64,000 nucleotides of DNA from a bacterium. Lineage in GTDB: Bacteria > Joyebacterota > Joyebacteria > Joyebacterales > Joyebacteraceae. The translations under genes were made by a program, and so were the position numbers. Of the stretch, positions 1-64,000 are shown piece after piece; position 1 is the stretch's first letter; each line of letters starts with the position of its first letter. The notes under the pieces were generated by a model. That model made no database searches, was not told where the DNA came from, and saw nothing but the letters and a program-made list of their open reading frames with translations. The stretch covers positions 1 through 64,000 of the forward strand of contig JALGZK010000017.1 in the NCBI GenBank assembly GCA_025774935.1, read 5' to 3'.

Positions 1-66
1 GACCTCGATCGTCTCCTCGATCGCGTCCGAGCGAGGCTCGTCCGGGTCGGCGTCGCCTTTGTGCAT
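1..66 (-). CDS. N-terminal fragment of an unidentified protein
   Basis: An ATG at 66-64 preceded by a strong AGGAGG Shine-Dalgarno (about 70-76) opens a frame that runs off the left edge after 22 codons. The visible residues are acidic and polar (starting MHKGDADPDEP) with no signal peptide or motif. Too little is present to assign a function; the start is supported by the ribosome binding site only. Confidence 0.5.
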   Translation of the reverse strand, partial: MHKGDADPDEPRSDAIEETIEV

Positions 67-260
67 CAGAGGACCTCCTGTGGCCTGGCCGGGTGGTTTG
101 CAGGGCAGGACGACTGGCGGCAAGCTCGTTTGCAGTACACAGGATCCTGCCGCGACAGTCGCGATGCCACAGTTGATTTAGAGTCGCTATGAGGTTGGAG
201 GTTTCCCGGCGATTGCTGGCCTCTCCAGGTAGGCCTTCAGGTCGTCGATCACGCAGAGAG

Positions 261-287
261 GCCCCGACCTTGACAGCCGGGGCCCTC
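261..287 (-). terminator. Hairpin downstream of tRNA-Asn, possible terminator
   Basis: A GC-rich inverted repeat (GGGCCCCGGC / GTCGGGGCCT on the minus strand) follows the tRNA by about 7 nt. No T-run follows it, so it may be a processing or termination hairpin. The rest of 67-293 shows no gene. Confidence 0.3.
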
Positions 288-293
288 GCTTGC

Positions 294-368
294 TGGCTCC
301 TGCGGGCGGACTCGAACCACCAACCAACCGGTTAACAGCCGGTTGCTCTACCATTGAGCTACGCAGGA
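294..368 (-). tRNA. tRNA-Asn (GTT), CCA encoded
   Basis: The minus strand folds as a complete tRNA: acceptor arms TCCTGCG and CGCAGGA pair perfectly, the D-loop reads AGCTCAATGGTAGAGC, the anticodon loop CTGTTAA gives anticodon GTT, and the T-arm carries GGTTCGAGTCC. The discriminator G at 297 is followed by an encoded CCA at 296-294. Confidence 0.96.
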
Positions 369-439
369 TCGTATTCGTCTGTTCAGAGAGGCGCGGCCGG
401 GCACCGACTCACCGGGATACCGCGCCTCAGAGGAATCTC

Positions 440-468
440 ATTCTAGCAGCGGCACAGGGCTCTGTCAA
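440..468 (-). promoter_or_regulatory. Sigma-70-type promoter of tRNA-Asn
   Basis: On the minus strand a perfect -35 TTGACA (468-463) and a -10 TAGAAT (445-440) are separated by 17 nt. Transcription would begin near 433, about 65 nt upstream of the mature tRNA 5' end, and the site lies just beyond the glcF stop codon. Confidence 0.8.
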
Positions 469-503
469 ACCGAATCGGCCACCAAGCGCCGCCGAGACGG
501 GCC

Positions 504-1895
504 TCAGGTGCCCAAGACCTCTGTTGCAGGACCCGTGCCCGCAACGACCCCCACCCCCGCCCGGCCGTACCCCATCGCGACGAGGTCTGCGACTGCGACC
601 ACCGCGACGTCGAGTCCGGCCTGCGCGACGACGTCCCTGAGCTGCATCACGCACGAGGGGCACTCCGTAACGACGAGTTCGACTCCGGCCTCACGAATGG
701 CGTCGGCCTTCCGCCGTCCGATGGCCGACGCGAGGTCGTAATTCGTGAGGCTGAACGTCCCCCCTCCTCCACAGCACCGGTCGGAGTCTCGCATCTCGAC
801 GAACTCGACCCAGGGCAGCGATCCGAGGACGCTGCGCGGCTCTTCCCTGATGCCCTGCCCGCGCGAGAGCTGGCACGGCTCGTGATAGGTCACCCGCACC
901 TTCGGCGCCTCGTCAGCATCGGTGTCTGCGGGGATCGTGCTCCCGTCCCGGTGCGCCAGGAATTCCGCGAAATCGAAGACCGGTATCCCGATCCCTCCGT
1001 CGATGCCGAGCAGTTCGTTGTACTTCTTCTTCAGAGTGAGACCACATGACGCGCACCCGGTGACGACGACGTCCACACGGGAATCCCCGAGCGCTGCCAC
1101 GTTTTGCACGGCGAACGCCCGTGCCGTGACGAAGTCACCGGCCTCGATCACCGGGGTCCCGCAGCATCCCTGATCGCGGGGTACGTGCACGGCGACCCCG
1201 CTCCGTCTGAGCGACTCGACGATCGCTCGAGCCGTCCCCGGATAGAGGAGGTTCGTCGCGCACCCGACGAAGAACGCCGCGGTCCTCGCCGCGCGCGCGA
1301 TCGCCTCCCGGTCGTCGTCGGCTGGGCCCGGGGTCACCACGCCGCCGGGACTCGCCCCGCCGACCGCCTCCGCAACCTCGGGGGCACCCGTGAGGAACGC
1401 CCTCGCCGCGAACTCGGGGAGGACCCGCCCGCGCTCGATGCCGGCAACGGGCAGGAGCTGCCGGAGCGCGCTCTCGCGGGGAAGTCCCCTCAGGACCACG
1501 CGCTGGAGGAACGAGGCGGTGCGTCCCACCGGAGGCAGGAGCCGCCCGCGTCGCAGGAACTGTCGCAGGATGATCCGCTTGAGGAACGGGAACCGCCCGG
1601 CCTCCACGAGCCCGCTTCTCGCGGCCAGGATGAGCCTGTCGACCGGGACGCTGTTCGGGCACGCGTCGCGGCAGGCCTTGCAGTCCAGACACAGCTGGAT
1701 CTTCTCGTCGAAGATCGCGGTGAGGTCGAGGCCCCCGTCGAGGACGGCCCTGATGAGGGAGAGCTTGCCGCGGGCCGCGGCGTCCTCGGTCCAGACCTCC
1801 GCGAATATCGGGCAGACCGCCCGGCAGTTGCCGCAGCTGTGACACTCTTCGGCGTACTCCCTGCGGAGTTCGAGTTCGCGTCCTGGCCCGTTCAC
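504..1895 (-). CDS. glcF: Glycolate oxidase iron-sulfur subunit-like (GlcF family)
   Basis: 463 aa. The N-terminus has two [4Fe-4S] ferredoxin motifs (CHSCGNCRAVCP and CLDCKACRDACP). These are followed by two cysteine-rich CCG domains, with GCCGTP and a YHEPC...CCGGGG pair, the layout of GlcF and related (S)-2-hydroxyacid oxidase Fe-S subunits. It should pass electrons from a flavin subunit to the quinone pool. The start is GTG at 1895, one base after the glcE stop, so the two genes are probably translationally coupled. The exact substrate (glycolate, lactate or another hydroxyacid) cannot be read from the sequence. Confidence 0.85.
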   Translation of the reverse strand: MNGPGRELELRREYAEECHSCGNCRAVCPIFAEVWTEDAAARGKLSLIRAVLDGGLDLTAIFDEKIQLCLDCKACRDACPNSVPVDRLILAARSGLVEAGRFPFLKRIILRQFLRRGRLLPPVGRTASFLQRVVLRGLPRESALRQLLPVAGIERGRVLPEFAARAFLTGAPEVAEAVGGASPGGVVTPGPADDDREAIARAARTAAFFVGCATNLLYPGTARAIVESLRRSGVAVHVPRDQGCCGTPVIEAGDFVTARAFAVQNVAALGDSRVDVVVTGCASCGLTLKKKYNELLGIDGGIGIPVFDFAEFLAHRDGSTIPADTDADEAPKVRVTYHEPCQLSRGQGIREEPRSVLGSLPWVEFVEMRDSDRCCGGGGTFSLTNYDLASAIGRRKADAIREAGVELVVTECPSCVMQLRDVVAQAGLDVAVVAVADLVAMGYGRAGVGVVAGTGPATEVLGT

Positions 1896-1896
1896 G

Positions 1897-2679
1897 TCAG
1901 TCCCGCCCTCCGGCGCCGAGATCCCCGGACGCCCAGACCGCCTCGATCGGATGGAAGACCCCGTCCGGGTCGAACTCCGCCTTGAGGCGCGAGAGGATCA
2001 GCGCGGCCCCGTCCGGGAGCCCGTCGTCGGTGCCCGTCCCGGGGAGCCCGGCGAAGTCGTGTCGATATCGCTCGAGCACGCTCTCGCGGTTTCCGAGCGA
2101 CTCGAGCCGCAGCGTGAGCGAGACGATGATCCCGAGCGTTCCCCAGGAACCCACAAAGAGCTCACGAAGATCGTAACCGGTCACCGACTTGACCGTCCGC
2201 GCGCCGGCCGCGAGCGTTCCCCCGTCGGCAAGCACGACCTTCATCGCGAGGAGATACCGGCGCAGGATGCTCCCCGCCATCGTCCAGTTGCCCGGAGCGG
2301 TCGCGACGATGTCGCCCACGAGTTCTTCGGGTCCGGCCATTCCGGCGCCGGGCCAAAAGAGGCCGTCCTCGTTGAGGCGGCGTCCGAGCGCTCCGACAGT
2401 GACGCCCGCCCCTGCGACCGCAGTGAGGTCCGCGGGGGAAACCTCGACGACCGCGTCCATTCGTTCGGTCGACACGAGAACTCGCGGCCTGCCAGTCTCC
2501 GAGCCGGTCGCAACAGAGTCGACCGCACGCGGCTGCAGGTAGTGGGGCACGAGCACGGCGCCCGACTCCCCCACCCAGGCGACGAGTCTTTCTGTCTCAC
2601 GCGCATCTGCGGGCAGGGCGATCGCCCTGCCCGCGCGCTCGATGATCTCGATGCCGATCGCTCTCAGAGCGTCATGCAT
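1897..2679 (-). CDS. glcE: Short FAD-binding oxidase subunit (GlcE/GlcD-like)
   Basis: 260 aa. The PCMH-type FAD-binding fold is visible: a VEVSPADLTAVAGAGVTVGAL segment, then TVKSVTGYDLRELFVGSWGTLGII, typical of GlcE/GlcD and D-lactate dehydrogenases. The C-terminal motif RLKAEFDPDGVFHP is also family-typical. E. coli GlcE is about 350 aa; here the region between the FAD domain and the C-terminal motif is strongly shortened. No GlcD is next to it: the upstream neighbour is a peptidase ending 66 nt away. The ATG at 2679 follows an AAGGAG at an unusually long distance (about 13 nt); no better in-frame start exists after the previous stop. Confidence 0.7.
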   Translation of the reverse strand: MHDALRAIGIEIIERAGRAIALPADARETERLVAWVGESGAVLVPHYLQPRAVDSVATGSETGRPRVLVSTERMDAVVEVSPADLTAVAGAGVTVGALGRRLNEDGLFWPGAGMAGPEELVGDIVATAPGNWTMAGSILRRYLLAMKVVLADGGTLAAGARTVKSVTGYDLRELFVGSWGTLGIIVSLTLRLESLGNRESVLERYRHDFAGLPGTGTDDGLPDGAALILSRLKAEFDPDGVFHPIEAVWASGDLGAGGRD

Positions 2680-2745
2680 TCGCTGGACGTAGCTCCTTCC
2701 GAGGCGGCCGGGCGAGATCCCGTCGCCACCCCTCGCAGTCCCGCT

Positions 2746-5700
2746 CTAGTTTACTTTCACCATTCTACCGACGGGCGTCGCGTACGTCGACCCATCCGCT
2801 CCGCGCGCTTCGATCACGTACAGATAGAGTCCGTTCGCGACAAGGTCGCCCTGAGCGTCCTCGCCGTCCCACTCGACCTCGTTGTAGTTGAGGTCGTTCG
2901 ACGCGTCCTTGAACGTTCTGATCAGCCTCCCGCCGACTGTGTAGATGCTGATCCTGACTTCGGCTCCCTCCTGGTTCAGGAGGTAGATGATCTTCGTCGA
3001 GCGCGAGAACGGGTTCGGGTGGTTCGCGACGTCGCGGAGGGTGATGTCCTGGCCCTCGGCGACGTGAATGACGAACGTCGTGGTCTGCCCGTTCACGTCG
3101 GTCGCCGTGATCAGGATGTCGTAGGCCCAATCCCTGATCTCGGTCTCGTAGACGATCCTGTACCACCTGCTCTGCTCCGAATCCGGGTCCGTGACAGACT
3201 CGAACGTGTAGTCCGCGGGGTCGACGGTCCCGATGTCGGTCTCGACGATCGAGACGCTCGCGGGATCGATCTCCACTTCGTCGATGAGATCGGCGAGGAT
3301 CGTCACGGTCTCGCCCTCGCCGGTCGACTGGAGGAAGTCCCCGCTCACGAAGGGCTCCCCGTCGATGGTGACCTGCACCGTCGGCGGGCTCATCTCGACG
3401 TGCGTCATCGGGTCGCCGAGAAGAATGTACGTCCGGTCCTCGGTCGACGACCCCTGTTCCGTTATGACCTTGACGGTCCCCTTCGTGACCACGCCGCCCA
3501 GTGACCACCGGGGCCACGGGTTGTCCTCCGGCGAGCCCTCGGGCGTCGGGTCGAGGAAGAAGGCCTCGAAGACCTTCTCGTTGTAGGTCGCGTTCGGGCC
3601 GAGGTACGCGATGCTTGAGCAGGCGAAGGTGCCGATCGCGCCCTGCCCGCCCGGCCTGAAGAGCATCTGCTCCACGATGCAGTCGACGCTCGTTCCCTCG
3701 TGCGAGTCGTAGAACCGCGACAGCTCGCAGGACCATCCGAGGAAGATGAACGGCCTGCCTACGTTGTTGAACCTTGAGATGTCGTTCGTTCCGGTCGTGG
3801 CCAGGATGAGCTGCTCGTGCGTCATCTGGGTCCTGTTCCCGTGGCCTTCGAAGTTCACGATGTTGGTCCCGTTCGAGATCTGGTCGAACATGACGGGCGT
3901 GGCGTTGTCGCGCACGTAGTTCGCCGTTTCGAACGCGTAGATGAAGTCGCCGGACGTCGTTTCGCCGTGGAACGGGTCGGTGAACCTGTGAAGAAGGAAG
4001 TGCGTCGTGTCGATGCCCGCCGGGTTCGCGTCGACCATCTCGCCCAGTTCGAGGCTCACGGTGGCGAAGCGATCCTCCGAGGTGTAGCGAACGTAGTTCG
4101 ATCCGATCGACCGGTACGACCACGAGTCGTCAGCGAGGAAGTAGACGTCGTTCCTCCAGTAGTCGTCGGGCTCATAGTCCTCGTACTCGATGATCTTCTG
4201 AACGAGGTTCTCCAGCTGGCTCTGGGGTCCGACCGGGAGCCGGCCGATCATCATCTGCGGGAGGAAGAGCGGTCCGTCGCCGAACGAGATGAACCACTGG
4301 TCGCTCGCCCTCAGCTTGGGTTCGCTCGCGGGCGATCTGATGAAGAGATACGTGGGCAGGTAGTCCGGAGTGCTCGAGTCGAGGGTCTGCTTGGTGTCCT
4401 CGTTCGCATCACCGACGAGGAGGCACCACTGCGGCTGCCGGTCCCACTCGTCCATGGCGTACTCGAAGAGGTTGCGGATCGCCTCGTGCGAGGGCAGGCC
4501 TCCGTTGAACTCGTCGTAGACCTCCTGGAGCTTCGCGTGCGTCACCACGTGCCCCTGGGACTCACGGAACGCTACGAGAGGCTCCACCCCGTTGTGGTGG
4601 CCGTCGTACGAGACGACGATGAGGTCGGCCTCCCTCGAGAAGAGGTTGGCGGGCTCGCGCCTCTCGATGTAGATCACCTCGAGCGCGCCGCCCGTCTCGA
4701 CCGCCTCGTATCGGGCGAACCCCGAGACGTCCGTCTGGAAGACCAGCCGGTATCCGCCGCCTTGGGGCTCGACGTTCACGGCGTCAAGGGCGAACTCGAG
4801 CGGACTCCACGGATCGGTCACGTCGAAGAGACGTATAGCGTCGTCGTCGAATCCCCCGACTTCGAACTGGCTCAGGCCGGTCTCTCCCCCGCTCGTGCAG
4901 GCGAGGCGACCGTCGACCGTCCGGTAGCTGCGCAGGTAGTCGAACTCGAACCAGTCCAGGTTCGCGCCCGACCAGCCACCCGGGCCGTCCGAGCCCTCCG
5001 CGACGAGCGAGTTCGCGCCGTCGGTGAAGTAGGACGCCGGGATCGGGGACGTCGGGTTCGCGTAGACGTCCTCGTCCATCGAGTAGGAGATGCCGCTGAA
5101 CTGGAAGTCGTCGACGTAGTTCGTGGTTCCCGTCCCGTCCTTGATCGAGAAGTCGACGCGGTGGGAGCCGGTCGTGATGCCCTGGTAGCGAGCCCTCAGA
5201 TAGACCCCTCCGGACGGGTCGATGTCGTGGATCGAGAACGGCAGCTGGTACTCGTCGTCTTCGTCCCCGTAGAACGTCCAGTGATAGTAGTCGACCTCGT
5301 CGTTCGGGGGGGTCGAGTCGTAGTAGACGTCCTCCTCGAACCTGAGGGTGTCCCGGAAGCTCGCAGGCGGCACGAGGCCGGGCTCGTCGAGCCAGCCCGG
5401 CGTCGTCTCCATCCTGGTCGCGACCCCTTCGCCCCACCCGAACCAGTACACGTTCTCCGTCGTGTAGCGGTCTTCGTAGCCTTCGACCATGACGCCGTCG
5501 GCGAAGCTCAGCGCGTAGAAGTAGAGGTAGTCCGACCCGTCGAAGAGGTCGTTCTCGTTCTCGTCGACCACGACGATCGCCGTCGGTGTCTCGACGAACG
5601 GATCGAGCTCGGCAGGCTCGTACGTCCTTCGGTAGACGCCGATCTCGTCGACCGAGCGCGTGCCGTCGAGGCCCTCGGCCGCGAGGTCCGCGAAGCTCAC

Positions 5701-6495
5701 GCGATAGAGCCCCGTCTCGCCGATCCAGAGCCGGTAGGCTTCCTCGTCGTCCCGCAGTTCGATCCTCATGTGGGCGCGGCGGGGCTCCGGACGGGCGCGC
5801 CACCGCTTCGCCTGGTCGTAGTTCAGGATCGTGCCGGAGTAGATGCCCTCCCACGCGGGTTCGTGCCGGACCTGGGGGATCATCTCACGCTCGAGCCCGC
5901 GAGGGCGGCCCCGCCAGCGGTCCGCCGCGCGGATCCTCACCCTAACGACGATCCTCGAGTGGAGCGCGAGCTGCCCGGTGCGCGGCGAGTAGTGGAACGG
6001 GCTCAGGAGGACCTGGACGACGCGCTGGTGCCGGAACGTCGACTGCGCACCGAGCTCTGCGGCGGCCGCCGGGTACGAGCCCCCGCGCGCGTAGAACTCC
6101 TCGTTCGGGAGGTACTCCTCGGTCGCGATCGAGAACTCCTCGTCGGAGACGATGCCCTCGACCGGGGCGGGCTCGATGCGATACGGGCCGAGGGCCTCGG
6201 TCTCGAGGGAGACGACCTCGAGGGAGAGCTCCGCCCCGAACGGGACGCCCAGAAGAACGCCCTTCCTCGGGAGCTTCGGGAGGCCGGGCTCCGTCGTCGA
6301 GCCGTACAGCGGGACGCGGACCCGGTAATAGGACTCGCCACCGTGCACGACCTCCTCGAGCGAGTAGTCGTCGGTGGCGAGTTCTACGAGTATCTCGTCG
6401 TCTGACGTTTCGAGGACCCGCGGGCCGTTCGCCGCGAGCGCCGGCGCACAGAGCAGGAGCGCGATGACCGCCGCGGACAGACACTTCTGGAGCAT
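2746..6495 (-). CDS. Secreted C25 (gingipain/PorU-like) peptidase with C-terminal NPF/FlgD-like domain
   Basis: 1249 aa with signal peptide MLQKCLSAAVIALLLCAPALA. The C25 peptidase core has the catalytic His in NFEGHGN (H885) and Cys in FLGWSCELSRF (C923). A LLVGDANED segment and an ILGRLPVG-like motif (MIGRLPVG) lie upstream in the fold. The last about 95 residues, from NHPNPFSRSTKI through GLYLYVIEARG, form an FlgD-Ig/type IX sorting-type domain. Length and order resemble PorU, the C25 sortase of type IX secretion, more than a soluble gingipain, but I cannot separate the two without a profile search. It lies close to the tagged secreted proteins at 8.2-12.5 kb. Confidence 0.85.
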   Translation of the reverse strand: MLQKCLSAAVIALLLCAPALAANGPRVLETSDDEILVELATDDYSLEEVVHGGESYYRVRVPLYGSTTEPGLPKLPRKGVLLGVPFGAELSLEVVSLETEALGPYRIEPAPVEGIVSDEEFSIATEEYLPNEEFYARGGSYPAAAAELGAQSTFRHQRVVQVLLSPFHYSPRTGQLALHSRIVVRVRIRAADRWRGRPRGLEREMIPQVRHEPAWEGIYSGTILNYDQAKRWRARPEPRRAHMRIELRDDEEAYRLWIGETGLYRVSFADLAAEGLDGTRSVDEIGVYRRTYEPAELDPFVETPTAIVVVDENENDLFDGSDYLYFYALSFADGVMVEGYEDRYTTENVYWFGWGEGVATRMETTPGWLDEPGLVPPASFRDTLRFEEDVYYDSTPPNDEVDYYHWTFYGDEDDEYQLPFSIHDIDPSGGVYLRARYQGITTGSHRVDFSIKDGTGTTNYVDDFQFSGISYSMDEDVYANPTSPIPASYFTDGANSLVAEGSDGPGGWSGANLDWFEFDYLRSYRTVDGRLACTSGGETGLSQFEVGGFDDDAIRLFDVTDPWSPLEFALDAVNVEPQGGGYRLVFQTDVSGFARYEAVETGGALEVIYIERREPANLFSREADLIVVSYDGHHNGVEPLVAFRESQGHVVTHAKLQEVYDEFNGGLPSHEAIRNLFEYAMDEWDRQPQWCLLVGDANEDTKQTLDSSTPDYLPTYLFIRSPASEPKLRASDQWFISFGDGPLFLPQMMIGRLPVGPQSQLENLVQKIIEYEDYEPDDYWRNDVYFLADDSWSYRSIGSNYVRYTSEDRFATVSLELGEMVDANPAGIDTTHFLLHRFTDPFHGETTSGDFIYAFETANYVRDNATPVMFDQISNGTNIVNFEGHGNRTQMTHEQLILATTGTNDISRFNNVGRPFIFLGWSCELSRFYDSHEGTSVDCIVEQMLFRPGGQGAIGTFACSSIAYLGPNATYNEKVFEAFFLDPTPEGSPEDNPWPRWSLGGVVTKGTVKVITEQGSSTEDRTYILLGDPMTHVEMSPPTVQVTIDGEPFVSGDFLQSTGEGETVTILADLIDEVEIDPASVSIVETDIGTVDPADYTFESVTDPDSEQSRWYRIVYETEIRDWAYDILITATDVNGQTTTFVIHVAEGQDITLRDVANHPNPFSRSTKIIYLLNQEGAEVRISIYTVGGRLIRTFKDASNDLNYNEVEWDGEDAQGDLVANGLYLYVIEARGADGSTYATPVGRMVKVN

Positions 6496-6609
6496 GCTCA
6501 GAACCCTCTCCCCTCCACCCCCGGCGAACCGTCAGCTCACGGCGCGTCGTCGTTCACGTTGGGTTCCAGCTGCCCTGCCGGCGAAGGCACTCAAGGGTAC
6601 GGAGGCTAC

Positions 6610-7971
6610 CTAGTGCGCCACCCTCGGCGCGTACGTGGCGTAGTCGAACTCCGGGCTGTTCTCCTTGTCGTGACAGGCACTGCAGGTCGCAGCCGTCACG
6701 ACGCCGTAGGATCCGTCGCGCGCGTGGTCGGTGCCGATCCCGTGACACGCCTCACACTGGACGCTGCGGAGGATCGTCGGCACGCCGACTGATCCATCCT
6801 GCGGGAGGTCGAGGTGGCACGTCACGTGGCAGCGGAGACACTCCGGATTCGTCGATTGGTGCGCTTCCTCCAAGGTCGCGAACGCGTTCGCGTGCGCGGT
6901 CTCCATCCACTGATCGTACTGCGGCAGGTGGCACCGCTTGCAGGAGTCGTTGACACCGACGCAGACCTCCACGTACGCCTGCCTCGCCTGCGCCTTCGCC
7001 TCCCTCTCCCTCGCCCTCGCTGCTGCCCGCTCCTTGCTCAGCTCCTCGACCGCGACCTTGTGCTCCTTGAGCGCGAGCGCCATGACCGCGTCCGACGGGA
7101 CCGTGTCGATGAGGGCGACGGCCTTGCCCGTGTAGCCTTCGTAGACGCCGTCGGCGTCGAAGCTCAAGCGGAAGTCCGACATGTACTGACCCTTGTATCC
7201 GGGCTGCACGAAGACGGCCCCGCTCACCTCGTAGGGATCCGCCGAGAACGCGCTGTGGTTCCCCACGACGACGAAGTCGATCCCGCCGATCTGCCCGGCG
7301 ATGTCCTTCGCCCTGGCGAGGCCCGTGTGGCTCAGGAGGATCACGAGATCCGCCTTCGTCCTGAGCTCGGGCACGAGCTCATTGAGAACAGCGTAGGGAT
7401 CCGCAATGGTGACCCCGGACGATTCGACCTCGCGGTGGGTCCTGAGATCGATTGAGGGATCCAGGACCCCCACGACCGCGAGCGTCACCCCCGCCCGTTC
7501 CACGATCACATAGGGTTCGACGACGAGTTCCCCGGTTGATTCATCGAGGACGTTCGCCGAGACGATGGGCACGCCGCTCTCGTCGAATCGAGCGTGGAAG
7601 TAGTCGAGACCCATGTATAGGTCGTAGGCCCCGATTGTCGTCGCCGCGTATCCGATCTCCGCCATGCCCCTCAGGTTCATCGCGTCGACCATCTCGCGGG
7701 CGAACTCGCGTCGGGTCAGGGAGCTTCCGCCGTCGACGATGAGTTGGAGAGGTACGTTCTGTTCAAGCTGGTTGATGTAGCCGGCCCTCCGGACCAGCCC
7801 GCCTTTCTGGCCCCCGTGTCAGCCACAGGGCTCGAGTTCTCCCCGCGTGTCGGTGGTCACGAGGAGCGCAATCTCGAAGGGACCTTCCGGCCGTTCCACG
7901 CGCTCGGTCGTAGCGCAGCCGGCCGCGACGAGGACCGCCAGCACCACGATGAGTCCCCAACGGTTGACCAA
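6610..7971 (-). CDS. Multihaem cytochrome/metallophosphatase-like lipoprotein with in-frame UGA (candidate selenoprotein)
   Basis: Read through a UGA at 7821-7819 this is a single 453-residue protein. The likely start is TTG at 7971, six bases after GGGAGGTGA. The signal peptide MVNRWGLIVVLAVLVAAGC ends in a lipobox Cys. The UGA is residue 51 in TTDTRGELEPCG-U-HGGQKGGLVRRAGY, where relatives carry EPCGC as I recall them. A UshA-like fold follows (LLSHTGL, VVGNHSAF), with degenerate metal ligands. The C-terminus has CxxCH haem sites at C344 (CKRCH), C378 (CLRCH), C406 (CEACH) and C430 (CSACH), cytochrome c554-like. An ATG at 7692 would give a truncated protein without export signal. The alternative is a pseudogene or a sequencing error. 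Confidence 0.7.
7780..7798 (-). promoter_or_regulatory. Candidate bacterial SECIS hairpin after the UGA
   Basis: Counting from the UGA at 7821-7819, nucleotides 21-28 pair with 32-39 (8 bp including two G-U pairs) around a GGA loop at 29-31. Spacing, a short apical loop and G at its first position fit the published bacterial SECIS rules. A competing hairpin (GGGCCAG/CUGGUCC) also exists and chance pairing is likely in GC-rich DNA, so this is suggestive only. Confidence 0.4.
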
Positions 7972-8039
7972 GGCCTTCACCTCCCTCGATTCCGCAACTT
8001 CGTAAGCTGCATGTGGTTAGACACGTGTGCTACGTGAAC

Positions 8040-8068
8040 ATAATAACACGCACCTGAAAGGGGCGCAA
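8040..8068 (-). promoter_or_regulatory. Sigma-70-type promoter for the cytochrome/metallophosphatase lipoprotein
   Basis: Minus-strand -35 TTGCGC (8068-8063) and -10 TATTAT (8045-8040) are separated by 17 nt. Transcription would start near 8033, about 60 nt before the TTG start codon. The site sits after the terminator of the upstream gene, so the lipoprotein is its own transcription unit. A near-palindromic ACACGTGT lies just downstream at about 8022-8029. Confidence 0.6.
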
Positions 8069-8199
8069 GGTGCATCAAACGGGCCGGATACGGGGACGGA
8101 ACGCACGAAACCGATGTCGGCGGAACCGGGAGCAGGCGCCGGGCCGACATGACGGGACCGCCCGTTCCGGGGAGGGCGCCGCCTTGGGCACAGCACACA

Positions 8200-8232
8200 A
8201 AGAAAAACGGGTGGCGCGCAATGCGCCACCCG
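8200..8232 (-). terminator. Rho-independent terminator
   Basis: On the minus strand CGGGTGGCGC (8232-8223) pairs perfectly with GCGCCACCCG (8217-8208) around a 5-nt loop and is followed by TTTTTCTTT. It lies 20 nt after the stop of the gene at 8253. Confidence 0.92.
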
Positions 8233-8252
8233 CTCTCTGGAATGTACTCGTG

Positions 8253-8858
8253 CTACCGGTACAGGCTCTTGATCGAGCCCCACGTGGCATCCTCGACCGG
8301 CACCGGCGGGACGCAGTCGCCGTCCAGCGGGGGCATGCAGAGGCCGAAGTTACCGGCGTGGCCGTGCGAGTCGATCGACGCGACGCACCACTCGTCGAGC
8401 AGGTTCTGGCAGTCCGCGCCGACGGGGCCGTCAACGTCGTGCGCCAGAATCGTGATCGTGCCGGGCGTACCGAGGTACAGGTACGTGACCACCGCAGCGA
8501 CCAGGACGCCGTTGGCATCCGGGAACTGGCAGTTGGCGCCAGCCGTGATCGCCCAGCCGGGGGCGACTTCGACATCGCCGAAGTCCAGGCCACCGAGCAG
8601 GTTCGTCTGGGCGAGCTTGAAGCCGCCGAACGTACGGTCGAACTTGAAGGCAGCGCCGAGCATGCCGCCACCAACGCCGAACTGGTCGAAGCAGACGTAG
8701 ACGTCGACGGTCGCGTTCGGGGCCGGACAGACTTCGTTCACGACGTCGTTGCCGGTGTCCATGTCGGCGTCGAGGAAGATCGCCAGGTTCGGGTTATCAT
8801 CGGCGAAAGCCGTCGCCGCGAAAGCCAGAACCATCACAACAATCATGAGCCTCTTCAC
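8253..8858 (-). CDS. Secreted protein of the TWGxIKxLYR-tag family, paralogue 1
   Basis: 201 aa. The GTG start at 8858 has GGAGG nine bases upstream and gives a clean signal peptide (VKRLMIVVMVLAFAATAFA, cleaved before DDNPN). The body is shared with the proteins at 9236, 10035 and 11905: FKLAQTNLLGGLDFGDVE, an ITAGANCQFPDANG segment and a TYLYLGTPGTITILAHDVDG strand region, suggesting one beta-sandwich domain. Several cysteines could form disulfides. It ends in PVEDATWGSIKSLYR. I recognise no named family. It has its own promoter, leader and terminator. The tag recurs on an unrelated body at 62-64 kb, suggesting a sorting or anchoring signal (inference). Confidence 0.8.
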   Translation of the reverse strand: MKRLMIVVMVLAFAATAFADDNPNLAIFLDADMDTGNDVVNEVCPAPNATVDVYVCFDQFGVGGGMLGAAFKFDRTFGGFKLAQTNLLGGLDFGDVEVAPGWAITAGANCQFPDANGVLVAAVVTYLYLGTPGTITILAHDVDGPVGADCQNLLDEWCVASIDSHGHAGNFGLCMPPLDGDCVPPVPVEDATWGSIKSLYR

Positions 8859-8925
8859 GATCTCAAACCTCCGTGCTGAAGGAACAGCCGAAACCACACC
8901 AATCGTCAAGCTGCAAGGTCGTCGA

Positions 8926-8936
8926 TCACCTCCTCC
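8926..8936 (-). promoter_or_regulatory. GGAGGAGGTGA element in leader
   Basis: An extended anti-Shine-Dalgarno complement lies 67 nt upstream of the GTG start, well beyond initiation distance. Similar elements occupy comparable positions in the leaders of the related genes. A very short frame (GTG...TGA, 7 codons) could begin inside it. Confidence 0.4.
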
Positions 8937-9017
8937 TGCTCATCTACATGACAGAGTGTCTCTCGGATGCCAGACGCTCCGAGCGTCAACGCTCCTCACA
9001 CTTTCGCACCTGACCTT

Positions 9018-9046
9018 AGTATAGCACAAGACCTTGGGTTTTGGAA
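9018..9046 (-). promoter_or_regulatory. Probable promoter of tag-protein paralogue 1
   Basis: The minus strand has -10 TATACT (9023-9018) in the context TTGTGCTATACT, 17 nt from a weak -35 TTCCAA (9046-9041). The TGTGCTATA context recurs at the dockerin gene promoter. The predicted leader is about 150 nt. Confidence 0.55.
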
Positions 9047-9180
9047 GAGTTTTTTGTGGCGCTTGGGCGCTCTGCACAGAAGAGACACGAGCGACTCACT
9101 GTGAGGCGTCAGACGGGACGTGGCACGGGTTCCAGGGAGCGTCCGCGATATTGGATGAATACAGGTAACTAGAACTGAAG

Positions 9181-9211
9181 AGGGGGCGGAGCCCGTCAGG
9201 CTCCTCCCCCT
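9181..9211 (-). terminator. Terminator-like hairpin after paralogue 2
   Basis: AGGGGGAGGAGCC and GGCTCCGCCCCCT (minus strand) pair at 12 of 13 positions around a 5-nt loop, 25 nt past the stop codon. The following sequence CTTCAGTTCTAGTT is only weakly T-rich. Confidence 0.55.
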
Positions 9212-9235
9212 CCGCAACGCTCTCGTGATTCAGAC

Positions 9236-9841
9236 CTACCTGTAGAGGGCCTTGATCGTCCCCCAACTCCGGTCCTCGACCGGCACCGCGGGCACGCAGT
9301 CGCCGTCCGGAGGAGGCATGCAGACGCCGAAGTTGCCGGCGAATCCGTGCGAGTCGAGCGACGCGATGCACCAGTCATCCAGGAGGTTGTCGCAGTCCGC
9401 GCCGACGTGACCGTCGACGTCGTGCGCCAGGATCTGGACGATGCCGGGCGTGCCGAGATACAGGTACTGAACCGAGGCAGCCACCACGACGCCGTTGGCA
9501 TCCGGGAACTGGCAGTTGGCGCCGGCCGTGATCGCCCAACCGGGGGCGACTTCGACGTCGCCGAAGTCCAGACCGCCGAGGAGGTTCGTCTGGGCGAGCT
9601 TGAAGCCGGCGAACGTACGGTCGAACTTGAAGGCGGCGCCGAGCATCCCGCCGCCGCCACCGAACTGGTCGAAGCAGACGTAGACCATGATCGTCTCGTT
9701 CGGGTTCGGACAGACCTCGTTCACGACGTCGTTGCCCGTGTCCATGTCGGCATCGAGGAAAATCGCCAACTGCGGGTTCTGATCGGCGAGCGCCGTCACC
9801 GCCAGCAGCAATACGAGCAGAACTGTGACCAGCTGTCTCAC
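9236..9841 (-). CDS. Secreted protein of the TWGxIKxLYR-tag family, paralogue 2
   Basis: 201 aa from GTG at 9841, nine bases after GGAGG; a second GTG at 9847 is possible. The signal peptide is VRQLVTVLLVLLLAVTALA, cleaved before DQNPQ. Very similar along its whole length to the protein at 8253, including the Cys pattern and GFKLAQTNLLGGLDFGDVE, so the two arose by tandem duplication. It ends in PVEDRSWGTIKALYR. No named domain is recognised. The start chosen gives the same 201-residue length and the same Shine-Dalgarno spacing as paralogue 1, which supports both start calls. Confidence 0.8.
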   Translation of the reverse strand: MRQLVTVLLVLLLAVTALADQNPQLAIFLDADMDTGNDVVNEVCPNPNETIMVYVCFDQFGGGGGMLGAAFKFDRTFAGFKLAQTNLLGGLDFGDVEVAPGWAITAGANCQFPDANGVVVAASVQYLYLGTPGIVQILAHDVDGHVGADCDNLLDDWCIASLDSHGFAGNFGVCMPPPDGDCVPAVPVEDRSWGTIKALYR

Positions 9842-9913
9842 GCTCACACTCCTCCCTTCTCGCTCCCTCGCCTGGTTACCTCGCCACCCATCGGGGACCC
9901 GGCATCCCGCAAT

Positions 9914-9922
9914 CACCACCGC
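9914..9922 (-). promoter_or_regulatory. Degenerate GGTGGTGA leader element
   Basis: CGGTGGTGA lies 72 nt upstream of the start codon of paralogue 2, at the same relative place as GGAGGTGA in its relatives but with one mismatch in the core. It matters only as part of that comparison. Confidence 0.25.
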
Positions 9923-9966
9923 CGTTGCCGCGGTGCCTCACGTTCGCCGGGCCCTGAGATGGCGAA

Positions 9967-9995
9967 GGGGGCGGCGCCGACTGCGCTCCGCCCCC
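9967..9995 (-). terminator. Terminator-like hairpin after paralogue 3
   Basis: GGGGGCGGAGCGC pairs with GCGCCGCCCCC on the minus strand with one mismatch, 40 nt after the stop codon. No clear T-run follows. Confidence 0.45.
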
Positions 9996-10034
9996 ATTGC
10001 CACAACGTATTCACTACCCGGTATTAGCAGTAGC

Positions 10035-10652
10035 TTACCGGTACAGAGACTTGATGGCACCCCAGGTCGCGTCCTCGACCGGGCTGATCGGCTCGCAGTC
10101 GCCCGAGGGCGGAGCCATGCAGACGCCGAAGTGGCCGTCAAACTGGTGCGAGACCGTCGACGGGACGCACCACGTGTCGAGGAGGTTGTCGCAGTCGGAG
10201 CCGACAGGACCGTCGACCGGGTGCGCGAGGATCGTGATGGTGCCGGGCACGCCGAGGTACAGGTACGACACCGACGCGGCAATCACGATGCCGGTGGCGT
10301 CCGGGAACACGCAGTTCGCGCCGGCCGTGATGGCCCAGCCACCAGCCTCGACATCACCAAAGTCGAGTCCGCCGAGCAGGTTCGTCTGGGCGAGCTTGAA
10401 CCCACCGAACGTGCGCTCGAACATGAAGGCAGCGCCGAGCATGCCGCCGCCAACTCCGTCGCCAGCCGGTCCGAACCTGTCAAAGCAGACGTAGACGTCA
10501 AACGCCGCGTTCGGAGGCGGGCAGATCTGCGTCACGGGCGCCGTACCCGTATCGTTGTCGGAGTCGAGGAAGATCGCGAGGTACGGGTTCTGGTCTGCGA
10601 GCGCCGGGAGGGCGAACGCGAGCACCAGGAGAACAATCAGCAACTTCTTCAT
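10035..10652 (-). CDS. Secreted protein of the TWGxIKxLYR-tag family, paralogue 3
   Basis: 205 aa from ATG at 10652, preceded by GGAGG at 8 nt. Signal peptide MKKLLIVLLVLAFALPALA, cleaved before DQNPY. It shares the body of paralogues 1 and 2 but has a slightly longer loop after VCFDRFG (GPAGDGVGGG) and DVEAGGW in place of DVEVAPGW. It ends in SPVEDATWGAIKSLYR. Third member of the tandem array, with its own promoter, so the copies are probably controlled separately. Function unknown; an exported structural or binding protein is the most I would say. Confidence 0.8.
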   Translation of the reverse strand: MKKLLIVLLVLAFALPALADQNPYLAIFLDSDNDTGTAPVTQICPPPNAAFDVYVCFDRFGPAGDGVGGGMLGAAFMFERTFGGFKLAQTNLLGGLDFGDVEAGGWAITAGANCVFPDATGIVIAASVSYLYLGVPGTITILAHPVDGPVGSDCDNLLDTWCVPSTVSHQFDGHFGVCMAPPSGDCEPISPVEDATWGAIKSLYR

Positions 10653-10726
10653 CGTAGTCCCTCCGTTTCGCACGGAACGGTCATCTTCTCAAGCAGCTCC
10701 ACAAGTGGTAAGTAGATGCTCTGGCA

Positions 10727-10735
10727 TCACCTCCC
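10727..10735 (-). promoter_or_regulatory. GGGAGGTGA element in leader
   Basis: Located 74 nt upstream of the ATG of paralogue 3. It directly precedes an ATG that would open a 12-codon frame (MPEHLLTTCGAA, stop), so here the element could serve a small leader peptide. No such peptide is conserved in the relatives. Confidence 0.4.
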
Positions 10736-10782
10736 CCAGTGGACGTCGGACAAATTCGTTCCATCAAAAGCCTGAGTCGGGA

Positions 10783-10811
10783 AATAGAACGAAAGCGCCG
10801 TACACCCTCAA
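10783..10811 (-). promoter_or_regulatory. Possible promoter of paralogue 3
   Basis: Minus-strand -35 TTGAGG (10811-10806) and -10 TCTATT (10788-10783), spacer 17 nt. Four of six bases match consensus in each hexamer, so the call is moderate. It lies between the dockerin gene stop and the leader. Confidence 0.45.
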
Positions 10812-10850
10812 CGCCACACACCCACGTCCGTGCAACCGGCCAGAACCTCG

Positions 10851-11423
10851 CTACGGAGCTGCGTGTCCGTAGTGAGCCGAGAACAGGATGAAGTCCTGCA
10901 GGCCGATCGCACCGCCGCTCCAGTTGTAGTCGCTGCGGCCGACAACGAGGCCATAATCACCCGAGAACTCGATGAAGTCCTGGAGGTTCAGCCAGTTGTT
11001 GACATCCACGAACAGATCGAACGTCTTGCAGTCCAGGTCGTCACTGTCGTTCAGAACGACCGTATAGATCTGCGCGCCGATCGTGACACCGGGCGTGGCA
11101 ATGCTCTCGTCACCAACGACCGTGAAGCGGATCTCGCCATTAGCGTCGGTCTCCGCGTCCACGTTCGCAAACGTGACGTCGCCACCGGTCACCGTGAAGA
11201 AGAAGCTGTTGTACGGAATCCCCTCGATCGGGGTCGTGTCAGCCCTCTTCGCGGTAACAGTGATGTACTCGAAGGCCGGGCCATCGCCAGCAGGGCACGT
11301 CGTCATACCGAGATCAGGACCGAGATCGCAAGTCGAGAGATCGGGGTCCGGGATTCCGGCGTTAGCGACGCCCGCCGCGAGGACCAGCAGTCCTGCGAGC
11401 ACACCGGCAAGCGTTCTTGACAT
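10851..11423 (-). CDS. Secreted protein with C-terminal dockerin-like repeat pair
   Basis: 190 aa, ATG at 11423 with GGAGG at 10 nt. Signal peptide MSRTLAGVLAGLLVLAAGVANA. Residues 30-130 look like an Ig/invasin-like beta domain (ITVTAKRADTTPIEGIPYNSFFFTV, TDANGEIRFTVVGDE). The last about 55 residues hold two dockerin type I-like segments, DVNNWLNLQDFIEFSGDYG and GAIGLQDFILFSAHYG, with the DxNxxxxLxDFxxF spacing of Ca2+-binding dockerin repeats. It lacks the TWGxIKxLYR tag of its neighbours, which flank it on both sides. Dockerin-like ends are common on exported proteins of poorly studied phyla and need not mean a cellulosome. Confidence 0.7.
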   Translation of the reverse strand: MSRTLAGVLAGLLVLAAGVANAGIPDPDLSTCDLGPDLGMTTCPAGDGPAFEYITVTAKRADTTPIEGIPYNSFFFTVTGGDVTFANVDAETDANGEIRFTVVGDESIATPGVTIGAQIYTVVLNDSDDLDCKTFDLFVDVNNWLNLQDFIEFSGDYGLVVGRSDYNWSGGAIGLQDFILFSAHYGHAAP

Positions 11424-11520
11424 TTTCCTACCTCCTTACAGACAACTCAGACGCTCTGGGATCGCGCTGATGCCCGCGGGTCCACGAGAGACCCGTCAGG
11501 AACATACTCTGCTGCGTCGG

Positions 11521-11529
11521 ACCTCCTTT
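11521..11529 (-). promoter_or_regulatory. AAAGGAGGT element in leader
   Basis: An extended Shine-Dalgarno-like sequence 97 nt upstream of the dockerin gene start, in addition to the proper ribosome binding site next to the ATG. Confidence 0.35.
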
Positions 11530-11589
11530 CCATGTTAGATGTCCGGTCGCTTTGTGGTGTCCTCTGTCTCAAGGCCACCTTCACGGAGC

Positions 11590-11619
11590 ATTATAGCACA
11601 GCTTCCCTGTGTTTTGCAA
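11590..11619 (-). promoter_or_regulatory. Sigma-70-type promoter of the dockerin-like gene
   Basis: Minus strand: perfect -10 TATAAT (11595-11590), 18-nt spacer and -35 TTGCAA (11619-11614). Predicted leader about 160 nt. It lies about 285 nt downstream of the stop of paralogue 4, beyond that gene's terminator. Confidence 0.75.
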
Positions 11620-11750
11620 GGGGAATCCGACACCACAAAACCCGCAACCGCCTGACAGCCGGGGCTTTGAGGCCTCATGTGAGTGGTTCCCCCCTGGTGG
11701 TCTGCAAGAACTGAGCCCGTGGGTCTATTCGTTGCTCAAAGTGGCAAAAA

Positions 11751-11788
11751 CGGGCTCGCCCGCTGGTATCGGTGGGGGGGCGAGCCCG
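11751..11788 (-). terminator. Rho-independent terminator after paralogue 4
   Basis: CGGGCTCGCCC and GGGCGAGCCCG (minus strand 11788-11778 and 11761-11751) form an 11-bp perfect stem with a 16-nt loop, followed by TTTTTGCC. It lies about 115 nt past the stop codon at 11905; nothing else is seen in 11620-11904. Confidence 0.85.
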
Positions 11789-11904
11789 AATTCGACACCT
11801 CACAAAGGTATTATACGATACCCCGCCCGGCCGCGCAAGAGAAATCCGATGACGATTTCGTGCGACAGGTGACGCACATGGCGTCCGCGGAACTACGTCC
11901 GGTC

Positions 11905-12462
11905 CTACCTATACAGACCCTTGATCCCGCTCCAGGTTGAAGCCTCGACCGGGCTCGAGGGCGCGTCGGTGCCCACGCCGAAGTTACTGAAGACGGTGGC
12001 CGTGTCGAGCAGGTTGTCGCAGTCGGAGATCACGAGCCCGTCGACGGGATGCTCCACGATCGTGATGGTGCCGGGCGTCCCCAGGTACAGGTACTGCACA
12101 GTCGCTAGCATCAGGTATCCGTTGGCATCCGGGAACTGGCACTCGGCCCCGGCCGTGATCGCCCAGCCGCCGGCCTCAACGTCGCCGAAGTCCAGGCCCG
12201 GAAGGAGATTCGTCTGGGCCAGCTTGAACCCGCCGAACGTACGCTCGAACAGGAACGCTGCGCCGAGCGCTCCCCCGCCCGGTCCGAAGTTCTTCGCGAC
12301 GACGTACACGTCGATCGTTCCGTTCGGAGCCGGATCGAGCCTGTTGTTCTCAGGCGGCGGCGGGTTGTTCGAGTCGCACCCGATCATGATGTTCGGGTTC
12401 TCGTCCGCCATCGCCGCGGTCGCGATGAACGCGACCAGCACTGCAGCCACCATGAACCTCAT
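11905..12462 (-). CDS. Secreted protein of the TWGxIKxLYR-tag family, divergent paralogue 4
   Basis: 185 aa, ATG at 12462 after GGAGGGG. Signal peptide MRFMVAAVLVAFIATAAMA, cleaved before DENPN. The core (FGGFKLAQTNLLPGLDFGDVEAGGWAITAGAECQFPDANG, interrupted here only by substitutions) matches paralogues 1-3. The N-terminal Asp-rich stretch is replaced by CDSNNPPPPENN, and most of the Cys pairs near the C-terminus are missing. It ends in SPVEASTWSGIKGLYR, the most divergent version of the tag. It lies just downstream of tRNA-Val and may partly be transcribed from that gene. Confidence 0.78.
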   Translation of the reverse strand: MRFMVAAVLVAFIATAAMADENPNIMIGCDSNNPPPPENNRLDPAPNGTIDVYVVAKNFGPGGGALGAAFLFERTFGGFKLAQTNLLPGLDFGDVEAGGWAITAGAECQFPDANGYLMLATVQYLYLGTPGTITIVEHPVDGLVISDCDNLLDTATVFSNFGVGTDAPSSPVEASTWSGIKGLYR

Positions 12463-12549
12463 TGTGTTCCCCTCCCTCCAACGAGGTTGTGATCATCAAC
12501 TCATCGCATTCGAGTGCTCTACAAACATCGCAGATGGTCGGTTCGTTCC

Positions 12550-12559
12550 TCACCTCCTT
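12550..12559 (-). promoter_or_regulatory. AAGGAGGTGA element in leader
   Basis: A perfect 10-nt complement to the usual 16S rRNA 3' end, placed 87 nt upstream of the ATG of paralogue 4. The true ribosome binding site (GGAGGGG) is separate. No conserved peptide follows it. Confidence 0.4.
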
Positions 12560-12632
12560 GGCCCCAACCACTTCCCGTTCGTTCTCTCTCGCTCTATAGG
12601 ACGTGACAGTCCGGTCGACCTTCAAGCGTCTT

Positions 12633-12709
12633 TGGTGGGCGAAACAGGACTCGAACCTGTGGCCCCCTGCGTGTAAGGCAGGTGCTCTAGCCAACTGAGC
12701 TATTCGCCC
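12633..12709 (-). tRNA. tRNA-Val (TAC), CCA encoded
   Basis: Acceptor arms GGGCGAA and TTCGCCC pair perfectly. The D-arm reads AGCTCAGTTGGCTAGAGC, the anticodon stem-loop CTGCCTTACACGCAG gives anticodon TAC, and the T-arm contains GGTTCGAGTCC. Discriminator A at 12636 is followed by an encoded CCA. Confidence 0.96.
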
Positions 12710-12899
12710 GGTCCTCGTCCGCCCCGTCTGCCGAGCGTGCCGGCCGGCCGCCCAGCATGATCCCGAGCGGAATCGCCACGCAGTACCCGACCACGAGGAG
12801 GATCGGGGCCAGCGTGAGCGACCCGGCCGCGAGCGTGAAATAGCCGGCGGCGATCAGCAGGATCCCGCAGGCGAACACTATGAGGTTCTTGGTCGACAT
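12687..12899 (-). CDS. Small two-helix membrane protein
   Basis: 70 aa. Residues 5-27 and 29-50 form two hydrophobic helices (LIVFACGILLIAAGYFTLAAG and LTLAPILLVVGYCVAIPLGIML), followed by a polar tail. This resembles short uncharacterised inner-membrane proteins found beside cell-envelope genes. The reading frame ends 23 nt inside the tRNA-Val gene, which is unusual, and no good Shine-Dalgarno precedes the ATG. It follows mltG on the same strand after 76 nt. The hydrophobic pattern argues for a real gene, but the confidence is modest. Confidence 0.55.
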   Translation of the reverse strand: MSTKNLIVFACGILLIAAGYFTLAAGSLTLAPILLVVGYCVAIPLGIMLGGRPARSADGADEDRANSSVG

Positions 12900-12975
12900 C
12901 TAGACGACCCCGGAAGTAGCGGCCCTCGATGCCCGAGCGCCTGCCCTGCCGATTCCTGCCCGACGGTGCAACCTA

Positions 12976-14133
12976 TCAACCGCCTTCACCACTGTCAAGC
13001 GAAAACTCCCCTGTTTCCGGGCCTTTCGGGACACTCTGGCGGTTGATTCGCTCCCGAGCCCGCACGTGCTCGTTGAAGGTCCTGGTGAAGGTGTGCGTGC
13101 CATCCCCGTTGGCCACGAAGAAGAAATCGTCGCTCCCACGAAGCGGATAGAGCGCGGCTTCGATCGACGCGCGTCCGGGATTCGAGATCGGGCCGGGCGG
13201 GAGTCCCGTGTTCCGGTAGGTGTTGTACGGAGACTCCGCCCTGAGATCCCCGTAGTAGAGCTTCCTGCGGTAGTTCCCCGTCGCGTACCTGACGGTCGGG
13301 TCCGCCTCGAGCCGCCACCCGCTCTCGAGCCGGTTGTGATAGACCGCCGAGATCCGGCTGCGCTCCCTGTCAAACATCGCCTCCGCCTCGATGATCGACG
13401 CCAGGGTGAGGACCTCGAGTTCGCTCATGCCCAGGCTCTCAGCGCGTGCCGCCCTCCGTTCGTCGAAGACCCGCCGGGTCTGCGCGACCATGATCCTGAT
13501 CGCGTCCCGTCCCGTTGTGTTCAGCCTCATCCTGTAGGTGTCGGGGTGCAGGTAGCCCTCTAGTGATGGTGCCGTGATGCCGAGCTCGGTGATGAAGTCG
13601 GGGTCGTGAACGAGGTCCATGAACTCGCCGGCATCGATGCCGAGCGCGCTGTCGAGGAGCGCGGCGATCTCGGCCGCCCGGTAGCCTTCGGGAATCGTCA
13701 GATGCCGCCCGGCCACCTCGCCGTACCTGAGCGCCATCAGCACGTCGAGCTCCGAGAACTGGGGACCGAACTCGTACGCGCCTGCCTGGAGTCTGTCGGT
13801 GAACCTGAACACGCGCGCGGCCAGGACGAACTTGCCCGCGTCGCCCACGAGACCCGCGTCCTCGAGGATGCCCGCGATCTCCCGGACGCTCGCGCCCTCG
13901 GGGACCTCCACGAGAATCCGCGCGTCCGTCTCGTGAACCGAGAGGAGCCAGTGCACCTGGCTGAAGACCGCGAGCAGGAAGAGCCCGGTGACCACCACGG
14001 CCAGCGCGTCGCGAACGAACCAGAAGCGCCCGTAGCGTCCGCGGTGCTTGACCTCGGCGGCACGACGGCGCGCCGGTCGGCTCTCCTCTCTCCTTCTGTC
14101 GGTACCTTCCGCCAACACTGTCTCTCCGCTCAC
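12976..14133 (-). CDS. mltG: Endolytic murein transglycosylase MltG
   Basis: 385 aa. One N-terminal transmembrane helix (VVVTGLFLLAVFSQVHWLL) precedes a LysM-like segment (ILVEVPEGASVREIAGILEDAG) and the YceG/MltG core with LTIPEGYRAAEIAALLD. The catalytic Glu is in LASIIEAEA. NRLESGWRLEADPTVRYA and PPGPISNPGRASIEAALYP are family hallmarks. It cleaves nascent peptidoglycan at the periplasmic face. The GTG start at 14133 overlaps the stop of the upstream rluD-ruvX gene as GTGA, implying translational coupling; longer in-frame extensions upstream lie inside that gene. Confidence 0.92.
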   Translation of the reverse strand: MSGETVLAEGTDRRREESRPARRRAAEVKHRGRYGRFWFVRDALAVVVTGLFLLAVFSQVHWLLSVHETDARILVEVPEGASVREIAGILEDAGLVGDAGKFVLAARVFRFTDRLQAGAYEFGPQFSELDVLMALRYGEVAGRHLTIPEGYRAAEIAALLDSALGIDAGEFMDLVHDPDFITELGITAPSLEGYLHPDTYRMRLNTTGRDAIRIMVAQTRRVFDERRAARAESLGMSELEVLTLASIIEAEAMFDRERSRISAVYHNRLESGWRLEADPTVRYATGNYRRKLYYGDLRAESPYNTYRNTGLPPGPISNPGRASIEAALYPLRGSDDFFFVANGDGTHTFTRTFNEHVRARERINRQSVPKGPETGEFSLDSGEGG

Positions 14134-15530
14134 GGGCCCTTCGGCCTCGCGCCGGCTTCGTCGAGATAGCCCTGCAGGATCACGGACGCGGCGATCTGGT
14201 CGACGCGCCCCTTGCGGCCGCGCGACCTCTCGCCACGCTCCCTCATCACGCGCTCCGCCTCCGCGCTCGAGAGGCGCTCGTCCCGGAGGACGACTCGCGC
14301 CCGGGCGGCGTCCTCGATTGCGACGGCGAGCTCCCGGGCGCGGACCGCCCTCGGGCCGACGCTCCCGTCCATCCGGATCGGGTAGCCGACCACGACCGTG
14401 TCGGCGTCGTGCTCCCGGACGACCTCGGCCACGGCAGCAGCGACGGCGCGGTCGCCCTCCATCTCGAGGGTCGGAAGGGGACTCGCGAGCAGCCTCCCCT
14501 CGTCGCTCAGGGCAAGCCCCACTCGGGCCTCGCCGGGATCGACGCCCACGGCCCTCCGCGACTCGCCGTCGGGGAACCGCAGAAGCGAGAGGAGGCCGGC
14601 GAAGTCGTCGGGCAGTGGCGCTGCGAACCGCATCGACTCGCCCGACGCAGGATGCTCGAAGGCGAGACCTCGTGCGTGGAGCGCCTGCCTCAGAGCGGCC
14701 GCGTTCAGTCTCTTCGCGTCGCGGCGGAAGTGCGGAGGGACGTCTGCGAACGACTTCCGCACGCCGCCGTAGTCGGCGTCCCCGACCACGGGGTGATGGA
14801 GGTGCGCCACGTGGACGCGGATCTGGTGCGTCCGGCCGGTCCGGGGACTGAGCTCCACCAGGCTCGCCACCGGGTACTCCTCCCTCGCCTTCCAGCCGGT
14901 GACCGCGTCGCGTCCGTCGGTCGTCACCCACATGCGCTTCCTGTCGGACCGGCGGCGCCCGACGGGCTCGTCGATCGTGCCCTCGGTCCCGCCGAGACTG
15001 CCCCACAGGATCGCGAGGTAGCGCTTGCTCACGCGCCGTTCCTGGAACGCCTCCGCGAGCGCGCGGTGTGCGGCGTCGTTCTTCGCGACGACGATGACTC
15101 CCGAGGTGTCTCTGTCCAGCCGGTGGACGATCCCCGGGCGAAGGGCGCCGCCCGCTTCGGAGAGCGCCGCGCCGCGGCCGAGGAGCGCGTTCACGAGCGT
15201 CCCCGACGCCGCGCCGGGCGCTGGGTGAACGACCATGCCCGCTGGCTTGTTCACCACGACGATGTCGTCGTCCTCGTACAGCACGTCGAGCGGGATGTCC
15301 TCGGGGTCGGCGCGGAGCGCCTCGAACTCGGGGACGTCGGCCTCGATCACGTCGCCGGGCGCGATCCGCGCGCTCGGCTTCGCCTGCTCGCCGTTCAGCG
15401 TGACCAGGCCCGCGAGGATGATCTCCTTGGCCCGGGTCCTCGAGAGCGAGGGCGTCTGTTCGCCAAGGAAGTGATCGAGCCTGTCCGTCGGTGCGTCGTC
15501 GGGGACCACGAGGACGATCCGGCTCTTCAT
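14130..15530 (-). CDS. RluD-like pseudouridine synthase fused to RuvX/YqgF
   Basis: 466 aa. Residues 1-320 form an RluD-type 23S rRNA pseudouridine synthase: N-terminal S4 domain, then catalytic Asp in HRLDRDTSGVIVVAK and RTGRTHQIRVH. Without any stop the frame continues into a complete RuvX/YqgF domain (about 325-466) with VGVDPGEARVGLALSDEG, VVGYPIRMDGS, DERLSSAEAERVM and VDQIAASVILQGYLD. RuvX normally is a separate protein of about 140 aa acting in rRNA 5'-end maturation or Holliday-junction resolution. The ATG at 15530 overlaps the lspA stop as ATGA. A separate internal start for the RuvX part cannot be excluded. Confidence 0.88.
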   Translation of the reverse strand: MKSRIVLVVPDDAPTDRLDHFLGEQTPSLSRTRAKEIILAGLVTLNGEQAKPSARIAPGDVIEADVPEFEALRADPEDIPLDVLYEDDDIVVVNKPAGMVVHPAPGAASGTLVNALLGRGAALSEAGGALRPGIVHRLDRDTSGVIVVAKNDAAHRALAEAFQERRVSKRYLAILWGSLGGTEGTIDEPVGRRRSDRKRMWVTTDGRDAVTGWKAREEYPVASLVELSPRTGRTHQIRVHVAHLHHPVVGDADYGGVRKSFADVPPHFRRDAKRLNAAALRQALHARGLAFEHPASGESMRFAAPLPDDFAGLLSLLRFPDGESRRAVGVDPGEARVGLALSDEGRLLASPLPTLEMEGDRAVAAAVAEVVREHDADTVVVGYPIRMDGSVGPRAVRARELAVAIEDAARARVVLRDERLSSAEAERVMRERGERSRGRKGRVDQIAASVILQGYLDEAGARPKGP

Positions 15531-16102
15531 GACGAGTCCCGGTCGGAGGGCGCGTCGAGGCGCGGGTCGGGCGCCCCGCCCCCGTCGAGCACGGGTCGGG
15601 AGAAGAACACGAGGTTGACGGCCAGCAGGATGACGCCGACCGTGATGGCGCTGTCGGCGATGTTGAAGGCGGGCCACCTGAGCTCGCCGAACCCGAAGTC
15701 CAGGAAGTCGACGACGGCGCCGGAACGCACGCGGTCGATGAGGTTCCCGACGGCGCCGCCCAGGACGAGCCCGAAGGCGAGCTGCTCCCAGCGCTTCATG
15801 CGGGCGATCTCGCGCCTGAACGCGATGATCGCGATGGCGGCGGCGAGCGAGATGACGATAAACCACGTGCCGCGGCCCCGGAACATCCCGAAGGCCGCGC
15901 CCGTGTTCTCGGTTCGTGTCAGGCGGAAGAACGAGCCCCAGACGTCCACGGACTCGCCCATACGCATTGTGCGGACGACCAGCCCCTTGACGATGCGATC
16001 GGACACGACGATGACGAGGGCGGTCGCGAACAGCCTGAGCTGCGCGCCGACGACGCCCCGACGAATCGGGGCGGCCGCCGGGCTAGCGCTCGAGCGATCC
16101 AT
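15527..16102 (-). CDS. lspA: Prolipoprotein signal peptidase
   Basis: 191 aa with four hydrophobic segments. LspA motifs are present: TRTENTGAAFGMF, GGAVGNLIDRVRSGAVVDFLDF and FNIADSAITVG, the last two carrying the catalytic aspartates. It removes lipoprotein signal peptides in the inner membrane. This fits the lipoprotein encoded at 6610-7971. The N-terminal about 20 residues are poorly conserved, so the start could be slightly downstream; the ATG at 16102 overlaps the end of the dksA-like gene by 20 nt. Confidence 0.93.
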   Translation of the reverse strand: MDRSSASPAAAPIRRGVVGAQLRLFATALVIVVSDRIVKGLVVRTMRMGESVDVWGSFFRLTRTENTGAAFGMFRGRGTWFIVISLAAAIAIIAFRREIARMKRWEQLAFGLVLGGAVGNLIDRVRSGAVVDFLDFGFGELRWPAFNIADSAITVGVILLAVNLVFFSRPVLDGGGAPDPRLDAPSDRDSS

Positions 16103-16466
16103 TCTCCTCGGCCTTCTTGCAATCGATGCAGAGGCGCGCGTGCGGCACGACCTCTAGCCGCGGCTTCTGGATCTGCTTGCCGCAACCGAGGCAGCACCCG
16201 TACGTCCCGTCCCTGAGCCGCGCGATCGCCTCGTCGATATGATAGAGGAGCCTGCCCTCGGCGGACGCCATGTGGTACGCCTTCTCCCTCTCTTCGGCAT
16301 CGCTGGCCTGATCCGCCATGTGCACCGAGTAGGCGGAGAGATCGCCCGCCGCGTCCCGTTGCGAGTTGTTGAAGATCTTGTCCTCGAAGTGGCCGAGTTC
16401 CTTCATCAGCTTCAGCCGCTCCTCGATGAGCCGCTCCTCGAAGTGCTTGATGTCCCTCTTGTTCAC
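16083..16466 (-). CDS. DksA/TraR-type C4 zinc finger protein
   Basis: 127 aa from GTG at 16466 after GGAGGTG. An N-terminal coiled-coil-like region (FEERLIEERLKLMKELGHFEDK) with acidic HMADQASDAEE in the middle is followed by a four-cysteine zinc finger: CLGC in GTYGCCLGCGKQI and CIDC in ARLCIDCKK. This is the layout of DksA/TraR proteins, which bind RNA polymerase secondary channel or act as small stress regulators. Placement directly before lspA in a housekeeping operon is common for this family. Whether it responds to ppGpp cannot be told. Confidence 0.88.
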   Translation of the reverse strand: MNKRDIKHFEERLIEERLKLMKELGHFEDKIFNNSQRDAAGDLSAYSVHMADQASDAEEREKAYHMASAEGRLLYHIDEAIARLRDGTYGCCLGCGKQIQKPRLEVVPHARLCIDCKKAEENGSLER

Positions 16467-16509
16467 TTTTCACCTCCGGCGCGAGAGCTCCGGGGTCTCC
16501 CCGGCCGCC

Positions 16510-19500
16510 TCACTCAGACCGCGCCACGGCGATCCTCGCCCGTTCACCGTTCACGTCCCATTCACGCTCGAGGTCGCCAGCCTCCTTGCTCTCGACGATG
16601 CTCTCCGCCAGCGTCTCCTTCGCGACTCGCGCCGCGAAGCACTCCATTGCCGCCTTGAGCCTCGGCCCCGCCTCGTAGTAGACGTGGATCCTGTCCACAA
16701 CGTCGAAGCCGGCCTCCTTCCTCATGAACTGTATCTTGTTGATCATCTCACGCGCGAACCCCTCGTCCCTCAGCTCGTCGGTGATCTCGGTGTCGAGCCC
16801 CACGGTGAGGTCGCCGTCGGACTGGACAGCGAGCCCCTCCCTCGCCACGCTCTCGATCTCGACGTCCGAGGGCTCGACGACCGCGACGTCCTCACCCACG
16901 GGCACGTTCACGTTCGAACCTCCGCCGAGCGCCGCGACGTCCTCGGGAGGCATGCTCTTGATCGCCTCCGCGACGACGTTCACGTCCTTCCCGTGCTTCG
17001 GCCCGAGAGCGGGGAAGACCGGCACCGCTCTGAGCTGCGAGAGGTCGTCGCCCTCCGCCCACACGAGCTCCTTCACGTTCAGCTCCGCAAGGATGAGCTC
17101 CGAGAGCGCGGCCACGCCCTCCCTCCGCTCCTCCGCGACGCCCGCAACGTGGATCGTCGAGAGGGGCTGCCTCACCTTGAGCCCGACCGCGTTCCTCGCG
17201 GCCCGCCCGAGGACTACCACCGACCTCGCCGCCTCCATCGCGGCCTCGAGCTCCTCGTCGATCGCCCCGGCCTCCGGGAAGTCGCAGAGGTGCACGCTCG
17301 CAGGACCCTCGAGATTCCCGCCCTCACGGAGCCTGCGGTAGACCGCGTCCGAGAGGAACGGCGCCGCGGGGGCCATGGCCTTCGCCGTCGCGAGGAGCGC
17401 CTCGTGGAGCGTCGAGTAGGCCGACATCTTGTCCTCGTCCATCTCGCCCTTCCAGAACCGGGAACGCGACAGCCGCACGTACCAGTTCGAAAGGTCCTCG
17501 ATGACGAACGTCTGGAGCCTCCTTACCGCCTTCGTGATGTCGTACGACTCCATGCTCGCCCGCGCCGCCGCGATCGCGCTCGCCGTGCGCGAAGCGATCC
17601 AGCGGTCGATCACGGGTCGCCGCTCGGGCGGCACGGAGTGCTCAGACGGGTCGAACCCGTCGATATTCGCATAGAGCGAAAAGAAGCTGTAGGTGTTCCT
17701 GAGAGTGTCCAGGAACCTGCCCGCGACCTCCTTCGGGCCGTTCTCGTCGAACCGGGTCGCGAGCCACGGCGGACTCGTGGACATGAGGTACCAACGGAGC
17801 GCGTCGGCACCGTCCCGATCCATGATCGCGAACGAGTCGGCGATGTTGCCGACCGACTTCGACATCTTCTTGCCCTCGATGTCGAGAACCATGTCGTTCA
17901 CGACGCAGCGCTTGAACGACGACTGGCCGGAGATGATCGTGGAGATCGCGAGGAGCGAGTAGAACCACCCGCGCGTCTGGTCGACGCCCTCGGCGATGAA
18001 GTCGGCCGGGAAGTGCGTCTCGAACACCTCCTCGTTCTCGAACGGCCAGTGGAACTGCGCGTACGGCATGCTCCCCGTGTCGAACCAGCAGTCGATCACC
18101 TCGGGCGTCCGGGTCATCACGCCCCCACACTTCCCGCACGAGAGCTTGACCTCGTCGACCCAAGGCTTGTGGAGGTCGATGTCGTCGTGGAACCCCTCGA
18201 CGGCCCTCTCCCCGAGCTCCGCGACGCTCCCGACGCTCGTCCTCTCCCCGCACGCGTCGCAGATCCAGATGTTCAGAGGCGTGCCCCAGTACCGGTCTCG
18301 CGAGACCGCCCAGTCGACGTTGTTCTCGAGCCAGTCCCCGAGACGGTTCAGGCCGATCTCCTTCGGGTGCCAGTCGATCTCGCGGTTGATCCTGAGCATG
18401 TCGTCCTTGAACTGCGTCGTCTTCACGTACCAGGAGTTCCTCGCGTAATACACCAGCGGCGAGTCGCACCGCCAGCAGAACGGATACGTGTGCACGATCG
18501 TCCCGCTCTTGTAGAGGAGGCCGCGCTCCTCGAGGTCCTCGAGGATCAGGGGGTCCGCGTCCTTGATGAACATCCCGGCCCAGGGCTTCACCTCAGCCGT
18601 GAGCTTCCCCGCCTCGTCGACGGGCTGCACGAACGGCAGGTCGTGTTCCCTCCCGACGCGGTAGTCGTCCTCGCCGAACGCGGGCGCGACGTGAACGATG
18701 CCCGTGCCGTCCTCGAGCGTGACGAAGTCGCCGCTCAGAACGTAGTGGCCCTTCTTGTCAACGGGCACGAACGAGTAGAGCGGCTCGTACTCCTTCCCCA
18801 TGAGGTCGAGACCCATGCACCTGTCGACGACCTCGTGGTCCTCCTCGATCACGGAGAGGAGCGCCTCTGCCAGGATGAGGTTCTCGTCCCCGACCTTCAC
18901 CTTGACGTAGTTCTCTGTCGGGGCGACGGCGAGTGCGACGTTCGAGATGAGCGTCCACGGCGTCGTCGTCCAGACGAGGAACGACGTGTCGGGCTCGTCC
19001 TTGAGACGCATCCTCACGAAGACCGATGGGTCCTTCGCGTCGGCGTAGCCCTGCGCGACCTCGTGGCTCGAGAGCGGCGTCCCGCAGCGCGGGCAGTACG
19101 GGAGGATCTTGTGGCCGAGATAGATGAGGTCCCGGTCCCACATGTTCTTGAGGATGTGCCAGACGGACTCGATGTAGTCGTTCGTGCAGGTGACGTACGG
19201 ATCCGAGAGATCGATCCAGTACGCCATGCGCCTGGTGAGGCGGTCCCACTCGTCCTTGTACACGAAGACGCTCGAGCGGCAGCTTGCCGCGAACTCGGCG
19301 ACGCCGTAGTCCTCGATGTCGTCCTTCGTCTCGAGTCCGAGTTGCTTCTCCACTTCGATCTCGACGGGGAGACCGTGCGTGTCCCAGCCGGCCTTCCGTT
19401 CGACGAGGTGGCCGGTCATCGTCTTGTAGCGACAGACGATGTCCTTGACCGTCCGGGCGAGAACGTGGTGCGCCCCCGGGTGTCCGTTCGCGGTGGGCGG

Positions 19501-19641
19501 CCCCTCATAGAAGACAAACCGGGGCGCTCCCGAGCGTCCGGTGACGCTCTCCTGGAAGGTCCCCTCGGCCTCCCAGCGCTCGAGCGTCTCAACCTCGAGC
19601 TCCGGGAGCGACTGCCCTTTTGGAAACTCTCTGTAAGGCAT
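16510..19641 (-). CDS. ileS: Isoleucyl-tRNA synthetase, IleS2 (eukaryote-like) type
   Basis: 1043 aa from ATG at 19641 with GGGGAGAG upstream; a longer frame to 19734 overlaps the previous gene and is unlikely. The HIGH motif appears as HPGAHH in GPPTANGHPGAHH and the KMSKS motif as KKMSKSVGN. CPRCGTPLSSHE in the editing/connective region and the long C-terminus with FAREMINKIQFMRKEAGFD mark the larger IleRS type 2. In known cases that type is naturally less sensitive to mupirocin than IleS1. It is the only Ile-tRNA synthetase in the window. Confidence 0.95.
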   Translation of the reverse strand: MPYREFPKGQSLPELEVETLERWEAEGTFQESVTGRSGAPRFVFYEGPPTANGHPGAHHVLARTVKDIVCRYKTMTGHLVERKAGWDTHGLPVEIEVEKQLGLETKDDIEDYGVAEFAASCRSSVFVYKDEWDRLTRRMAYWIDLSDPYVTCTNDYIESVWHILKNMWDRDLIYLGHKILPYCPRCGTPLSSHEVAQGYADAKDPSVFVRMRLKDEPDTSFLVWTTTPWTLISNVALAVAPTENYVKVKVGDENLILAEALLSVIEEDHEVVDRCMGLDLMGKEYEPLYSFVPVDKKGHYVLSGDFVTLEDGTGIVHVAPAFGEDDYRVGREHDLPFVQPVDEAGKLTAEVKPWAGMFIKDADPLILEDLEERGLLYKSGTIVHTYPFCWRCDSPLVYYARNSWYVKTTQFKDDMLRINREIDWHPKEIGLNRLGDWLENNVDWAVSRDRYWGTPLNIWICDACGERTSVGSVAELGERAVEGFHDDIDLHKPWVDEVKLSCGKCGGVMTRTPEVIDCWFDTGSMPYAQFHWPFENEEVFETHFPADFIAEGVDQTRGWFYSLLAISTIISGQSSFKRCVVNDMVLDIEGKKMSKSVGNIADSFAIMDRDGADALRWYLMSTSPPWLATRFDENGPKEVAGRFLDTLRNTYSFFSLYANIDGFDPSEHSVPPERRPVIDRWIASRTASAIAAARASMESYDITKAVRRLQTFVIEDLSNWYVRLSRSRFWKGEMDEDKMSAYSTLHEALLATAKAMAPAAPFLSDAVYRRLREGGNLEGPASVHLCDFPEAGAIDEELEAAMEAARSVVVLGRAARNAVGLKVRQPLSTIHVAGVAEERREGVAALSELILAELNVKELVWAEGDDLSQLRAVPVFPALGPKHGKDVNVVAEAIKSMPPEDVAALGGGSNVNVPVGEDVAVVEPSDVEIESVAREGLAVQSDGDLTVGLDTEITDELRDEGFAREMINKIQFMRKEAGFDVVDRIHVYYEAGPRLKAAMECFAARVAKETLAESIVESKEAGDLEREWDVNGERARIAVARSE

Positions 19642-19720
19642 TCTCTGTCTCTCCCCCGTCGGGGGGCCGTCCGTACCGGCGAGGCGCCCCGACGAATCGT
19701 CGGGCGCCTTGCGGGCCCGA

Positions 19721-20551
19721 CTACATCTCGGCAATCATCCTGAACACGAGTTGCGTGAGGTTCGGTTCGGCCTTGCGCGCGATCTTGAGAATCTCGCGGT
19801 GGCTCGCGGGCTCTAGCGCGTCCGGCAGGCACAGGTCGGTCACGACCGCGAAGCCCGCGACGCGCATCTTCCCGTGGATCGCGACGATGTTCTCGGCGAC
19901 CATCGACATGCTGACGACGTCGCCGCCGATCATTCTGAGGAACCTGTACTCCGCGGCCGTCTCGAGATTGGGCCCCGCGACCCCGATGAAGACACCCTTC
20001 CGCAGCTGGATCTTCTCGTCGAGCGCGATCTCCTCGGCGAGCTTCACGTACTCGCGGTCGTAGGGCTGGGACATGTCGGGGAACCGCGGACCCAGACTAT
20101 CGTCGTTCGGTCCGATGAGCGGGTTGTCGCCCGTGAGGTTGATCTGGTCGACGATCGCGACGATGTCGCCCTTCTCGTGGAGGGGGTTCATTCCGCCCGC
20201 CGCGCACGTCAGGATGAGCTTCCGCGCTCCCAGCGCCCTCAGGACGCGGATCGGGAAGGTCACCTCCTGCATCGTGTAGCCCTCGTAGTAATGGACGCGG
20301 CCGTTCATGAGGGCGACGCGCTTCCGGCCGATCTTCCCGAGCACGAGCTCGCCGGCGTGCCCCTCGACACCCGACTTCGGGAAGTGCGGGATCTTGTCGA
20401 AGGGGATCGTCGCCTCGACCTCCATGTGGCTCGACAGGTTCCCGAGGCCGCTTCCGAGAACCACTGCGACCTGGGGCTTCAGGGCCGTCTTCTTCCTTAT
20501 GAAGGAGACGGCCTTGTCGATCTTCTGCGAGAGCGTCAGCGTTTTGGCCAT
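19721..20551 (-). CDS. Purine nucleoside phosphorylase, class I
   Basis: 276 aa, ATG at 20551 after GGAGG. Class I PNP motifs: VVLGSGLGNL (phosphate loop), GRVHYYEGY, LTCAAGGMN, VAGPNLETAAEYRFLRMIGGDVVSMS. It cleaves purine nucleosides with phosphate in salvage. The base-recognition residue that is Asn in mammalian PNP (in a TN motif) is Asp here (VVTDLCLPDAL), as in 6-aminopurine-tolerant or MTAP-like enzymes, so specificity for inosine/guanosine alone is not assured. It sits between yggT and ileS, 57-80 nt from each. Confidence 0.88.
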   Translation of the reverse strand: MAKTLTLSQKIDKAVSFIRKKTALKPQVAVVLGSGLGNLSSHMEVEATIPFDKIPHFPKSGVEGHAGELVLGKIGRKRVALMNGRVHYYEGYTMQEVTFPIRVLRALGARKLILTCAAGGMNPLHEKGDIVAIVDQINLTGDNPLIGPNDDSLGPRFPDMSQPYDREYVKLAEEIALDEKIQLRKGVFIGVAGPNLETAAEYRFLRMIGGDVVSMSMVAENIVAIHGKMRVAGFAVVTDLCLPDALEPASHREILKIARKAEPNLTQLVFRMIAEM

Positions 20552-20609
20552 TCTTCCACCTCCGCGCCGGGGTGCTACGCCCGGCTGCTGCGCCGGAGTG
20601 CCGCCCCGG

Positions 20610-20912
20610 CTACTGCGCCCGCTCCGCGAGCTGGTAGAGCGTGCGCACGAGGAACTTCTGCACGAAGTAGAGCGCGAAGAACGCGATGATCGGCGACAGG
20701 TCGAACCCGCCCTGGACGAGAATCGGGAATCTCCTTCTGAGCCTCCCGAGGAGCGGTTCGGTGATCCGCCTCAGGAAGAGCACGATCGGGTGCATCGACC
20801 TCGGCGCAAACCACGACACCACGACCACCGCAAAGATCGCGAGGATGTAGAGGAAGACCGCGATGTCGATGATCTGCGCGAGCGCGCTCAGGAGGTTCGC
20901 CAGCACGAACAT
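20610..20912 (-). CDS. yggT: YggT family membrane protein
   Basis: 100 aa, ATG at 20912 with GGAGGAGGG upstream. Two hydrophobic helices (AQIIDIAVFLYILAIFAVVVVSW and LSPIIAFFALYFVQKFLV) flank the family signature HPIVLFLRRITEPLLGRLRRRFP. YggT proteins lie next to YggS in many bacteria and are linked to ion homeostasis or cell division; the exact role is unsettled. The gene follows yggS by 43 nt. Confidence 0.88.
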   Translation of the reverse strand: MFVLANLLSALAQIIDIAVFLYILAIFAVVVVSWFAPRSMHPIVLFLRRITEPLLGRLRRRFPILVQGGFDLSPIIAFFALYFVQKFLVRTLYQLAERAQ

Positions 20913-20955
20913 CCGCCCTCCTCCGTCGGCCGTCCGGCGTCAGCGCGCCGGCCCT

Positions 20956-21642
20956 TCAGCCCCTCTCGCCGAAGATCGCCCGGCCGACCCGCACGATCGT
21001 GGCGCCCTCCTCGATCGCGACCTCGAAGTCGTTCGTCATCCCCATCGACAGGTGCTCCATCGAGACGCCCGGGATGACCCTCTCCTCGATCTCATTCCTG
21101 ATCTCACGAAGCTCCCGGAAGCAGGGCCTGACGTCCTCCGGATCGGGCAGGAAGGCTCCGATCGTCATGAGGCCCCGGATGGCGAGGCCGCGGAGATCGG
21201 CCATCTCCTCGACGGCGGCCATGACCTCCCCCGGCGGGAGCCCGTACTTCGTTTCCTCGCCGGAGGTGTTCACCTCGACGAGGACGTCGATCATCGTCCC
21301 CCGGGCCTCGCAGCGCGTGGAGATCTCGCGCGCGAGACGGAGGCTGTCGACCGACTGGATCATGTCGAAGAGCTCGAGCGCCTTCTTGACCTTGTTGGTC
21401 TGAAGATGCCCGACGAGGTGCTTCTCGACCGACGGCAGGTCTTCCCCGAGCTTCCGCTCGGCCTCCTGCACGCGGTTCTCGCCGATGCAGGTGACGCCGG
21501 CCTCGATGGCCTCCACGATCTTCGGAAGCTCGACCGTCTTCGTCACAGCGACGAGGGCGACCTCCTCCGGATCGCGAAGGGCCCGTTCGGCCGCAGCTGC
21601 GATCCGCTCCCGCACGTGGAGAACGTTCTCGTGAATGCCCAT
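20956..21642 (-). CDS. yggS: YggS family PLP-binding protein
   Basis: 228 aa. PLP homeostasis protein (PLPBP) fold: the PLP lysine is in VALVAVTKTVELPKI, followed by GENRVQEAERK, HLVGHLQTNKVKKAL, SVDSLRLA, VLVEVNTSGEETKYG and LSMGMTNDFEVAIEEGATIVRVGRAIFG. It binds pyridoxal 5'-phosphate without known catalysis and buffers vitamin B6 and amino acid pools. It is the first gene of the housekeeping operon that runs down to mltG. Confidence 0.95.
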   Translation of the reverse strand: MGIHENVLHVRERIAAAAERALRDPEEVALVAVTKTVELPKIVEAIEAGVTCIGENRVQEAERKLGEDLPSVEKHLVGHLQTNKVKKALELFDMIQSVDSLRLAREISTRCEARGTMIDVLVEVNTSGEETKYGLPPGEVMAAVEEMADLRGLAIRGLMTIGAFLPDPEDVRPCFRELREIRNEIEERVIPGVSMEHLSMGMTNDFEVAIEEGATIVRVGRAIFGERG

Positions 21643-21684
21643 GCCCGGGACGTCCCCCCGGTCAGCCCTCGTTGTGAACCATGT

Positions 21685-21713
21685 ATTATAGCCGCCGGTC
21701 CGGCGAACGGCAA
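21685..21713 (-). promoter_or_regulatory. Sigma-70-type promoter of the yggS-mltG operon
   Basis: Minus strand: -35 TTGCCG (21713-21708), 17-nt spacer and perfect -10 TATAAT (21690-21685). Transcription would start about 36 nt upstream of the yggS ATG at 21642. It would drive yggS, yggT, the nucleoside phosphorylase, ileS, the dksA-like gene, lspA, rluD-ruvX and mltG. Confidence 0.75.
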
Positions 21714-21917
21714 CGTCAAACCGGCGCGTCCGGTCGGGCCCTGGAAGCCACGAAAGGCCCTAAACATGGGCCCGTTCCGGTCTCCGGACCCCCCGCGGCG
21801 CCGGATGCGGCTTGTGCATGAGGCCCCCTCGTGGTACTCTCGTTGGGCTGCGCCGCGCTCACTCGCGGCGTGACTCACGTCCGAATCCCTGCGACCGTCG
21901 ACCCCGAGGAGCGACGA

Positions 21918-22418
21918 ATGGCCGGTTCGAAACCCGACGAGTTCAAGCCCAGAGTCATCGTCTTCTGCTGCAACTGGTGCGCGTACGCGGGCGCCGACCT
22001 GGCGGGGGTGTCGAGGATGAAGATCAGCCCTCACTTCCGCGTGGTCAGGACGATGTGCTCCGGCAGGGTCGACCCCGAGCTCATCCTCCAGGCGTTCGTG
22101 AACGGAGCGGACGGCGTCATGGTGGCCGGCTGCCACCCGGGGGACTGCCACTATCTCGAGGGGAACTACAGGGCCATGCGGCGGGTGGCGTTCCTGAAGA
22201 AGCTCCTCGAGTCGATGGGGATGGACCCCCGGCGGCTCGAGCTTCAGTGGGTCTCCGCCGGCGAGGGAGCGAGGTTCCAGGAGGTGGTGAACGAGTTCGT
22301 CGGGACCGTGAAGAGCCTCGGACCCAACCCCCACGGACCCGCGGACGAGGAGCCGGCTCCGAACCCCGAGACCGCGGGGAGTCCGGAAGCGACCGAACGG
22401 GAGCGCGCGAGCGTCTGA
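21918..22418 (+). CDS. mvhD: MvhD-type hydrogenase/Hdr iron-sulfur subunit
   Basis: 166 aa from ATG at 21918 preceded by GAGGAG; an in-frame upstream start at 21831 lacks a ribosome binding site. The MvhD (FlpD/FrhD) pattern is clear: FCCNWCAYAGADLAG at residues 16-30, TMCSGRVDPELILQAFVNGADGVMVAGCHPGDCHYLEGN, then RRVAFLKKLLESMG. MvhD proteins carry a [2Fe-2S] cluster and link hydrogenase, formate dehydrogenase or other donors to HdrA. No such donor gene is adjacent, and this is one of only three plus-strand genes in the window. The residues after about 130 are Pro/Glu-rich and unconserved. Confidence 0.88.
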   Translation: MAGSKPDEFKPRVIVFCCNWCAYAGADLAGVSRMKISPHFRVVRTMCSGRVDPELILQAFVNGADGVMVAGCHPGDCHYLEGNYRAMRRVAFLKKLLESMGMDPRRLELQWVSAGEGARFQEVVNEFVGTVKSLGPNPHGPADEEPAPNPETAGSPEATERERASV

Positions 22419-22461
22419 CGCGGGTAGACGGTCGCCGCCGCGCACACAAGCGATACGCAGA

Positions 22462-22488
22462 CGGGGGGAACCGATCCGGCTCCCCCCG
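22462..22488. terminator. Intergenic terminator between convergent genes
   Basis: CGGGGGGA (22462-22469) and TCCCCCCG (22481-22488) form a perfect 8-bp stem with an 11-nt loop, followed on the plus strand by CTTTCATCTGTT. It separates the mvhD-like gene from the end of the long minus-strand run and may act in both directions. Confidence 0.7.
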
Positions 22489-22535
22489 CTTTCATCTGTT
22501 CCGCCGCCACGGGCGAGGCCCGGGACGCGGAGTCG

Positions 22536-23783
22536 CTACTGGACCTTCCTGAAGACGCACGACACGACGGTGCGGTCGTTCCCACCCATCGAGATCATGA
22601 GGCCGTACGGCTTCGAGGAGTCGATCTCGATCGACTGCCCGTCGGGCTTCCCCGTGAACTGCATCGCGATGTCGGCCGCCTGCCGGACTCCCGTCCCGCC
22701 GGTGTAGTGGCCGTACCCGATGAGTCCGCCGGAGAGGTTCGTCGGAACCTCGCCGTCCGGCGCCGTCTTTCCTGCCGCCACGAAGTCGGGCGACTCGCCG
22801 TAGCCGCAGAACCCGGCCGCCTCGAGCGAGAGCATCCCGCCGATCGTGAAACAGTCGTGGACCTCGAGCATGCCGATGTCCTTCGGAGTCACGCCCGCCA
22901 TCTCCATCGCGTTCGCCACCGCGCGCGCCGACGTCGTGAGCTTCGTCTGGTCCTCGGGGTCCTTCGAGATGTCAGCGACCACCTGCCCGTACCCGACGAG
23001 CTCGACGGCGTCCTTCCTGTCGACTCCGAGCCTGTCGAGCCCCTCCTCCGAAGCGAAGATCACAGCCGACGCGCCGTCGGATACCTTCGAGCAGTCGTAG
23101 ACGTTGATGTGTCCGCAGAACGCGTTCGCGTTGCACGGCGTCATGCCGGCCGCGTAGAGGTCCTCGATCGAGTTGTGGTACTCCTGTGCCTTCGGGCACT
23201 GCCGGGCGTTCAGGACCGCCCGTTCGTACCATCTCGCCATGGCCTCGCGCGTCCGCTCGGCGCCGAACTTCTCGCTCGCCGCGCAGGCGCGGTCCGAGAA
23301 CTTCGCCGGGAAGAAGTAGGCGTGCCCGGACTTCCTCTGGGTCACGTAGTGTCCCGCGCCCGCCAGGATGTCCGCTCCGTAGACCGCCTTGACCGTGTTC
23401 TGGACCTCGAACCCGACGGCGAGAACGCTGTCAGCCATCCCCGAAAGCACCGTCTTCGCCGCGGTCACGAGCCCCAGGCCTCCCGATCCGCACGCGCCCT
23501 CGACCCGGACGAGCGGCTTGTACTCGAGCGAGGGGTCGATCATCGGCATCACGGCCGCGAGGTTCCCCTGCTTGTTGAACCGCGCCGCCATGAAGTTCGA
23601 GACCACGCCCTCGTCGATGTTCGCCGCGTCGTTGACCTGAGCGATCGCCCCCTGCCCCGCTTCCTTGATGTAGTGCTCGATGCCCGGACGCGGCTTCTTC
23701 GGATGGAACTCCTTCCGTCCCGTGCCGAGGGAGATCGTGTTGTAGCCTGCCGTCACGTAGACGGGCTTCGTGAGATTCTTCAT
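22536..23783 (-). CDS. Thiolase family protein (acetyl-CoA acetyltransferase-like)
   Basis: 415 aa. The nucleophilic Cys lies in VEGACGSGGLGL, the family His in [12 protein letters not shown] and a GGLIGYGHYTGGTG segment matches the second His/Gly-rich motif. The last active-site Cys loop resembles SCP-x/archaeal-type thiolases rather than FadA. Expected to cleave 3-ketoacyl-CoA or acetoacetyl-CoA. The ATG overlaps the stop of the hydroxyacyl-CoA dehydrogenase gene (23780-23783), so the two beta-oxidation steps are coupled. It is the last gene of the 35-gene run. Confidence 0.85.
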   Translation of the reverse strand: MKNLTKPVYVTAGYNTISLGTGRKEFHPKKPRPGIEHYIKEAGQGAIAQVNDAANIDEGVVSNFMAARFNKQGNLAAVMPMIDPSLEYKPLVRVEGACGSGGLGLVTAAKTVLSGMADSVLAVGFEVQNTVKAVYGADILAGAGHYVTQRKSGHAYFFPAKFSDRACAASEKFGAERTREAMARWYERAVLNARQCPKAQEYHNSIEDLYAAGMTPCNANAFCGHINVYDCSKVSDGASAVIFASEEGLDRLGVDRKDAVELVGYGQVVADISKDPEDQTKLTTSARAVANAMEMAGVTPKDIGMLEVHDCFTIGGMLSLEAAGFCGYGESPDFVAAGKTAPDGEVPTNLSGGLIGYGHYTGGTGVRQAADIAMQFTGKPDGQSIEIDSSKPYGLMISMGGNDRTVVSCVFRKVQ

Positions 23784-25159
23784 CGCGTCCCTCCCACCTT
23801 GTCGGTCACGAGCTCCACGTACTCGTTCACGGGCCCGTAGAGATGGTAGAAGCCGTTCGTGAGGACGCCGTTCACGACGTCGGCCGACTCCGCGACGCCG
23901 TCGGCGACGAGCTTCTCGCCTATCTCCTTCGAGCGCACGAGGTAGGCGCGAGCGAGCCCGGCCCCGAGCGTGTCGGTCGTCGCGAGGTTCCCGAAGTAGG
24001 CCGCGAGCTTGTCGTCCTTCTTCGGGTCCATGAGGAGCGCTCGCCAGGGCGCCAGTCCGTCGGGTGGACCGCCGAGCTTCTCGTCGAGCTTCGACGTCCA
24101 GTCGCCGTCCGCGAAGAGCGCGTAGCCGCCCTTCGAGAGATCGTAGACTCCCGCGGGCCGCCCCTTCTCGTACTTGAGAACCCCGTCCTTCTGCGCGCCC
24201 GAGGCATACTGACCGCCGAGGACCCCGCCGTCGGCCATGCGGTCGAGGAGGTCGTCCCTGAGCGTCTCTCCGTCGATGTGCTCGGTCATGACCTTCATGA
24301 TGAACCGGCAGACGTCAACGCCGACGTAGTCGACGAGCTGGAAGATGCCCATCGGCCGAACAAGGAGGTCTTGGCTGACCTTGTTCACGACGTAGACGGC
24401 CTCGGCCTCGGACATCGACTCCTCGGCCATGAGCCTCTTGACCTCCGACGTCGCGTGGAGGATGTCGCGCATGAAGTGCCCGTTCCCGATGAAGCCGGCG
24501 ATGTCGTTCGCAGGAAAGACCTTCTTCCTGAGACGCTTCGCAAGCTCACGACCCGTCTCCACGGCGTCGGGCTTCGTCGACGATGTAGTGATGAGCTCGA
24601 GGAGCCTCTGGACCGCCGGGGGGTTGTAGAAGTGGTAGCCGACGATGCGACCCCCGAGCCCCACGCCCTCGTCCAGGACCTTGATCGGGATGGACGACGT
24701 GTTCGTGAGGTAGTAGGCGTCCGGGTCGACGAGCTTGTCCAGCTTCGTGAGGACGTCGATCTTGATGCCCTCGTTCTCGATGATCGCCTCGAAGACGAGG
24801 CGCGCGCCCTCCGCCGCCTCGAGCGTCGTGCTCGGCCTCAAGACCGAGAGGGCGTCCTCCACGAACGCGGCGATGACGTCGTAGTTCTCAACGAGGTCGT
24901 CGCGGTCCGCGTAGAGCTCCCTCAGGGGCACGATGCTCTTCTCCGCCGCCTTCGTGAGCTGGGCGCGAAGATAGCCGAGGAGCCCCGTGAGAGCTTCCTC
25001 GTTCACGTCGATCACGTGAAGGACGTATGTCCTGTCCTTGTTCTCCGGCTTGAGTTTCGCTGTGGCCATCTCCTGCGCGAGGAGGAGGGCGATGCCGCTG
25101 CCCATCTTCCCCGCCGCGCCGAGCACGGCCACGTTCTCCAGCCTGGTGTCAAGATCCAC
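23780..25159 (-). CDS. 3-Hydroxyacyl-CoA dehydrogenase
   Basis: 459 aa from GTG at 25159 after AAGGAG. The NAD-binding start is VAVLGAAGKMGSGIALLLAQE. EAIIENEGIKIDVLTKLDKLVDPDAYYLTNTSSIPI and GRIVGYHFYNPPAVQRLLELI are hallmark segments of the family (catalytic His in GYHFYNPP). It is longer than the usual 290 aa enzyme because the C-terminal half (from about 290) is extended and less conserved. It oxidises 3-hydroxyacyl-CoA with NAD+, making NADH that could feed or draw on the NuoF-type module at 52862. Confidence 0.88.
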   Translation of the reverse strand: MDLDTRLENVAVLGAAGKMGSGIALLLAQEMATAKLKPENKDRTYVLHVIDVNEEALTGLLGYLRAQLTKAAEKSIVPLRELYADRDDLVENYDVIAAFVEDALSVLRPSTTLEAAEGARLVFEAIIENEGIKIDVLTKLDKLVDPDAYYLTNTSSIPIKVLDEGVGLGGRIVGYHFYNPPAVQRLLELITTSSTKPDAVETGRELAKRLRKKVFPANDIAGFIGNGHFMRDILHATSEVKRLMAEESMSEAEAVYVVNKVSQDLLVRPMGIFQLVDYVGVDVCRFIMKVMTEHIDGETLRDDLLDRMADGGVLGGQYASGAQKDGVLKYEKGRPAGVYDLSKGGYALFADGDWTSKLDEKLGGPPDGLAPWRALLMDPKKDDKLAAYFGNLATTDTLGAGLARAYLVRSKEIGEKLVADGVAESADVVNGVLTNGFYHLYGPVNEYVELVTDKVGGTR

Positions 25160-25236
25160 GCGTCGCTCCTTTCACAGGATGCTGGGACACGGTGTCGACT
25201 TGCTCCATTTCAACTCACACTCGGCCGGGCCAACGA

Positions 25237-25860
25237 TCAGCCCCCGCCGGTCTCTTCTCGTCTCCCCGCCTCGGACGTCGGGGCCTCCGCGCCCTCGAGG
25301 GGCTCCTCCGGGTCGAAGCAGTGTCGGCACCGCGCCTCGTACGCCTCGGACGCGCCGACGACGACCCTCTCTCTCGAGGGGATGATGCGCTGGGTCCGGT
25401 TCGCGGGCTTCCCGCACTGCATGCAGACGGCCAGCGTCTTCGTGAGGTACTCCGCGACCGCGAGGAGTGCGGGCATGGGCTCGAAGGGGCGTCCCAGGTA
25501 GTCCTGATCGAGCCCGGCGACGATCACGCGAACGCCCGAGTTGGCCAGCGTCTCGCAGACCTCGACGAGATGCGGTCCCATGAACTGCGCCTCGTCGAGC
25601 CCGACCACCTGGACGTCCGGTCCCACGTAGTCGAGGACCTCTCGCGCGTCGCCGATCCGGATCGACTCGATGCGGCGCTCGTCGTGCGAGACGATGTCCT
25701 CCTCGTCGTACCGGTCGTCGATCCTCGGCTTGAACGCGAGCACCTTCTGCTTCGCTATCTTCGCGCGCCTGAGCCTCCGGATAAGCTCCTCGCTCTTCCC
25801 GGAGAACATGCTCCCGCAGATGACCTCGATCCAGCCCGTGTCGTCGTGTCTGTCGGTCAT
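25237..25860 (-). CDS. tdk: Thymidine kinase
   Basis: 207 aa, ATG at 25860 with CAGGAG upstream. P-loop [11 protein letters not shown] near the N-terminus, lasso-type DE motif [25 protein letters not shown] and a structural zinc site made from CMQC and CRHC. This is the type II (TK1-like) thymidine kinase of pyrimidine salvage. The C-terminal about 25 residues are acidic and unconserved. It has no obvious link to the acyl-CoA genes around it and may simply share the transcript. Confidence 0.94.
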
Positions 25861-25890
25861 GCTCTTCTCCTGGCTTCCCCGCTCTCCCGG

Positions 25891-26685
25891 TCAGAGACGC
25901 GGTGCGAGCGTCACGTCGCCGTGCCAGATCTCGACACGACTCCCTTCCTCCTCGATGACGAGGGCGCCCTCCGGGGACACGTCGACGACACCCCCCGCGT
26001 GCCGCTCTCCGCCGCTGTCGACCTCGATCCGCCGTCCGAGCGTCGCCGAGAGGGAGCGCCAGCGCTCCCGCATCGCCGCGAGACCTCCGTTCAGGTACGA
26101 GAGGTAGTCCTCCTCGAACCTCGTCAGGACGGCGGCGAGCACCGCATCGCGGTCGGCCTCGGCGCCGGTCAGGATCCGGAGCGAGGTCGCGGTCCCCCGG
26201 ATGTCCAGCGGGAAGTCGTCCTCCGTCTGGTTGACGTCGATCCCGATCCCGACGACCGCGCTCTCCACCGGGTCCCCCTGAGTCGCCCCCGCTTCGACGA
26301 GGACGCCACCGAGCTTCCTTCCGCCGGCGACGATGTCGTTCGGCCACTTGACGCCGACGTCGGCACCCGTCGCGCTCCGGAGCGCCTCCGCCACCGAGAG
26401 TGCGGTCACGATCGACAGGGCGCTGACTCGATCCGCTGGAAGGCCGGGGCTCAGGAGCACGGACGCCCAGACACCCATCCCGGCGGGCGAGTGCCACGAG
26501 CGACCCGCGCGGCCGCGGCCGCCCGTCTGCTCGTCGGAGACGATGACGCTGCCCTCGGGCTCGCCACGGGCGGCGAACTCCCAGCAGACGGCGTTGGTCG
26601 AGACGACGGAGGAATAGCGGTGGATCCTCCGTCCGACGAACCTCGTCTCCAGCCCGAGGTCGAGTTCCGCGGGCGGCGAGCTCAT
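25891..26685 (-). CDS. birA: Biotin-[acetyl-CoA-carboxylase] ligase
   Basis: 264 aa. Biotin ligase core: STNAVCWEFA, DEQTGGRGRAGRSWHSPAGMGVWASVLL (the GRGRxGRxW biotinyl-AMP loop) and VKWPNDIVAGGRKLGGVLVEA, then a short C-terminal SH3-like domain. There is no N-terminal helix-turn-helix, so it is a ligase without repressor function. It attaches biotin to carrier proteins. Two carrier proteins and two carboxylases lie in the same gene run (31084-35613 and 41689-45369), which explains its position. The ATG overlaps the previous stop (ATGA, 26682-26685). Confidence 0.93.
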   Translation of the reverse strand: MSSPPAELDLGLETRFVGRRIHRYSSVVSTNAVCWEFAARGEPEGSVIVSDEQTGGRGRAGRSWHSPAGMGVWASVLLSPGLPADRVSALSIVTALSVAEALRSATGADVGVKWPNDIVAGGRKLGGVLVEAGATQGDPVESAVVGIGIDVNQTEDDFPLDIRGTATSLRILTGAEADRDAVLAAVLTRFEEDYLSYLNGGLAAMRERWRSLSATLGRRIEVDSGGERHAGGVVDVSPEGALVIEEEGSRVEIWHGDVTLAPRL

Positions 26686-27758
26686 CCGCACGAGCTCCGC
26701 GCCCTGCCGGAGAGGCTCCCGACCCGGCTGATCCGCTCTTCGGCGACCGCGCTCGCGGCCTCGGCCGTGCTGATGCCGCGCTCGCGAGAGAGGGCGAAGA
26801 CCTTCTTGAGCACCTTGTAGATGTTCTCGGAGCGCCGCTTCGCGCGGTCCTCGCTGAACCCCGCGATCTCCTCCGTCACCGCGATGAGCGCGCCCGAGTT
26901 GAACACGAAGTCGGGCGCGTAGAGGATCCCGCGGTCGATGAGGAGGTTCACGTGTTCGGGCTGGGCGAGCTGGTTGTTCGCGAGTCCCGCGACGATCGCG
27001 CACCTCAGGCGGGGGATCGTCGAGGAGTCGAGGACCTCGCCCACGGCACACGGACTCCAGATGTCGCACTCGACGTCGTAGATCGCATCCGGATCCACGA
27101 GCTCGATCCCGAGCTCTTCGCGCGCCCGGTCCGCGGCCGGCGCGTCGACGTCGCTCCCCACCACACGCGCGCCCTCCCCCACGAGCTGGCGGGAGAACTC
27201 CACGCCCCCGCGCCCGAGTCCCTGGATAGCGACCGTGAGCCCCGAGAGCACCGGCTCCTTCCCCGCCTCCTCCAGGCACGCCCTGAGCCCGCGGAGTGCC
27301 CCGTGCACCGTTACCGGCGAGACGTCCCCGCATCCTCCGTACGCCTCGTGGAGGCCGACCACGTGATCAGTCGCCACGCGTATGAGCTGCATGTCCTCGA
27401 CGTCGGTCCCGAGACCCTGCGACGTGATGTAGCGCCCGTTCAGGCTCTCGATCTGCCTCCCGAGCGCCCGGAAGAGCGCCTCGCTCTTGTCCGCCGCGGG
27501 GTCGCCTATGATGACGGCCGAGCCCCCGCCGAAGTTGAGCCCGGCGGCCGCGGCCTTGTAGGTCATCGCGTGTGAGAGCTTGAGGGCGTCCTCGAGCGCG
27601 TCGTCCTCGCGGTCGTACTCCCGCATGCGCGTCCCGCCGATGGCGGGACCGAGGACGGTGCTGTGGATCGCCACGACGCCGCGGAGACCCGCGACCTCGT
27701 CGTACGCGAACGCGACCTGCTCGTGCTCGAACTCCTCGAGAGCCTTGAAGATCTCCAT
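26682..27758 (-). CDS. Leu/Val/Phe dehydrogenase family protein lacking catalytic Lys80
   Basis: 358 aa and collinear with leucine dehydrogenase throughout, including GGTRM, VAIQGLGRGG (NAD fold), ECDIWSPCAVG and ILYAPDFVFNSGA. Numbering matches the Lysinibacillus/Bacillus sphaericus enzyme: MTYK carries Lys68, but the GGGK motif reads GGGS, so the catalytic Lys80 is Ser80. Known enzymes of this family need that Lys for proton transfer. The protein may therefore be impaired, have changed chemistry or work with the paralogue at 38472, which has Lys80 but lacks Lys68. It stands between an enoyl-CoA hydratase and birA. Confidence 0.85.
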   Translation of the reverse strand: MEIFKALEEFEHEQVAFAYDEVAGLRGVVAIHSTVLGPAIGGTRMREYDREDDALEDALKLSHAMTYKAAAAGLNFGGGSAVIIGDPAADKSEALFRALGRQIESLNGRYITSQGLGTDVEDMQLIRVATDHVVGLHEAYGGCGDVSPVTVHGALRGLRACLEEAGKEPVLSGLTVAIQGLGRGGVEFSRQLVGEGARVVGSDVDAPAADRAREELGIELVDPDAIYDVECDIWSPCAVGEVLDSSTIPRLRCAIVAGLANNQLAQPEHVNLLIDRGILYAPDFVFNSGALIAVTEEIAGFSEDRAKRRSENIYKVLKKVFALSRERGISTAEAASAVAEERISRVGSLSGRARSSCG

Positions 27759-27820
27759 CTGCGTCTCCGATCGGCGTGGCGTGTGCTCGCGCGGCCCTAA
27801 CCGCGCGACGCCGCGTGCCG

Positions 27821-28609
27821 CTAGTCCTTCTTCTTCCGCTTCCAGGCGGGGTCCCTCTTCTCGAAGAACGCCGCGATGCCCTCGTGTGCGTCGCCGATCC
27901 CGAAGCAAAGCCCGAAGACCTCTGCCTCGTAGGCGCTGCCGGTCTCGAGGCCGGCGCCCGCGCCCTTGTTCACGCACGCCTTCACGAGCGCGATGGCCGC
28001 GGGACCGTTGGACGCGATCGCCCCCGCCATCTCCTTCGCCGCGTCCACGAGTTCGTCCGGCTCGACGACCCTGTTGACGAGGCCGTACGAGAGAGCGGTG
28101 GGCGCGTCGATCGGCTTGCCAACGAGCAGAAGCTCCTTCGCCCGGCCGAACCCAACGAGCCTCGGGAGACGCTGCGTTCCGGCGAACCCGGGCGTCAACC
28201 CGAGCGTGACCTCCGGCTGCCCCATCTTCGCCTTCGACGAGGCGATCCGGACGTCACACGCCATGGCGATCTCGAGTCCGCCCCCGAGAGCGTATCCGTT
28301 GATCGCCGCGATGACCGGCTTGGACAGGTTCTCGATCGCCGCAAACGCCTTCTGGCCCAGCTTCGACGCCTCCCGCGCCTCCATGCCCCCCATCTCCGAA
28401 AGCTCCGCGATGTCCGCGCCGGCGACGAACGCCTTGCCGGCCCCGGTCAGGACGACGGCGCCAATGTCGTCGTCCTCCTCGATCTCCATCATCGCGTGGA
28501 TGAGCTCTCTCATCGTCTCGCCGTTCAGGGCGTTCAGAGCGTCGGGCCTGTTGATGGTCACGACCGCGGTCAGCCCGTCCCTCTCGATGGTGATGTTCTT
28601 GAAGGTCAT
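27821..28609 (-). CDS. Enoyl-CoA hydratase (crotonase)
   Basis: 262 aa from ATG at 28609 after GAGGAGGAG; an upstream extension to 28660 lacks a ribosome binding site. Crotonase motifs: AFVAGADIAEL (oxyanion-hole region), GYALGGGLEIAMACD and GQPEVTLGLTPGFAGTQRLPRLVG. Both catalytic glutamates of rat crotonase (in GGGLE and GQPE) are present, so real hydratase activity is expected. Hydrates crotonyl-CoA or related short-chain enoyl-CoAs in beta-oxidation, between the acyl-CoA dehydrogenases and the 3-hydroxyacyl-CoA dehydrogenase of the same run. Confidence 0.92.
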   Translation of the reverse strand: MTFKNITIERDGLTAVVTINRPDALNALNGETMRELIHAMMEIEEDDDIGAVVLTGAGKAFVAGADIAELSEMGGMEAREASKLGQKAFAAIENLSKPVIAAINGYALGGGLEIAMACDVRIASSKAKMGQPEVTLGLTPGFAGTQRLPRLVGFGRAKELLLVGKPIDAPTALSYGLVNRVVEPDELVDAAKEMAGAIASNGPAAIALVKACVNKGAGAGLETGSAYEAEVFGLCFGIGDAHEGIAAFFEKRDPAWKRKKKD

Positions 28610-28718
28610 CACTCCTCCTCTTGCAGAAACGGATTCGGTTGCCACAGTGGTATCAGGCATCGGTGTCGCGCCTCAGTTCGGTCTCTTGGTCGCAGGTCCC
28701 GGCCCCCCGGGCCCATCG

Positions 28719-29834
28719 TCACAGCTCGGCGGTCGCCCCCTCGACGGTCTCAGGGTAGTTCTTGGCCTCCTCCTCCCCGCGGAGGACGCGGAGGCAGCCG
28801 TGCGCCAGGGCCTCGAGCTCGTCCTCGCCGGGAACGAGTACCACCTTCCCGATCGACGACACGCGCGCCCGGATGCCCTCGGTGATGCGCTCGGACCTCG
28901 CGAGTCCACCGGTCAGGACGATCGCGTCGACCTCTCCCTTGAGGACCGTCGCCATCGCCCCGATCTCCTTGGCGATCTGGTAGATCATGGCGTCGAGGAC
29001 CCGGGCGGCGCGCTCGTCCCCCTTCGCGGCAAGTTCCTCGACCTCCTTCGCGTCCTTCGTGCCCAGGTAGCCCATGAGCCCGCCCTGCCCCACGAGCTTC
29101 TTCATGATGACGGACTCGTCATACTCGCCGGAGAAGCACAGCTTGAGGAGATCGACGGTGGGGAGCCCGCCGGCGCGCTCGGGCGTGAAGGGGCCCGCGG
29201 AGAGCGCGTTGCTGACGTCGACCATCCGCCCCTTCCCGATCGCGCAGATGCTGATGCCCCCTCCGAGGTGCGCGACGACGAGGCTCGTCTCGCGGAGCTT
29301 CTTGCCGAGCTGCTTCGCGACGGTCCGCGCGGTGGCCTTGACGTTCAGGGCGTGCACGAGGCTCGTGCGCCGGATCTCCGGCATCCCCGAGTAGCGAGCC
29401 ACGATGTCGAGCTCGTCGACGCAGGGCGGGTCGACAATGAACGCATCGATCCCGAAGTCCCACGCAATCCCGTACGCGAGCACCGCGCCCAGGTTCGACG
29501 GGTGCTCCCCCGCGACAGCCTCCCGGGCGTCCGCGATCATCCGCTCGTTGACGCGGTACGTGCCGCTGACGGTCGGGTTGAAGAGACCTCCGCGACCGAC
29601 CACCGCCGTCAGCGAGTTCAGCGCGACGTCACTGTCGCCCAGGAACTCGAGGATGAGCGCCTTCCTGTACTCGTACTGGTCCCAGACCGTCGGGAACCGG
29701 CCGAGCTCGAGGACGCTGTGCTCGACGGAGTCCTCGAAACGGCACTCCTCGCCCTCGAAGACGGCGAGCTTCGTCGAGGTCGACCCCGGGTTCAGAACGA
29801 GTATGAGCTCGTTGCCCTTCTTGGATTTGTCCAT
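28719..29834 (-). CDS. buk: Butyrate kinase
   Basis: 371 aa. ASKHA-fold acyl kinase motifs: VLNPGSTSTKLAVFEGEE at the N-terminus, GGLFNPTVSGTYRVNERM, HPSNLGAVLAY, VVAHLGGGISICAIGKGRMVDVSNAL and AIVLTGGLARSERI. These distinguish Buk from acetate kinase. It interconverts butyryl phosphate plus ADP with butyrate plus ATP (branched acids such as isobutyrate or isovalerate are also used by known enzymes). No phosphotransbutyrylase gene is seen in the window, so its partner must lie elsewhere. Confidence 0.93.
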   Translation of the reverse strand: MDKSKKGNELILVLNPGSTSTKLAVFEGEECRFEDSVEHSVLELGRFPTVWDQYEYRKALILEFLGDSDVALNSLTAVVGRGGLFNPTVSGTYRVNERMIADAREAVAGEHPSNLGAVLAYGIAWDFGIDAFIVDPPCVDELDIVARYSGMPEIRRTSLVHALNVKATARTVAKQLGKKLRETSLVVAHLGGGISICAIGKGRMVDVSNALSAGPFTPERAGGLPTVDLLKLCFSGEYDESVIMKKLVGQGGLMGYLGTKDAKEVEELAAKGDERAARVLDAMIYQIAKEIGAMATVLKGEVDAIVLTGGLARSERITEGIRARVSSIGKVVLVPGEDELEALAHGCLRVLRGEEEAKNYPETVEGATAEL

Positions 29835-29901
29835 CGCGTTTCTCTTCCCGATCCGCGGACCCGGTGGGCCGCAAGGACGGCGCGGCGGCCGCCGTGCCGG
29901 A

Positions 29902-31059
29902 TCAGTAACCCCTCTCCTTGTAGATCTCGCGCTGAATGAGGAACTTCATGATCTCCGCGGTCCCGCCGCCGATCGTCATGAGGCGGGCGTCGCGGTAGAG
30001 CTGCTCCGCCTTGCTCTCCTTCATGTAGCCGATCCCGCCCAGCACCTGGAGCGCCTCGGAGGCGATCTCCTGGGCGGCGGTGGTCGCGAATAGCTTCGCG
30101 GCCGCTCCCTGCCGGCTCGCGGGCAACCCCTTCTCGATCATGCGGGCCGCCTCGAGCGTGAGGAGTCTGGCCGCGTCGATCCTGACGGCCATGTCGGCGA
30201 TCTTGAAGCTCACGCCTTCGAACATGCGGATCTGACGTCCGAACTGCTCGCGCTCGGTCGAGTGCTCGACGGCGAGTTCGAGCGCCGCCCGCGAGTAGCC
30301 GACGGCGCCGGCTGCGAGCGAAGTTCGCTCGGTATCGAGCTCGTCCATGAGGATCGAGAACCCCTTGTTCTCCTCTCCCAGGAGCGCGGACGCCGGGATC
30401 CTCGCGTCCTCGAACTTGAGGTGCGAGACCTTGAGTCCCCGCATCCCCATGAGATCGTAGTCCTTCACGACGCTGAACCCAGGTGTGTCGGTCTCGAAGA
30501 TGAACGCGCTCATGCCCTTCCGGGCCTTCACAGAGGTGTCGGTAACCGCGAAGAGGAGGATGTAGTCGGCGAGGCTCCCGTTCGTGATGAAGCGCTTCTC
30601 TCCGTTGATGACGTACTCGTCCCCGTCGCGCACCGCCTGCGTCTTCATCCCCGCCGTGTCGGACCCGACGTCGGGCTCCGTGATCCCGATCGCTCCGATC
30701 CTGCCGCCAGCGACGATCGACGGGAGGTACTTCCTCCGCTGCTCGTCGTTCCCGAACTTGTTCACGGGCGGCGCGAAGTAGACCGACGTCACGCCGCGAG
30801 TCACGTCGAGCATGGGGCAGACCGCGGAGATCTCCTCCGCTATGATCGTCTCCGCGACCATTCCCTTTCCCGTCCCCCCGTACTCGGCAGGGAGGAGGGC
30901 TCCCATGTAGCCTGCCTCCCCCACCCGCTTGAGGAGCTCGCGCGGGTACTCCCCGCTCTCCTCGATCGCGTCGGCCTCGGGCGCGACCACGATCTCGGCG
31001 AACTTCCTCACTTCTTCCCTGAACGCGTTTTCCTCGTCGGTGTAGAGAACGCTCAGCAT
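29902..31059 (-). CDS. Acyl-CoA dehydrogenase, isovaleryl-CoA dehydrogenase type
   Basis: 385 aa, ATG at 31059. General family motifs are clear: AIGITEPDVGSDTAGMKT, INGEKRFITNGSLADY and YRDARLMTIGGGTAEIMK. The usual catalytic Glu of butyryl-CoA dehydrogenases (EGT) is Gly here, while an ER pair occurs in MDELDTERTSLA (Glu244). That is the arrangement of isovaleryl-CoA dehydrogenase, whose base lies on the earlier helix. It fits the methylcrotonyl-CoA carboxylase genes next to it. It would deliver electrons to EtfAB. Confidence 0.85.
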   Translation of the reverse strand: MLSVLYTDEENAFREEVRKFAEIVVAPEADAIEESGEYPRELLKRVGEAGYMGALLPAEYGGTGKGMVAETIIAEEISAVCPMLDVTRGVTSVYFAPPVNKFGNDEQRRKYLPSIVAGGRIGAIGITEPDVGSDTAGMKTQAVRDGDEYVINGEKRFITNGSLADYILLFAVTDTSVKARKGMSAFIFETDTPGFSVVKDYDLMGMRGLKVSHLKFEDARIPASALLGEENKGFSILMDELDTERTSLAAGAVGYSRAALELAVEHSTEREQFGRQIRMFEGVSFKIADMAVRIDAARLLTLEAARMIEKGLPASRQGAAAKLFATTAAQEIASEALQVLGGIGYMKESKAEQLYRDARLMTIGGGTAEIMKFLIQREIYKERGY

Positions 31060-31083
31060 TGCGCTTCCTTTCGCTCCCGCGCG

Positions 31084-31596
31084 CTATCCGTCCGATTCGT
31101 TCGGTTCGATCTCGATCATAGCTTCCGTCGTGCCGACCGAGTCGCCCGCCGCGACGTTCACCTTCGCGACGACTCCGTCGATCGGGGACCGGACGTCGTG
31201 CTCCATCTTCATCGCCTCGACGATGACAAGGCTCTGACCGGTCGTGACTTGCTCGCCCTCTGAGACGGCGAGCTTGACGACCGCCCCGGGCATCGGGGCC
31301 TTGATCCTCCCGCTCCCGCCGACGGCGCTTCCCGATCCCGCGAACGACTCGTCGTCTCCCGCTCCGGTTTCGAGGACGAAGCTCCGTCCGTCGATCCAGA
31401 CGGCGAGGCCGCCGTCGCGGCGCGCGACCCTCGCGGTGTGAGAGCGGCCGTCGACCAGGAGCGAGATCACGCCGCCCTCGGCGCGCTGCCAGTCGACGTC
31501 GTACGATCGCTCGTCGACGGTGACGTGAGCCTCGGGCTTACGCCCGTCGGTCCTCACCCTGTGCTTCCGCCCGCCGATCAGGAACTCGAAGTCCAC
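31084..31596 (-). CDS. Biotin carboxyl carrier protein (methylcrotonyl-CoA carboxylase set)
   Basis: 170 aa from GTG at 31596. The C-terminal biotinyl domain has the biotinylation motif VEAMKMEHDV, preceded by IKAPMPGAVVKLAVSEGEQV. The N-terminal about 80 residues form a small beta domain (VDGRSHTARVARRDGG) like the linker domain of acyl-CoA carboxylase alpha subunits. In most bacteria this is the C-terminus of one MCC/PCC alpha protein; here the biotin carboxylase and carrier are separate genes 63 nt apart. Confidence 0.88.
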   Translation of the reverse strand: MDFEFLIGGRKHRVRTDGRKPEAHVTVDERSYDVDWQRAEGGVISLLVDGRSHTARVARRDGGLAVWIDGRSFVLETGAGDDESFAGSGSAVGGSGRIKAPMPGAVVKLAVSEGEQVTTGQSLVIVEAMKMEHDVRSPIDGVVAKVNVAAGDSVGTTEAMIEIEPNESDG

Positions 31597-31659
31597 GTGG
31601 TCTCCCCGTGTGTCCGCGATGTGTCGGCGTCGCGCGTCGATCGCGCCCCGCCGCTCGGT

Positions 31660-33165
31660 CTATCTACCGCCGCCCACGCGCCATCCGCCGAGCGTGTCCC
31701 ACGGCGACGGCGCCCTCTCCGTCAAGACGGAACCGGTCGAAGTCTCCGACGAGAGCGCGAGTGCGCCGGCGATGAGGGCGACGTCCGCGAGGGCGTCGTC
31801 CGCCCCGGCCGCCCCGTCGCCGCCCCAGTCCCGCATGTGCTTCTCGATGAAATCGGTCTGCGTGTCCCCCGCGGCGAACGCGGGGTTCTCGATGATCGCC
31901 TTCAGGTACTCGACCGTCGTCTCGATGCCGAGGATCGTCGTCTCCGAGAGCGCCCGCAGCATGCGGTGCCTCGCCGCTTCCCGGTCGCCAGCGTGCACGA
32001 TGAGCTTCGAGAGGATCGGGTCGTAGTGGACCGGTACGTCCCAGCCCTCGTAGATCCCGCAGTCGTGTCTTACGCCAGGACCGGACGGCTCGCGGAACAG
32101 CGTCACGGTCCCGGCCGACGGCAGGAAGTCGTTCCGCGGGTCCTCCGCGTAGATCCGGCACTCGATCGCGTGTCCGCGCTGGACGAGGTCTTCCTGAGCG
32201 AGGTCGAGCCGTTCGCCCGACGCGATCAGGATCTGCTCTCTCACGATGTCGACGCCCGTCACGAACTCGGTGACGGGATGCTCGACCTGCACGCGCGCGT
32301 TCACCTCGAGGAAGTAGAAGTGGCCGTCCTCGTCGAGCAGGAACTCGACGGTGCCCGCGTTCGTGTAGCCGACCGCGCGCGCGGCGCGCACCGCGGTCTC
32401 GCCCATGCGGTTCCTGAGCTCGGGGTCGAGCGCCGTCGACGGCGACTCCTCGACGATCTTCTGGTGGCGCCGCTGTATCGAGCACTCGCGCTCGAAGAGG
32501 TGCACGACGTTCCCGTGCGTGTCGGCGAGGACCTGGAACTCGACGTGACGCGGCCGCTCGATGAGCTTCTCGATGTAGACCGTGTCGTCCCCGAACGCGG
32601 ACTTCGCGACGCGGCTCGACGCTTCGAGCGCTCCGGCGAGGTCGCCCTCGGCGCGCACGACAGTCATCCCCTTGCCGCCCCCGCCCGCCGAGGCCTTGAC
32701 GAGGACGGGGTAACCCATCTCCGCGGCCTTCGACGTGTACTCGGCGAGGTCCTCGCCTTTCCCGAGCATGCCCGGGATGATCGGCACGCCCTCGGCCTTC
32801 ATCGTCTCGCGCGAACGGATCTTGTCGCCGACGAGCGAGAGCGCCTCCGAAGTCGGACCGATGAACGTGATCCCCGCCTCCTCGCACGCCGCAGCGAACC
32901 TGCTGTTCTCGGCCAGGAACCCGTAGCCAGGGTGGATTGCGTCGGCGCCTACCTTCCGCGCGGCCGCGATGACGGCGTCGATGTCCAGGTAGCTCTCGAG
33001 CGCCGGGGCCGGGCCGACGTGGACCGCCTCCTCGGCCTCGAGCACGTGGAGGGAGGCGCGGTCTGCGTCCGAGTAGATGGCGGCCGACGGGACCCCCATG
33101 TCGCGGCAGGCCCTGATGACCCTGACGGCGATCTCGCCGCGGTTGGCCACGAGGATCTTATCCAT
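31660..33165 (-). CDS. Biotin carboxylase subunit (methylcrotonyl-CoA carboxylase set)
   Basis: 501 aa. ATP-grasp biotin carboxylase: KILVANRGEIAVRVIRACRD, IHPGYGFLAENSRFA, KASAGGGGKGMTVV (ATP loop), FERECSIQRRHQKIVEESPS, NARVQVEHPVTEFVTG. The C-terminal about 50 residues (from GDGAAGADD) are Ala-rich and not conserved. It overlaps the upstream hydratase gene by 8 nt. Neighbours (carrier protein downstream, MccB-type carboxyltransferase upstream) indicate a 3-methylcrotonyl-CoA carboxylase of leucine breakdown. Confidence 0.9.
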   Translation of the reverse strand: MDKILVANRGEIAVRVIRACRDMGVPSAAIYSDADRASLHVLEAEEAVHVGPAPALESYLDIDAVIAAARKVGADAIHPGYGFLAENSRFAAACEEAGITFIGPTSEALSLVGDKIRSRETMKAEGVPIIPGMLGKGEDLAEYTSKAAEMGYPVLVKASAGGGGKGMTVVRAEGDLAGALEASSRVAKSAFGDDTVYIEKLIERPRHVEFQVLADTHGNVVHLFERECSIQRRHQKIVEESPSTALDPELRNRMGETAVRAARAVGYTNAGTVEFLLDEDGHFYFLEVNARVQVEHPVTEFVTGVDIVREQILIASGERLDLAQEDLVQRGHAIECRIYAEDPRNDFLPSAGTVTLFREPSGPGVRHDCGIYEGWDVPVHYDPILSKLIVHAGDREAARHRMLRALSETTILGIETTVEYLKAIIENPAFAAGDTQTDFIEKHMRDWGGDGAAGADDALADVALIAGALALSSETSTGSVLTERAPSPWDTLGGWRVGGGR

Positions 33166-33967
33166 CGGACCCCCCGTCGCTCTTCGCCATCCACCGTGGC
33201 TTCCGCTTCTCGAGGAACGCGGTCATGCCCTCCTGGCCCTCGTCGGAGACGCGGACCTCGGCGATGACCTTCGCGGTGTAGCTCTTCGCCTCCTCGAGAG
33301 GCATCTCCCGCACGTTGTCGAGGAGCTCCTTGCAGACACGGAGCGCCTCGGGTCCGCTCGAGATGAGGCGACCGACGACCTCCCCGACGTACTCGTCCAG
33401 TTCGTCCTCGTCGGCGACGTCGTTCACGAGGCCGAGGCGGTAGGCCTTCTTCGCCTTCATCCGCTCCCCCGAGAGGAAGAACTCGCGGCACGCGCCGGGA
33501 CCCGCCCGCATGATCACGTAGGGCGAGATGCACGCCGGAACGAGACCGATCTTGACCTCCGAGAGGCTGATGACGGCCTTCTTCGACGCGATGACTATGT
33601 CGTTCGCCGCCATGAGCCCCGCGCCGCCGCCGATCGCGTAGCCGTTCACGCGCGCGACGGTCGGCTTCCGGAGCTTGTGGATGAGCTCCATCACGTCCGA
33701 GATCTTGAGGCTGTCGGCGAGGTTCTCGTCGAACGAGTAGTTCACCGTGTGCTTCATGTAGTTCAGGTCGGCGCCGGCGCAGAACGAGTTCCCCTCGCCC
33801 GTGAGGACGACGACGCGCACGCCGGGGTCGTCCTCGAGCTTCCGGTACGCGTCGAGGAGCTCGTCGAGCATGACGTCGTTGAACGCGTTCTTGACCTCCG
33901 GGCGCGAGAGCGTGACCGTGGCCACCTGGTCCTCGACCCCGACCCTGATCGTCGTGTAGTCGCTCAT
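33158..33967 (-). CDS. Enoyl-CoA hydratase family, probable methylglutaconyl-CoA hydratase
   Basis: 269 aa from ATG at 33967. Crotonase fold with FCAGADLNYMK, GYAIGGGAGLMAANDIVIASKKAVISLSEVKIGLVPACISPYVIMRAG. The SEVKIGLVPA.ISPYV segment is typical of methylglutaconyl-CoA hydratases (LiuC/AUH) and the first catalytic Glu position is Gly here, also as in that subgroup. It sits directly between the biotin carboxylase and MccB-type carboxyltransferase genes, the usual liu order. It would form HMG-CoA from 3-methylglutaconyl-CoA. Confidence 0.82.
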   Translation of the reverse strand: MSDYTTIRVGVEDQVATVTLSRPEVKNAFNDVMLDELLDAYRKLEDDPGVRVVVLTGEGNSFCAGADLNYMKHTVNYSFDENLADSLKISDVMELIHKLRKPTVARVNGYAIGGGAGLMAANDIVIASKKAVISLSEVKIGLVPACISPYVIMRAGPGACREFFLSGERMKAKKAYRLGLVNDVADEDELDEYVGEVVGRLISSGPEALRVCKELLDNVREMPLEEAKSYTAKVIAEVRVSDEGQEGMTAFLEKRKPRWMAKSDGGSDG

Positions 33968-34005
33968 GCGTTCGCGTTCCTCCGGCGCGGGGCGACCCGC
34001 GCGGG

Positions 34006-35613
34006 CTACATCCTGAAGACCCCGTACTTCTGGTCGGGGATCGGCGCGTTCAGTGCCATCGCGATCCCGAGCGCGAGGGCCGACCGCGTGTCGAGCGGAT
34101 CGATGATGCCGTCGTCCCAGAGCCGGGCCGTAGAGTAGTATGCCGCCGCCTCGTGCTCGTACCGCTCGAGCACGGGCTTCATGAACTCCTGCTGCTCCTC
34201 GGGCGTCATCTCTTTCCCCTGCTTCTTGAGCTGACGCATCTTGACGGTGAGGAGGACGTTCGCCGCCTGCTCGCCGCCCATGACGCAGATCTTCGCGTTC
34301 GGCCACATCCAGAGGAGCCTCGGGTCGTACGCGCGGCCGCACATGCCGTAGTTGCCCGCGCCGTACGAGCCGCCTACGATCACCGTGAACTTCGGGACGT
34401 CGGCGTTCGCGACGGCGTGAACGAGCTTCGCGCCGTCGCTCGCGATGGCGCCGTGCTCGTACTCCCGACCGACGATGAACCCCGTGATGTTCTGGAGGAA
34501 GATCAACGGGATCTTCCTCATCGTGCACAGCTCGATGAAGTGCGCGCCCTTCTTGGCGCTCTCGGAGAACAGGACGCCGTTGTTGGCGAGGATCCCGACC
34601 GGGTAGCCCATGATGCGCGCGAACCCGGTGACGAGGGTGATGCCGTAGAGCTCCTTGAACTCGTGGAAGCGGCTGCCGTCCACGAGGCGCGCGATGACTT
34701 CCCGCATGTCGAACGGCTTCCGGAGGTCCGGCGGTACGATCCCGTAGAGCTCGTCGGGGTCGTACGCGGGGTCCTCGGGCGCGCTCACGCCGAGTTCGAA
34801 CCGCTTTGGCGGGTCGAGGTTCTCGACCACGTTCCGCGCGATCGCGAGCGCGTGCTCGTCGTTCAGGGCGTAGTGGTCGGTAACGCCGGATATCCGGCAG
34901 TGCACGTCCGCGCCGCCCAGCTCCTCGGCCGTCACCTCCTCCCCCGTCGCGGCCTTCACGAGAGGCGGGCCCCCGATGAAGATCGTGCCCTGCTCCTTCA
35001 CGATCACCGTCTCATCGCTCATCGCGGGAACGTACGCCCCCCCCGCCGTGCACGAGCCCATCACGATCGAGATCTGCGGGACGCCCATGGCTGAGAGCTT
35101 GGCCTGGTTGTAGAAGATCCGGCCGAAATGCTCCTTGTCGGGGAACGTCCCCGACTGGTGCGGCAGGAATATGCCTCCCGAGTCCACGAGGTAGACGCAG
35201 GGAAGCCTGTTCTCCATCGCGACATCCTGCGCGCGCACGTGCTTCTTGATGGTCATCGGGAAGTACGTGCCACCCTTAACCGTCGCGTCGTTCGCGACCA
35301 CGAGGACCTCGCGACCGTGCACCCGCCCGACCCCCGTCACCATCCCGGCCTGGGGCGCCTCGTTGTCGTACATGTCGTAGGCCGCGAGCGGCGAGAGCTC
35401 GACGAACGGCGTGTTCGGGTCGAACAGCTTCTCGAGCCGCTCACGGACGAGGAGCTTCCCGCGCTTCTTGTGGCGCTCGCGCTGCGACTCGGGACCGCCC
35501 AGGCTCACGCGCTCGAGGCGCTCCCTGAACTCCCCGACCACCTCGAGCATCCGGGCCCGGTTTTCCCGGAACTCGGCGCTCTTCGTGTCGACTTTGCTCT
35601 CGATCCGGTACAT
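34006..35613 (-). CDS. mccB: Methylcrotonyl-CoA carboxylase carboxyltransferase subunit
   Basis: 535 aa. Tandem crotonase-like carboxyltransferase with MccB signatures: [34 protein letters not shown] region, [73 protein letters not shown] and [18 protein letters not shown]. It transfers the carboxyl group from carboxybiotin to 3-methylcrotonyl-CoA. Length is normal. Paired with the separate biotin carboxylase and carrier genes downstream. Confidence 0.93.
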
Positions 35614-35685
35614 CGGTCGGACCTCTTCCTGTTCGGGCCTCGTGCGGGTCCCGTTCGGGCATCGCGGTCGCCGCGCGTACGCTCG

Positions 35686-36081
35686 CTACTTGTCCGGCAC
35701 GAACTTGTAGCCGTAGCAGAGGATCCCCGCCTCGCCTTCCTCGCGGATCTTCCGGAACTCGATCTTGATCGGCAGACCGACCTCGAGGTCGTCGAAGTCT
35801 ACGTCGGCGATCTGGCCGGTCATGCGAACACCGCCCTCGAGCTCCACGATCCCCATCGCGTAGGGCGTCTGTTCGCAGAACTCCGACGGTCCAACGCGAA
35901 TCACCGTGTAGGTCAGGAGCTTCCCGCGGTCGTCGAGCTTGATCTCCTCGAACTCGCGTCCGCCACAGCCCGAGCAGACGACCCGCGGCGGGAAGAACTG
36001 CGCGCCGCAGTCGGTGCACTTCTCCGCCTCGAGACGGTAACGCTGGGGAATCCCCCTCCAGTACTTCGCTGATGTCGACAT
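35686..36081 (-). CDS. DUF35 zinc-ribbon/OB-fold acyl-CoA-binding protein
   Basis: 131 aa. An N-terminal helix (YWRGIPQRYRLEAEKC) leads into a rubredoxin-like zinc ribbon with CTDCG and CSGCGG, then an OB fold (TYTVIRVGPSEF through VGLPIKIEFR). In archaea this protein holds acetoacetyl-CoA thiolase and HMG-CoA synthase together and supplies a shared CoA-binding site. The two next genes upstream are exactly those enzymes, so it is very likely the bridging subunit of such a complex. Confidence 0.9.
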   Translation of the reverse strand: MSTSAKYWRGIPQRYRLEAEKCTDCGAQFFPPRVVCSGCGGREFEEIKLDDRGKLLTYTVIRVGPSEFCEQTPYAMGIVELEGGVRMTGQIADVDFDDLEVGLPIKIEFRKIREEGEAGILCYGYKFVPDK

Positions 36082-36156
36082 CCGTTGTCCTCCGTGACTC
36101 CTGGGAACTGTTCTCGTCGGGGCGCCCGGCCGGGAGCCCCGCTCCTCCCTGGGACT

Positions 36157-37314
36157 CTACACCTTCCCAAGGATGTGCGCGACGCACGACCCGCCGGTGC
36201 CGCCCATGTTCTGGGTCATGCCTACCTTCGCTCCCTCGACCTGGCGCTCGCCGGCGTCTCCCCTGAGCTGCTTCACGGTCTCGACGATCTGAGCGATACC
36301 GGTCGCGCCGACTGGGTGGCCCTTCGACTTGAGGCCCCCTGACGGATTCACCGGAATGCGTCCGCCCATGGCGGTCTCGCCGCTCGGCGCGCCCGTTCCG
36401 CCCTTCCCCTTCTCGAAGAACCCGAGCGCCTCGATGACCGCGATCTCCGCGATCGTGAAGCAGTCGTGGACCTCGACGAAGTCGATGTCGGCGGGCGTGA
36501 GCCCCGCACCCTTGTACGCGACCTCTCCGGCCTTGGCGACCGCCGAGAGCCACGTCAGGTCCTGCCGCGAGTGGAGCGCGATCGAGTCGGTCGCGTGCGC
36601 CGACGAAAGGATCTTGACCGGAGCCTTGTGGCTCAAGTCCTTGGCCATGTCGAGCGGACAGAGGATCGCGCCGGCCGCGCCGTCGGTGATCGGCGAGCAG
36701 TCGAGGATCGTGAGCGGATCCGCGATCATGACCGAGTTCAGGACCTGGTCGACCGTCACCTCGAACGGGTACTGCGCGAGCGGGTTCTTCGCTCCGTTCT
36801 TGTGGTTCTTGACGGAGACCTCCGCCAGCTGCTCTCGCGTCGTCCCGTACGCGTGCATGTGCGCGACCGCGAGCAGCGCGTAGAGGCCCGGGAAGGTGAT
36901 GCCGTGGTAGACCTCGTACTCGGCGTCGGCCGCCGTGGAAAGCGCGTACGTCGCTCCGGCGCCGTCGACGTCGGTCATCTTCTCGACGCCGCTCGCGAGC
37001 ACGATGTCATTCGCGCCCGAGGCCACGTCGAAGTACGCCTGCCTGAATGCCGCGCCTCCCGAGGCGCAGGCGCTCTCGACGCGGAGCGCCGGGATCGGCG
37101 CGACGCCGAGGTAGTCGGCGAGGAGCGACCCCAGGTGCTCCTGCCCGACGAAGAGGCCGCTCGTCATGCAGCCTACGTACATCGAGTCGATGTGGTCGAC
37201 GCCCGCGTCGTCGATCGCGAGCATCGCGGATTCGGTGAAGATGTCGCGGAGGGATTTCTCCCACAGCTCCCCCCACTTCTGCATCCCCACGCCGATGACT
37301 GCCACGTCCCTCAT
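36157..37314 (-). CDS. Archaeal-type (SCP-x-like) acetoacetyl-CoA thiolase
   Basis: 385 aa, ATG at 37314. Nucleophile in [16 protein letters not shown], His in [20 protein letters not shown] and the second His in [20 protein letters not shown]. The family is that of archaeal thiolases which need a DUF35 partner. The gene lies between HMG-CoA synthase and DUF35 genes, 58 and 75 nt apart. It can condense two acetyl-CoA or cleave acetoacetyl-CoA; direction in this bacterium is unknown. Confidence 0.9.
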
Positions 37315-37372
37315 GTGATGTCTCCTGTCGGTTCGGTTCCAGCCAGTGTCCGTTCGTCGAGTCGCGTGTCGG

Positions 37373-38416
37373 CTACTCGCCCATCCGGATCTTCCGGCGG
37401 TACTTCGCGTAGGTCCCGTACTCGATGTAGGTCTTCTTGTCGAGGAGCTCCCTCGTCCCAGGGGCGACGTTCCTGACTTCGTCGATCCTGTCGGTCACCT
37501 CGAACACGAACCCGTCGCTGCCCGCGCCGGAGCCGTAGCTGACCATGAGGACCATGTCGCCCGGCTTCGCAACGTCGAGCGTCGCCGTGAGACCCATCGG
37601 GGAGCTGCCCGAGTAGGTGTTCCCGAGGGTCGGCGAGAGCCAGCCCGGATCGATTTGCTCCTTCGTGAACCCGAGCATCTTGCCGACCCTCTGCGGGAAC
37701 TTCCCGTTGGGCTGATGGAAGACCACGTACGCGAAGTCCTTCGGCTCCATCTTCACCTTCGCCATGATACCCTTCGCGCACCCCATGATGTGCTTGAAGT
37801 ACGCGGGCTCGCCGGTGAACCTGCCGGCGTGCCGCGGGTAGTGCATGTAGCTTCGGCGCCAGAAGTCGGGCGTGTCGGTCATGAACGAGTAAGTCTCGAT
37901 GACCTTCGCGACTCCGGGGTCGCGCCCGATGACGAACGACGCGGCGCCCGCGGCGGCCGAGTACTCGAGCGCGTCGCTCGGGGCGCCCTGCGACGTGTCC
38001 GCCCCGACGGCGAGCCCGTACTCGATCTTCTCCGAGTCCACGAGTCCCATGCAGACGAACATCGCCTCCGACCCGGCCTTACACGCGAACTCGAAGTCGG
38101 CGCAGTGGACCTCCGGCGTCGCGCCGATCGCTTCCGCGAGCACGGTGCCGGACGGCTTGACCGCGTAGGGGTGCGATTCCGAACCGACGTAGACCGCCCC
38201 GATCTTCGACGGGTCGATCTCCGCCCTCGTGAGCGCGTGCTTCGTCGCCTCGACCGACATCGTGATGACGTCCTGATCGGGCGACGGCACGGATTTCTCC
38301 TGAAGCATCAGACCGCGCTTGTAGCTCGGCGCGTCCGCCCCCCAGACCTTGGCGATCTCTTCCACCTTGATCCTGTTCCGGGGCATGTAAGCGCCGTAAC
38401 CGATGATCCCTGCCAT
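37373..38416 (-). CDS. Hydroxymethylglutaryl-CoA synthase, archaeal type
   Basis: 347 aa from ATG at 38416 with GAGG close upstream; the longer frame to 38539 overlaps the neighbour and has no ribosome binding site. Catalytic Cys in [15 protein letters not shown], His in [20 protein letters not shown], and [23 protein letters not shown]. Length and sequence match archaeal HMG-CoA synthases rather than the long eukaryotic/Gram-positive type. Forms HMG-CoA from acetoacetyl-CoA and acetyl-CoA, or might run backwards on HMG-CoA made from leucine (inference). No other mevalonate gene is nearby. Confidence 0.9.
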
Positions 38417-38471
38417 GTAGACCTCGCTTCCTCCCTCTGAATCCCGCGCCGGCCCACTGCCGGCGACTGAG

Positions 38472-39551
38472 CTAGCACATGATGTTGCGAACGAGCTGTA
38501 TTCTGCCGACCCTCCACGCCGCGTTCGAGACCGCGACATTGTACGGGGTCGTGTTCTCTTTCTTCGCCGTCGTGATGATGTCGGCCATCACGTCGTAGAC
38601 GCGCCTCGCCTCCTCCAGCAGGCGCTCGCGCGGTGCGCCGCGGAGGTGGGGCTCGGTCTGGTAGAGCTCCGCTCCGGCGATCACGAAGTCGGGAGCGTAG
38701 ATGATCCCGCGGTCCTTGAGGACGTCCGCGTGGTGCGGTTCCTCGAGGATGTCGGAGGCACACCCCGCGACGATCCTGCACTGGAGCTGCGGGATCGTCT
38801 CGTCGTTCAGGATCCTCCCGATCGCGCACGGCGACAGGACGTCGCACTCTGTCCTGAGAATGGCGTCGGGCCGGACGATCGTGATGTCGGGGTAGTCCTC
38901 CTCCACTTCCTTCAGTCGCTCGTAGTAGTCGTCCTGCACTTCCTTCAGGCGGTCGTACCGGACATCGGTGATCGTGATCTCTGCCCCCTCCTCGGCGAGC
39001 TTGCCGACCAGGAACGCTCCCACCTTCCCCACGCCCTGAACCGCCACGCGGAGCCCCTTCAGACTCGACGTGCCCTTGAGGTCGCGGACGCAGGCCTTCA
39101 TCCCCCAAAGGACGCCCATGCCCGTGATCTCGTGGCTCCCCGCCATCGGCACGACGCTCGTGGTCTCGCGCCGCACGTGGAGGAAGTCCCGGTCGGACGT
39201 CCCGAACGCCGGGTAGGTGACGAAGAGCCCCTTCAGCCCCTCGACGAACCGCCCGAACGCGCGGTAGTAGGCCTCGTCGATCTCCTGCCCCTCCTCGGCC
39301 ATGAGGATCGCCTTCCCCCCGCCCATGTCCGACTCGAACGACGCGCTCTGGTAGGTCATCATCTCCGAGAGCCTCAGCGCGTCGAAGATCGCCTCGTCCT
39401 CACTGCCGTACTCCATGAGCCGCGTGCCGCCGACCGACGTACCGAGCGTCGTGTCGTGGATGGCGATGATCGCCCGGAGGCCGGTCGGCCGGTTGAAGCA
39501 GAAGATCAGCTGCTCGTGGCGGCTCTTCTTCATGCGGTCGAAGATGCTCAT
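38472..39551 (-). CDS. Leu/Val/Phe dehydrogenase family protein lacking Lys68
   Basis: 359 aa. Homologous to the protein at 26682 and aligned with leucine dehydrogenase: GGTRLMEYGSEDEA, VAVQGVGKVG, ECDVLSPCAIGRILNDETIPQL, GIIYAPDFVIAGAE. At the first active-site lysine the sequence is MTYQ (Gln68), while GGGK keeps Lys80; the following AAAGLN of true enzymes reads SFESDM. This is the reverse of the paralogue at 26682. A 15-residue insertion with repeated RLKEV-x-DDY occurs near residue 215. The ATG overlaps the stop of the epimerase gene (39548-39551). Confidence 0.83.
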   Translation of the reverse strand: MSIFDRMKKSRHEQLIFCFNRPTGLRAIIAIHDTTLGTSVGGTRLMEYGSEDEAIFDALRLSEMMTYQSASFESDMGGGKAILMAEEGQEIDEAYYRAFGRFVEGLKGLFVTYPAFGTSDRDFLHVRRETTSVVPMAGSHEITGMGVLWGMKACVRDLKGTSSLKGLRVAVQGVGKVGAFLVGKLAEEGAEITITDVRYDRLKEVQDDYYERLKEVEEDYPDITIVRPDAILRTECDVLSPCAIGRILNDETIPQLQCRIVAGCASDILEEPHHADVLKDRGIIYAPDFVIAGAELYQTEPHLRGAPRERLLEEARRVYDVMADIITTAKKENTTPYNVAVSNAAWRVGRIQLVRNIMC

Positions 39552-39982
39552 TCCTCTTCGAACTCCTTCTTGTCGCACATCTCGGTCATCGCGCCGAACG
39601 TGCTCTTCGGGTGAAGGAATGCGATGCGGCCTCCCTCGATTCCCGGTTTCGGCTTCTCGTCGACCACCCGGAAGCCCGCTGCCTCTGCGGCGGCGAGCCC
39701 TTCCTCGAGATCGGGGACCTCATACGCGAGGTGGTGAAAACCCGGGCCCCGCTTCTCGAGGAAGTCCATGATGGGGCCGGGCCCCAGCGGCTCGATCACC
39801 TCCACCATCACGTCCCCGGCCCTGAGGAACGCGGCCTTGACCCCGTGGAGCTCGGACTCCTCGACCTTCACTACCTCGAGGCCGAGGAGGTCGACGTAGA
39901 GGCGGAGCGCCTCGTCGACGCTCTCGACCACGAACGACACGTGGTCGATCTTCCTGGCCTTCGTCGTCGGTGCGTGCGGCAT
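39548..39982 (-). CDS. mce: Methylmalonyl-CoA epimerase
   Basis: 144 aa from ATG at 39982. Vicinal-oxygen-chelate fold: IDHVSFVVESVDEALRLY with the first metal His, LGLEVVKVEE, VMVEVIEPLGPGPIMDFLEKRGPGFHHLAYEV with the second His, and RIAFLHPKSTFGAMTEMCDK with the Glu ligand. It interconverts (2S)- and (2R)-methylmalonyl-CoA between propionyl-CoA carboxylase and the mutase, whose genes directly precede it. Confidence 0.93.
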   Translation of the reverse strand: MPHAPTTKARKIDHVSFVVESVDEALRLYVDLLGLEVVKVEESELHGVKAAFLRAGDVMVEVIEPLGPGPIMDFLEKRGPGFHHLAYEVPDLEEGLAAAEAAGFRVVDEKPKPGIEGGRIAFLHPKSTFGAMTEMCDKKEFEEE

Positions 39983-39996
39983 TCCGGTCTCCGCTC

Positions 39997-41658
39997 CTAC
40001 CACAGGCCGCCTGCGGGTCGGTACCTTCCGAACACTTCCTCGACCGCCGCCGACATCTCCCCCAGGGTCGCGCGGGCCCTCGCGCACTCGATGACGGCCG
40101 GCATGGTCGGGGTGCCGCTCCGGGCGTCGGCGGTCAGCCGCGCGAGCGCCCCGTCCACCTTCGACGCGTCGCGGCCGGCCCTGAGCTCCGCGAGCGCCTC
40201 GGACTTCGATTCCCGGAGCGCCGGGTCGACCCGGAGGATCTCCATGCGCGTGGGCTCGTCGATCTCGTAGCGGTTCACTCCGACGACGACCCGCGCCCCC
40301 TCCTCGATCTCCTTCTGCTGCCGGTACGCGCTCTGCGCGATCGACTTCTGGTAGTAGCCGCTCTCGATCGCGGCGGTGGCGCCGCCCATCCCGTCGATCT
40401 TCTCGAGCTCGGCCGAAGCCTCGCGCTCGATCTCGCCGGTCAGCCACTCGACGTAGTACGAGCCACCGAGCGGATCGACCACGTTCGCGACGCCGGACTC
40501 CTCGGCGATCACCTGCTGGGTCCGGAGCGCGATCCGCGCGCTCTCCTCGGTCGGGAGCGCCAGCGCCTCGTCGCGCGAGTTCGTGTGGAGCGACTGCGTC
40601 CCGCCGAGCACGGCCGCGAGCGCCTGCACGGCCACCCGGACGACGTTCACCTCGGGCTGCTGCGCCGTGAGGCTCACGCCTGCGGTCTGCGTGTGGAACC
40701 TGAGCATCTGCGCGCGCGGCGACTCGACTCCGAAACGGTCCCGCACGATCCTCGCCCACATCCTCCTCGCGGCCCGCATCTTCGCGACCTCTTCGAAGAG
40801 GTCGTTGTGGGCGTCGAAGAAGAACGAGAGCCTTCCCGCGAACTTCTCGAGGTCGAGCCCCCGCTCCCTCGCCGCCTCGACGTAGGCGACGGCGTCGGCG
40901 AGCGTGAACGCGAGCTCCTGCGCCGCGGTCGAGCCGGCCTCGCGGATGTGATAGCCCGAGACCGATATCGTGTTCCATTTCGGGACCTCGGCGCCGCAGT
41001 ACTCGCAGAGGTCCATGGCGAACCCGACCGACTCCCGAGGCGGATAGGCGTAGGTTCCGCGCGCGGCATACTCCTTCAGGATGTCGTTCTGAACCGTCCC
41101 GCGGAGCTCGGCCGCGGCCACTCCCTGCTCCTCGGCGACTACGAGGTACATGCCCATGACGAAGGGCGCCGTCGCGTTGATCGTCATCGAGGTCGAGACC
41201 TCGCCGAGCGGGATCCCCTCGAAGAGGGTCTTCATGTCCTCGACCGAGCAGATCGAGACGCCGACTCGCCCGACCTCGCCCTCCGCCATGTCGTGGTCGG
41301 CGTCGTAGCCCATCTGCGTCGGGAGGTCGAAGGCGACGGAGAGCCCGGTCTGGCCCTGCTCGAGAAGGTAGCGGAACCGTCTGTTCGTCTCCGCTGCCGT
41401 CCCGAACCCCGCGTACTGCCTCATCGTCCAGAGGCGGCCGCGGTACATCGTCGGCTGGACGCCCCGCGTGAACGGGTACTCCCCGGGGAACCCGAGATCG
41501 TCGCCGAGGGTCGAAGGCTGGTCGTCCTCGGTGTAGAGCCCGTCGACCTCGACACCCGACTGCGTCGGGAACGCGCCCTTCCGCTCGGGGAACCGCTCGA
41601 GCGTCCGCCTGAGCGTCGTCTCCTCCCAGCGCTTCCGCTCCGCGTTCCCCTTCGCCAC
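39997..41658 (-). CDS. Methylmalonyl-CoA mutase-type large subunit
   Basis: 553 aa from GTG at 41658 with GGGGAG upstream (a GTG at 41688 is possible but lacks a ribosome binding site). It holds only the TIM-barrel part; no B12-binding domain. Substrate residues match methylmalonyl-CoA mutase: Tyr82 in RQYAGF and Arg200 in AARGTY, equal in spacing to Tyr89 and Arg207 of the Propionibacterium enzyme. [11 protein letters not shown] has the active-site His. The PPEPSMR stretch of the family is PPRESVG here. The only B12 subunit in the window is at 47477. Neighbours (epimerase, carboxylase) fit propionyl-CoA conversion to succinyl-CoA. Confidence 0.87.
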
Positions 41659-41688
41659 CTGCTCTCCCCGCCCGGATGCGCCGGGCAC

Positions 41689-42192
41689 CTACTCGATCAC
41701 GACGAGGTCCTCGCCCTGGGTCACGCCCTGGCCGACCTCGACCTTGATCTCCTTCACGACCCCGCCGCCGGCGCTCTTGAGCTCGTTCTCCATCTTCATC
41801 GCCTCGAGCGTGACGACTCCTTCTCCGGGCTCGACGGTGCCGCCGACCTCCACCGCTATTCCGACGACGATGCCGGGCATGGGCGCCCTCAGCACCTCGC
41901 CCCGCACCTCCTCGTCCCCGCCTCCCGCCGCCGCGAGTCTGAGCGCCCGCTCGTCCATCACGCGGGCGTCGTACGTCGACCCGTCGAGGACGATCTGGTA
42001 GATCCTGTCCTTCCTGTGGACCGACACCTCGAACGACTTGTCACCCAGGAGGAGCGAGTAGACCGGCGACCGGCCGATCCGGACGAGGTCGACCGGCTGC
42101 GTCTCGTCGCCGAGCGTGACCTTCGCACCCTCGTCGCTCTTCTCGACCTCGAGTTCGATCTTCCTGTCGGCGATCTCGACCTGGTACTTCAC
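41689..42192 (-). CDS. Biotin carboxyl carrier protein (propionyl-CoA carboxylase set)
   Basis: 167 aa from GTG at 42192 after GGAGG. The C-terminal biotinyl domain reads VLRAPMPGIVVGIAVEVGG followed by TLEAMKMENEL with the biotinyl Lys. The N-terminal part (YQVEIADRKIELEVEK and YSLLLGDKSFEVSVHRK) is the small beta domain that precedes biotinyl domains in propionyl-CoA carboxylase alpha. It lies between the biotin carboxylase and mutase genes. Confidence 0.88.
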   Translation of the reverse strand: MKYQVEIADRKIELEVEKSDEGAKVTLGDETQPVDLVRIGRSPVYSLLLGDKSFEVSVHRKDRIYQIVLDGSTYDARVMDERALRLAAAGGGDEEVRGEVLRAPMPGIVVGIAVEVGGTVEPGEGVVTLEAMKMENELKSAGGGVVKEIKVEVGQGVTQGEDLVVIE

Positions 42193-42266
42193 GTGTCCCT
42201 CCGCGGTGTCTCGTCGTCGGTGCGCGCGGGCCTCTTCCAGGCATCCGCCTGTCAGCGAGGAGCCGG

Positions 42267-43793
42267 CTACTTGAGGTGGAGCTGCCAGCCTCCCCACGTC
42301 CTCCGCTCGGGCGGCTGCCGCCAGCCGCCTCGCGATGTGCCGGCCCCCGCTCCGACTGCGAGCGGCTGCGCCTCCTCTCGCTCCGCGTCGCGCACGAGCG
42401 CTGCGGCCACGGCCGCGACCTCGGGAAGCGGGAGCGTCCTGCCCGTGTACGTCGGGAAGAAGACCTCGTCGACGTACGACGTGTCGAAGTCTCCGCTCCG
42501 GAAGGCCTCGCTCTCCATCACGGCCTTGTGGAACGGGATCGTCGTCTTGATGCCCTCGATGTTGTACTCGGAGAGGGCGCGCCGCATCCTCTCGATCGCC
42601 TGGTCTCTCGTGGGCGCCCACGCCAGGAGCTTGGAGACGAGCGGGTCGTAGTAGATCGGCACGTCGAACCCGGCGTGGATGCCGCTCTCGACCCGGACGC
42701 CGGGGCCCGCGGGCTCCCTCATCCGCTCGATGAGACCGGTCGAAGGGAAGAAGTTGTTCTCGGGATCCTCGGCGCAGATCCGGCACTCGATCGCGGAGCC
42801 TCTGTGGAAGACGTCGAGCTGGCGGAACGAGAGCTCCTCGCCCGCCGCCACGCGGAGCTGCTCCCTGACGAGGTCGATGCCCGTCACGAGCTCCGTCACC
42901 GGGTGCTCGACCTGGAGCCGCGCGTTCACCTCCAGGAAGTAGAACTCGCGGTTCGCGTCGAGCAGGAACTCGATCGTTCCGGCGTTGACGTACCCCGAGG
43001 CCTTCGCCGCCTTGACCGCCGCCTCCCCCATCTTCGCTCGGAGGCTCTTCGTGAGCGCGGTCGACGGCGACTCTTCCACGAGCTTCTGGTGGCGCCTCTG
43101 GATCGAGCACTCGCGCTCGCCCAGGTGCACGACATTCCCGTGGCTGTCGGCGATGATCTGAAACTCGACGTGGCGAGGTTTCTCGATGAGCTTCTCGAGG
43201 TAGATGCGGTCGTCGGCGAACGCACTCCCGGCCTCCGAGCGGGCCGCCCTCGCGGCGGCCGCGAGCTCGTCCTTCGAGAATATGGCGCGCATCCCCTTGC
43301 CGCCGCCGCCCGCCGCCGCCTTGAGCATGACGGGGAACCCGATCCGCTCCGCCTCGGCCTGGATCTCATCGTCGTCCGAGAGCGGACGGTCGCCGCCCGG
43401 CACGACGGGGATCCCCGCCGCGACCATCGTCTTCCGCGCCTCCATCTTGTCGCCGACGAGCGCGATGGTCCTGCTCGAGGGACCAATGAAGACGACGCCC
43501 GCGTCCTCGCACGCGCGCGCGAATCCGGCGTTCTCCGCGAGGAACCCGTATCCCGGGTGGATGGCCTCGGCGCCTATCTTCTTCGCGTGGTCGACGATCG
43601 CGTCGATCTTGAGGTAGCTCTCGCCCGGGGCCGGCGGCCCAATGAGGTGGGCCTCGTCCGCCTGGCGGACGTGGCGCGAGGAGCGGTCGGCCTCCGAGTA
43701 GATGGCGGCGGAGGATATCTCGAGCTCCCGTAGCGCACGGATGACCCTGATCGCGATCTCGCCTCGGTTGGCTACCAGCACCTTCTTGAACAT
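42267..43793 (-). CDS. Biotin carboxylase subunit (propionyl-CoA carboxylase set)
   Basis: 508 aa. KVLVANRGEIAIRVIRALREL, IHPGYGFLAENAGFA, KAAAGGGGKGMRAIF, GERECSIQRRHQKLVEESPSTALT and NARLQVEHPVTELVTGIDLV define the ATP-grasp biotin carboxylase. It is a second copy related to the one at 31660, and differs mainly near the C-terminus. It carboxylates biotin on the carrier protein encoded downstream. The last about 40 residues (from AEREEAQPL) are Arg/Gly-rich and unconserved. Confidence 0.9.
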   Translation of the reverse strand: MFKKVLVANRGEIAIRVIRALRELEISSAAIYSEADRSSRHVRQADEAHLIGPPAPGESYLKIDAIVDHAKKIGAEAIHPGYGFLAENAGFARACEDAGVVFIGPSSRTIALVGDKMEARKTMVAAGIPVVPGGDRPLSDDDEIQAEAERIGFPVMLKAAAGGGGKGMRAIFSKDELAAAARAARSEAGSAFADDRIYLEKLIEKPRHVEFQIIADSHGNVVHLGERECSIQRRHQKLVEESPSTALTKSLRAKMGEAAVKAAKASGYVNAGTIEFLLDANREFYFLEVNARLQVEHPVTELVTGIDLVREQLRVAAGEELSFRQLDVFHRGSAIECRICAEDPENNFFPSTGLIERMREPAGPGVRVESGIHAGFDVPIYYDPLVSKLLAWAPTRDQAIERMRRALSEYNIEGIKTTIPFHKAVMESEAFRSGDFDTSYVDEVFFPTYTGRTLPLPEVAAVAAALVRDAEREEAQPLAVGAGAGTSRGGWRQPPERRTWGGWQLHLK

Positions 43794-43818
43794 GATGTCG
43801 TCCGTGCCTCCTCGAGGG

Positions 43819-45369
43819 CTAGAGCGGGATGTTCCCGTGCTTCCTGGGCGGGTTCGAGTCTCTCTTGTTCGCGAGCATCCGGAGCGCGTCGATGACGACG
43901 GGCCTCGTGTCGCGCGGCTTGATCACTCGGTCGAGGAACCCCGCGGCCGCCGCGATGTAGGGGCTCGAGAACTTCTCCTTGAACTCGTCGACGAGCTTCT
44001 TCCTGAGCGCTTCGGGATCGTCCGCCGCGCCGAGCTCCTTTCGGAAGAGGACGTTGACGGCGCCCTCCGCGCCCATGACGGCGATCTCCGACGTCGGCCA
44101 CGCGAGGTTCACGTCGCCCCTGATGTGCTTGCTGCTCATGACGACGTACGCGCCGCCGTACGCCTTCCTCGTGATGATCGTGATCTTCGGGACGGTCGCC
44201 TCGCAGTACGCGTAGAGGAGCTTCGCGCCGTGCCTGATGATCCCGCCGAACTCCTGCCCCGTTCCCGGCAGGAATCCCGGCACGTCGGTGAACGTGATGA
44301 GCGGGATGTTGAACGCGTCGCAGAACCGGACGAACCTCGCGCCCTTGACCGACGAGTCGATGTCGAGGACGCCCGCGAGCGCGGCGGGCTGGTTCGCGAT
44401 GATCCCGACGGGACGGCCGTCCATGCGCGCGAACCCGACGACGATGTTCGGGGCGAAGTCACGGTGCACCTCGAGGAAGTCGCGGTCGTCGACTACCCGC
44501 AGAATCACGTCCTTCATGTCGTACGGCTTGTTCGGGTTGTCGGGCACGATCTCGTCGAGCTCGGGGTCACGGCGCTCGGGGTCGTCGGTCGGGTCCTTGC
44601 TCGGCGGGTCCTCCGCGTTGTTCGACGGGAGGAACGAGAGGAGCTCCCGGATCTGCGAGAGACAGGCAGCCTCGCTGTCGGAGTTGAAGTGCGCGACGCC
44701 GCTCTTCGTGTTGTGGACCGGCGCCCCGCCGAGCTCCTCGTGCGTCACCTCTTCGTGCATGACCGTCTTGATGACGTCAGGCCCGGTGAGGAACATGTAG
44801 CTCGTCTTGTTCACCATGAAGACGAAGTCGGTGATGGCCGGCGAGTAGACGGCGCCGCCCGCACACGGCCCCATGATCGCCGAGATCTGCGGGACGACGC
44901 CCGAGGCCAGCACGTTCCGGAGGAAGAACTCGGCATACCCGGCGAGGCTCCAGACGCCCTCCTGGATGCGCGCGCCGCCGGAGTCGTTGAGGCCGACGAC
45001 CGGCGCCCCGTTCTTCATCGCGAGGTCCATGATCTTGCAGATCTTCTCTCCGTGCGCCATCGAGAGCGAGCCGCCGAACACGGTGAAGTCCTGCGCGAAG
45101 ACGTAGACGAGCCTCCCGTCGACCGTCCCGTACCCCGTCACCACCCCGTCGCCCGGGATCCTCTTCTTCTCCATGTCGAAGTCGGTGCAGCGGTGGGTCA
45201 CGAACGGGTCGAGCTCGCGGAAGCTGCCCTCGTCGAGGAGGAGGTCGAGCCGCTCCCTGGCGGTGAGCTTGCCGGCGGCGTGCTGCTTCTCGATGCGCTT
45301 CTCACCGCCGCCCAGCAGGGTCTCCTTCGTTCGCTCTTCGAGCTCCTTCATCTTCTCTTCTATCGACAT
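43819..45369 (-). CDS. pccB: Propionyl-CoA carboxylase beta/methylmalonyl-CoA decarboxylase alpha-type carboxyltransferase
   Basis: 516 aa. Starts with the family N-terminus ([47 protein letters not shown] region), then [61 protein letters not shown] and [27 protein letters not shown]. All fit propionyl-CoA carboxylase beta or the decarboxylase MmdA. The adjacent biotin carboxylase favours an ATP-dependent carboxylase; no membrane decarboxylase beta subunit is visible. It feeds methylmalonyl-CoA to the epimerase and mutase encoded downstream. Confidence 0.92.
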
Positions 45370-45403
45370 CGCTACCGGCCCCTTCTCGATTGAGGGAAGA
45401 ACC

Positions 45404-46288
45404 TCACGCGTCGGAGAGGTCCTCGAACGCGTACCTGCCCCTCTCGTCCTTCGTGATGCGGCCGACGTTCCCGTCGACGTCGTGGTCGAGGATGACGATC
45501 CAGTCGCCGGCGACCGCCTGTGCGAGGAGCTTCTCCTTCTGCTCGATGACCTCGAGCGGGAAGGTGTCGACGCCCGCGACGTACGGAACGCGTACGTGGT
45601 GCCTCCCCGGAATGAGGTCGGCCGGGTAGACCGCCGTTCCGTCGGGCGTCTCTATCAGCACCATCGTGTGCCCGGCCGTGTGGCCGCCGGTCCGCACCAT
45701 CGTGACACCGGGGGCGACCTCGTGTCGGTCGCCGACGAGATCGAGCTGCCCCGCCTCCTCGATGGGAACGAAGTCGTCCGTGCGGTACGCGGCTCTGCTC
45801 CGGGCGTCCGGCTCGAGCGCGTCCGCCCACTCCCGCTCGTTCACGTGGTAGCACGCGTTCGGGAACGCGGGCTCGACGCCCCCGGTCCCGTCCCGAGTCG
45901 CTCCGGCGGCGTGGTCCGCGTGGAGGTGCGTGAGGACGACCGTGTCGATGTCCTCGGGCGCGAATCCCATCCGCCGGAGAGCCGTCTCCACGTTTCTGTC
46001 GGGGTCGAACGCGAAAATCCTGAGGTCCTTCTTGGTGTGCCTCGCCCCGAACCCGACGTCGACCAGGATCTTCCTGCCGTCGGTCTCGATGAGGAGCGGC
46101 GAGAGCGAGAGCCTGATGCGGTTCTGGTCGTCGGCCGGGACGAGCGCCTCCCAGATGATCTTGGGGACGGCTCCGAACATCGCGCCGCCGTCGTAGAGGC
46201 ACTCCCCCGCGTCGAGGCTCGTGAGCTTCACTCCCCCGAGTGTCACCGTGAGGTCCGTCATGCTCACACCCGTCGCTCCCCCGCTCAT
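45404..46288 (-). CDS. MBL-fold metallo-hydrolase
   Basis: 294 aa. The metallo-beta-lactamase signature is [10 protein letters not shown] with further ligands in [18 protein letters not shown] and [30 protein letters not shown] near the N-terminus is typical of the lactonase/glyoxalase-like branch. Position between an acyl-CoA dehydrogenase (4-nt overlap, ATGA) and pccB suggests hydrolysis of a thioester or lactone by-product, but the substrate cannot be inferred. A start at the Met 9 codons downstream (46261) is also possible. Confidence 0.82.
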
Positions 46289-47436
46289 CCCCTGAGCTCC
46301 CAGCCGGCCACCACGAGCTTCTGGATCTCGGAGGTCCCCTCGATGATCTCGGTCACGCGCGCGTCGCGGAAGTAGCGCTCGACGGGGTGGAGATCCGCGA
46401 CGACGCCCGAGCCGCCGTGAACCTGCACGGCCTTCGACGCTACGAACGAGGCGGTCTCAGACGCGAAGAGCTTCGCCTGCGCTGCGATCTCGCCGTACGG
46501 GGCTCCTTCGTCCATGGTCGCCGCCGCCTGGTATGTGAGCGCGCGGGCGGCTTCGAGCCGCGTGGCCATCTCCGCGATCATGAGCTGGACCGCCTGGAAC
46601 TTCGCGATGGGGCGCCCGCCCGTCACGCGGGAGAGCGCGTAGGCCTTCGACGCCTCGAGCGCGGCCTGACCGATACCGACGGCCATGGCTGCGGCTCCGA
46701 TCCTGCCGCCGTCGAGGACCCCGAGCGCCATCCTCATGCCCTTCCCGCGCTTGCCGATCACGTGCGCCGCGGGGATGCGCATGCCGTCGAAGACGAGCTT
46801 CCCCACCGGCGCGGCCTTCAGACCGATCTTGATTCCTGCGCTCTCGGGCGCGAACCCATCCGCGTGCTCCGCCTCGACGAGGAGCGCGCTCATCTCGTCG
46901 CGCTTCGTGACCTTCCCGTCCTTCTCGACCGCGGTCTCGCCCGTGATCGCGAAGAGGACGATGACGTCGGCGATGGGGCCGTTCGTGATGTACATCTTCG
47001 TGCCGGTGGCGACGAAGTGGTCGCCTTCCTCAGGCGCGCGCGTGGGCGTCGTCGGGTCGAGCTCGGTGAGCGCGAACGCGCCGAGCTTCTTCTTCGCGAG
47101 CTCCGGAAGGACGTGCGCCTTTATCTCGTCGGACGCGTGCTCCGCGAGGAGCGCGACGCAGAGTGAGCTGTGGATGGACATCACGAGCGCCGTGCTCGCG
47201 TCGCAGCGCGCGAGCTCCTCGACAGCGGTCACGTACTCGAGCGCGCTCGCCCCTCGCCCGCCGAACTCCGTCGGCGCGAGGAGCCCCATCATCCCGGCTT
47301 CGAACATCGCGTCGAGCGCCGCCCGGTCGTACCTCCCGACCTTGTCCATGCCCGCCGCGCGCGGAGCGATCTCCCGCTCTGCGAACTCCCGCGCCCACGC
47401 GCGGATCTCGCGCTGCTTCTCGCTCAGATCGAACAT
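46285..47436 (-). CDS. Acyl-CoA dehydrogenase
   Basis: 383 aa. Family motifs: GAFALTELDPTTPTRAPEEGDHF (replacing the usual TEPxAGSD), GTKMYITNGPIADV and FRDARVTEIIEGTSEIQKLV with the standard catalytic Glu in EGTSE. It is therefore of the butyryl/short-chain class, unlike the protein at 29902. Its ORF lies beside the isobutyryl-CoA mutase small subunit gene. Specificity (isobutyryl-, 2-methylbutyryl- or butyryl-CoA) is not decidable from sequence alone. Confidence 0.88.
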   Translation of the reverse strand: MFDLSEKQREIRAWAREFAEREIAPRAAGMDKVGRYDRAALDAMFEAGMMGLLAPTEFGGRGASALEYVTAVEELARCDASTALVMSIHSSLCVALLAEHASDEIKAHVLPELAKKKLGAFALTELDPTTPTRAPEEGDHFVATGTKMYITNGPIADVIVLFAITGETAVEKDGKVTKRDEMSALLVEAEHADGFAPESAGIKIGLKAAPVGKLVFDGMRIPAAHVIGKRGKGMRMALGVLDGGRIGAAAMAVGIGQAALEASKAYALSRVTGGRPIAKFQAVQLMIAEMATRLEAARALTYQAAATMDEGAPYGEIAAQAKLFASETASFVASKAVQVHGGSGVVADLHPVERYFRDARVTEIIEGTSEIQKLVVAGWELRG

Positions 47437-47476
47437 CGTGTCCTCGTCCGGCGCGGTCCGGGCGGCCCGTCCGATG

Positions 47477-47884
47477 CTACGCGCCGCGCTTCTGCGCGAC
47501 CGCTTCCTTGATGTACGTGACGATGTCGCGCGTGTCGGTGCCCGGGCCGAAGAGCCGGTCGACGCCCATGCCGACGAGCTTCTCCATGTCCTCGTCGGGG
47601 ATGATCCCCCCGCCCGTCACGATCACGTCGTCGGCGCCCTTCTCCTTCAGGAGCTCGAGCACCCGCGGGAACATCGTCATGTGCGCGCCCGAGAGGATGC
47701 TCATCGCGACGACGTCCACGTCCTCCTGGACTGCCGCGTTGACGATCATCTCGGGGGTCTGGTGGAGGCCGGTGTAGATGACCTCCAGCCCGCCGTCCCG
47801 GAGAGCGCTCGCCACGACCTTCGCGCCGCGGTCGTGGCCGTCGAGCCCGGGCTTGGCGACCAGTACTCGGATTCTCTGTGGCAT
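47477..47884 (-). CDS. Acyl-CoA mutase small subunit, B12-binding
   Basis: 135 aa from ATG at 47884. The whole protein is one cobalamin-binding Rossmann domain: [27 protein letters not shown] with the DxHxxG lower-ligand His, AMSILSGAH and [13 protein letters not shown]. It is the separate small subunit of isobutyryl-CoA/methylmalonyl-CoA mutases. The nearest large subunit gene (49362) is of isobutyryl type and is separated from it by a sulfatase gene. It may also serve the methylmalonyl-type large subunit at 39997. Confidence 0.92.
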
Positions 47885-47915
47885 CGTTGGTGCTTCCTCC
47901 GCTCGTCTCTCCCGC

Positions 47916-49349
47916 CTAGTTCGGCGGCTCGTAGGGATCGGGAGTACCGGGCCGGATGGGTGGTTCCTTCTGGAGCGACATAACGTGGTCCGTAAGGAGT
48001 TGCCCCGCCGGCCAGCGGATCCAGCCCGCCCTGATCCACTGCGGATCGAGCGGGTTCTCTTCCTTCGGGTCGGTGTGGAGATCGTAGACGAGAGGCACCG
48101 GATACTCTTTGAGGGGCTCGCCCCACGCACGGTCGAGCTCCTTGAAGACCATTTTCCAGTTCCGCCACTTCACGCCGAAGATTTCGCTCCCGACGTAGAC
48201 GATGACGCCCTCGCGGTTCGACTTCTCGTGACCACCCGTGAAGAAGTCGAGCTGGTCGATGCTGTCGATGACGCGGTCGTCGGGCACGTCGCCTCCGACC
48301 GCACTGGCAAACGTCGCGAAGAGGTCCACCTCGTGGACGATCTCGTTACTGACGAGCCCCTCGGGAACGTTCCCGGGCCACCGCATGAGGAACGGCACCC
48401 GAAGCGAGCCCTCGTAGCCTGTGAAGTAGGTGCTCCGCCACGGCCCGCTGAACCCGTGCCACGGCACCTGCGCGTCGGGCCCGTTGTCGGCGGTGAAGAT
48501 GAAGATCGTCTCGTCCCGGATGCCGAGCCGGTCGACCTCGTCGAGGAGCATGCCGACGTAGACGTCGAGCTGTGCAAGAACATCGGCGAAGTCGCCGTTC
48601 CCCGTCTTCCCCGCGAAGTCCGGGTGCGGCGTGAACGGCATGTGCGTCTGCGTGTAGGGCAGGTAGAGGAAGAACGGTCTCTCGGCTTCGACCTGGCGCC
48701 GCATGAAGTCGATCGACAGCTCGGTCAGCTCGCCGTCGATGAGGGCGCGCTCCTCGAGGTCGTATACGCGGAGGTTCGCGGGCTCCTCGCCCCTCACGCC
48801 TTCCATGATGTGCTCGGGATGCGCGAACGGATGTGAGTCGGGCCTGAAGCGGCTGTCGTTGGGCCAGAACGCCTCGTCCGAGGAGTTCGGGATCCCGTAC
48901 CACTCGTCGAACCCCTGGTCCGTGGGGTATCTCCCCTCCGTGTGACCGAGGTGCCACTTGCCGAACATGCCGGTCGCGTAGCCCGCGTCCGAGAGCATCT
49001 CGGCCATCGTGTACTCCCACTGCGTGAGGCCGTAGATCGGCGACTCGATCGGGATTGACGCGTTCCCCGTGCGGATGGCGTAGCGCCCCGTGAGGATCGC
49101 GGCCCTGCTTGGCGTGCACTGGGCTTCCACGTTGAAGTTCGTGAGCCGGATGCCCTCCGACGCGAGCTTGTCGAGCCGGGGCGTCGGCGCCCCGCGGATG
49201 ATCCCGCCGCCATAGCAGCCGAGCTCCCCATACCCGAAGTTGTCCATGAAGATGAGGACGATGTTCGGCTTGGACGCGGCCTGCGCGGCCGCGGGCTTGA
49301 GCGCGAACGTCGCGGCTAGAAGCCCGAAGACGGCCATGAGGAACTTCAT
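47916..49349 (-). CDS. Exported sulfatase (arylsulfatase family)
   Basis: 477 aa with signal peptide [24 protein letters not shown]. Type I sulfatase: [21 protein letters not shown] (metal Asp), the formylglycine motif [27 protein letters not shown] and TADNGP. The CxPSR Cys must be converted to formylglycine by a separate enzyme not seen here. It would act in the periplasm or outside the cell on sulfate esters. It lies 31 and 12 nt from the two mutase subunit genes, an odd place for an exported enzyme. Confidence 0.92.
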
Positions 49350-49361
49350 CGTCTCCCCCTT

Positions 49362-51035
49362 TCACCCGTTGGGGTGAGGCAGGACCTCCCGGAGGACCCC
49401 GATCATCTCCCCGATCGTGGCGTACACCCGGGAGCACTGAACGAAGTGTGGCATCAGGTTGTCGGTGCCCTCGGCCGCGGCGCGGAGTCCCGCGAGGGCT
49501 TTCGTGACCGCTGCGTCGTCGCGCTCCGTCCTCACCTGTGCGAGCACCTCCCGCTGCCGCTCCGCAACGTCCGCGCCGATCTTCAGGAGCTCGATCTTGA
49601 TCTCCTCGCCCTCGTCGACGTGTTCGTTCACGCCGACGATTACCTGGCGGTTCTCCTCGATCGCTCGCTGGTACCGGAACGCGGCCTTCGCGATGTCGCG
49701 CTGGAAGAACCCCTTCTCGATCGCCGGGATGACGCCGCCGAGCTTCTCGATCTTGTCGAAGTAGTCGCGGCAGCCTTCCTCCATCCTGTTCGTGAGCGCC
49801 TCGACGTAGTACGACCCGCCGAGGGGGTCGATCACGTTCGGGACGCCGGACTCGTGCGCGATGACCTGCTGGGTCCGGAGGGCTACGTGCACGGCCTCTT
49901 CGGAAGGGAGCGCGAGCGACTCGTCCATCGAGTTCGTGTGGAGGCTCTGCGTTCCGCCCATCACGGCGGCCAGCGCCTCGAGCGCGGTCCGGACGACGTT
50001 GTTGAACGGCTGCTGCGCTGTAAGGCTGCAGCCCGCCGTCTGCGTGTGGAACCGCATGAGCCACGACCGGGGGTCCTTCGCCCCGTACTTCTCCTTCATG
50101 TCGGTCGCCCAGATCCGTCTCGCGGCGCGGAACTTCGCGACCTCCTCGAAGAAATCCATGTGCGAGTTGAAGAAGAACGAGAGTCTCGGCGCGAACTCGT
50201 CGACGTCCATCCCGGCCGCGATGCCGGCCTCGACGTAGGCGAACCCGTCGGCGAGCGTGAACGCGAGCTCCTGGAGCGCGGTCGAGCCCGCCTCGCGGAT
50301 GTGGTAGCCGCTGATCGATATCGTGTTCCACTGCGGGACGTCGGTCGCGCAGTACTGCATGATGTCGGTGATGATCCGCATCGAGGGCTCGGGCGGGAAG
50401 ATCCAGCTCTTCTGCGCGATGTACTCCTTGAGGAGGTCGTTCTGGATCGTGCCGCGCAGCTTCTTCGAGTCGACGCCCTGTTTCTCCCCCACGCAGATGT
50501 ACATGGCGAGGAGCACGGCCGCGGGAGCATTGATCGTCATCGACGTCGAGACCTTGTCGAGCGGAATCCCGTCGAAGAGGGTCTCCATGTCGCGGAGCGA
50601 ATCGATCGCGACGCCGCACACGCCCACCTCGCCCTCCGCCCGTTCGTGGTCGGAGTCGTAGCCCATGATCGTCGCGAGATCGAAGGCGACCGAGAGCCCG
50701 GTCTGCCCGTGCTCGAGCAGGAACTTGTACCGTCTGTTCGAGTCCTCGGGCGTTCCGAACCCCGAGAACTGCCGCATCGTCCAGAGGCGGCCGCGGTACA
50801 TGTTGTGGCGGACCCCCCGCGTGTACGGGTACTCGCCGGGGAACCCGAGGTCGTTCAGGTAGTCGAGATCCGCGACGTCGTCAGGTGTGTAGAGGAGGTC
50901 GACCTCCTCGCCGGAGACCGACGTGAACTCGGCGTCGCGCTGGCGGGACGACTCGGTGGCGTTCCCCTCCCAGGCCTTCCTCGCACCAGCGACATCGCCG
51001 GTTCCGCTCTTCTTCGTGGTGTCAACGTCCGCCAT
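49362..51035 (-). CDS. Isobutyryl-CoA mutase-type large subunit
   Basis: 557 aa from ATG at 51035, overlapping the upstream gene by 14 nt. It has the TIM-barrel mutase fold without B12 domain. The substrate residues are Phe90 in RQFSGF and Gln208 in IAQKSW, the same spacing (118) as Phe80/Gln198 of isobutyryl-CoA mutase and unlike Tyr/Arg of methylmalonyl-CoA mutase. 2-Hydroxyisobutyryl-CoA mutase would have Ile at the first place. It probably interconverts isobutyryl-CoA and butyryl-CoA, linking valine-type substrates to beta-oxidation and butyrate kinase. It follows the Hdr/Nuo genes directly. Confidence 0.88.
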
Positions 51036-52794
51036 CGCTGCCTCCCATGAGAGCGACGACCTGGGCCAGGAGCTGGTCAGACGAGAAGTGCGCCATCGAG
51101 ATCGTGCCCGAAGGACACGCCGCCGCGCACGTGCCGCAGCCCTTGCAGAGCGCCTCGTTGCAGCTCGACACGTCCTTCTCCTCGTCGAGCGTGAGAGCGC
51201 CGTAAGGGCAGACGGAGATGCAGATCCTGCAGCCTGCGCAGAGGTCCTCGTCGATCGAGCACGAGAGAGCCTCGACCGTGACCGTGCCCTTCGACATCGG
51301 GATGATCGCCGAGGACGCTGCGGCCTTCGCCTGGGCGACCGTGTCGGGGATGTCCTTCGGCCCCTGGCAGCAGCCGGCGAGGTAGATGCCCTCGCTCGCG
51401 GTGTCGACGGGACGGAGTTTCGGGTGGGCCTCCATGAGGAAGTTGTCCTGGGAGCAGCAGAGCTTGAGCGCGTTCGCGAGGCGTCCGGTGCCCTCGCGAG
51501 GGACGAGCCCCGCCGCCAGGACGACGAGGTCGGCCTCGACGTCAAGCGGCTCGCCCTCGAGCGTGTCCTCGCCCCGAACGACCAGTCGGTCCTTCCTCTT
51601 GTAGATCTCGGAGACGCTCCCGCGCCGGTAGATGACCCCCTCCTTCCGCACGCGGTCGTAGAACTCCTCGAACCCCTTCCCGAACGCCCGGATGTCCATG
51701 TAGAAGACCGTCACGTTCGCGTCGGGGATCTTCTCCTTCACGAGGTGCGCCTGCTTCGCAGTGAACATGCAGCAGACGCGCGAGCAGTACTCGTTCCCCA
51801 CGGTCTCGTCGCGCGAGCCCACGCACTGGATGAACACGACGTCCTTGGGCTTCTTCCCCGCGATCACGATCTCTCCTGTCGTCGGACCCGACGCCGAGCA
51901 GATTCGCTCCATCTCGAGCCCGGTGATCACGTTCTCGTACGAGGCGTACCCGAGCTCGGGCTTGAGGCAGGGGTCGAACTCGTCGAAGCCCGTCGCGACG
52001 ACGACCGTTCCGACCTGAAGCGGCTCCTCCCGCTCCTCCATCTCGTAGTCGATCGCGTCGGGACCACAGACCTTCTCGCACACGCCGCAGGTGCCCAGGG
52101 TCTTCTTCAGGCAGTGCTCGTCGTCGAGCACGGGGACCGCGGGGACCGCCTGCGGGAACGGGAGGTAGATCGACGACCTCGAGACGAGACGGGTGTCGAA
52201 CTCGGACGCGAGCGGCCGGGGCGTGAGGTCGGTGATGAGCCCGAGGTCGATCGCGTCGGTCGGGCAGATGAACTCGCACGCGCCGCAGGCGATGCAGACC
52301 TCCGACTTCTCGGCATACGGCGTGGCGATCGCGCGGTTGTCGCCTCGCCCGCGGAACGCGAGCGCTCCGGCTCCTACGACGTCGCGGCACATGCGGACGC
52401 AGAGCCCGCACATGATGCAGCGGTTGTCGCTCCGGTCCTCGGGCGTCCGGAACGGGGTCCCCTCGATCCCGAGCTTCGCCGCGAGGTCGCGGATCTCGAC
52501 CGCGTCCGGCGCTTCGGCGAGCATGAGCTCGACGACGAACCGCCGCGCCTTCCGGACCATCTCGGAGTCGGTCCGGACCTCGCCCTCCCACGCGGGGTAG
52601 GTGCACGCCGGGTGCAGCCTCGACTTCCCCTTCCAGATCGTCTCCACCACGCAGACCCGGCACGCGCCGTACGGGGTGAGCCCCCGGTAGGTGCAGAGCG
52701 TCGGGATCTCGATCCCGAGCTCGACGGCCGCCTCGAGCACGGTCCGGTTCTGGTCGGCCTCTATCTCGTGTCCGTCGATGATCAGGAGACCCAT
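51022..52794 (-). CDS. NuoG-like ferredoxin region fused to the C-terminal half of HdrA
   Basis: 590 aa from ATG at 52794. Residues 1-75 form a [2Fe-2S] domain with Cys34, 45, 48 and 64. Residues 125-180 hold two [4Fe-4S] motifs ([23 protein letters not shown]), as in NuoG/HydA N-termini. From about residue 200 the protein becomes HdrA, starting only at [14 protein letters not shown] and running through [44 protein letters not shown] and [16 protein letters not shown]. Two more [4Fe-4S] motifs follow. The FAD-binding N-terminal half of HdrA is missing here but present in the protein at 54765. Confidence 0.9.
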
Positions 52795-52861
52795 TCCCGG
52801 TGTTCCTCTCGTTCCTTTGGTGTCCATGGCTTCGCGGCGCGGGCGCCCGGCGCCCCCGCCG

Positions 52862-54715
52862 CTACTCGATCTTGATCGCGTCGAACTTGCAGGACTCGAA
52901 GCAGATGCCGCACTTGATGCACTCGTCCTGGTCGATCGCGTGGACCTTCTTGGGCTCGCCCTCGATGCACTCCTGCGGGCACTTCTTCGCGCATACGGTG
53001 CAGCCGGTGCAGGCGTCGGCGATCACGCTGTACGTGACGAGCGCCTTGCAGACCCCGGCCGGGCAGCGCTTCTCCTCGATGTGCGCGCGGTACTCGTCCT
53101 TGAAGTACCGGAGGGTCGTCAGGACCGGGTTCTGCGCGGTCGAGCCGAGCTGGCAGAGAGCGGTCTGTTCGAGACCCCACGAGAGGTACTCGAGCTCGTC
53201 GATGTGCCTGGCCTCCCCGTTTCCGTCGCAGATGTCTGAGAGTATCGCGTGCATCTGGCGAAGGCCCTCGCGGCACGGGGTGCACTTCCCGCACGACTCG
53301 TCCTTCAGAAACCCGACGAAGTACTTCGCGATGTCGACCATGCAGTTCCTGTCGTCCATCACGATCATGCCGCCCGAGCCCATCATCGATCCCGCCTCGG
53401 TGAGGCGGTCGAAGTCGACCTCGAGGTCGAGGAGGTCGGCCGGGATGCAGCCCCCGGAGGGCCCTCCCGTCTGGACCGCCTTGAACTCGCGCCCGCCGCG
53501 GATGCCGCCGCCGATGTCGTCGACGATCTCGCGGAGCGTGACGCCCATCGGGACCTCGACGAGACCGGTGTTCACGACTTTGCCCACGAGCGAGAAGATC
53601 TTCGTGCCCTTGCTCCCCTCGGTTCCGATCTCGGCGAACCAGTCTGCGCCCTTGTCGACGATCAGGGGCACGTTCGCCCAAGTCTCGACGTTGTTGAGGA
53701 CCGTCGGGCGCATGCGGAGCCCGCGCTCCACCGTGTGGATGTGCTTCGGCCTCGGCTCGCCTGGGCGTCCCTCGATCGACGCCATGAGCGCGGTCGATTC
53801 GCCGCAGACGAACGCGCCGCCCCCGCGCGCCACCGACACGTCGAACGCGAACCCTGTGCCGAGGATGTTCTCTCCGAGGAGCCCCGCCGCGCGCGCGTCG
53901 TCGAGGGCGCGGGTGAAGTTCGCGACCGCGAGCGGGTACTCCTCGCGGACGTAGATGTAGCCCTCGTTCACTCCGAGGGCGAACGCGCCGATCACCATCC
54001 CTTCGAGGACGCTGTGCGGGTTACCCTCGAGGATGCTCCTGTCCATGTACGCGCCGGGGTCGCCCTCGTCCGCGTTGCAGATGAGGTAGCGCGTGTCCCC
54101 GGGCGCCTTCAGGCACGACTCCCACTTCTTCCCGGTCGGGAAGCCCCCGCCGCCCCTCCCGCGGAGACCTGACGACTTCACGGCCGCCACGATCTCGTCG
54201 GGCATCATCGAGCCGAGCGCCTTCGCCAGCGGCGCGTATCCACCGATCGCGACGTAGTCCTCGATGCTCGTGGGATCGAGAACGCCGTTCCTGCCGAGGA
54301 TGAGCCGCGTCTGGTGCTTGTAGAACGGAACGTCCTCCTCGCGGACGATCTTCTCGCCGGACGCGGAGTCGACGTAGAGGAGCCGCTCGACGAGACCGTC
54401 GCCCACGACGGATGTTTCGACGACCTCAGGAACGTCCTCGGGCTTGACCTGCTGGTAGAGCGTGCCGCCGGGCTGGATGACGACGAGCGGTCCCCTCTCG
54501 CAGAACCCGTGGCACCCCGTCGTCAGCACGCGGACCTTCGACGCGAGGCCTCGCGATTCGACCTCCTCACGGAACGCCTCCGCGACCTTCCCGCCGCCGC
54601 ATGCGATGCAGCCGGTACCGCAGCAGACCGCGACCACGCGCGCGCCCGGATCCCGCTCCTTCAGGATCTCCTTCCGCGCCTTGTCGAGGTCTGCGATGTC
54701 CTTGACGTGCCTCAT
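52862..54715 (-). CDS. NuoF/HydB-like NADH-binding flavoprotein with extra Fe-S domains
   Basis: 617 aa from ATG at 54715 after GGAAGGA. Domain order: thioredoxin-like [2Fe-2S] domain (VCCGTGCIACGG, TTGCHGFCERGP), NuoF core with FMN/NADH loop GLRGRGGGGFPTGKKWE, ICNADEGDPGAYMDR and ARGGGAFVCGESTALMASIEG. The [4Fe-4S] site is DESCGKCTPCREG, and a C-terminal double ferredoxin follows (CTGCTVCAKKCP, CIKCGICFESCKFDAIKIE). This is the architecture of NADH subunits of bifurcating hydrogenases and NADH-dependent Hdr complexes. It lies between the two HdrA halves and is their likely electron entry or exit to NAD. Confidence 0.93.
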   Translation of the reverse strand: MRHVKDIADLDKARKEILKERDPGARVVAVCCGTGCIACGGGKVAEAFREEVESRGLASKVRVLTTGCHGFCERGPLVVIQPGGTLYQQVKPEDVPEVVETSVVGDGLVERLLYVDSASGEKIVREEDVPFYKHQTRLILGRNGVLDPTSIEDYVAIGGYAPLAKALGSMMPDEIVAAVKSSGLRGRGGGGFPTGKKWESCLKAPGDTRYLICNADEGDPGAYMDRSILEGNPHSVLEGMVIGAFALGVNEGYIYVREEYPLAVANFTRALDDARAAGLLGENILGTGFAFDVSVARGGGAFVCGESTALMASIEGRPGEPRPKHIHTVERGLRMRPTVLNNVETWANVPLIVDKGADWFAEIGTEGSKGTKIFSLVGKVVNTGLVEVPMGVTLREIVDDIGGGIRGGREFKAVQTGGPSGGCIPADLLDLEVDFDRLTEAGSMMGSGGMIVMDDRNCMVDIAKYFVGFLKDESCGKCTPCREGLRQMHAILSDICDGNGEARHIDELEYLSWGLEQTALCQLGSTAQNPVLTTLRYFKDEYRAHIEEKRCPAGVCKALVTYSVIADACTGCTVCAKKCPQECIEGEPKKVHAIDQDECIKCGICFESCKFDAIKIE

Positions 54716-54764
54716 GCTGTTCCTTCCGTGTGGTCTGTCGTCCGCCGCCCGGACGGAGCGCTGG

Positions 54765-56108
54765 TCACGCGCCCGCGTGGGCCGCGAAGACGTCGTCGGT
54801 CCCACCGGGTGCCACGGAGTGGTACTCGTTGTCCATCACGACCACCGGGCCGAGCGCGCAGCATCCCAGGCAGTTCACCGTGAGAAGAGTGTAGGCGAGG
54901 TCGTCGGTCGTCTCTCCCGGACCGATCCCGAGCCGGCGCTCTAACTCTTCGAGCACGCGCACCGCGCCGCGCGCGTGGCAGGCGGTGCCCATGCAGACCT
55001 TGATGATCTGTTTCCCGCGAGGCTCGAGGCTGAACGAGGTGTAGAACGACGCCACGTGGTAGATCGTCGCCGGCGGGATGCCGAGCCGGAACGACACGTA
55101 CTTGAGCGCGTCGACCGGCAGGTAGTTGTACTCGATGTTCACGTCCTGGAGGATCTGGATGAGCTCCTCCGCGTCTGCGCCGTGCTCCGCGATGATCTCG
55201 TCGAGCTTCCCCCGGTCTCCATCCGCGAGGTCGCGTGGGATGCCCGGCGGCTCGCGGAGCTGCGGCACGTTCCTAATCGGACACTCGGCGTAGCAGAGCC
55301 CGCAGTTCGTGCACTTGTCGATGTCGACGTAGCGCGCCTTCCTCGTGATGGTCGCCGTGAAGTTCCCGATGTACCCCTCGGTCTCCTTGATCTCGGAGTA
55401 GGTCATGAGGTCGATGTTCGGGTGCCTCCCTGCGTCGACCATCTTCGGGGTCAGGATGCAGGCCGAGCAGTCGAGCGTCGGGAACGTCTTGTCCAGCTGC
55501 GCCATGCGTCCGCCGATCGTCGCGTCCTTCTCGACGAGGTGGACGCGGTACCCCGCCTCGGCGATGTCGAGCGCGGACTGGATGCCCGCGATGCCGCCGC
55601 CCACGACCAGCGCCTCCGGGATGACGGGGACCTCCCGCTCGATGAGGGGCTTCAAGTGCGTCGCCCGCGCGGCCGCGGCCCGGACGAGGTCGATCGCCTT
55701 CTCGGTCGCCGCCTCCGGGTCCTCGGTGATCCACGAGCACTGCTCGCGGATGTTGGCCATATCGAAGAGGTACTGGTTCACGCCGGCGTCGGCGAGGGCC
55801 GCCCGGAAGGTCGGCTCGTGCATCCTCGGAGAGCACGCGGCGACAACGACCGCCGTGAGATCGTTCTTCTCGATGTCTTCCTTGATGAGCGTCTGGCCGG
55901 GGTCGGAGCACATGTACGGGTAGGTCTTCGAGACGACGACGTTCGGGAACGTCGACGCGACCTCCGCCACCCTCCTCACGTCAACCATGTAGGCGATGTT
56001 GATCCCGCAGTGGCAGACGTAGACGCCGACCCTGGGTTCCCTCTCGAGAGCGGGCCCGGCGTTTCTCGTCCCGCCGCCTTCCGCCGGCGAGCGGTCTTCC
56101 TTGGCCAT
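54765..56108 (-). CDS. N-terminal half of HdrA fused to NuoE
   Basis: 447 aa, ATG at 56108 after AAGGAG. Residues 27-165 are the HdrA N-terminal domain (YVCHCGINI, PYMCSDPGQ, VVAACSPRMHEPTFR, NIREQCSWI). The FAD Rossmann motif VVGGGIAGIQSALDIAEAG lies at 168-186, then LDCSACILTPKM and one [4Fe-4S] motif CTNCGLCYAECP (266-276). At the point where HdrA would continue, the chain turns into a NuoE domain (about 295-447) with the [2Fe-2S] ligands in CMGTACHARG and CLGCCALGP. The missing half of HdrA is on the protein at 51022, so the two should associate. Confidence 0.92.
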   Translation of the reverse strand: MAKEDRSPAEGGGTRNAGPALEREPRVGVYVCHCGINIAYMVDVRRVAEVASTFPNVVVSKTYPYMCSDPGQTLIKEDIEKNDLTAVVVAACSPRMHEPTFRAALADAGVNQYLFDMANIREQCSWITEDPEAATEKAIDLVRAAAARATHLKPLIEREVPVIPEALVVGGGIAGIQSALDIAEAGYRVHLVEKDATIGGRMAQLDKTFPTLDCSACILTPKMVDAGRHPNIDLMTYSEIKETEGYIGNFTATITRKARYVDIDKCTNCGLCYAECPIRNVPQLREPPGIPRDLADGDRGKLDEIIAEHGADAEELIQILQDVNIEYNYLPVDALKYVSFRLGIPPATIYHVASFYTSFSLEPRGKQIIKVCMGTACHARGAVRVLEELERRLGIGPGETTDDLAYTLLTVNCLGCCALGPVVVMDNEYHSVAPGGTDDVFAAHAGA

Positions 56109-56144
56109 TCGTGTCTCCTTCGAAGCGCGAAGGCCGCGCCCGTT

Positions 56145-57119
56145 CTAGGCGCGGAGCTCGGTGATCTTCTCGGTCAGGGCCGGAACGACCTTCATGAGGT
56201 CGCCCACGATGCCGTAGTGCGCCGCCTGGAAGATGGGGGCCTTCGGGTCCTTGTTGATCGCGACGATGGTCTCGGCGGACTTCATGCCGGCCACGTGCTG
56301 GAACTGCCCGGAGACGCCGATCGCGACGTAGAGTTTCGGCTTGACGGTCTTCCCGGACGAACCGACCTGACGGTCCTTCGGGAGCCACCCGGCGTCGACG
56401 ACTGGGCGCGAGCACGCGACGACCCCGCCCAGGAGCTCGGCGAGGCCGGTGATCAAGGGCATGTTCTCCTCTTCCTTGATCCCTCGGCCGATGGCGATGA
56501 CCACGTCCGACTTCGTGATGTCGACCTCGCCCGCGGCGGCCTCGACGTACTCGACGAACCGGCGGAACGCGGGCTCATCGGGGACCTCGGTGTCGAGGGC
56601 AACGACGCTCCCGCCGCGCGAGGCCTCCTCCGGTGCGAAGGCGGCGGGTCGAACCGTCACGAGGCTGATCGCGGCGCCGCCGAACCCCACCCGCTCGTTG
56701 ACCTTCCCGCCGTACGTCTGCCGGGTCCCCACGAGGTCGGACCCTTCGACCGCGAGGTCGATGACGTCTGACGCGAGCGGGGCGTCGAGCGCGACCGCGA
56801 GGCTGGGAGCCAGGTCGACGCCGAACGCGGTGTGGCCGATCATAACGACCGACGGCTCCCGCCCCCGGATGACGTCGGCCAGAACCGGCTGATAGACTGC
56901 CGAGTTGTAGTGCGCGAACCCATCGTGATCGCGGACGAGGACCTCGTCGGCCTGCTGCGCGAGCCTCTCCGCGAGATCGCCAACGCCCGATCCGAGAAGG
57001 ACCGCGGCGACCTTCGTCCCGGACGCGTCGGCCACTCCCCTCGCGTGCGCGAGCATCTCGAAGGTCACGTCCTTGAGTTCGCCGTTCAGGTGTTCAGCGA
57101 GGACAAGCACGTCGTTCAT
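56145..57119 (-). CDS. etfA: Electron transfer flavoprotein alpha subunit
   Basis: 324 aa. Two-domain EtfA: N-terminal [21 protein letters not shown], then the FAD domain with [57 protein letters not shown]. This C-terminal signature is diagnostic. It follows etfB with no gap (stop 57120, start 57119). It receives electrons from the acyl-CoA dehydrogenases of this run. Confidence 0.96.
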
Positions 57120-57908
57120 CTACGCGAATCCCTTCTCTTTGAGAACGTCGGCAAGCTTCGTGGACGCCTCGGCGGGCGTCCCGTCGAGGATCTCCGCACC
57201 CTCGCCGGCCGGCGGGTAGTCGAGTCCAAGGAGCGTCGTCTTCGAGCCCGCCTTCCCGGCCTCGGCGGTGTCGAGACCGAGGTCGGACGCGGCCTTCGTG
57301 TCGATGTCGCGCTTGGCCGCCTTCGCGATCCCCATGATCGAGGCGTAGCGGGGCTCGTTGATGCCGGTCTGGATCGTCACGACGGCGGGGAGCTTGATCT
57401 CGAGCTTCTCCAGGAGCCCGCCCTCGAGCTCGCGTCCGACGGTCACGGCGCCGTCGCCGATCTCCATCTCGGTGACGTACGTGGCGTGCGGCACGCCGAG
57501 CATCTCGGCGAGCGTGACGCCGACCTGGGTCATCCCGTCGTCCGACGCCATGCACCCTGTGAGAACCAGGTCGTACTCCATCCCGCCGATGGCCTTGGCG
57601 AGCGCGTTCGCCGTCGCCCACGCGTCCCCGCCATCGAACGCCGGGTCAGCGAGGCGGACCGCCTCGGTCGCGCCCTTCGCCATGCACATCCGGAGGACCT
57701 CCTCGGAGGAGTCCGGACCGAGCGTGATCACGGTGACCTCGCCGTCCCTGTCCTCCTTGATGAGGAGCGCCTCCTCGAGCGCGTAGTTGTCGGACTCGTT
57801 GATCTGGAGAGGAAGCCCCTCCATCTCGATGCCGCTCCCGTCTGAGGCGATCCTGACGTCGGCCTCGGCGGTGTCCGGCACCTGTTTCACGCATACGACG
57901 ATGTTCAT
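57120..57908 (-). CDS. etfB: Electron transfer flavoprotein beta subunit
   Basis: 262 aa from ATG at 57908. EtfB motifs: MNIVVCVKQVPDTAEADVRI, NESDNYALEEALLIKE, VLTGCMASDDGMTQVGVTLAEMLG and the recognition-loop region LPAVVTIQTGINEPRYASIMGIAKAAKR. Its order with etfA and a CCG-type Fe-S protein resembles the Etf clusters of syntrophic fatty-acid oxidisers. Whether this Etf has a second FAD (the bifurcating type) cannot be decided by eye. Confidence 0.96.
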   Translation of the reverse strand: MNIVVCVKQVPDTAEADVRIASDGSGIEMEGLPLQINESDNYALEEALLIKEDRDGEVTVITLGPDSSEEVLRMCMAKGATEAVRLADPAFDGGDAWATANALAKAIGGMEYDLVLTGCMASDDGMTQVGVTLAEMLGVPHATYVTEMEIGDGAVTVGRELEGGLLEKLEIKLPAVVTIQTGINEPRYASIMGIAKAAKRDIDTKAASDLGLDTAEAGKAGSKTTLLGLDYPPAGEGAEILDGTPAEASTKLADVLKEKGFA

Positions 57909-57966
57909 GCGTTCGGTCTCCTCCTGTCGGGCCGGAGGGGCGAAGAGCCCTCCCGTCCCAGGGCTG

Positions 57967-59088
57967 CTAGAGCGCCATCGCGGCGAGCTCGGCGAGGTCG
58001 AGTATCTCGATCTTCCCCTCGCAGCCACTCGTCTTCACCGCGTCCTCGAGGGTCAGGAGGCAGAACGGACACGCGGTCACGAGTGTGTCCGCTCCGAGCT
58101 CGACGGCGTCCTTGACCCGCGTGTCGGCGAGACGCTCGCCCCTCTCGTCCTCCGCCTCGACCCACATCCTCCCGCCGCCGCCTTCGCAGCAGAGGGCGCG
58201 CTCGCGGGAACGGTCGAGGTCCTCGAACTCGACACCCGAGATGCGTTCGATCACGCTCCGGGGCTCGTCGAAGATCGCGTTGTGCTTCCCGAGGAAGCAG
58301 GGGTCGTGGTACGTCACCTTCCGCTCCACGCTTCCCTTGAACGCGAGCTTCCCTTCGTCGAGAAGCCCCGCGAGGTACTGCGAGTAGTGCACGACCTCGT
58401 CCGCGACGCCGCCGTACTCGTTCAGGAGCGTGTTCATGCAGTGGGGCGAGCTCGTCACGACCGCGTCGATCGAGTGGCTGGCGAACGCTTCTCGGTTCCC
58501 CTCGACGAGAAGCTCGAAGAGCCCCTCCTCTCCCATCCGCTTGACCTCGTTCCCGCAGCACGACTCGGCTGCGCCCAGGGTCGAGTAGCCGACGCCGGCC
58601 GCCTCGTAGAGACGGACGAGCGCCCGGGCGACGTCCTGGCACCGGGGATCGTAGGCCGGCGTGCACCCGACGTACCAGAGGAGCGGGACGGCGTCGCCGT
58701 CTCCCGCGACCGGAACGTCGAGTTCGTCTGCCCACTCGGTCCTCTTCTCCCTGCCCCGGCCCCACGGGTTCCCGTGCTTGAACGTGCTCTCGAGCGCGTC
58801 CCTGATCGTAGGCGAGACCTTCCCCCGCTCGATCGAGGAACCGCGAAGCCCAATCAGAAGTTCCATGGGCTTCACGCCCTTCGGGCAGCGCTCCGTGCAC
58901 GTCGCGCACGTGGTGCAGCTCCAGGCCTCCGGACGTTCGTGCGCGCCCTTCGGGGCCGGCCCGATGAGCCCGTCGTAGACGACCTTCCGCACATTCAGAT
59001 ACGTGCGGAGCGACACCGGGCAACCCGCCGTGCACCTCCCGCACTGGATGCAGCCGAGGAGCTCGTACTTGTCAGCAAGTGATGGCAT
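57967..59088 (-). CDS. HdrC-HdrB-like iron-sulfur oxidoreductase
   Basis: 373 aa, ATG at 59088. Residues 13-23 and the next motif (CIQCGRCTAGCP, CTTCATCTERCP) give two [4Fe-4S] clusters as in HdrC. Two CCG domains follow as in HdrB/HdrD: YVGCTPAYDPR with AAESCCGNEV, and YHDPCFLGKHN with ALCCEGGGG and TACPFC. Fused HdrD-type proteins take electrons from Etf in syntrophs or reduce disulfides. Between acyl-CoA dehydrogenase and etfBA genes it is probably the link from Etf to the split HdrA/Nuo module or to quinone. No transmembrane segment is present. Confidence 0.9.
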   Translation of the reverse strand: MPSLADKYELLGCIQCGRCTAGCPVSLRTYLNVRKVVYDGLIGPAPKGAHERPEAWSCTTCATCTERCPKGVKPMELLIGLRGSSIERGKVSPTIRDALESTFKHGNPWGRGREKRTEWADELDVPVAGDGDAVPLLWYVGCTPAYDPRCQDVARALVRLYEAAGVGYSTLGAAESCCGNEVKRMGEEGLFELLVEGNREAFASHSIDAVVTSSPHCMNTLLNEYGGVADEVVHYSQYLAGLLDEGKLAFKGSVERKVTYHDPCFLGKHNAIFDEPRSVIERISGVEFEDLDRSRERALCCEGGGGRMWVEAEDERGERLADTRVKDAVELGADTLVTACPFCLLTLEDAVKTSGCEGKIEILDLAELAAMAL

Positions 59089-59137
59089 GTGTCAGCACCG
59101 GTCCTGTGGTGGTTGCTGTTCGTCCCGCCCGGGCGAG

Positions 59138-60280
59138 CTACTTGAGCTCGTTCCGCGCGATGACGAGCTTCTGGATCTGGCTCGTCCCCTCGTAGATCTC
59201 GATGATCTTCGCGTCCCTGTACATCCTCTCGACGGCGTACTCCTTCGAGTAACCGTAGCCGCCGTGAATCTGGACGGCCTTCCTCGTCACGTCGACCACG
59301 ATCTCCGCGGCGAAGTACTTCGCCATCGCGGCCTCGCGCGTGAACCTCTTGGCGCCAGCGTCCTTCATCGAGGCGGACCGGTAGACGAGGAGCCTCGCGG
59401 CGTCGATCTTGGTCGCCATGTCGGCGATCATGTCCTGGATCATCTCGAACTCGGCGATGGGCTTCCCGAACTGCTGCCGCTCCTTCGCGTACTTCACCGA
59501 GGCGTCCAGGGCGCCCTGCGCGATGCCGACTCCCTGCGCGCCGATGTCGATCCTCGAGACGTCCAGCGTGGTCATGACGACCTTGAACCCCTGCCCCTCC
59601 TCACCCAGCAGGTTCTCCTTCGGGACCATGCAGTCGTCGAAGATGAGTTCGGTGTTGCCGGTGGCGCGGATGCCCATGAGGTTCTCGTGCTTCCCGATCG
59701 AGAACCCCGGGAAGTCCTTCTCGACGATGAAGGTGCTCATCCCCTTGTGCCGGGCGGAAGGGTCGGTGTACGCGAACACGATGAAGAGCCCCGCCGCCTC
59801 CGCATTCGTGATCCAGCACTTCGTCCCGTTCAGCCTGTAGTGGTCGCCCTCGAGGACCGCGGTCGTCTCCATCGACGCGGGGTCCGACCCGGCGTTCGGC
59901 TCGGTGATGCCGATGGCGCCGAGCGCCTTCCCGGACGCGAGCATCGGGAGGTACTTCTTCTTCTGCTCCTCGGTCCCGAACTGGAAGATCGGGAACGTGG
60001 CGAGCGAGTTATTCACCGCGGTGATCACGCCGGTCGAAGCGCAGACCCGCGAGATCTCCTCGACGATGATCGCGAGCGTGGTGAAGTCCATTCCCGCTCC
60101 GCCGTACTCCTCGGGAATCACGACGCCGAGGAGCCCCAGCTCCGCCATCTTCTTCATGGTCGCGTGAGGGAACTCGCGAGACTCGTCGATCTCCGCGGCG
60201 ATGGGCTCGATCTCGTTCATGGCGAACTCGCGCACCATGTCGCGGACCATCTTTTGGTCCTGGCTCAAGCTGAAGTCCAT
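59138..60280 (-). CDS. Acyl-CoA dehydrogenase, butyryl/short-chain type
   Basis: 380 aa, ATG at 60280. AIGITEPNAGSDPASMETTAV, LNGTKCWITNAEAAGLFIVFA, VQIHGGYGYSKEYAVERMYRDAKIIEIYEGTSQIQKLVI. The catalytic Glu in YEGTSQ is present. Very typical of butyryl-CoA dehydrogenases. As the gene nearest to hdrCB-etfBA it is the likely primary donor to this Etf, or an enoyl-CoA reductase when electrons flow the other way. Confidence 0.93.
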   Translation of the reverse strand: MDFSLSQDQKMVRDMVREFAMNEIEPIAAEIDESREFPHATMKKMAELGLLGVVIPEEYGGAGMDFTTLAIIVEEISRVCASTGVITAVNNSLATFPIFQFGTEEQKKKYLPMLASGKALGAIGITEPNAGSDPASMETTAVLEGDHYRLNGTKCWITNAEAAGLFIVFAYTDPSARHKGMSTFIVEKDFPGFSIGKHENLMGIRATGNTELIFDDCMVPKENLLGEEGQGFKVVMTTLDVSRIDIGAQGVGIAQGALDASVKYAKERQQFGKPIAEFEMIQDMIADMATKIDAARLLVYRSASMKDAGAKRFTREAAMAKYFAAEIVVDVTRKAVQIHGGYGYSKEYAVERMYRDAKIIEIYEGTSQIQKLVIARNELK

Positions 60281-60322
60281 TCCCTCGGGCTCCTTTCGTT
60301 TCCCGTGGAGGCGGACCGCGGT

Positions 60323-61294
60323 CTACTCGCCGCGCCCGCCCGAGCCGATCCTGTCGAGTACGTCCCTTGCGATCTCGTAGGGGGAACGGTGTCCCCTCGT
60401 AACGTCTCCCACCATTCCGTCGAGGCCGGCCTCGCCTCCCATCCGTTCGAGCAGCTGGCGTTCGAGAGCGTCGACCACGATCGCGCGGACCTGCGACTTG
60501 AAGTGCGCGCGGCGCCGCTCCTCGAAGAGCCCCGCCGACTTGAGGAACTCGCGGTGCGACTCGATGGCGGCCGCGAGCTCGGGGATGCCGTCGCCGGTCG
60601 TGGCCGTCGTCTGGACCACCGGGGGCGACCAGCCTGTGCCCTCGTCCTTGAGCGAGAGCATCGACTGAAGCTCCGCGACAGTCATCTCGGCGCCCTCGCG
60701 GTCCGCCTTGTTGACGACGAAGACCTCCCCGATCTCCATGAGCCCGGCCTTCATCGCCTGGATGCTGTCGCCCGACTCGGGCACGAGCACGATGACCGTC
60801 GTATCCGCGGCCTCCGCGATGTCGAGCTCCGACTGCCCGACCCCCACGGTTTCGAGGATGACGAAGTCGAGCCCGTAGGCGTCCATCGCGGCGGCGACGC
60901 TGGGGGCCGCTCGGGAGAGCCCCCCGAGCCCCCCTCGGGTCGCCATGCTCCTGATGAAGACACCCTCGCGGGTGCCGAGGCGCTGCATCCTGATGCGGTC
61001 GCCCAGGAGCGCCCCGCCGGTGAACGGGCTCGTCGGGTCGACGGCCACGATGCCGACGGAGCCCCCTGCGTCGAGATAGTGCCCTGTGAGCCCGTCGACG
61101 AGCGTGCTCTTGCCCGCCCCGGGCGGACCCGAGATCCCGATCCGGTAGGCGGAGCCGACGCTCGGGTAGACGGCATCGAGAAGCGCGTAGCCGCGTTCGT
61201 CCTCGTCCTCGATCCAGGAGATCGCTCTCGCGAGCGCGACGGTGTCTCCGCTCAACACCCGCTCGACGAGAACGTCGACGGCAACGTCCCTCAC
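60323..61294 (-). CDS. meaB: MeaB/ArgK-type mutase-protecting GTPase
   Basis: 323 aa from GTG at 61294 preceded by GAGGGGGA; a start at 61363 would overlap cobO. G3E GTPase motifs: P-loop GISGPPGAGKSTLVDGL, IVAVDPTSPFTGGALLGDRIRM (switch region), RGGLGGLSRAA, ETVGVGQSE and VVNKADREGAE. MeaB loads and protects adenosylcobalamin in methylmalonyl-/isobutyryl-CoA mutases. Both mutase types are encoded in the same run. Confidence 0.93.
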   Translation of the reverse strand: MRDVAVDVLVERVLSGDTVALARAISWIEDEDERGYALLDAVYPSVGSAYRIGISGPPGAGKSTLVDGLTGHYLDAGGSVGIVAVDPTSPFTGGALLGDRIRMQRLGTREGVFIRSMATRGGLGGLSRAAPSVAAAMDAYGLDFVILETVGVGQSELDIAEAADTTVIVLVPESGDSIQAMKAGLMEIGEVFVVNKADREGAEMTVAELQSMLSLKDEGTGWSPPVVQTTATTGDGIPELAAAIESHREFLKSAGLFEERRRAHFKSQVRAIVVDALERQLLERMGGEAGLDGMVGDVTRGHRSPYEIARDVLDRIGSGGRGE

Positions 61295-61331
61295 GTCGTC
61301 CCCCTCGGCCCGCCCTCTCGGCGGGCGCGGG

Positions 61332-61859
61332 TTAGAACTCGATCCCCTCGCGCGCCTCGACACCGGCGTCGTAGTGGTGCTTGATCTTCAGCACCTCACT
61401 CACGAGGTCGGCCACCATCACGATCTCCGGATGCGCCGACCGACCCGTGAGGACGAGCTCGACGTGCGGGGGGCGTTCCCCGATCAGCTCCAGCACCTGC
61501 TTCAGGCTGACGAGACCGAAGTCGAGGGCGACGTTGATCTCGTCGAGAACGACGAGGTCGTGCTCGCCGCCCGTGATGACCTCGCGCGCCCTCGCCAGGC
61601 CGGCCTGGGCGAGATCGACGTCGACCTGCGGCGGGTTCTGCTTGTCGACGAACTCGTCGCGGCCGGACTGCTCGATGACGAACCCCGACAGGGCGCGAGC
61701 CGAGTCGAGCTCCCCGTAGTTCGAGCTTCCCTTCATGAACTGGATCACGTAGACGCTGAGCCCGTGGCCGACGGCGCGGAGGGCCAGACCGAGCGCGGCG
61801 GTCGTCTTGCCCTTCCCGTCGCCGGTATAGACCTGCACGGTTCCGTGCCTCTCCGGCAC
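61332..61859 (-). CDS. cobO: Corrinoid adenosyltransferase (CobO/BtuR/CobA family)
   Basis: 175 aa from GTG at 61859 after GGAGG. P-loop YTGDGKGKTTAALGLALRAVGHG at the N-terminus, VIQFMKGSSNYGELDSA, HDLVVLDEINVALDFGLV and the C-terminal VELVLTGRSAHPEIVMVADLVSEVLKIKHHYDAGVEAREGIEF region (shown here only as motif anchors) are characteristic. It makes adenosylcobalamin, the mutase cofactor. It is the first gene of the long minus-strand run. Confidence 0.95.
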   Translation of the reverse strand: MPERHGTVQVYTGDGKGKTTAALGLALRAVGHGLSVYVIQFMKGSSNYGELDSARALSGFVIEQSGRDEFVDKQNPPQVDVDLAQAGLARAREVITGGEHDLVVLDEINVALDFGLVSLKQVLELIGERPPHVELVLTGRSAHPEIVMVADLVSEVLKIKHHYDAGVEAREGIEF

Positions 61860-61921
61860 AGGCGCCTCCAGGAACGGGGTGGCTATCCGGCCTCAGAAGG
61901 CCTGGGACTCGTTATCCGAGA

Positions 61922-61949
61922 CGCGCGGGCGTCGGCGGGCGCCCGCGCG
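61922..61949 (-). repeat. Perfect 10-bp inverted repeat in the leader of the long operon
   Basis: CGCGCGGGCG and CGCCCGCGCG (minus strand 61949-61940 and 61931-61922) are exact complements around an 8-nt loop, between promoter and cobO. It would form a stable RNA hairpin. No T-run follows and no B12-riboswitch signature was found in the roughly 110-nt leader. Confidence 0.5.
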
Positions 61950-61974
61950 GGATGGCATGCTCTAGAGCCCCGAA

Positions 61975-62003
61975 ATACTATCAGAAGCGGCGATTCCCGT
62001 CAA
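61975..62003 (-). promoter_or_regulatory. Sigma-70-type promoter at the head of the 35-gene run
   Basis: Minus strand: -35 TTGACG (62003-61998), 17-nt spacer, -10 TAGTAT (61980-61975). Transcription would start near 61968, about 110 nt before cobO. It is the only clear promoter I found for genes from cobO onwards; further internal promoters are likely in a run of this length. Confidence 0.7.
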
Positions 62004-62113
62004 GAAGGAGTCCCATCTCCCCCCCCGGGCCGCGGGGACGTGCCCGATCGGCGACCATCGGCCGTTCTATGAATCTCTGTTCACTAGATTGTGCGAAGAT
62101 GTCGAAAAAGTCC

Positions 62114-62143
62114 TTGCCATCCGGAGTCTGGAAGTGGTATGAT
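62114..62143 (+). promoter_or_regulatory. Sigma-70-type promoter of tag protein 5
   Basis: -35 TTGCCA (62114-62119), 18-nt spacer, -10 TATGAT (62138-62143), each one mismatch from consensus. Predicted start near 62150 gives a leader of about 280 nt. It is divergent from the operon promoter 110 bp to the left. Confidence 0.75.
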
Positions 62144-62329
62144 AGCGACGTTGGAAGCTCCCCTGCTTTTCGAGGGGGAAGCCTCAGACGTATGACTGTA
62201 CAGGCGGTGACAGAGCGGTCCCCGCGCGAGCGAGGGACTGTCGGCAGACAACATGCGCTGCAGCGAGAGCCGGCGGTTCCGTGCGGGGTCCGCAGGAATC
62301 GTACGAGTCACCTCAACTCAGCGCGTGTG

Positions 62330-62364
62330 ATCCGGTGAAAGGAGGTGAGCGAGGGACACCGGAT
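62330..62364 (+). promoter_or_regulatory. Leader hairpin presenting an AAAGGAGGTGA loop
   Basis: ATCCGGTG (62330-62337) and CACCGGAT (62357-62364) pair perfectly over 8 bp. The 19-nt loop carries AAAGGAGGTGA (62338-62348), a full anti-16S match 81 nt upstream of the ATG, separate from the true ribosome binding site AGGAGG at 62416. A role in ribosome standby, leader-peptide translation or RNA binding is possible. The region 62150-62329 has other short hairpins but no recognisable riboswitch. Confidence 0.45.
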
Positions 62365-62429
62365 TCGCAGCAAGAGTGTGTTGTTCCGCGGAACTGAAGC
62401 CAGTGAGTTGAGAGTAGGAGGCGGGAGAG

Positions 62430-62954
62430 ATGAAGAAGCTGCTAATTGCTATTGCGATCCTCGCCATCGCGGCCCCGGCCATGGCTCGCGAGATCGAGGG
62501 CGCGTTCGTGGATCTGGTCGACCCGGCGGCGAATGAGCTCATCCCCGGTGCGACCATGACCCTGAAGTTCATCGTCCAGAACGATTCGAGTGACGCCGAA
62601 TGGCTCACCGACGTTCACATCGCGTTCCCCGACGGGTTCGTCCTCCACGAGAGCACGATGGCCTACGACATGATCGTGGCCGGCCGGCCGAGCTGGGACC
62701 AGTATGTCCCGCCGGTTGACCACACGGCCATCTGGGAGGACAACAACGGTGGCTGGGGCGAGGTCTACAGCACCGAGTTCACGCACGTCTACATCGACGT
62801 GACGATCCCCGACCAGCTCTACGGCTGCATCTACTGGTCGCTGTGGGGAGACGAGTACGGCGACGAGCCCCACTGGGTCTGCGGCTGCATCGACGTCGGC
62901 TTCAGCCCGGTCGAGGATGCGACGTGGGGTGCGATCAAGGCGATGTACAGGTAG
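62430..62954 (+). CDS. Secreted protein with TWGxIKxMYR C-terminal tag, second family, copy 1
   Basis: 174 aa, ATG at 62430 after AGGAGG. Signal peptide MKKLLIAIAILAIAAPAMA. The body looks like an all-beta domain (TMTLKFIVQNDSSDAEWLTDVHIAFPDGF) rich in Trp and acidic residues, and is unrelated by eye to the proteins at 8-12 kb. Yet it ends in SPVEDATWGAIKAMYR, nearly identical to their last 15 residues. It pairs with the gene at 63472, with about 45% identity judged by eye. Function unknown; export and a C-terminal sorting role for the tag are inferred. Confidence 0.8.
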   Translation: MKKLLIAIAILAIAAPAMAREIEGAFVDLVDPAANELIPGATMTLKFIVQNDSSDAEWLTDVHIAFPDGFVLHESTMAYDMIVAGRPSWDQYVPPVDHTAIWEDNNGGWGEVYSTEFTHVYIDVTIPDQLYGCIYWSLWGDEYGDEPHWVCGCIDVGFSPVEDATWGAIKAMYR

Positions 62955-62987
62955 TCCGAGCGCTCAACAAGCAGTACTGCTTTCCGA

Positions 62988-63020
62988 GAGCCCCGGCCAT
63001 GTGGCCGGGGCTCTTCCTTT
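62988..63020 (+). terminator. Rho-independent terminator
   Basis: GAGCCCCGGCCA and TGGCCGGGGCTC (62988-62999, 63002-63013) form a perfect 12-bp stem with a 2-nt loop, followed by TTCCTTTT. It ends the transcript of tag protein 5. The next 185 bases show no gene. Confidence 0.93.
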
Positions 63021-63205
63021 TCACGTGCGCCTCTCCGACGGCCTCGTCGGCTGCTCCCGGGCACCGTTGCCCCCGGGGTCCCGGGCTCCGGGCGGCCACG
63101 ACCAGCAGGGGTCGGCAGGGCCCGCCGCAGGGATCCCAGCGCCGTCTCCCGGCTTCTCGCCCCTCCCACGCCCTCCAGACCCCCCCAGGGGCCTCATCCT
63201 AACTC

Positions 63206-63234
63206 TTGACAAGTTCTGATACTCGTGATATCCT
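63206..63234 (+). promoter_or_regulatory. Promoter of tag protein 6
   Basis: Perfect -35 TTGACA (63206-63211), 17-nt spacer, -10 TATCCT (63229-63234). The start near 63241 gives a leader of about 230 nt. The leader contains AAGGAGGG at 63348-63355, 116 nt before the ATG, similar to the displaced Shine-Dalgarno-like elements of the other tag genes. Confidence 0.72.
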
Positions 63235-63471
63235 GATTATAGAGGGATGGCGACTCTCTGATTCAGACGGGCCATCGGGCCCACGGTTCGAGGGACACAA
63301 TCCACGATCTCGACTGCCCTGCTCCTCTCAGGGGAGCGCAGCAATGGAAGGAGGGCAGCCCGGGATAAGAGCAAGTCGACGGCACCGCGCCGAGCGCGAT
63401 GCCGTCTGTTCACAGGTGGACCGGCTGCAGTCTCGCAGCCCCAAGTGCAGGTAGTACGAAGGAGGACGACG

Positions 63472-63993
63472 ATGAAGGTCCTGATGGTAGCGATCACGAT
63501 TCTGGCGCTCACGTTCGCCGCCGGCGCGCGTGAGATCGACGGCGCGTACGTGTCCCTGACGTCGCCCGCGCCGCTCGACATCGTCCCGGCGACGGTGATG
63601 ACGTTCATCTTCTGGGTCCAGAACGACTCAGGCGACGCGGAGTGGCTCAGCAACATCCATATCACGTTCCCCGACGGCTTCAATCTCGTGGAGGGCTCGA
63701 TGGGATTCGCCGAGATCGCCACAGGCCGACCCAGCTTCGACATGACCGTCAGCGGACAGACGGCTCAGTGGGACGACAACGACGGCGGCTACGGCGAGAT
63801 CTACAGCACCGAGGGCACGGAGGTGTGGGTCGACGCGTTCGTCCCGGGCTGCTACGAGTGCGGCGAGCTCTACTGGGAACTCTGGGGTGACGTCTGGGGC
63901 GCGGAGCCTCACTACGTCGACGGGGTCATCGACCTCTGCCCCTCGCCCGTCGAGGAGTCGACTTGGGGATCCATCAAGGCGCTCTACAGGTAG
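63472..63993 (+). CDS. Secreted protein with TWGxIKxLYR C-terminal tag, second family, copy 2
   Basis: 173 aa, ATG at 63472 after AAGGAGG. Signal peptide MKVLMVAITILALTFAAG followed by AREIDGAYVSL, matching REIEGAFVDL of the gene at 62430. Conserved positions include FIFWVQNDSGDAEWLSNIHITFPDGF, the WDDNDGGYGEIYSTEGTEV stretch and ELYWELWGD. The last residues are SPVEESTWGSIKALYR. The complete gene ends 7 nt before the window edge. Tandem duplicate of copy 1; no named domain recognised. Confidence 0.8.
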   Translation: MKVLMVAITILALTFAAGAREIDGAYVSLTSPAPLDIVPATVMTFIFWVQNDSGDAEWLSNIHITFPDGFNLVEGSMGFAEIATGRPSFDMTVSGQTAQWDDNDGGYGEIYSTEGTEVWVDAFVPGCYECGELYWELWGDVWGAEPHYVDGVIDLCPSPVEESTWGSIKALYR

Positions 63994-64000
63994 GACCACA

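Follow-up and report, generated by a model that had tools for sequence, protein, structure and literature searches.

A three-gene Bfu cassette nested within hdrA in an operon encoding ETF and acyl-CoA dehydrogenase

All HdrA classes described in PMC12054007 consist of one continuous polypeptide. At the locus analysed here, within a window of 64,000 nucleotides (the whole stretch of DNA that was analysed), HdrA is not encoded as one continuous polypeptide but by two genes with nuoF between them, which raises the question of how such an arrangement came about, whether the two parts still belong together and what an HdrA of this kind could do.

Domain composition of the three genes

Gene 1 (P0001; 447 aa, 54765..56108, minus strand) encodes the N-terminal part of HdrA fused to NuoE/BfuC: the protein matches residues 2-261 of M. 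thermolithotrophicus HdrA (5odc_A, E 3e-101) and then HydC/NuoE (E 6e-39), in agreement with the fusion named in the original prediction. The HdrA half spans residues 24-281 (55266..56039, minus strand) and contains, besides the N-terminal Fe-S domain, that portion of the FAD domain which carries GxGxxG and C217 (the Cys197 equivalent), as well as one inserted-ferredoxin motif, the first (C266, C269, C272, C276). Its earlier description as a FAD fold with one 4Fe-4S site needs correcting: the FAD domain is present in its first part, the inserted ferredoxin with the first motif only, and an N-terminal Fe-S domain is there as well. The NuoE/HydC-like [2Fe-2S] domain occupies residues 303-431 (54816..55202, minus strand; C372, C377, C413, C417). 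Between the halves, where a NuoF with extra ferredoxins had been noted, gene 2 (P0002; 617 aa, 52862..54715, minus strand) encodes a HydB-type NuoF/HydB (BfuB) with an N-terminal [2Fe-2S] thioredoxin-like domain, an FMN/NADH domain, a CPAGVC motif and a C-terminal 2x[4Fe-4S] ferredoxin. The gene starts with ATG at 54715, with a Shine-Dalgarno sequence (GGAAGGA) upstream, and the best structure matches of its product are bifurcating HydB/Bfu proteins (HydB of a bifurcating NiFe hydrogenase, 7t2r_B: E 5e-230), with the expected cysteines present.

Gene 3 (P0003; 601 aa, 51022..52827, minus strand; true start likely M12, 52794) is the second predicted fusion and joins the N-terminal ferredoxin region of NuoG/BfuA to the C-terminal part of HdrA: residues 15-194 match the N-terminal ferredoxin domains of HoxU/HydA/NuoG, whilst query residues 185-593 match HdrA 5odc_A (E 2e-131), with identity continuous from about residue 208. 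The NuoG/HoxU/BfuA-like region (52228..52785, minus strand) carries a [2Fe-2S] site (C45, C56, C59, C75) and 2x[4Fe-4S] (C137-C147, C178-C188); there are no cysteines between 75 and 137 and therefore no His-Cys3 cluster. The HdrA half (residues 208-594; 51046..52206, minus strand) holds the inserted ferredoxin's second motif (C239, C247, C250, C254), the remaining FAD domain and the C-terminal 2x[4Fe-4S] ferredoxin. Its start had been placed too late, at [11 protein letters not shown]: HdrA homology begins about 10 residues earlier, at [10 protein letters not shown].

Across genes 1 and 3 jointly the HdrA domain set is complete (N-terminal Fe-S, FAD/TrxR, inserted ferredoxin, C-terminal ferredoxin). 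Aligned to the NCBIfam HdrA2 model, P0001 accounts for positions 1-256 and P0003 for 253-641. The two halves thus meet to within some three residues with next to no overlap, which bears out the view that only together do they make one HdrA. Since all junctions fall within the inserted ferredoxin domain, its two [4Fe-4S] motifs are shared by the two polypeptides, and the FAD site is probably divided between them as well. Across five divergent trios neither C217 nor any motif cysteine of either half varies; the FAD-motif residues are likewise invariant among divergent trios. AlphaFold single-chain models of the two fusion proteins were moderate (pLDDT 76 and 70) and, with Foldseek, confirmed the HdrA and NuoE/NuoG-like folds in the single proteins; confidence was low around the inserted ferredoxin and in several other segments of each half, which fits a missing partner but a thin alignment too.

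The fused modules, originally assigned to the Complex I type, are indeed NuoE-, NuoF- and NuoG-like, but they form a Bfu/HydABC-type NAD(H)-ferredoxin core and not one of respiratory complex I. Gene 2 shows the BfuB domains (Pfam PF01512, PF01257, PF10589 and Fer4) and cysteines; BfuC, the [2Fe-2S] thioredoxin-like subunit encoded with BfuB, is present as a domain fused into gene 1; and the NuoG-like region of gene 3 has the [2Fe-2S] and ferredoxin domains of BfuA. Compared with Bfu (HydABC) Types 1-4 (PMC9304861), the BfuBC core cysteines are shared and the BfuA clusters are Type 2-like (no A3-type cluster). The difference lies in the third-substrate module: this would be HdrA, fed by the BfuA region, one half being attached to BfuA (Type 1-like), the other to BfuC. 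A Bfu class with split-HdrA fusions is not listed in the main text of PMC9304861.

Nesting of the cassette and recurrence of the split

The window's phylum was represented in our comparison by 20 genomes of one family. In nine related genomes, an intact HdrA of ~660 residues occupies the slot of the trio beside etfA and/or methylmalonyl-CoA mutase genes: in five the contig spans most of the operon, and in four there is an etfA and/or mutase neighbour (some contigs end early). Because these nine relatives carry an uninterrupted hdrA at the locus, the cassette is nested in an hdrA in situ: by sequence, synteny and phylogeny, NuoE-NuoF-NuoG (BfuC-BfuB-BfuA, HydABC-type) sits within the resident hdrA, in the inserted ferredoxin domain, and HdrA is therefore made as two polypeptides, each joined to one end of the cassette. 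Both halves, analysed separately, nest in the intact clade (SH-aLRT 100 in a 77-row tree, 97/94 in a 46-row tree). The window's genome contains no intact orthologous HdrA, its other HdrAs being at most 57% identical. Close relatives offer a natural before/after pair, an ETF-linked operon with intact HdrA versus one with HdrA split by an NADH module, which opens to direct test the assignment of electrons to the individual HdrA ports, as well as whether Bfu and HdrA bifurcation can operate in series.

The search for the same fusions in other genomes, as originally proposed, identified the same trio in the same operon in another genus (82–89% identity), with dN/dS values between the two genera's trios of 0.25, 0.14 and 0.23 indicating purifying selection, and the same architecture in at least seven further genomes of unrelated, scattered bacteria. 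Wherever the contig reaches far enough (11 of 11 trios) the other HdrA half is present, in the same gene order. A second lineage, whose HdrA is a different one, also shows the order ACAD-EtfBA-trio; in G020 and at one G386 locus the trio adjoins HdrB/HdrC-like genes instead of ETF, and the partner is therefore not always ETF. Further variants are a G302 locus with Flx-like genes plus the split trio, L093 with both HdrA halves and no NuoF gene between, and L202/L203, from the same phylum as the window, with a similar Hdr and NuoEFG arrangement that is unsplit. A separate full-length HdrA beside the trio, named in the original prediction as the contrary case, is absent for the window's family, where relatives are either split or intact; the exception is a Spirochaetales MAG (L092), in which a full-length HdrA lies directly upstream of the split trio.

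A single origin of the split with vertical descent was rejected on the HdrA tree (p-AU 4e-45, 10 splits), as was a single origin for the window, L061, L062 and L095 only (p-AU 3e-26), though their cassettes group. On whether all Bfu cassettes form a single clade, the tree requires 5-6 changes. That the split arose more than once at one and the same position suggests a modular site for insertions, which type III HdrA with its GltD/NfnB inserts would share. The joint reading that nesting arose repeatedly, with different Bfu cassettes entering different hdrA genes at the same site, and that the product is one enzyme with two bifurcation centres in series (Bfu FMN and HdrA FAD), in which a FAD pocket and [4Fe-4S] clusters common to both chains staple the Bfu module into the electron-exit domain of HdrA and acyl-CoA/ETF is linked to NAD(H) and ferredoxin, has in our estimate slightly less than an even chance. 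Relative to 5odc the second ferredoxin motif carries five additional residues; considered at first as a split-specific feature, this insertion was dropped as such, since most bacterial intact HdrAs share it.

Operon context and proposed function

The trio is accompanied by EtfA (56145..57119, minus strand), EtfB (57120..57908, minus strand), a soluble fused HdrC-HdrB/EtfD-like Fe-S protein with 2x[4Fe-4S] and two CCG domains (57967..59088, minus strand) and the acyl-CoA dehydrogenase ACAD1 (59138..60280, minus strand), a probable electron donor/acceptor for ETF. The next gene downstream encodes the large subunit of methylmalonyl-CoA mutase (49362..51035, minus strand), its start overlapping the stop of gene 3, and the operon as a whole comprises genes for acyl-CoA dehydrogenases, acyl-CoA carboxylase, methylmalonyl-CoA mutase, MeaB and CobO. 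In the EtfD-like protein the first CCG domain is short of one CxxC cysteine and the second is complete; no membrane segment was found in it (Kyte-Doolittle maximum 1.46 over 19 residues). Its best solved match is 9ojn_A (E 2e-62), which we take to be mycobacterial EtfD. The mycobacterial protein connects ETF to the respiratory chain (PMC13083937). The ETF, EtfD-like and acyl-CoA dehydrogenase partners had not formed part of the original prediction, nor had the insertion of the cassette into a resident hdrA or its repetition.

In the solved complex, the inserted ferredoxin domain of HdrA is the ferredoxin branch (PMC9012536). We propose that the two chains re-form one HdrA, in which the FAD site and the inserted-ferredoxin [4Fe-4S] motifs would be built from both, as suggested by residue conservation and the 5odc and M. 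wolfeii structures. The cassette would take over the port at the inserted ferredoxin, through which methanogen HdrA connects to free ferredoxin, so that the HdrA FAD would exchange electrons with NAD(H) and with ferredoxin at the core formed by BfuBC; judging from gene order and homology, the other branch would lead from HdrA through the EtfD/HdrCB-like protein, then EtfAB, and on to the acyl-CoA dehydrogenases. The net outcome, and the most likely function, would be reversible oxidoreduction between NAD(H)/ferredoxin and ETF (acyl-CoA) by an enzyme whose two flavin centres lie in series. The NADH-linked bifurcating or confurcating complex originally envisaged remains the best reading, and the whole proposal of nested cassette, re-formed HdrA and reversible oxidoreductase appears to us somewhat more probable than not. 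Should the two parts come together, cofactor sites formed between subunits would wire NAD(H) firmly into a port that otherwise serves free ferredoxin; the split HdrA seems to link NADH directly to the enzyme handling electrons from acyl-CoA breakdown, and this would account for the way in which certain uncultured anaerobes might link acyl-CoA oxidation to NAD+ while bypassing membrane quinones.

The direction that we favour is confurcating acyl-CoA oxidation, in which ferredoxin reduced by 2-oxoacid:ferredoxin oxidoreductases would lift acyl-CoA electrons to NAD+. Thermodynamics favour enoyl-CoA reduction over acyl-CoA oxidation and count against this direction: with NADH at about -280 mV and enoyl-CoA near -10 mV, enoyl-CoA reduction is exergonic. 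It is conceivable, if on the unlikely side, that the complex runs solely in that bifurcating sense, like Bcd-EtfAB, oxidising NADH and reducing enoyl-CoA and ferredoxin so as to make reduced ferredoxin, and ACAD1 has acryloyl-CoA reductase as its top model (521.9 bits, under the 640 cut-off). However, the operon content reads as branched or odd-chain acyl-CoA oxidation, and several 2-oxoacid:ferredoxin oxidoreductase-type proteins in the genome (six of the POR_N family) could supply reduced ferredoxin.

Apart from direction, the HdrA FAD may have lost bifurcation, leaving the split HdrA as a wire from the Bfu core, the true site of NADH/ferredoxin bifurcation, via the EtfD-like protein to ETF. 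The Bfu family has been proposed to bifurcate alone at FMN/Fe-S with the third substrate reached via BfuA (PMC9304861), and fusion at the inserted ferredoxin would supply exactly this route; yet a mere wire would need no whole HdrA with C-terminal ferredoxins, and the invariance of the FAD-motif residues and all Fe-S ligands among divergent trios makes this a decidedly poor prospect. We consider it very improbable that the halves form no joint HdrA and act as independent subunits, gene 1 for example being a NuoE with a decorative FAD domain: the split does pass through a cofactor domain and L093 lacks the intervening NuoF gene, but the halves are complementary and occur together in the same order throughout, ligands are kept though their partner ligands lie on the other chain, and the fact that the split arose repeatedly at a single position speaks for assembly having been retained. 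An assembly artefact or pseudogene has next to no chance in spite of the draft assembly of 40 contigs, given intact frames, the gene 2 ribosome-binding site and dN/dS of 0.14-0.25; chance, frameshift and assembly error are excluded because the trio recurs in another genus under low dN/dS and related trios occur in at least seven genomes.

Relation to known systems

With canonical HdrA (MvhAGD-HdrABC; 5odc, 8rvu) the two proteins jointly share the whole chain, the FAD motif, the Cys197 equivalent and the cysteines of its N-terminal, inserted-ferredoxin, FAD-domain and C-terminal Fe-S sites, whereas canonical HdrA is one chain and here there are two, cut in the inserted ferredoxin domain with each end fused to a Bfu subunit; the operon holds no MvhD or hydrogenase gene. 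The FlxABCD-HdrABC system is similar in that an HdrA complex is linked to NADH. The original prediction had counted FlxABCD among systems with NuoEFG-like subunits, which it is not; to our knowledge, FlxABCD-HdrABC has neither NuoEFG homologues nor a split HdrA. Ramos et al. 2015 reportedly found that Flx passes NADH electrons via FlxA and the MvhD-like FlxD. No FlxA, FlxB, FlxC or FlxD gene is present in the operon, where the neighbours are ETF, EtfD-like, ACAD and MCM genes.

No paper on a "split HdrA" was found, and no HdrA-NuoE-NuoF fusion is described in the titles, abstracts and passages searched, passages of a paper on bifurcation among them. Within these sources we found no earlier description of a multi-gene insertion that trans-splits HdrA, and to this extent the pattern is undescribed as first supposed; known precedents are the Bam complexes and the type III HdrA insert, the latter a published insertion into the same HdrA domain. 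Type III HdrA of ANME-1 and Bathyarchaeota (HdrA9/10/11) carries a GltD/NfnB insert, for which at least two separate insertions have been reported and which was suggested to add two flavin centres and NAD(P)H (PMC9012536, PMC12054007). In both cases the inserted ferredoxin domain houses a module that handles NAD(P)H, but type III HdrA has a single ~500-residue domain in a continuous protein, whereas here a three-gene cassette of a different family trans-splits HdrA; no in-frame GltD domain occurs in the inserted ferredoxin at this locus, the insert being NuoE-NuoF-NuoG. In the Bam-Bfu class II benzoyl-CoA reductase (BamB-I), which combines HdrA with BfuABC subunits (BamG/H/I), two bifurcating modules in series have been proposed (PMC9304861); there HdrA and the Bfu subunits are separate proteins alongside a tungsten enzyme, whereas here they are fused, with no tungstopterin AOR/BamB-like gene among the annotated operon neighbours.

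EtfAB-EtfD (EMO) and Bcd-EtfAB share with the present operon an acyl-CoA dehydrogenase, ETF and an EtfD-homologous Fe-S protein. Electrons of EtfAB-EtfD pass to menaquinone; the EtfD-like protein of this operon is instead soluble and would, by prediction, hand its electrons to HdrA and NAD(H)/ferredoxin. Amongst PDB matches, EtfAB of this locus is about equally similar to bifurcating and trimethylamine-dehydrogenase ETFs, and this ETF might itself bifurcate.

Three genes encoding a split HdrA

The locus consists of three consecutive open reading frames on the minus strand (51,022-56,108). In PDB alignments, the product of gene 1 (447 aa) matched first residues 2-261 of the M. thermolithotrophicus HdrA (5odc_A) and then NuoE/HydC, whilst gene 2 (617 aa, from the ATG at 54,715) encodes a HydB-type NuoF with an additional N-terminal [2Fe-2S] domain and C-terminal ferredoxins, its closest solved structures being HydB subunits of the bifurcating hydrogenase and related Bfu proteins. 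Gene 3 (601 aa) starts with a NuoG/HoxU/HydA-like ferredoxin region and is HdrA from there through to its end. The NuoF retains the Bfu-core cysteines and the NuoG-like part exhibits the short Type 2 cluster set (types according to PMC9304861). The two HdrA halves cover positions 1-256 and 253-641 of the NCBIfam HdrA2 model and thus no substantial part of HdrA is absent or doubled, in line with the original prediction that the halves together make one HdrA.

Comparison of 8 fused trios placed every junction between the CxxCxxCxxxCP of the inserted ferredoxin's first motif (ending in CL instead of CP in one of the 8) and the region around SEFD...PFPQAVP. In the 2x[4Fe-4S] fold, the ligands for each cluster are drawn from both motifs: therefore, the two clusters of the inserted ferredoxin would use residues from gene 1 (C266-C276) and gene 3 (C239-C254), and the FAD site would be built likewise from both. 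The inserted-ferredoxin cysteines are invariant in 5 divergent trios. Single-chain AlphaFold models were confident for most core domains and weak for the half-ferredoxins and several other stretches; weak half-ferredoxins are as expected when the partner chain is missing, though the alignments were thin. We infer that the two chains assemble into one HdrA.

A cassette within a resident hdrA

The operon order (cobO-meaB-ACAD-EtfD-like-)etfB-etfA-hdrA-MCM (ACAD, acyl-CoA dehydrogenase; MCM, methylmalonyl-CoA mutase) is found in 5 related genomes (loci L063, L065, L067, L068 and L071), in each of which a single uninterrupted hdrA (about 660 codons) takes the exact position of the trio; in four further genomes (L064, L066, L069 and L070), hdrA lies next to etfA and/or the mutase gene, with the contigs ending nearby. 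Split and intact versions were not seen together at this locus in genomes of the window's family. The split HdrA nests within the clade formed by these intact orthologues (SH-aLRT support for that clade: 100 in a 77-row tree, 97/94 in a 46-row tree), a placement supported by the N half and the C half each on its own. Thus, the nuoE-nuoF-nuoG cassette lies within a resident hdrA, and the order N-half, NuoE, NuoF, NuoG, C-half is what would be expected from a simple insertion.

On the HdrA tree, the splits require 7-8 changes. The Bfu cassette of the window forms a group (97*) with those of KSB1/Zixibacteria, one on a contig from Altiarchaeales and one from its own phylum, at an unsplit Hdr-NuoEFG locus; the remaining cassettes are placed elsewhere in the Bfu tree, in part with weak support. 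The simplest reading would be that different cassettes entered different HdrAs, each time at one position; reversion of splits to an intact gene is a formal alternative. A single clade of split HdrAs was rejected on the HdrA tree (p-AU 4e-45), as was one clade for the HdrA halves of those splits that share the window's cassette group (p-AU 3e-26). An artefact is ruled out by the same trio in the same operon of a genome from another genus of the family (G008, L061), which is 82-89% identical and yields dN/dS values of 0.14-0.25 against the window.

Comparison of window 46285-61859 with L061 and L068 revealed a mosaic: from ACAD1 through the end of gene 3, identity to G008 is 81-90%, whereas the same-genus genome G001, where comparable in this block, is more distant (67-75%); the opposite holds for the mutase large subunit, ACAD2 and MBL genes, which are closest to G001. 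These opposed identities suggest that the operon segment was replaced horizontally between genera, after the block had formed. A sulfatase-like gene (47916-49349) lies between the two mutase subunit genes; it has matches in G001 and G002 and none at the G003, G005, G008, G009 or G018 loci.

Distribution and variants

Related trios occur in at least the following: KSB1 (L062, apparently the same locus as L094), G153, G302, G386 (two copies), G388, a Spirochaetales MAG (L092), the MAG locus L093 and Zixibacteria (L095). A Glassbacteria contig (L096) stops within the fusion; the second HdrA half is present in 11 of 11 cases where the contig extends that far. The HdrA-NuoE fusion was found in 5 of 386 genomes sampled around the window and is therefore widespread but rare. 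In L093 (9995-13119), the HdrA_N-NuoE and NuoG-HdrA_C fusions are contiguous, with nuoF missing between them, and adjoin meaB and mutase small subunit genes. NuoE is unfused or absent in the further variants L164, L076 and L221.

The window's own genome (G000) contains a second split at G000:C27:55207-61347 (L055 7157-13408), where a double HdrA carries this insertion in its first unit. The order there is FAD domain-NuoE fusion, NuoF, and NuoG fused to the HdrA C-part plus an additional HdrA (1129 aa); C12:37889-40912 encodes an intact double HdrA. Separate NuoE, NuoF and NuoG genes adjoin unsplit HdrA genes at L202, L203 and L204 (G001:C99, G008:C484, G019:C159); their NuoF is 67-69% identical to that of the window, and these loci are possibly the unsplit counterpart of its system.

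Known systems and proposed electron path

Type III HdrAs (ANME-1 and Bathyarchaeota), for which use of NAD(P)H has been suggested, acquired an insertion in at least two events (PMC9012536, PMC12054007): as in the window's HdrA, it lies within the same ferredoxin domain, but the insert there is a GltD/NfnB domain. Bam complexes share HdrA and BfuABC with the trio, although as separate rather than fused subunits, and two bifurcating modules have been proposed for them (PMC9304861). HdrA duplications and MvhD fusions are also known (PMC11237513). Our literature search, which covered openly accessible texts, yielded no account of HdrA being split into two proteins by a multi-gene insertion. The architecture of the trio is unusual.

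The structure of the methanogen complex assigns the route from FAD to free ferredoxin to the inserted ferredoxin domain, and the route to HdrBC to the cluster of the TrxR domain (PMC9012536); the cassette would occupy the former branch. On the opposite side of the trio, the gene neighbourhood provides EtfAB, acyl-CoA dehydrogenases and a soluble EtfD-like protein (57967..59088, minus strand). The closest solved structure to the latter is 9ojn_A, which we take to be mycobacterial EtfD. The ACAD-EtfBA-trio order also occurs in G153, G386 and G388, with another HdrA lineage. EtfD has been proposed as acceptor of ETF electrons (PMC13083937). Electrons would thus likely pass from acyl-CoA dehydrogenase via EtfAB, the EtfD/HdrCB-like protein, HdrA FAD, the inserted ferredoxin, BfuA and BfuBC to NAD(H) and ferredoxin. 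Reduced ferredoxin supplied by 2-oxoacid oxidoreductases could provide the push; we infer the reaction direction, and both flavins as bifurcation sites. The mutase, carboxylase, MeaB and CobO genes of the operon suggest that it serves oxidation of branched or odd-chain acyl-CoA.

Clusters of HdrCB-like, EtfB, EtfA and intact HdrA genes in Bacillota and other MAGs (L097-L099, L102, L107, L109-L111, L118, L120 and others) seem to represent a little-described ETF-linked Hdr module. At L057 (G000:C12), L082, L119, L139, L163 and L167, the hdrA reading frame contains a TGA codon, which probably encodes selenocysteine, in the LDCSxC region where the Cys197 equivalent lies. Two similar ORFs of ~175 aa in the window (62430-62954 and 63445-63993), with the signal-peptide-like starts MKKLLIAIAILAIAAPAMA and MKVLMVAITILALTFAAGA, are apparently tandem paralogues.
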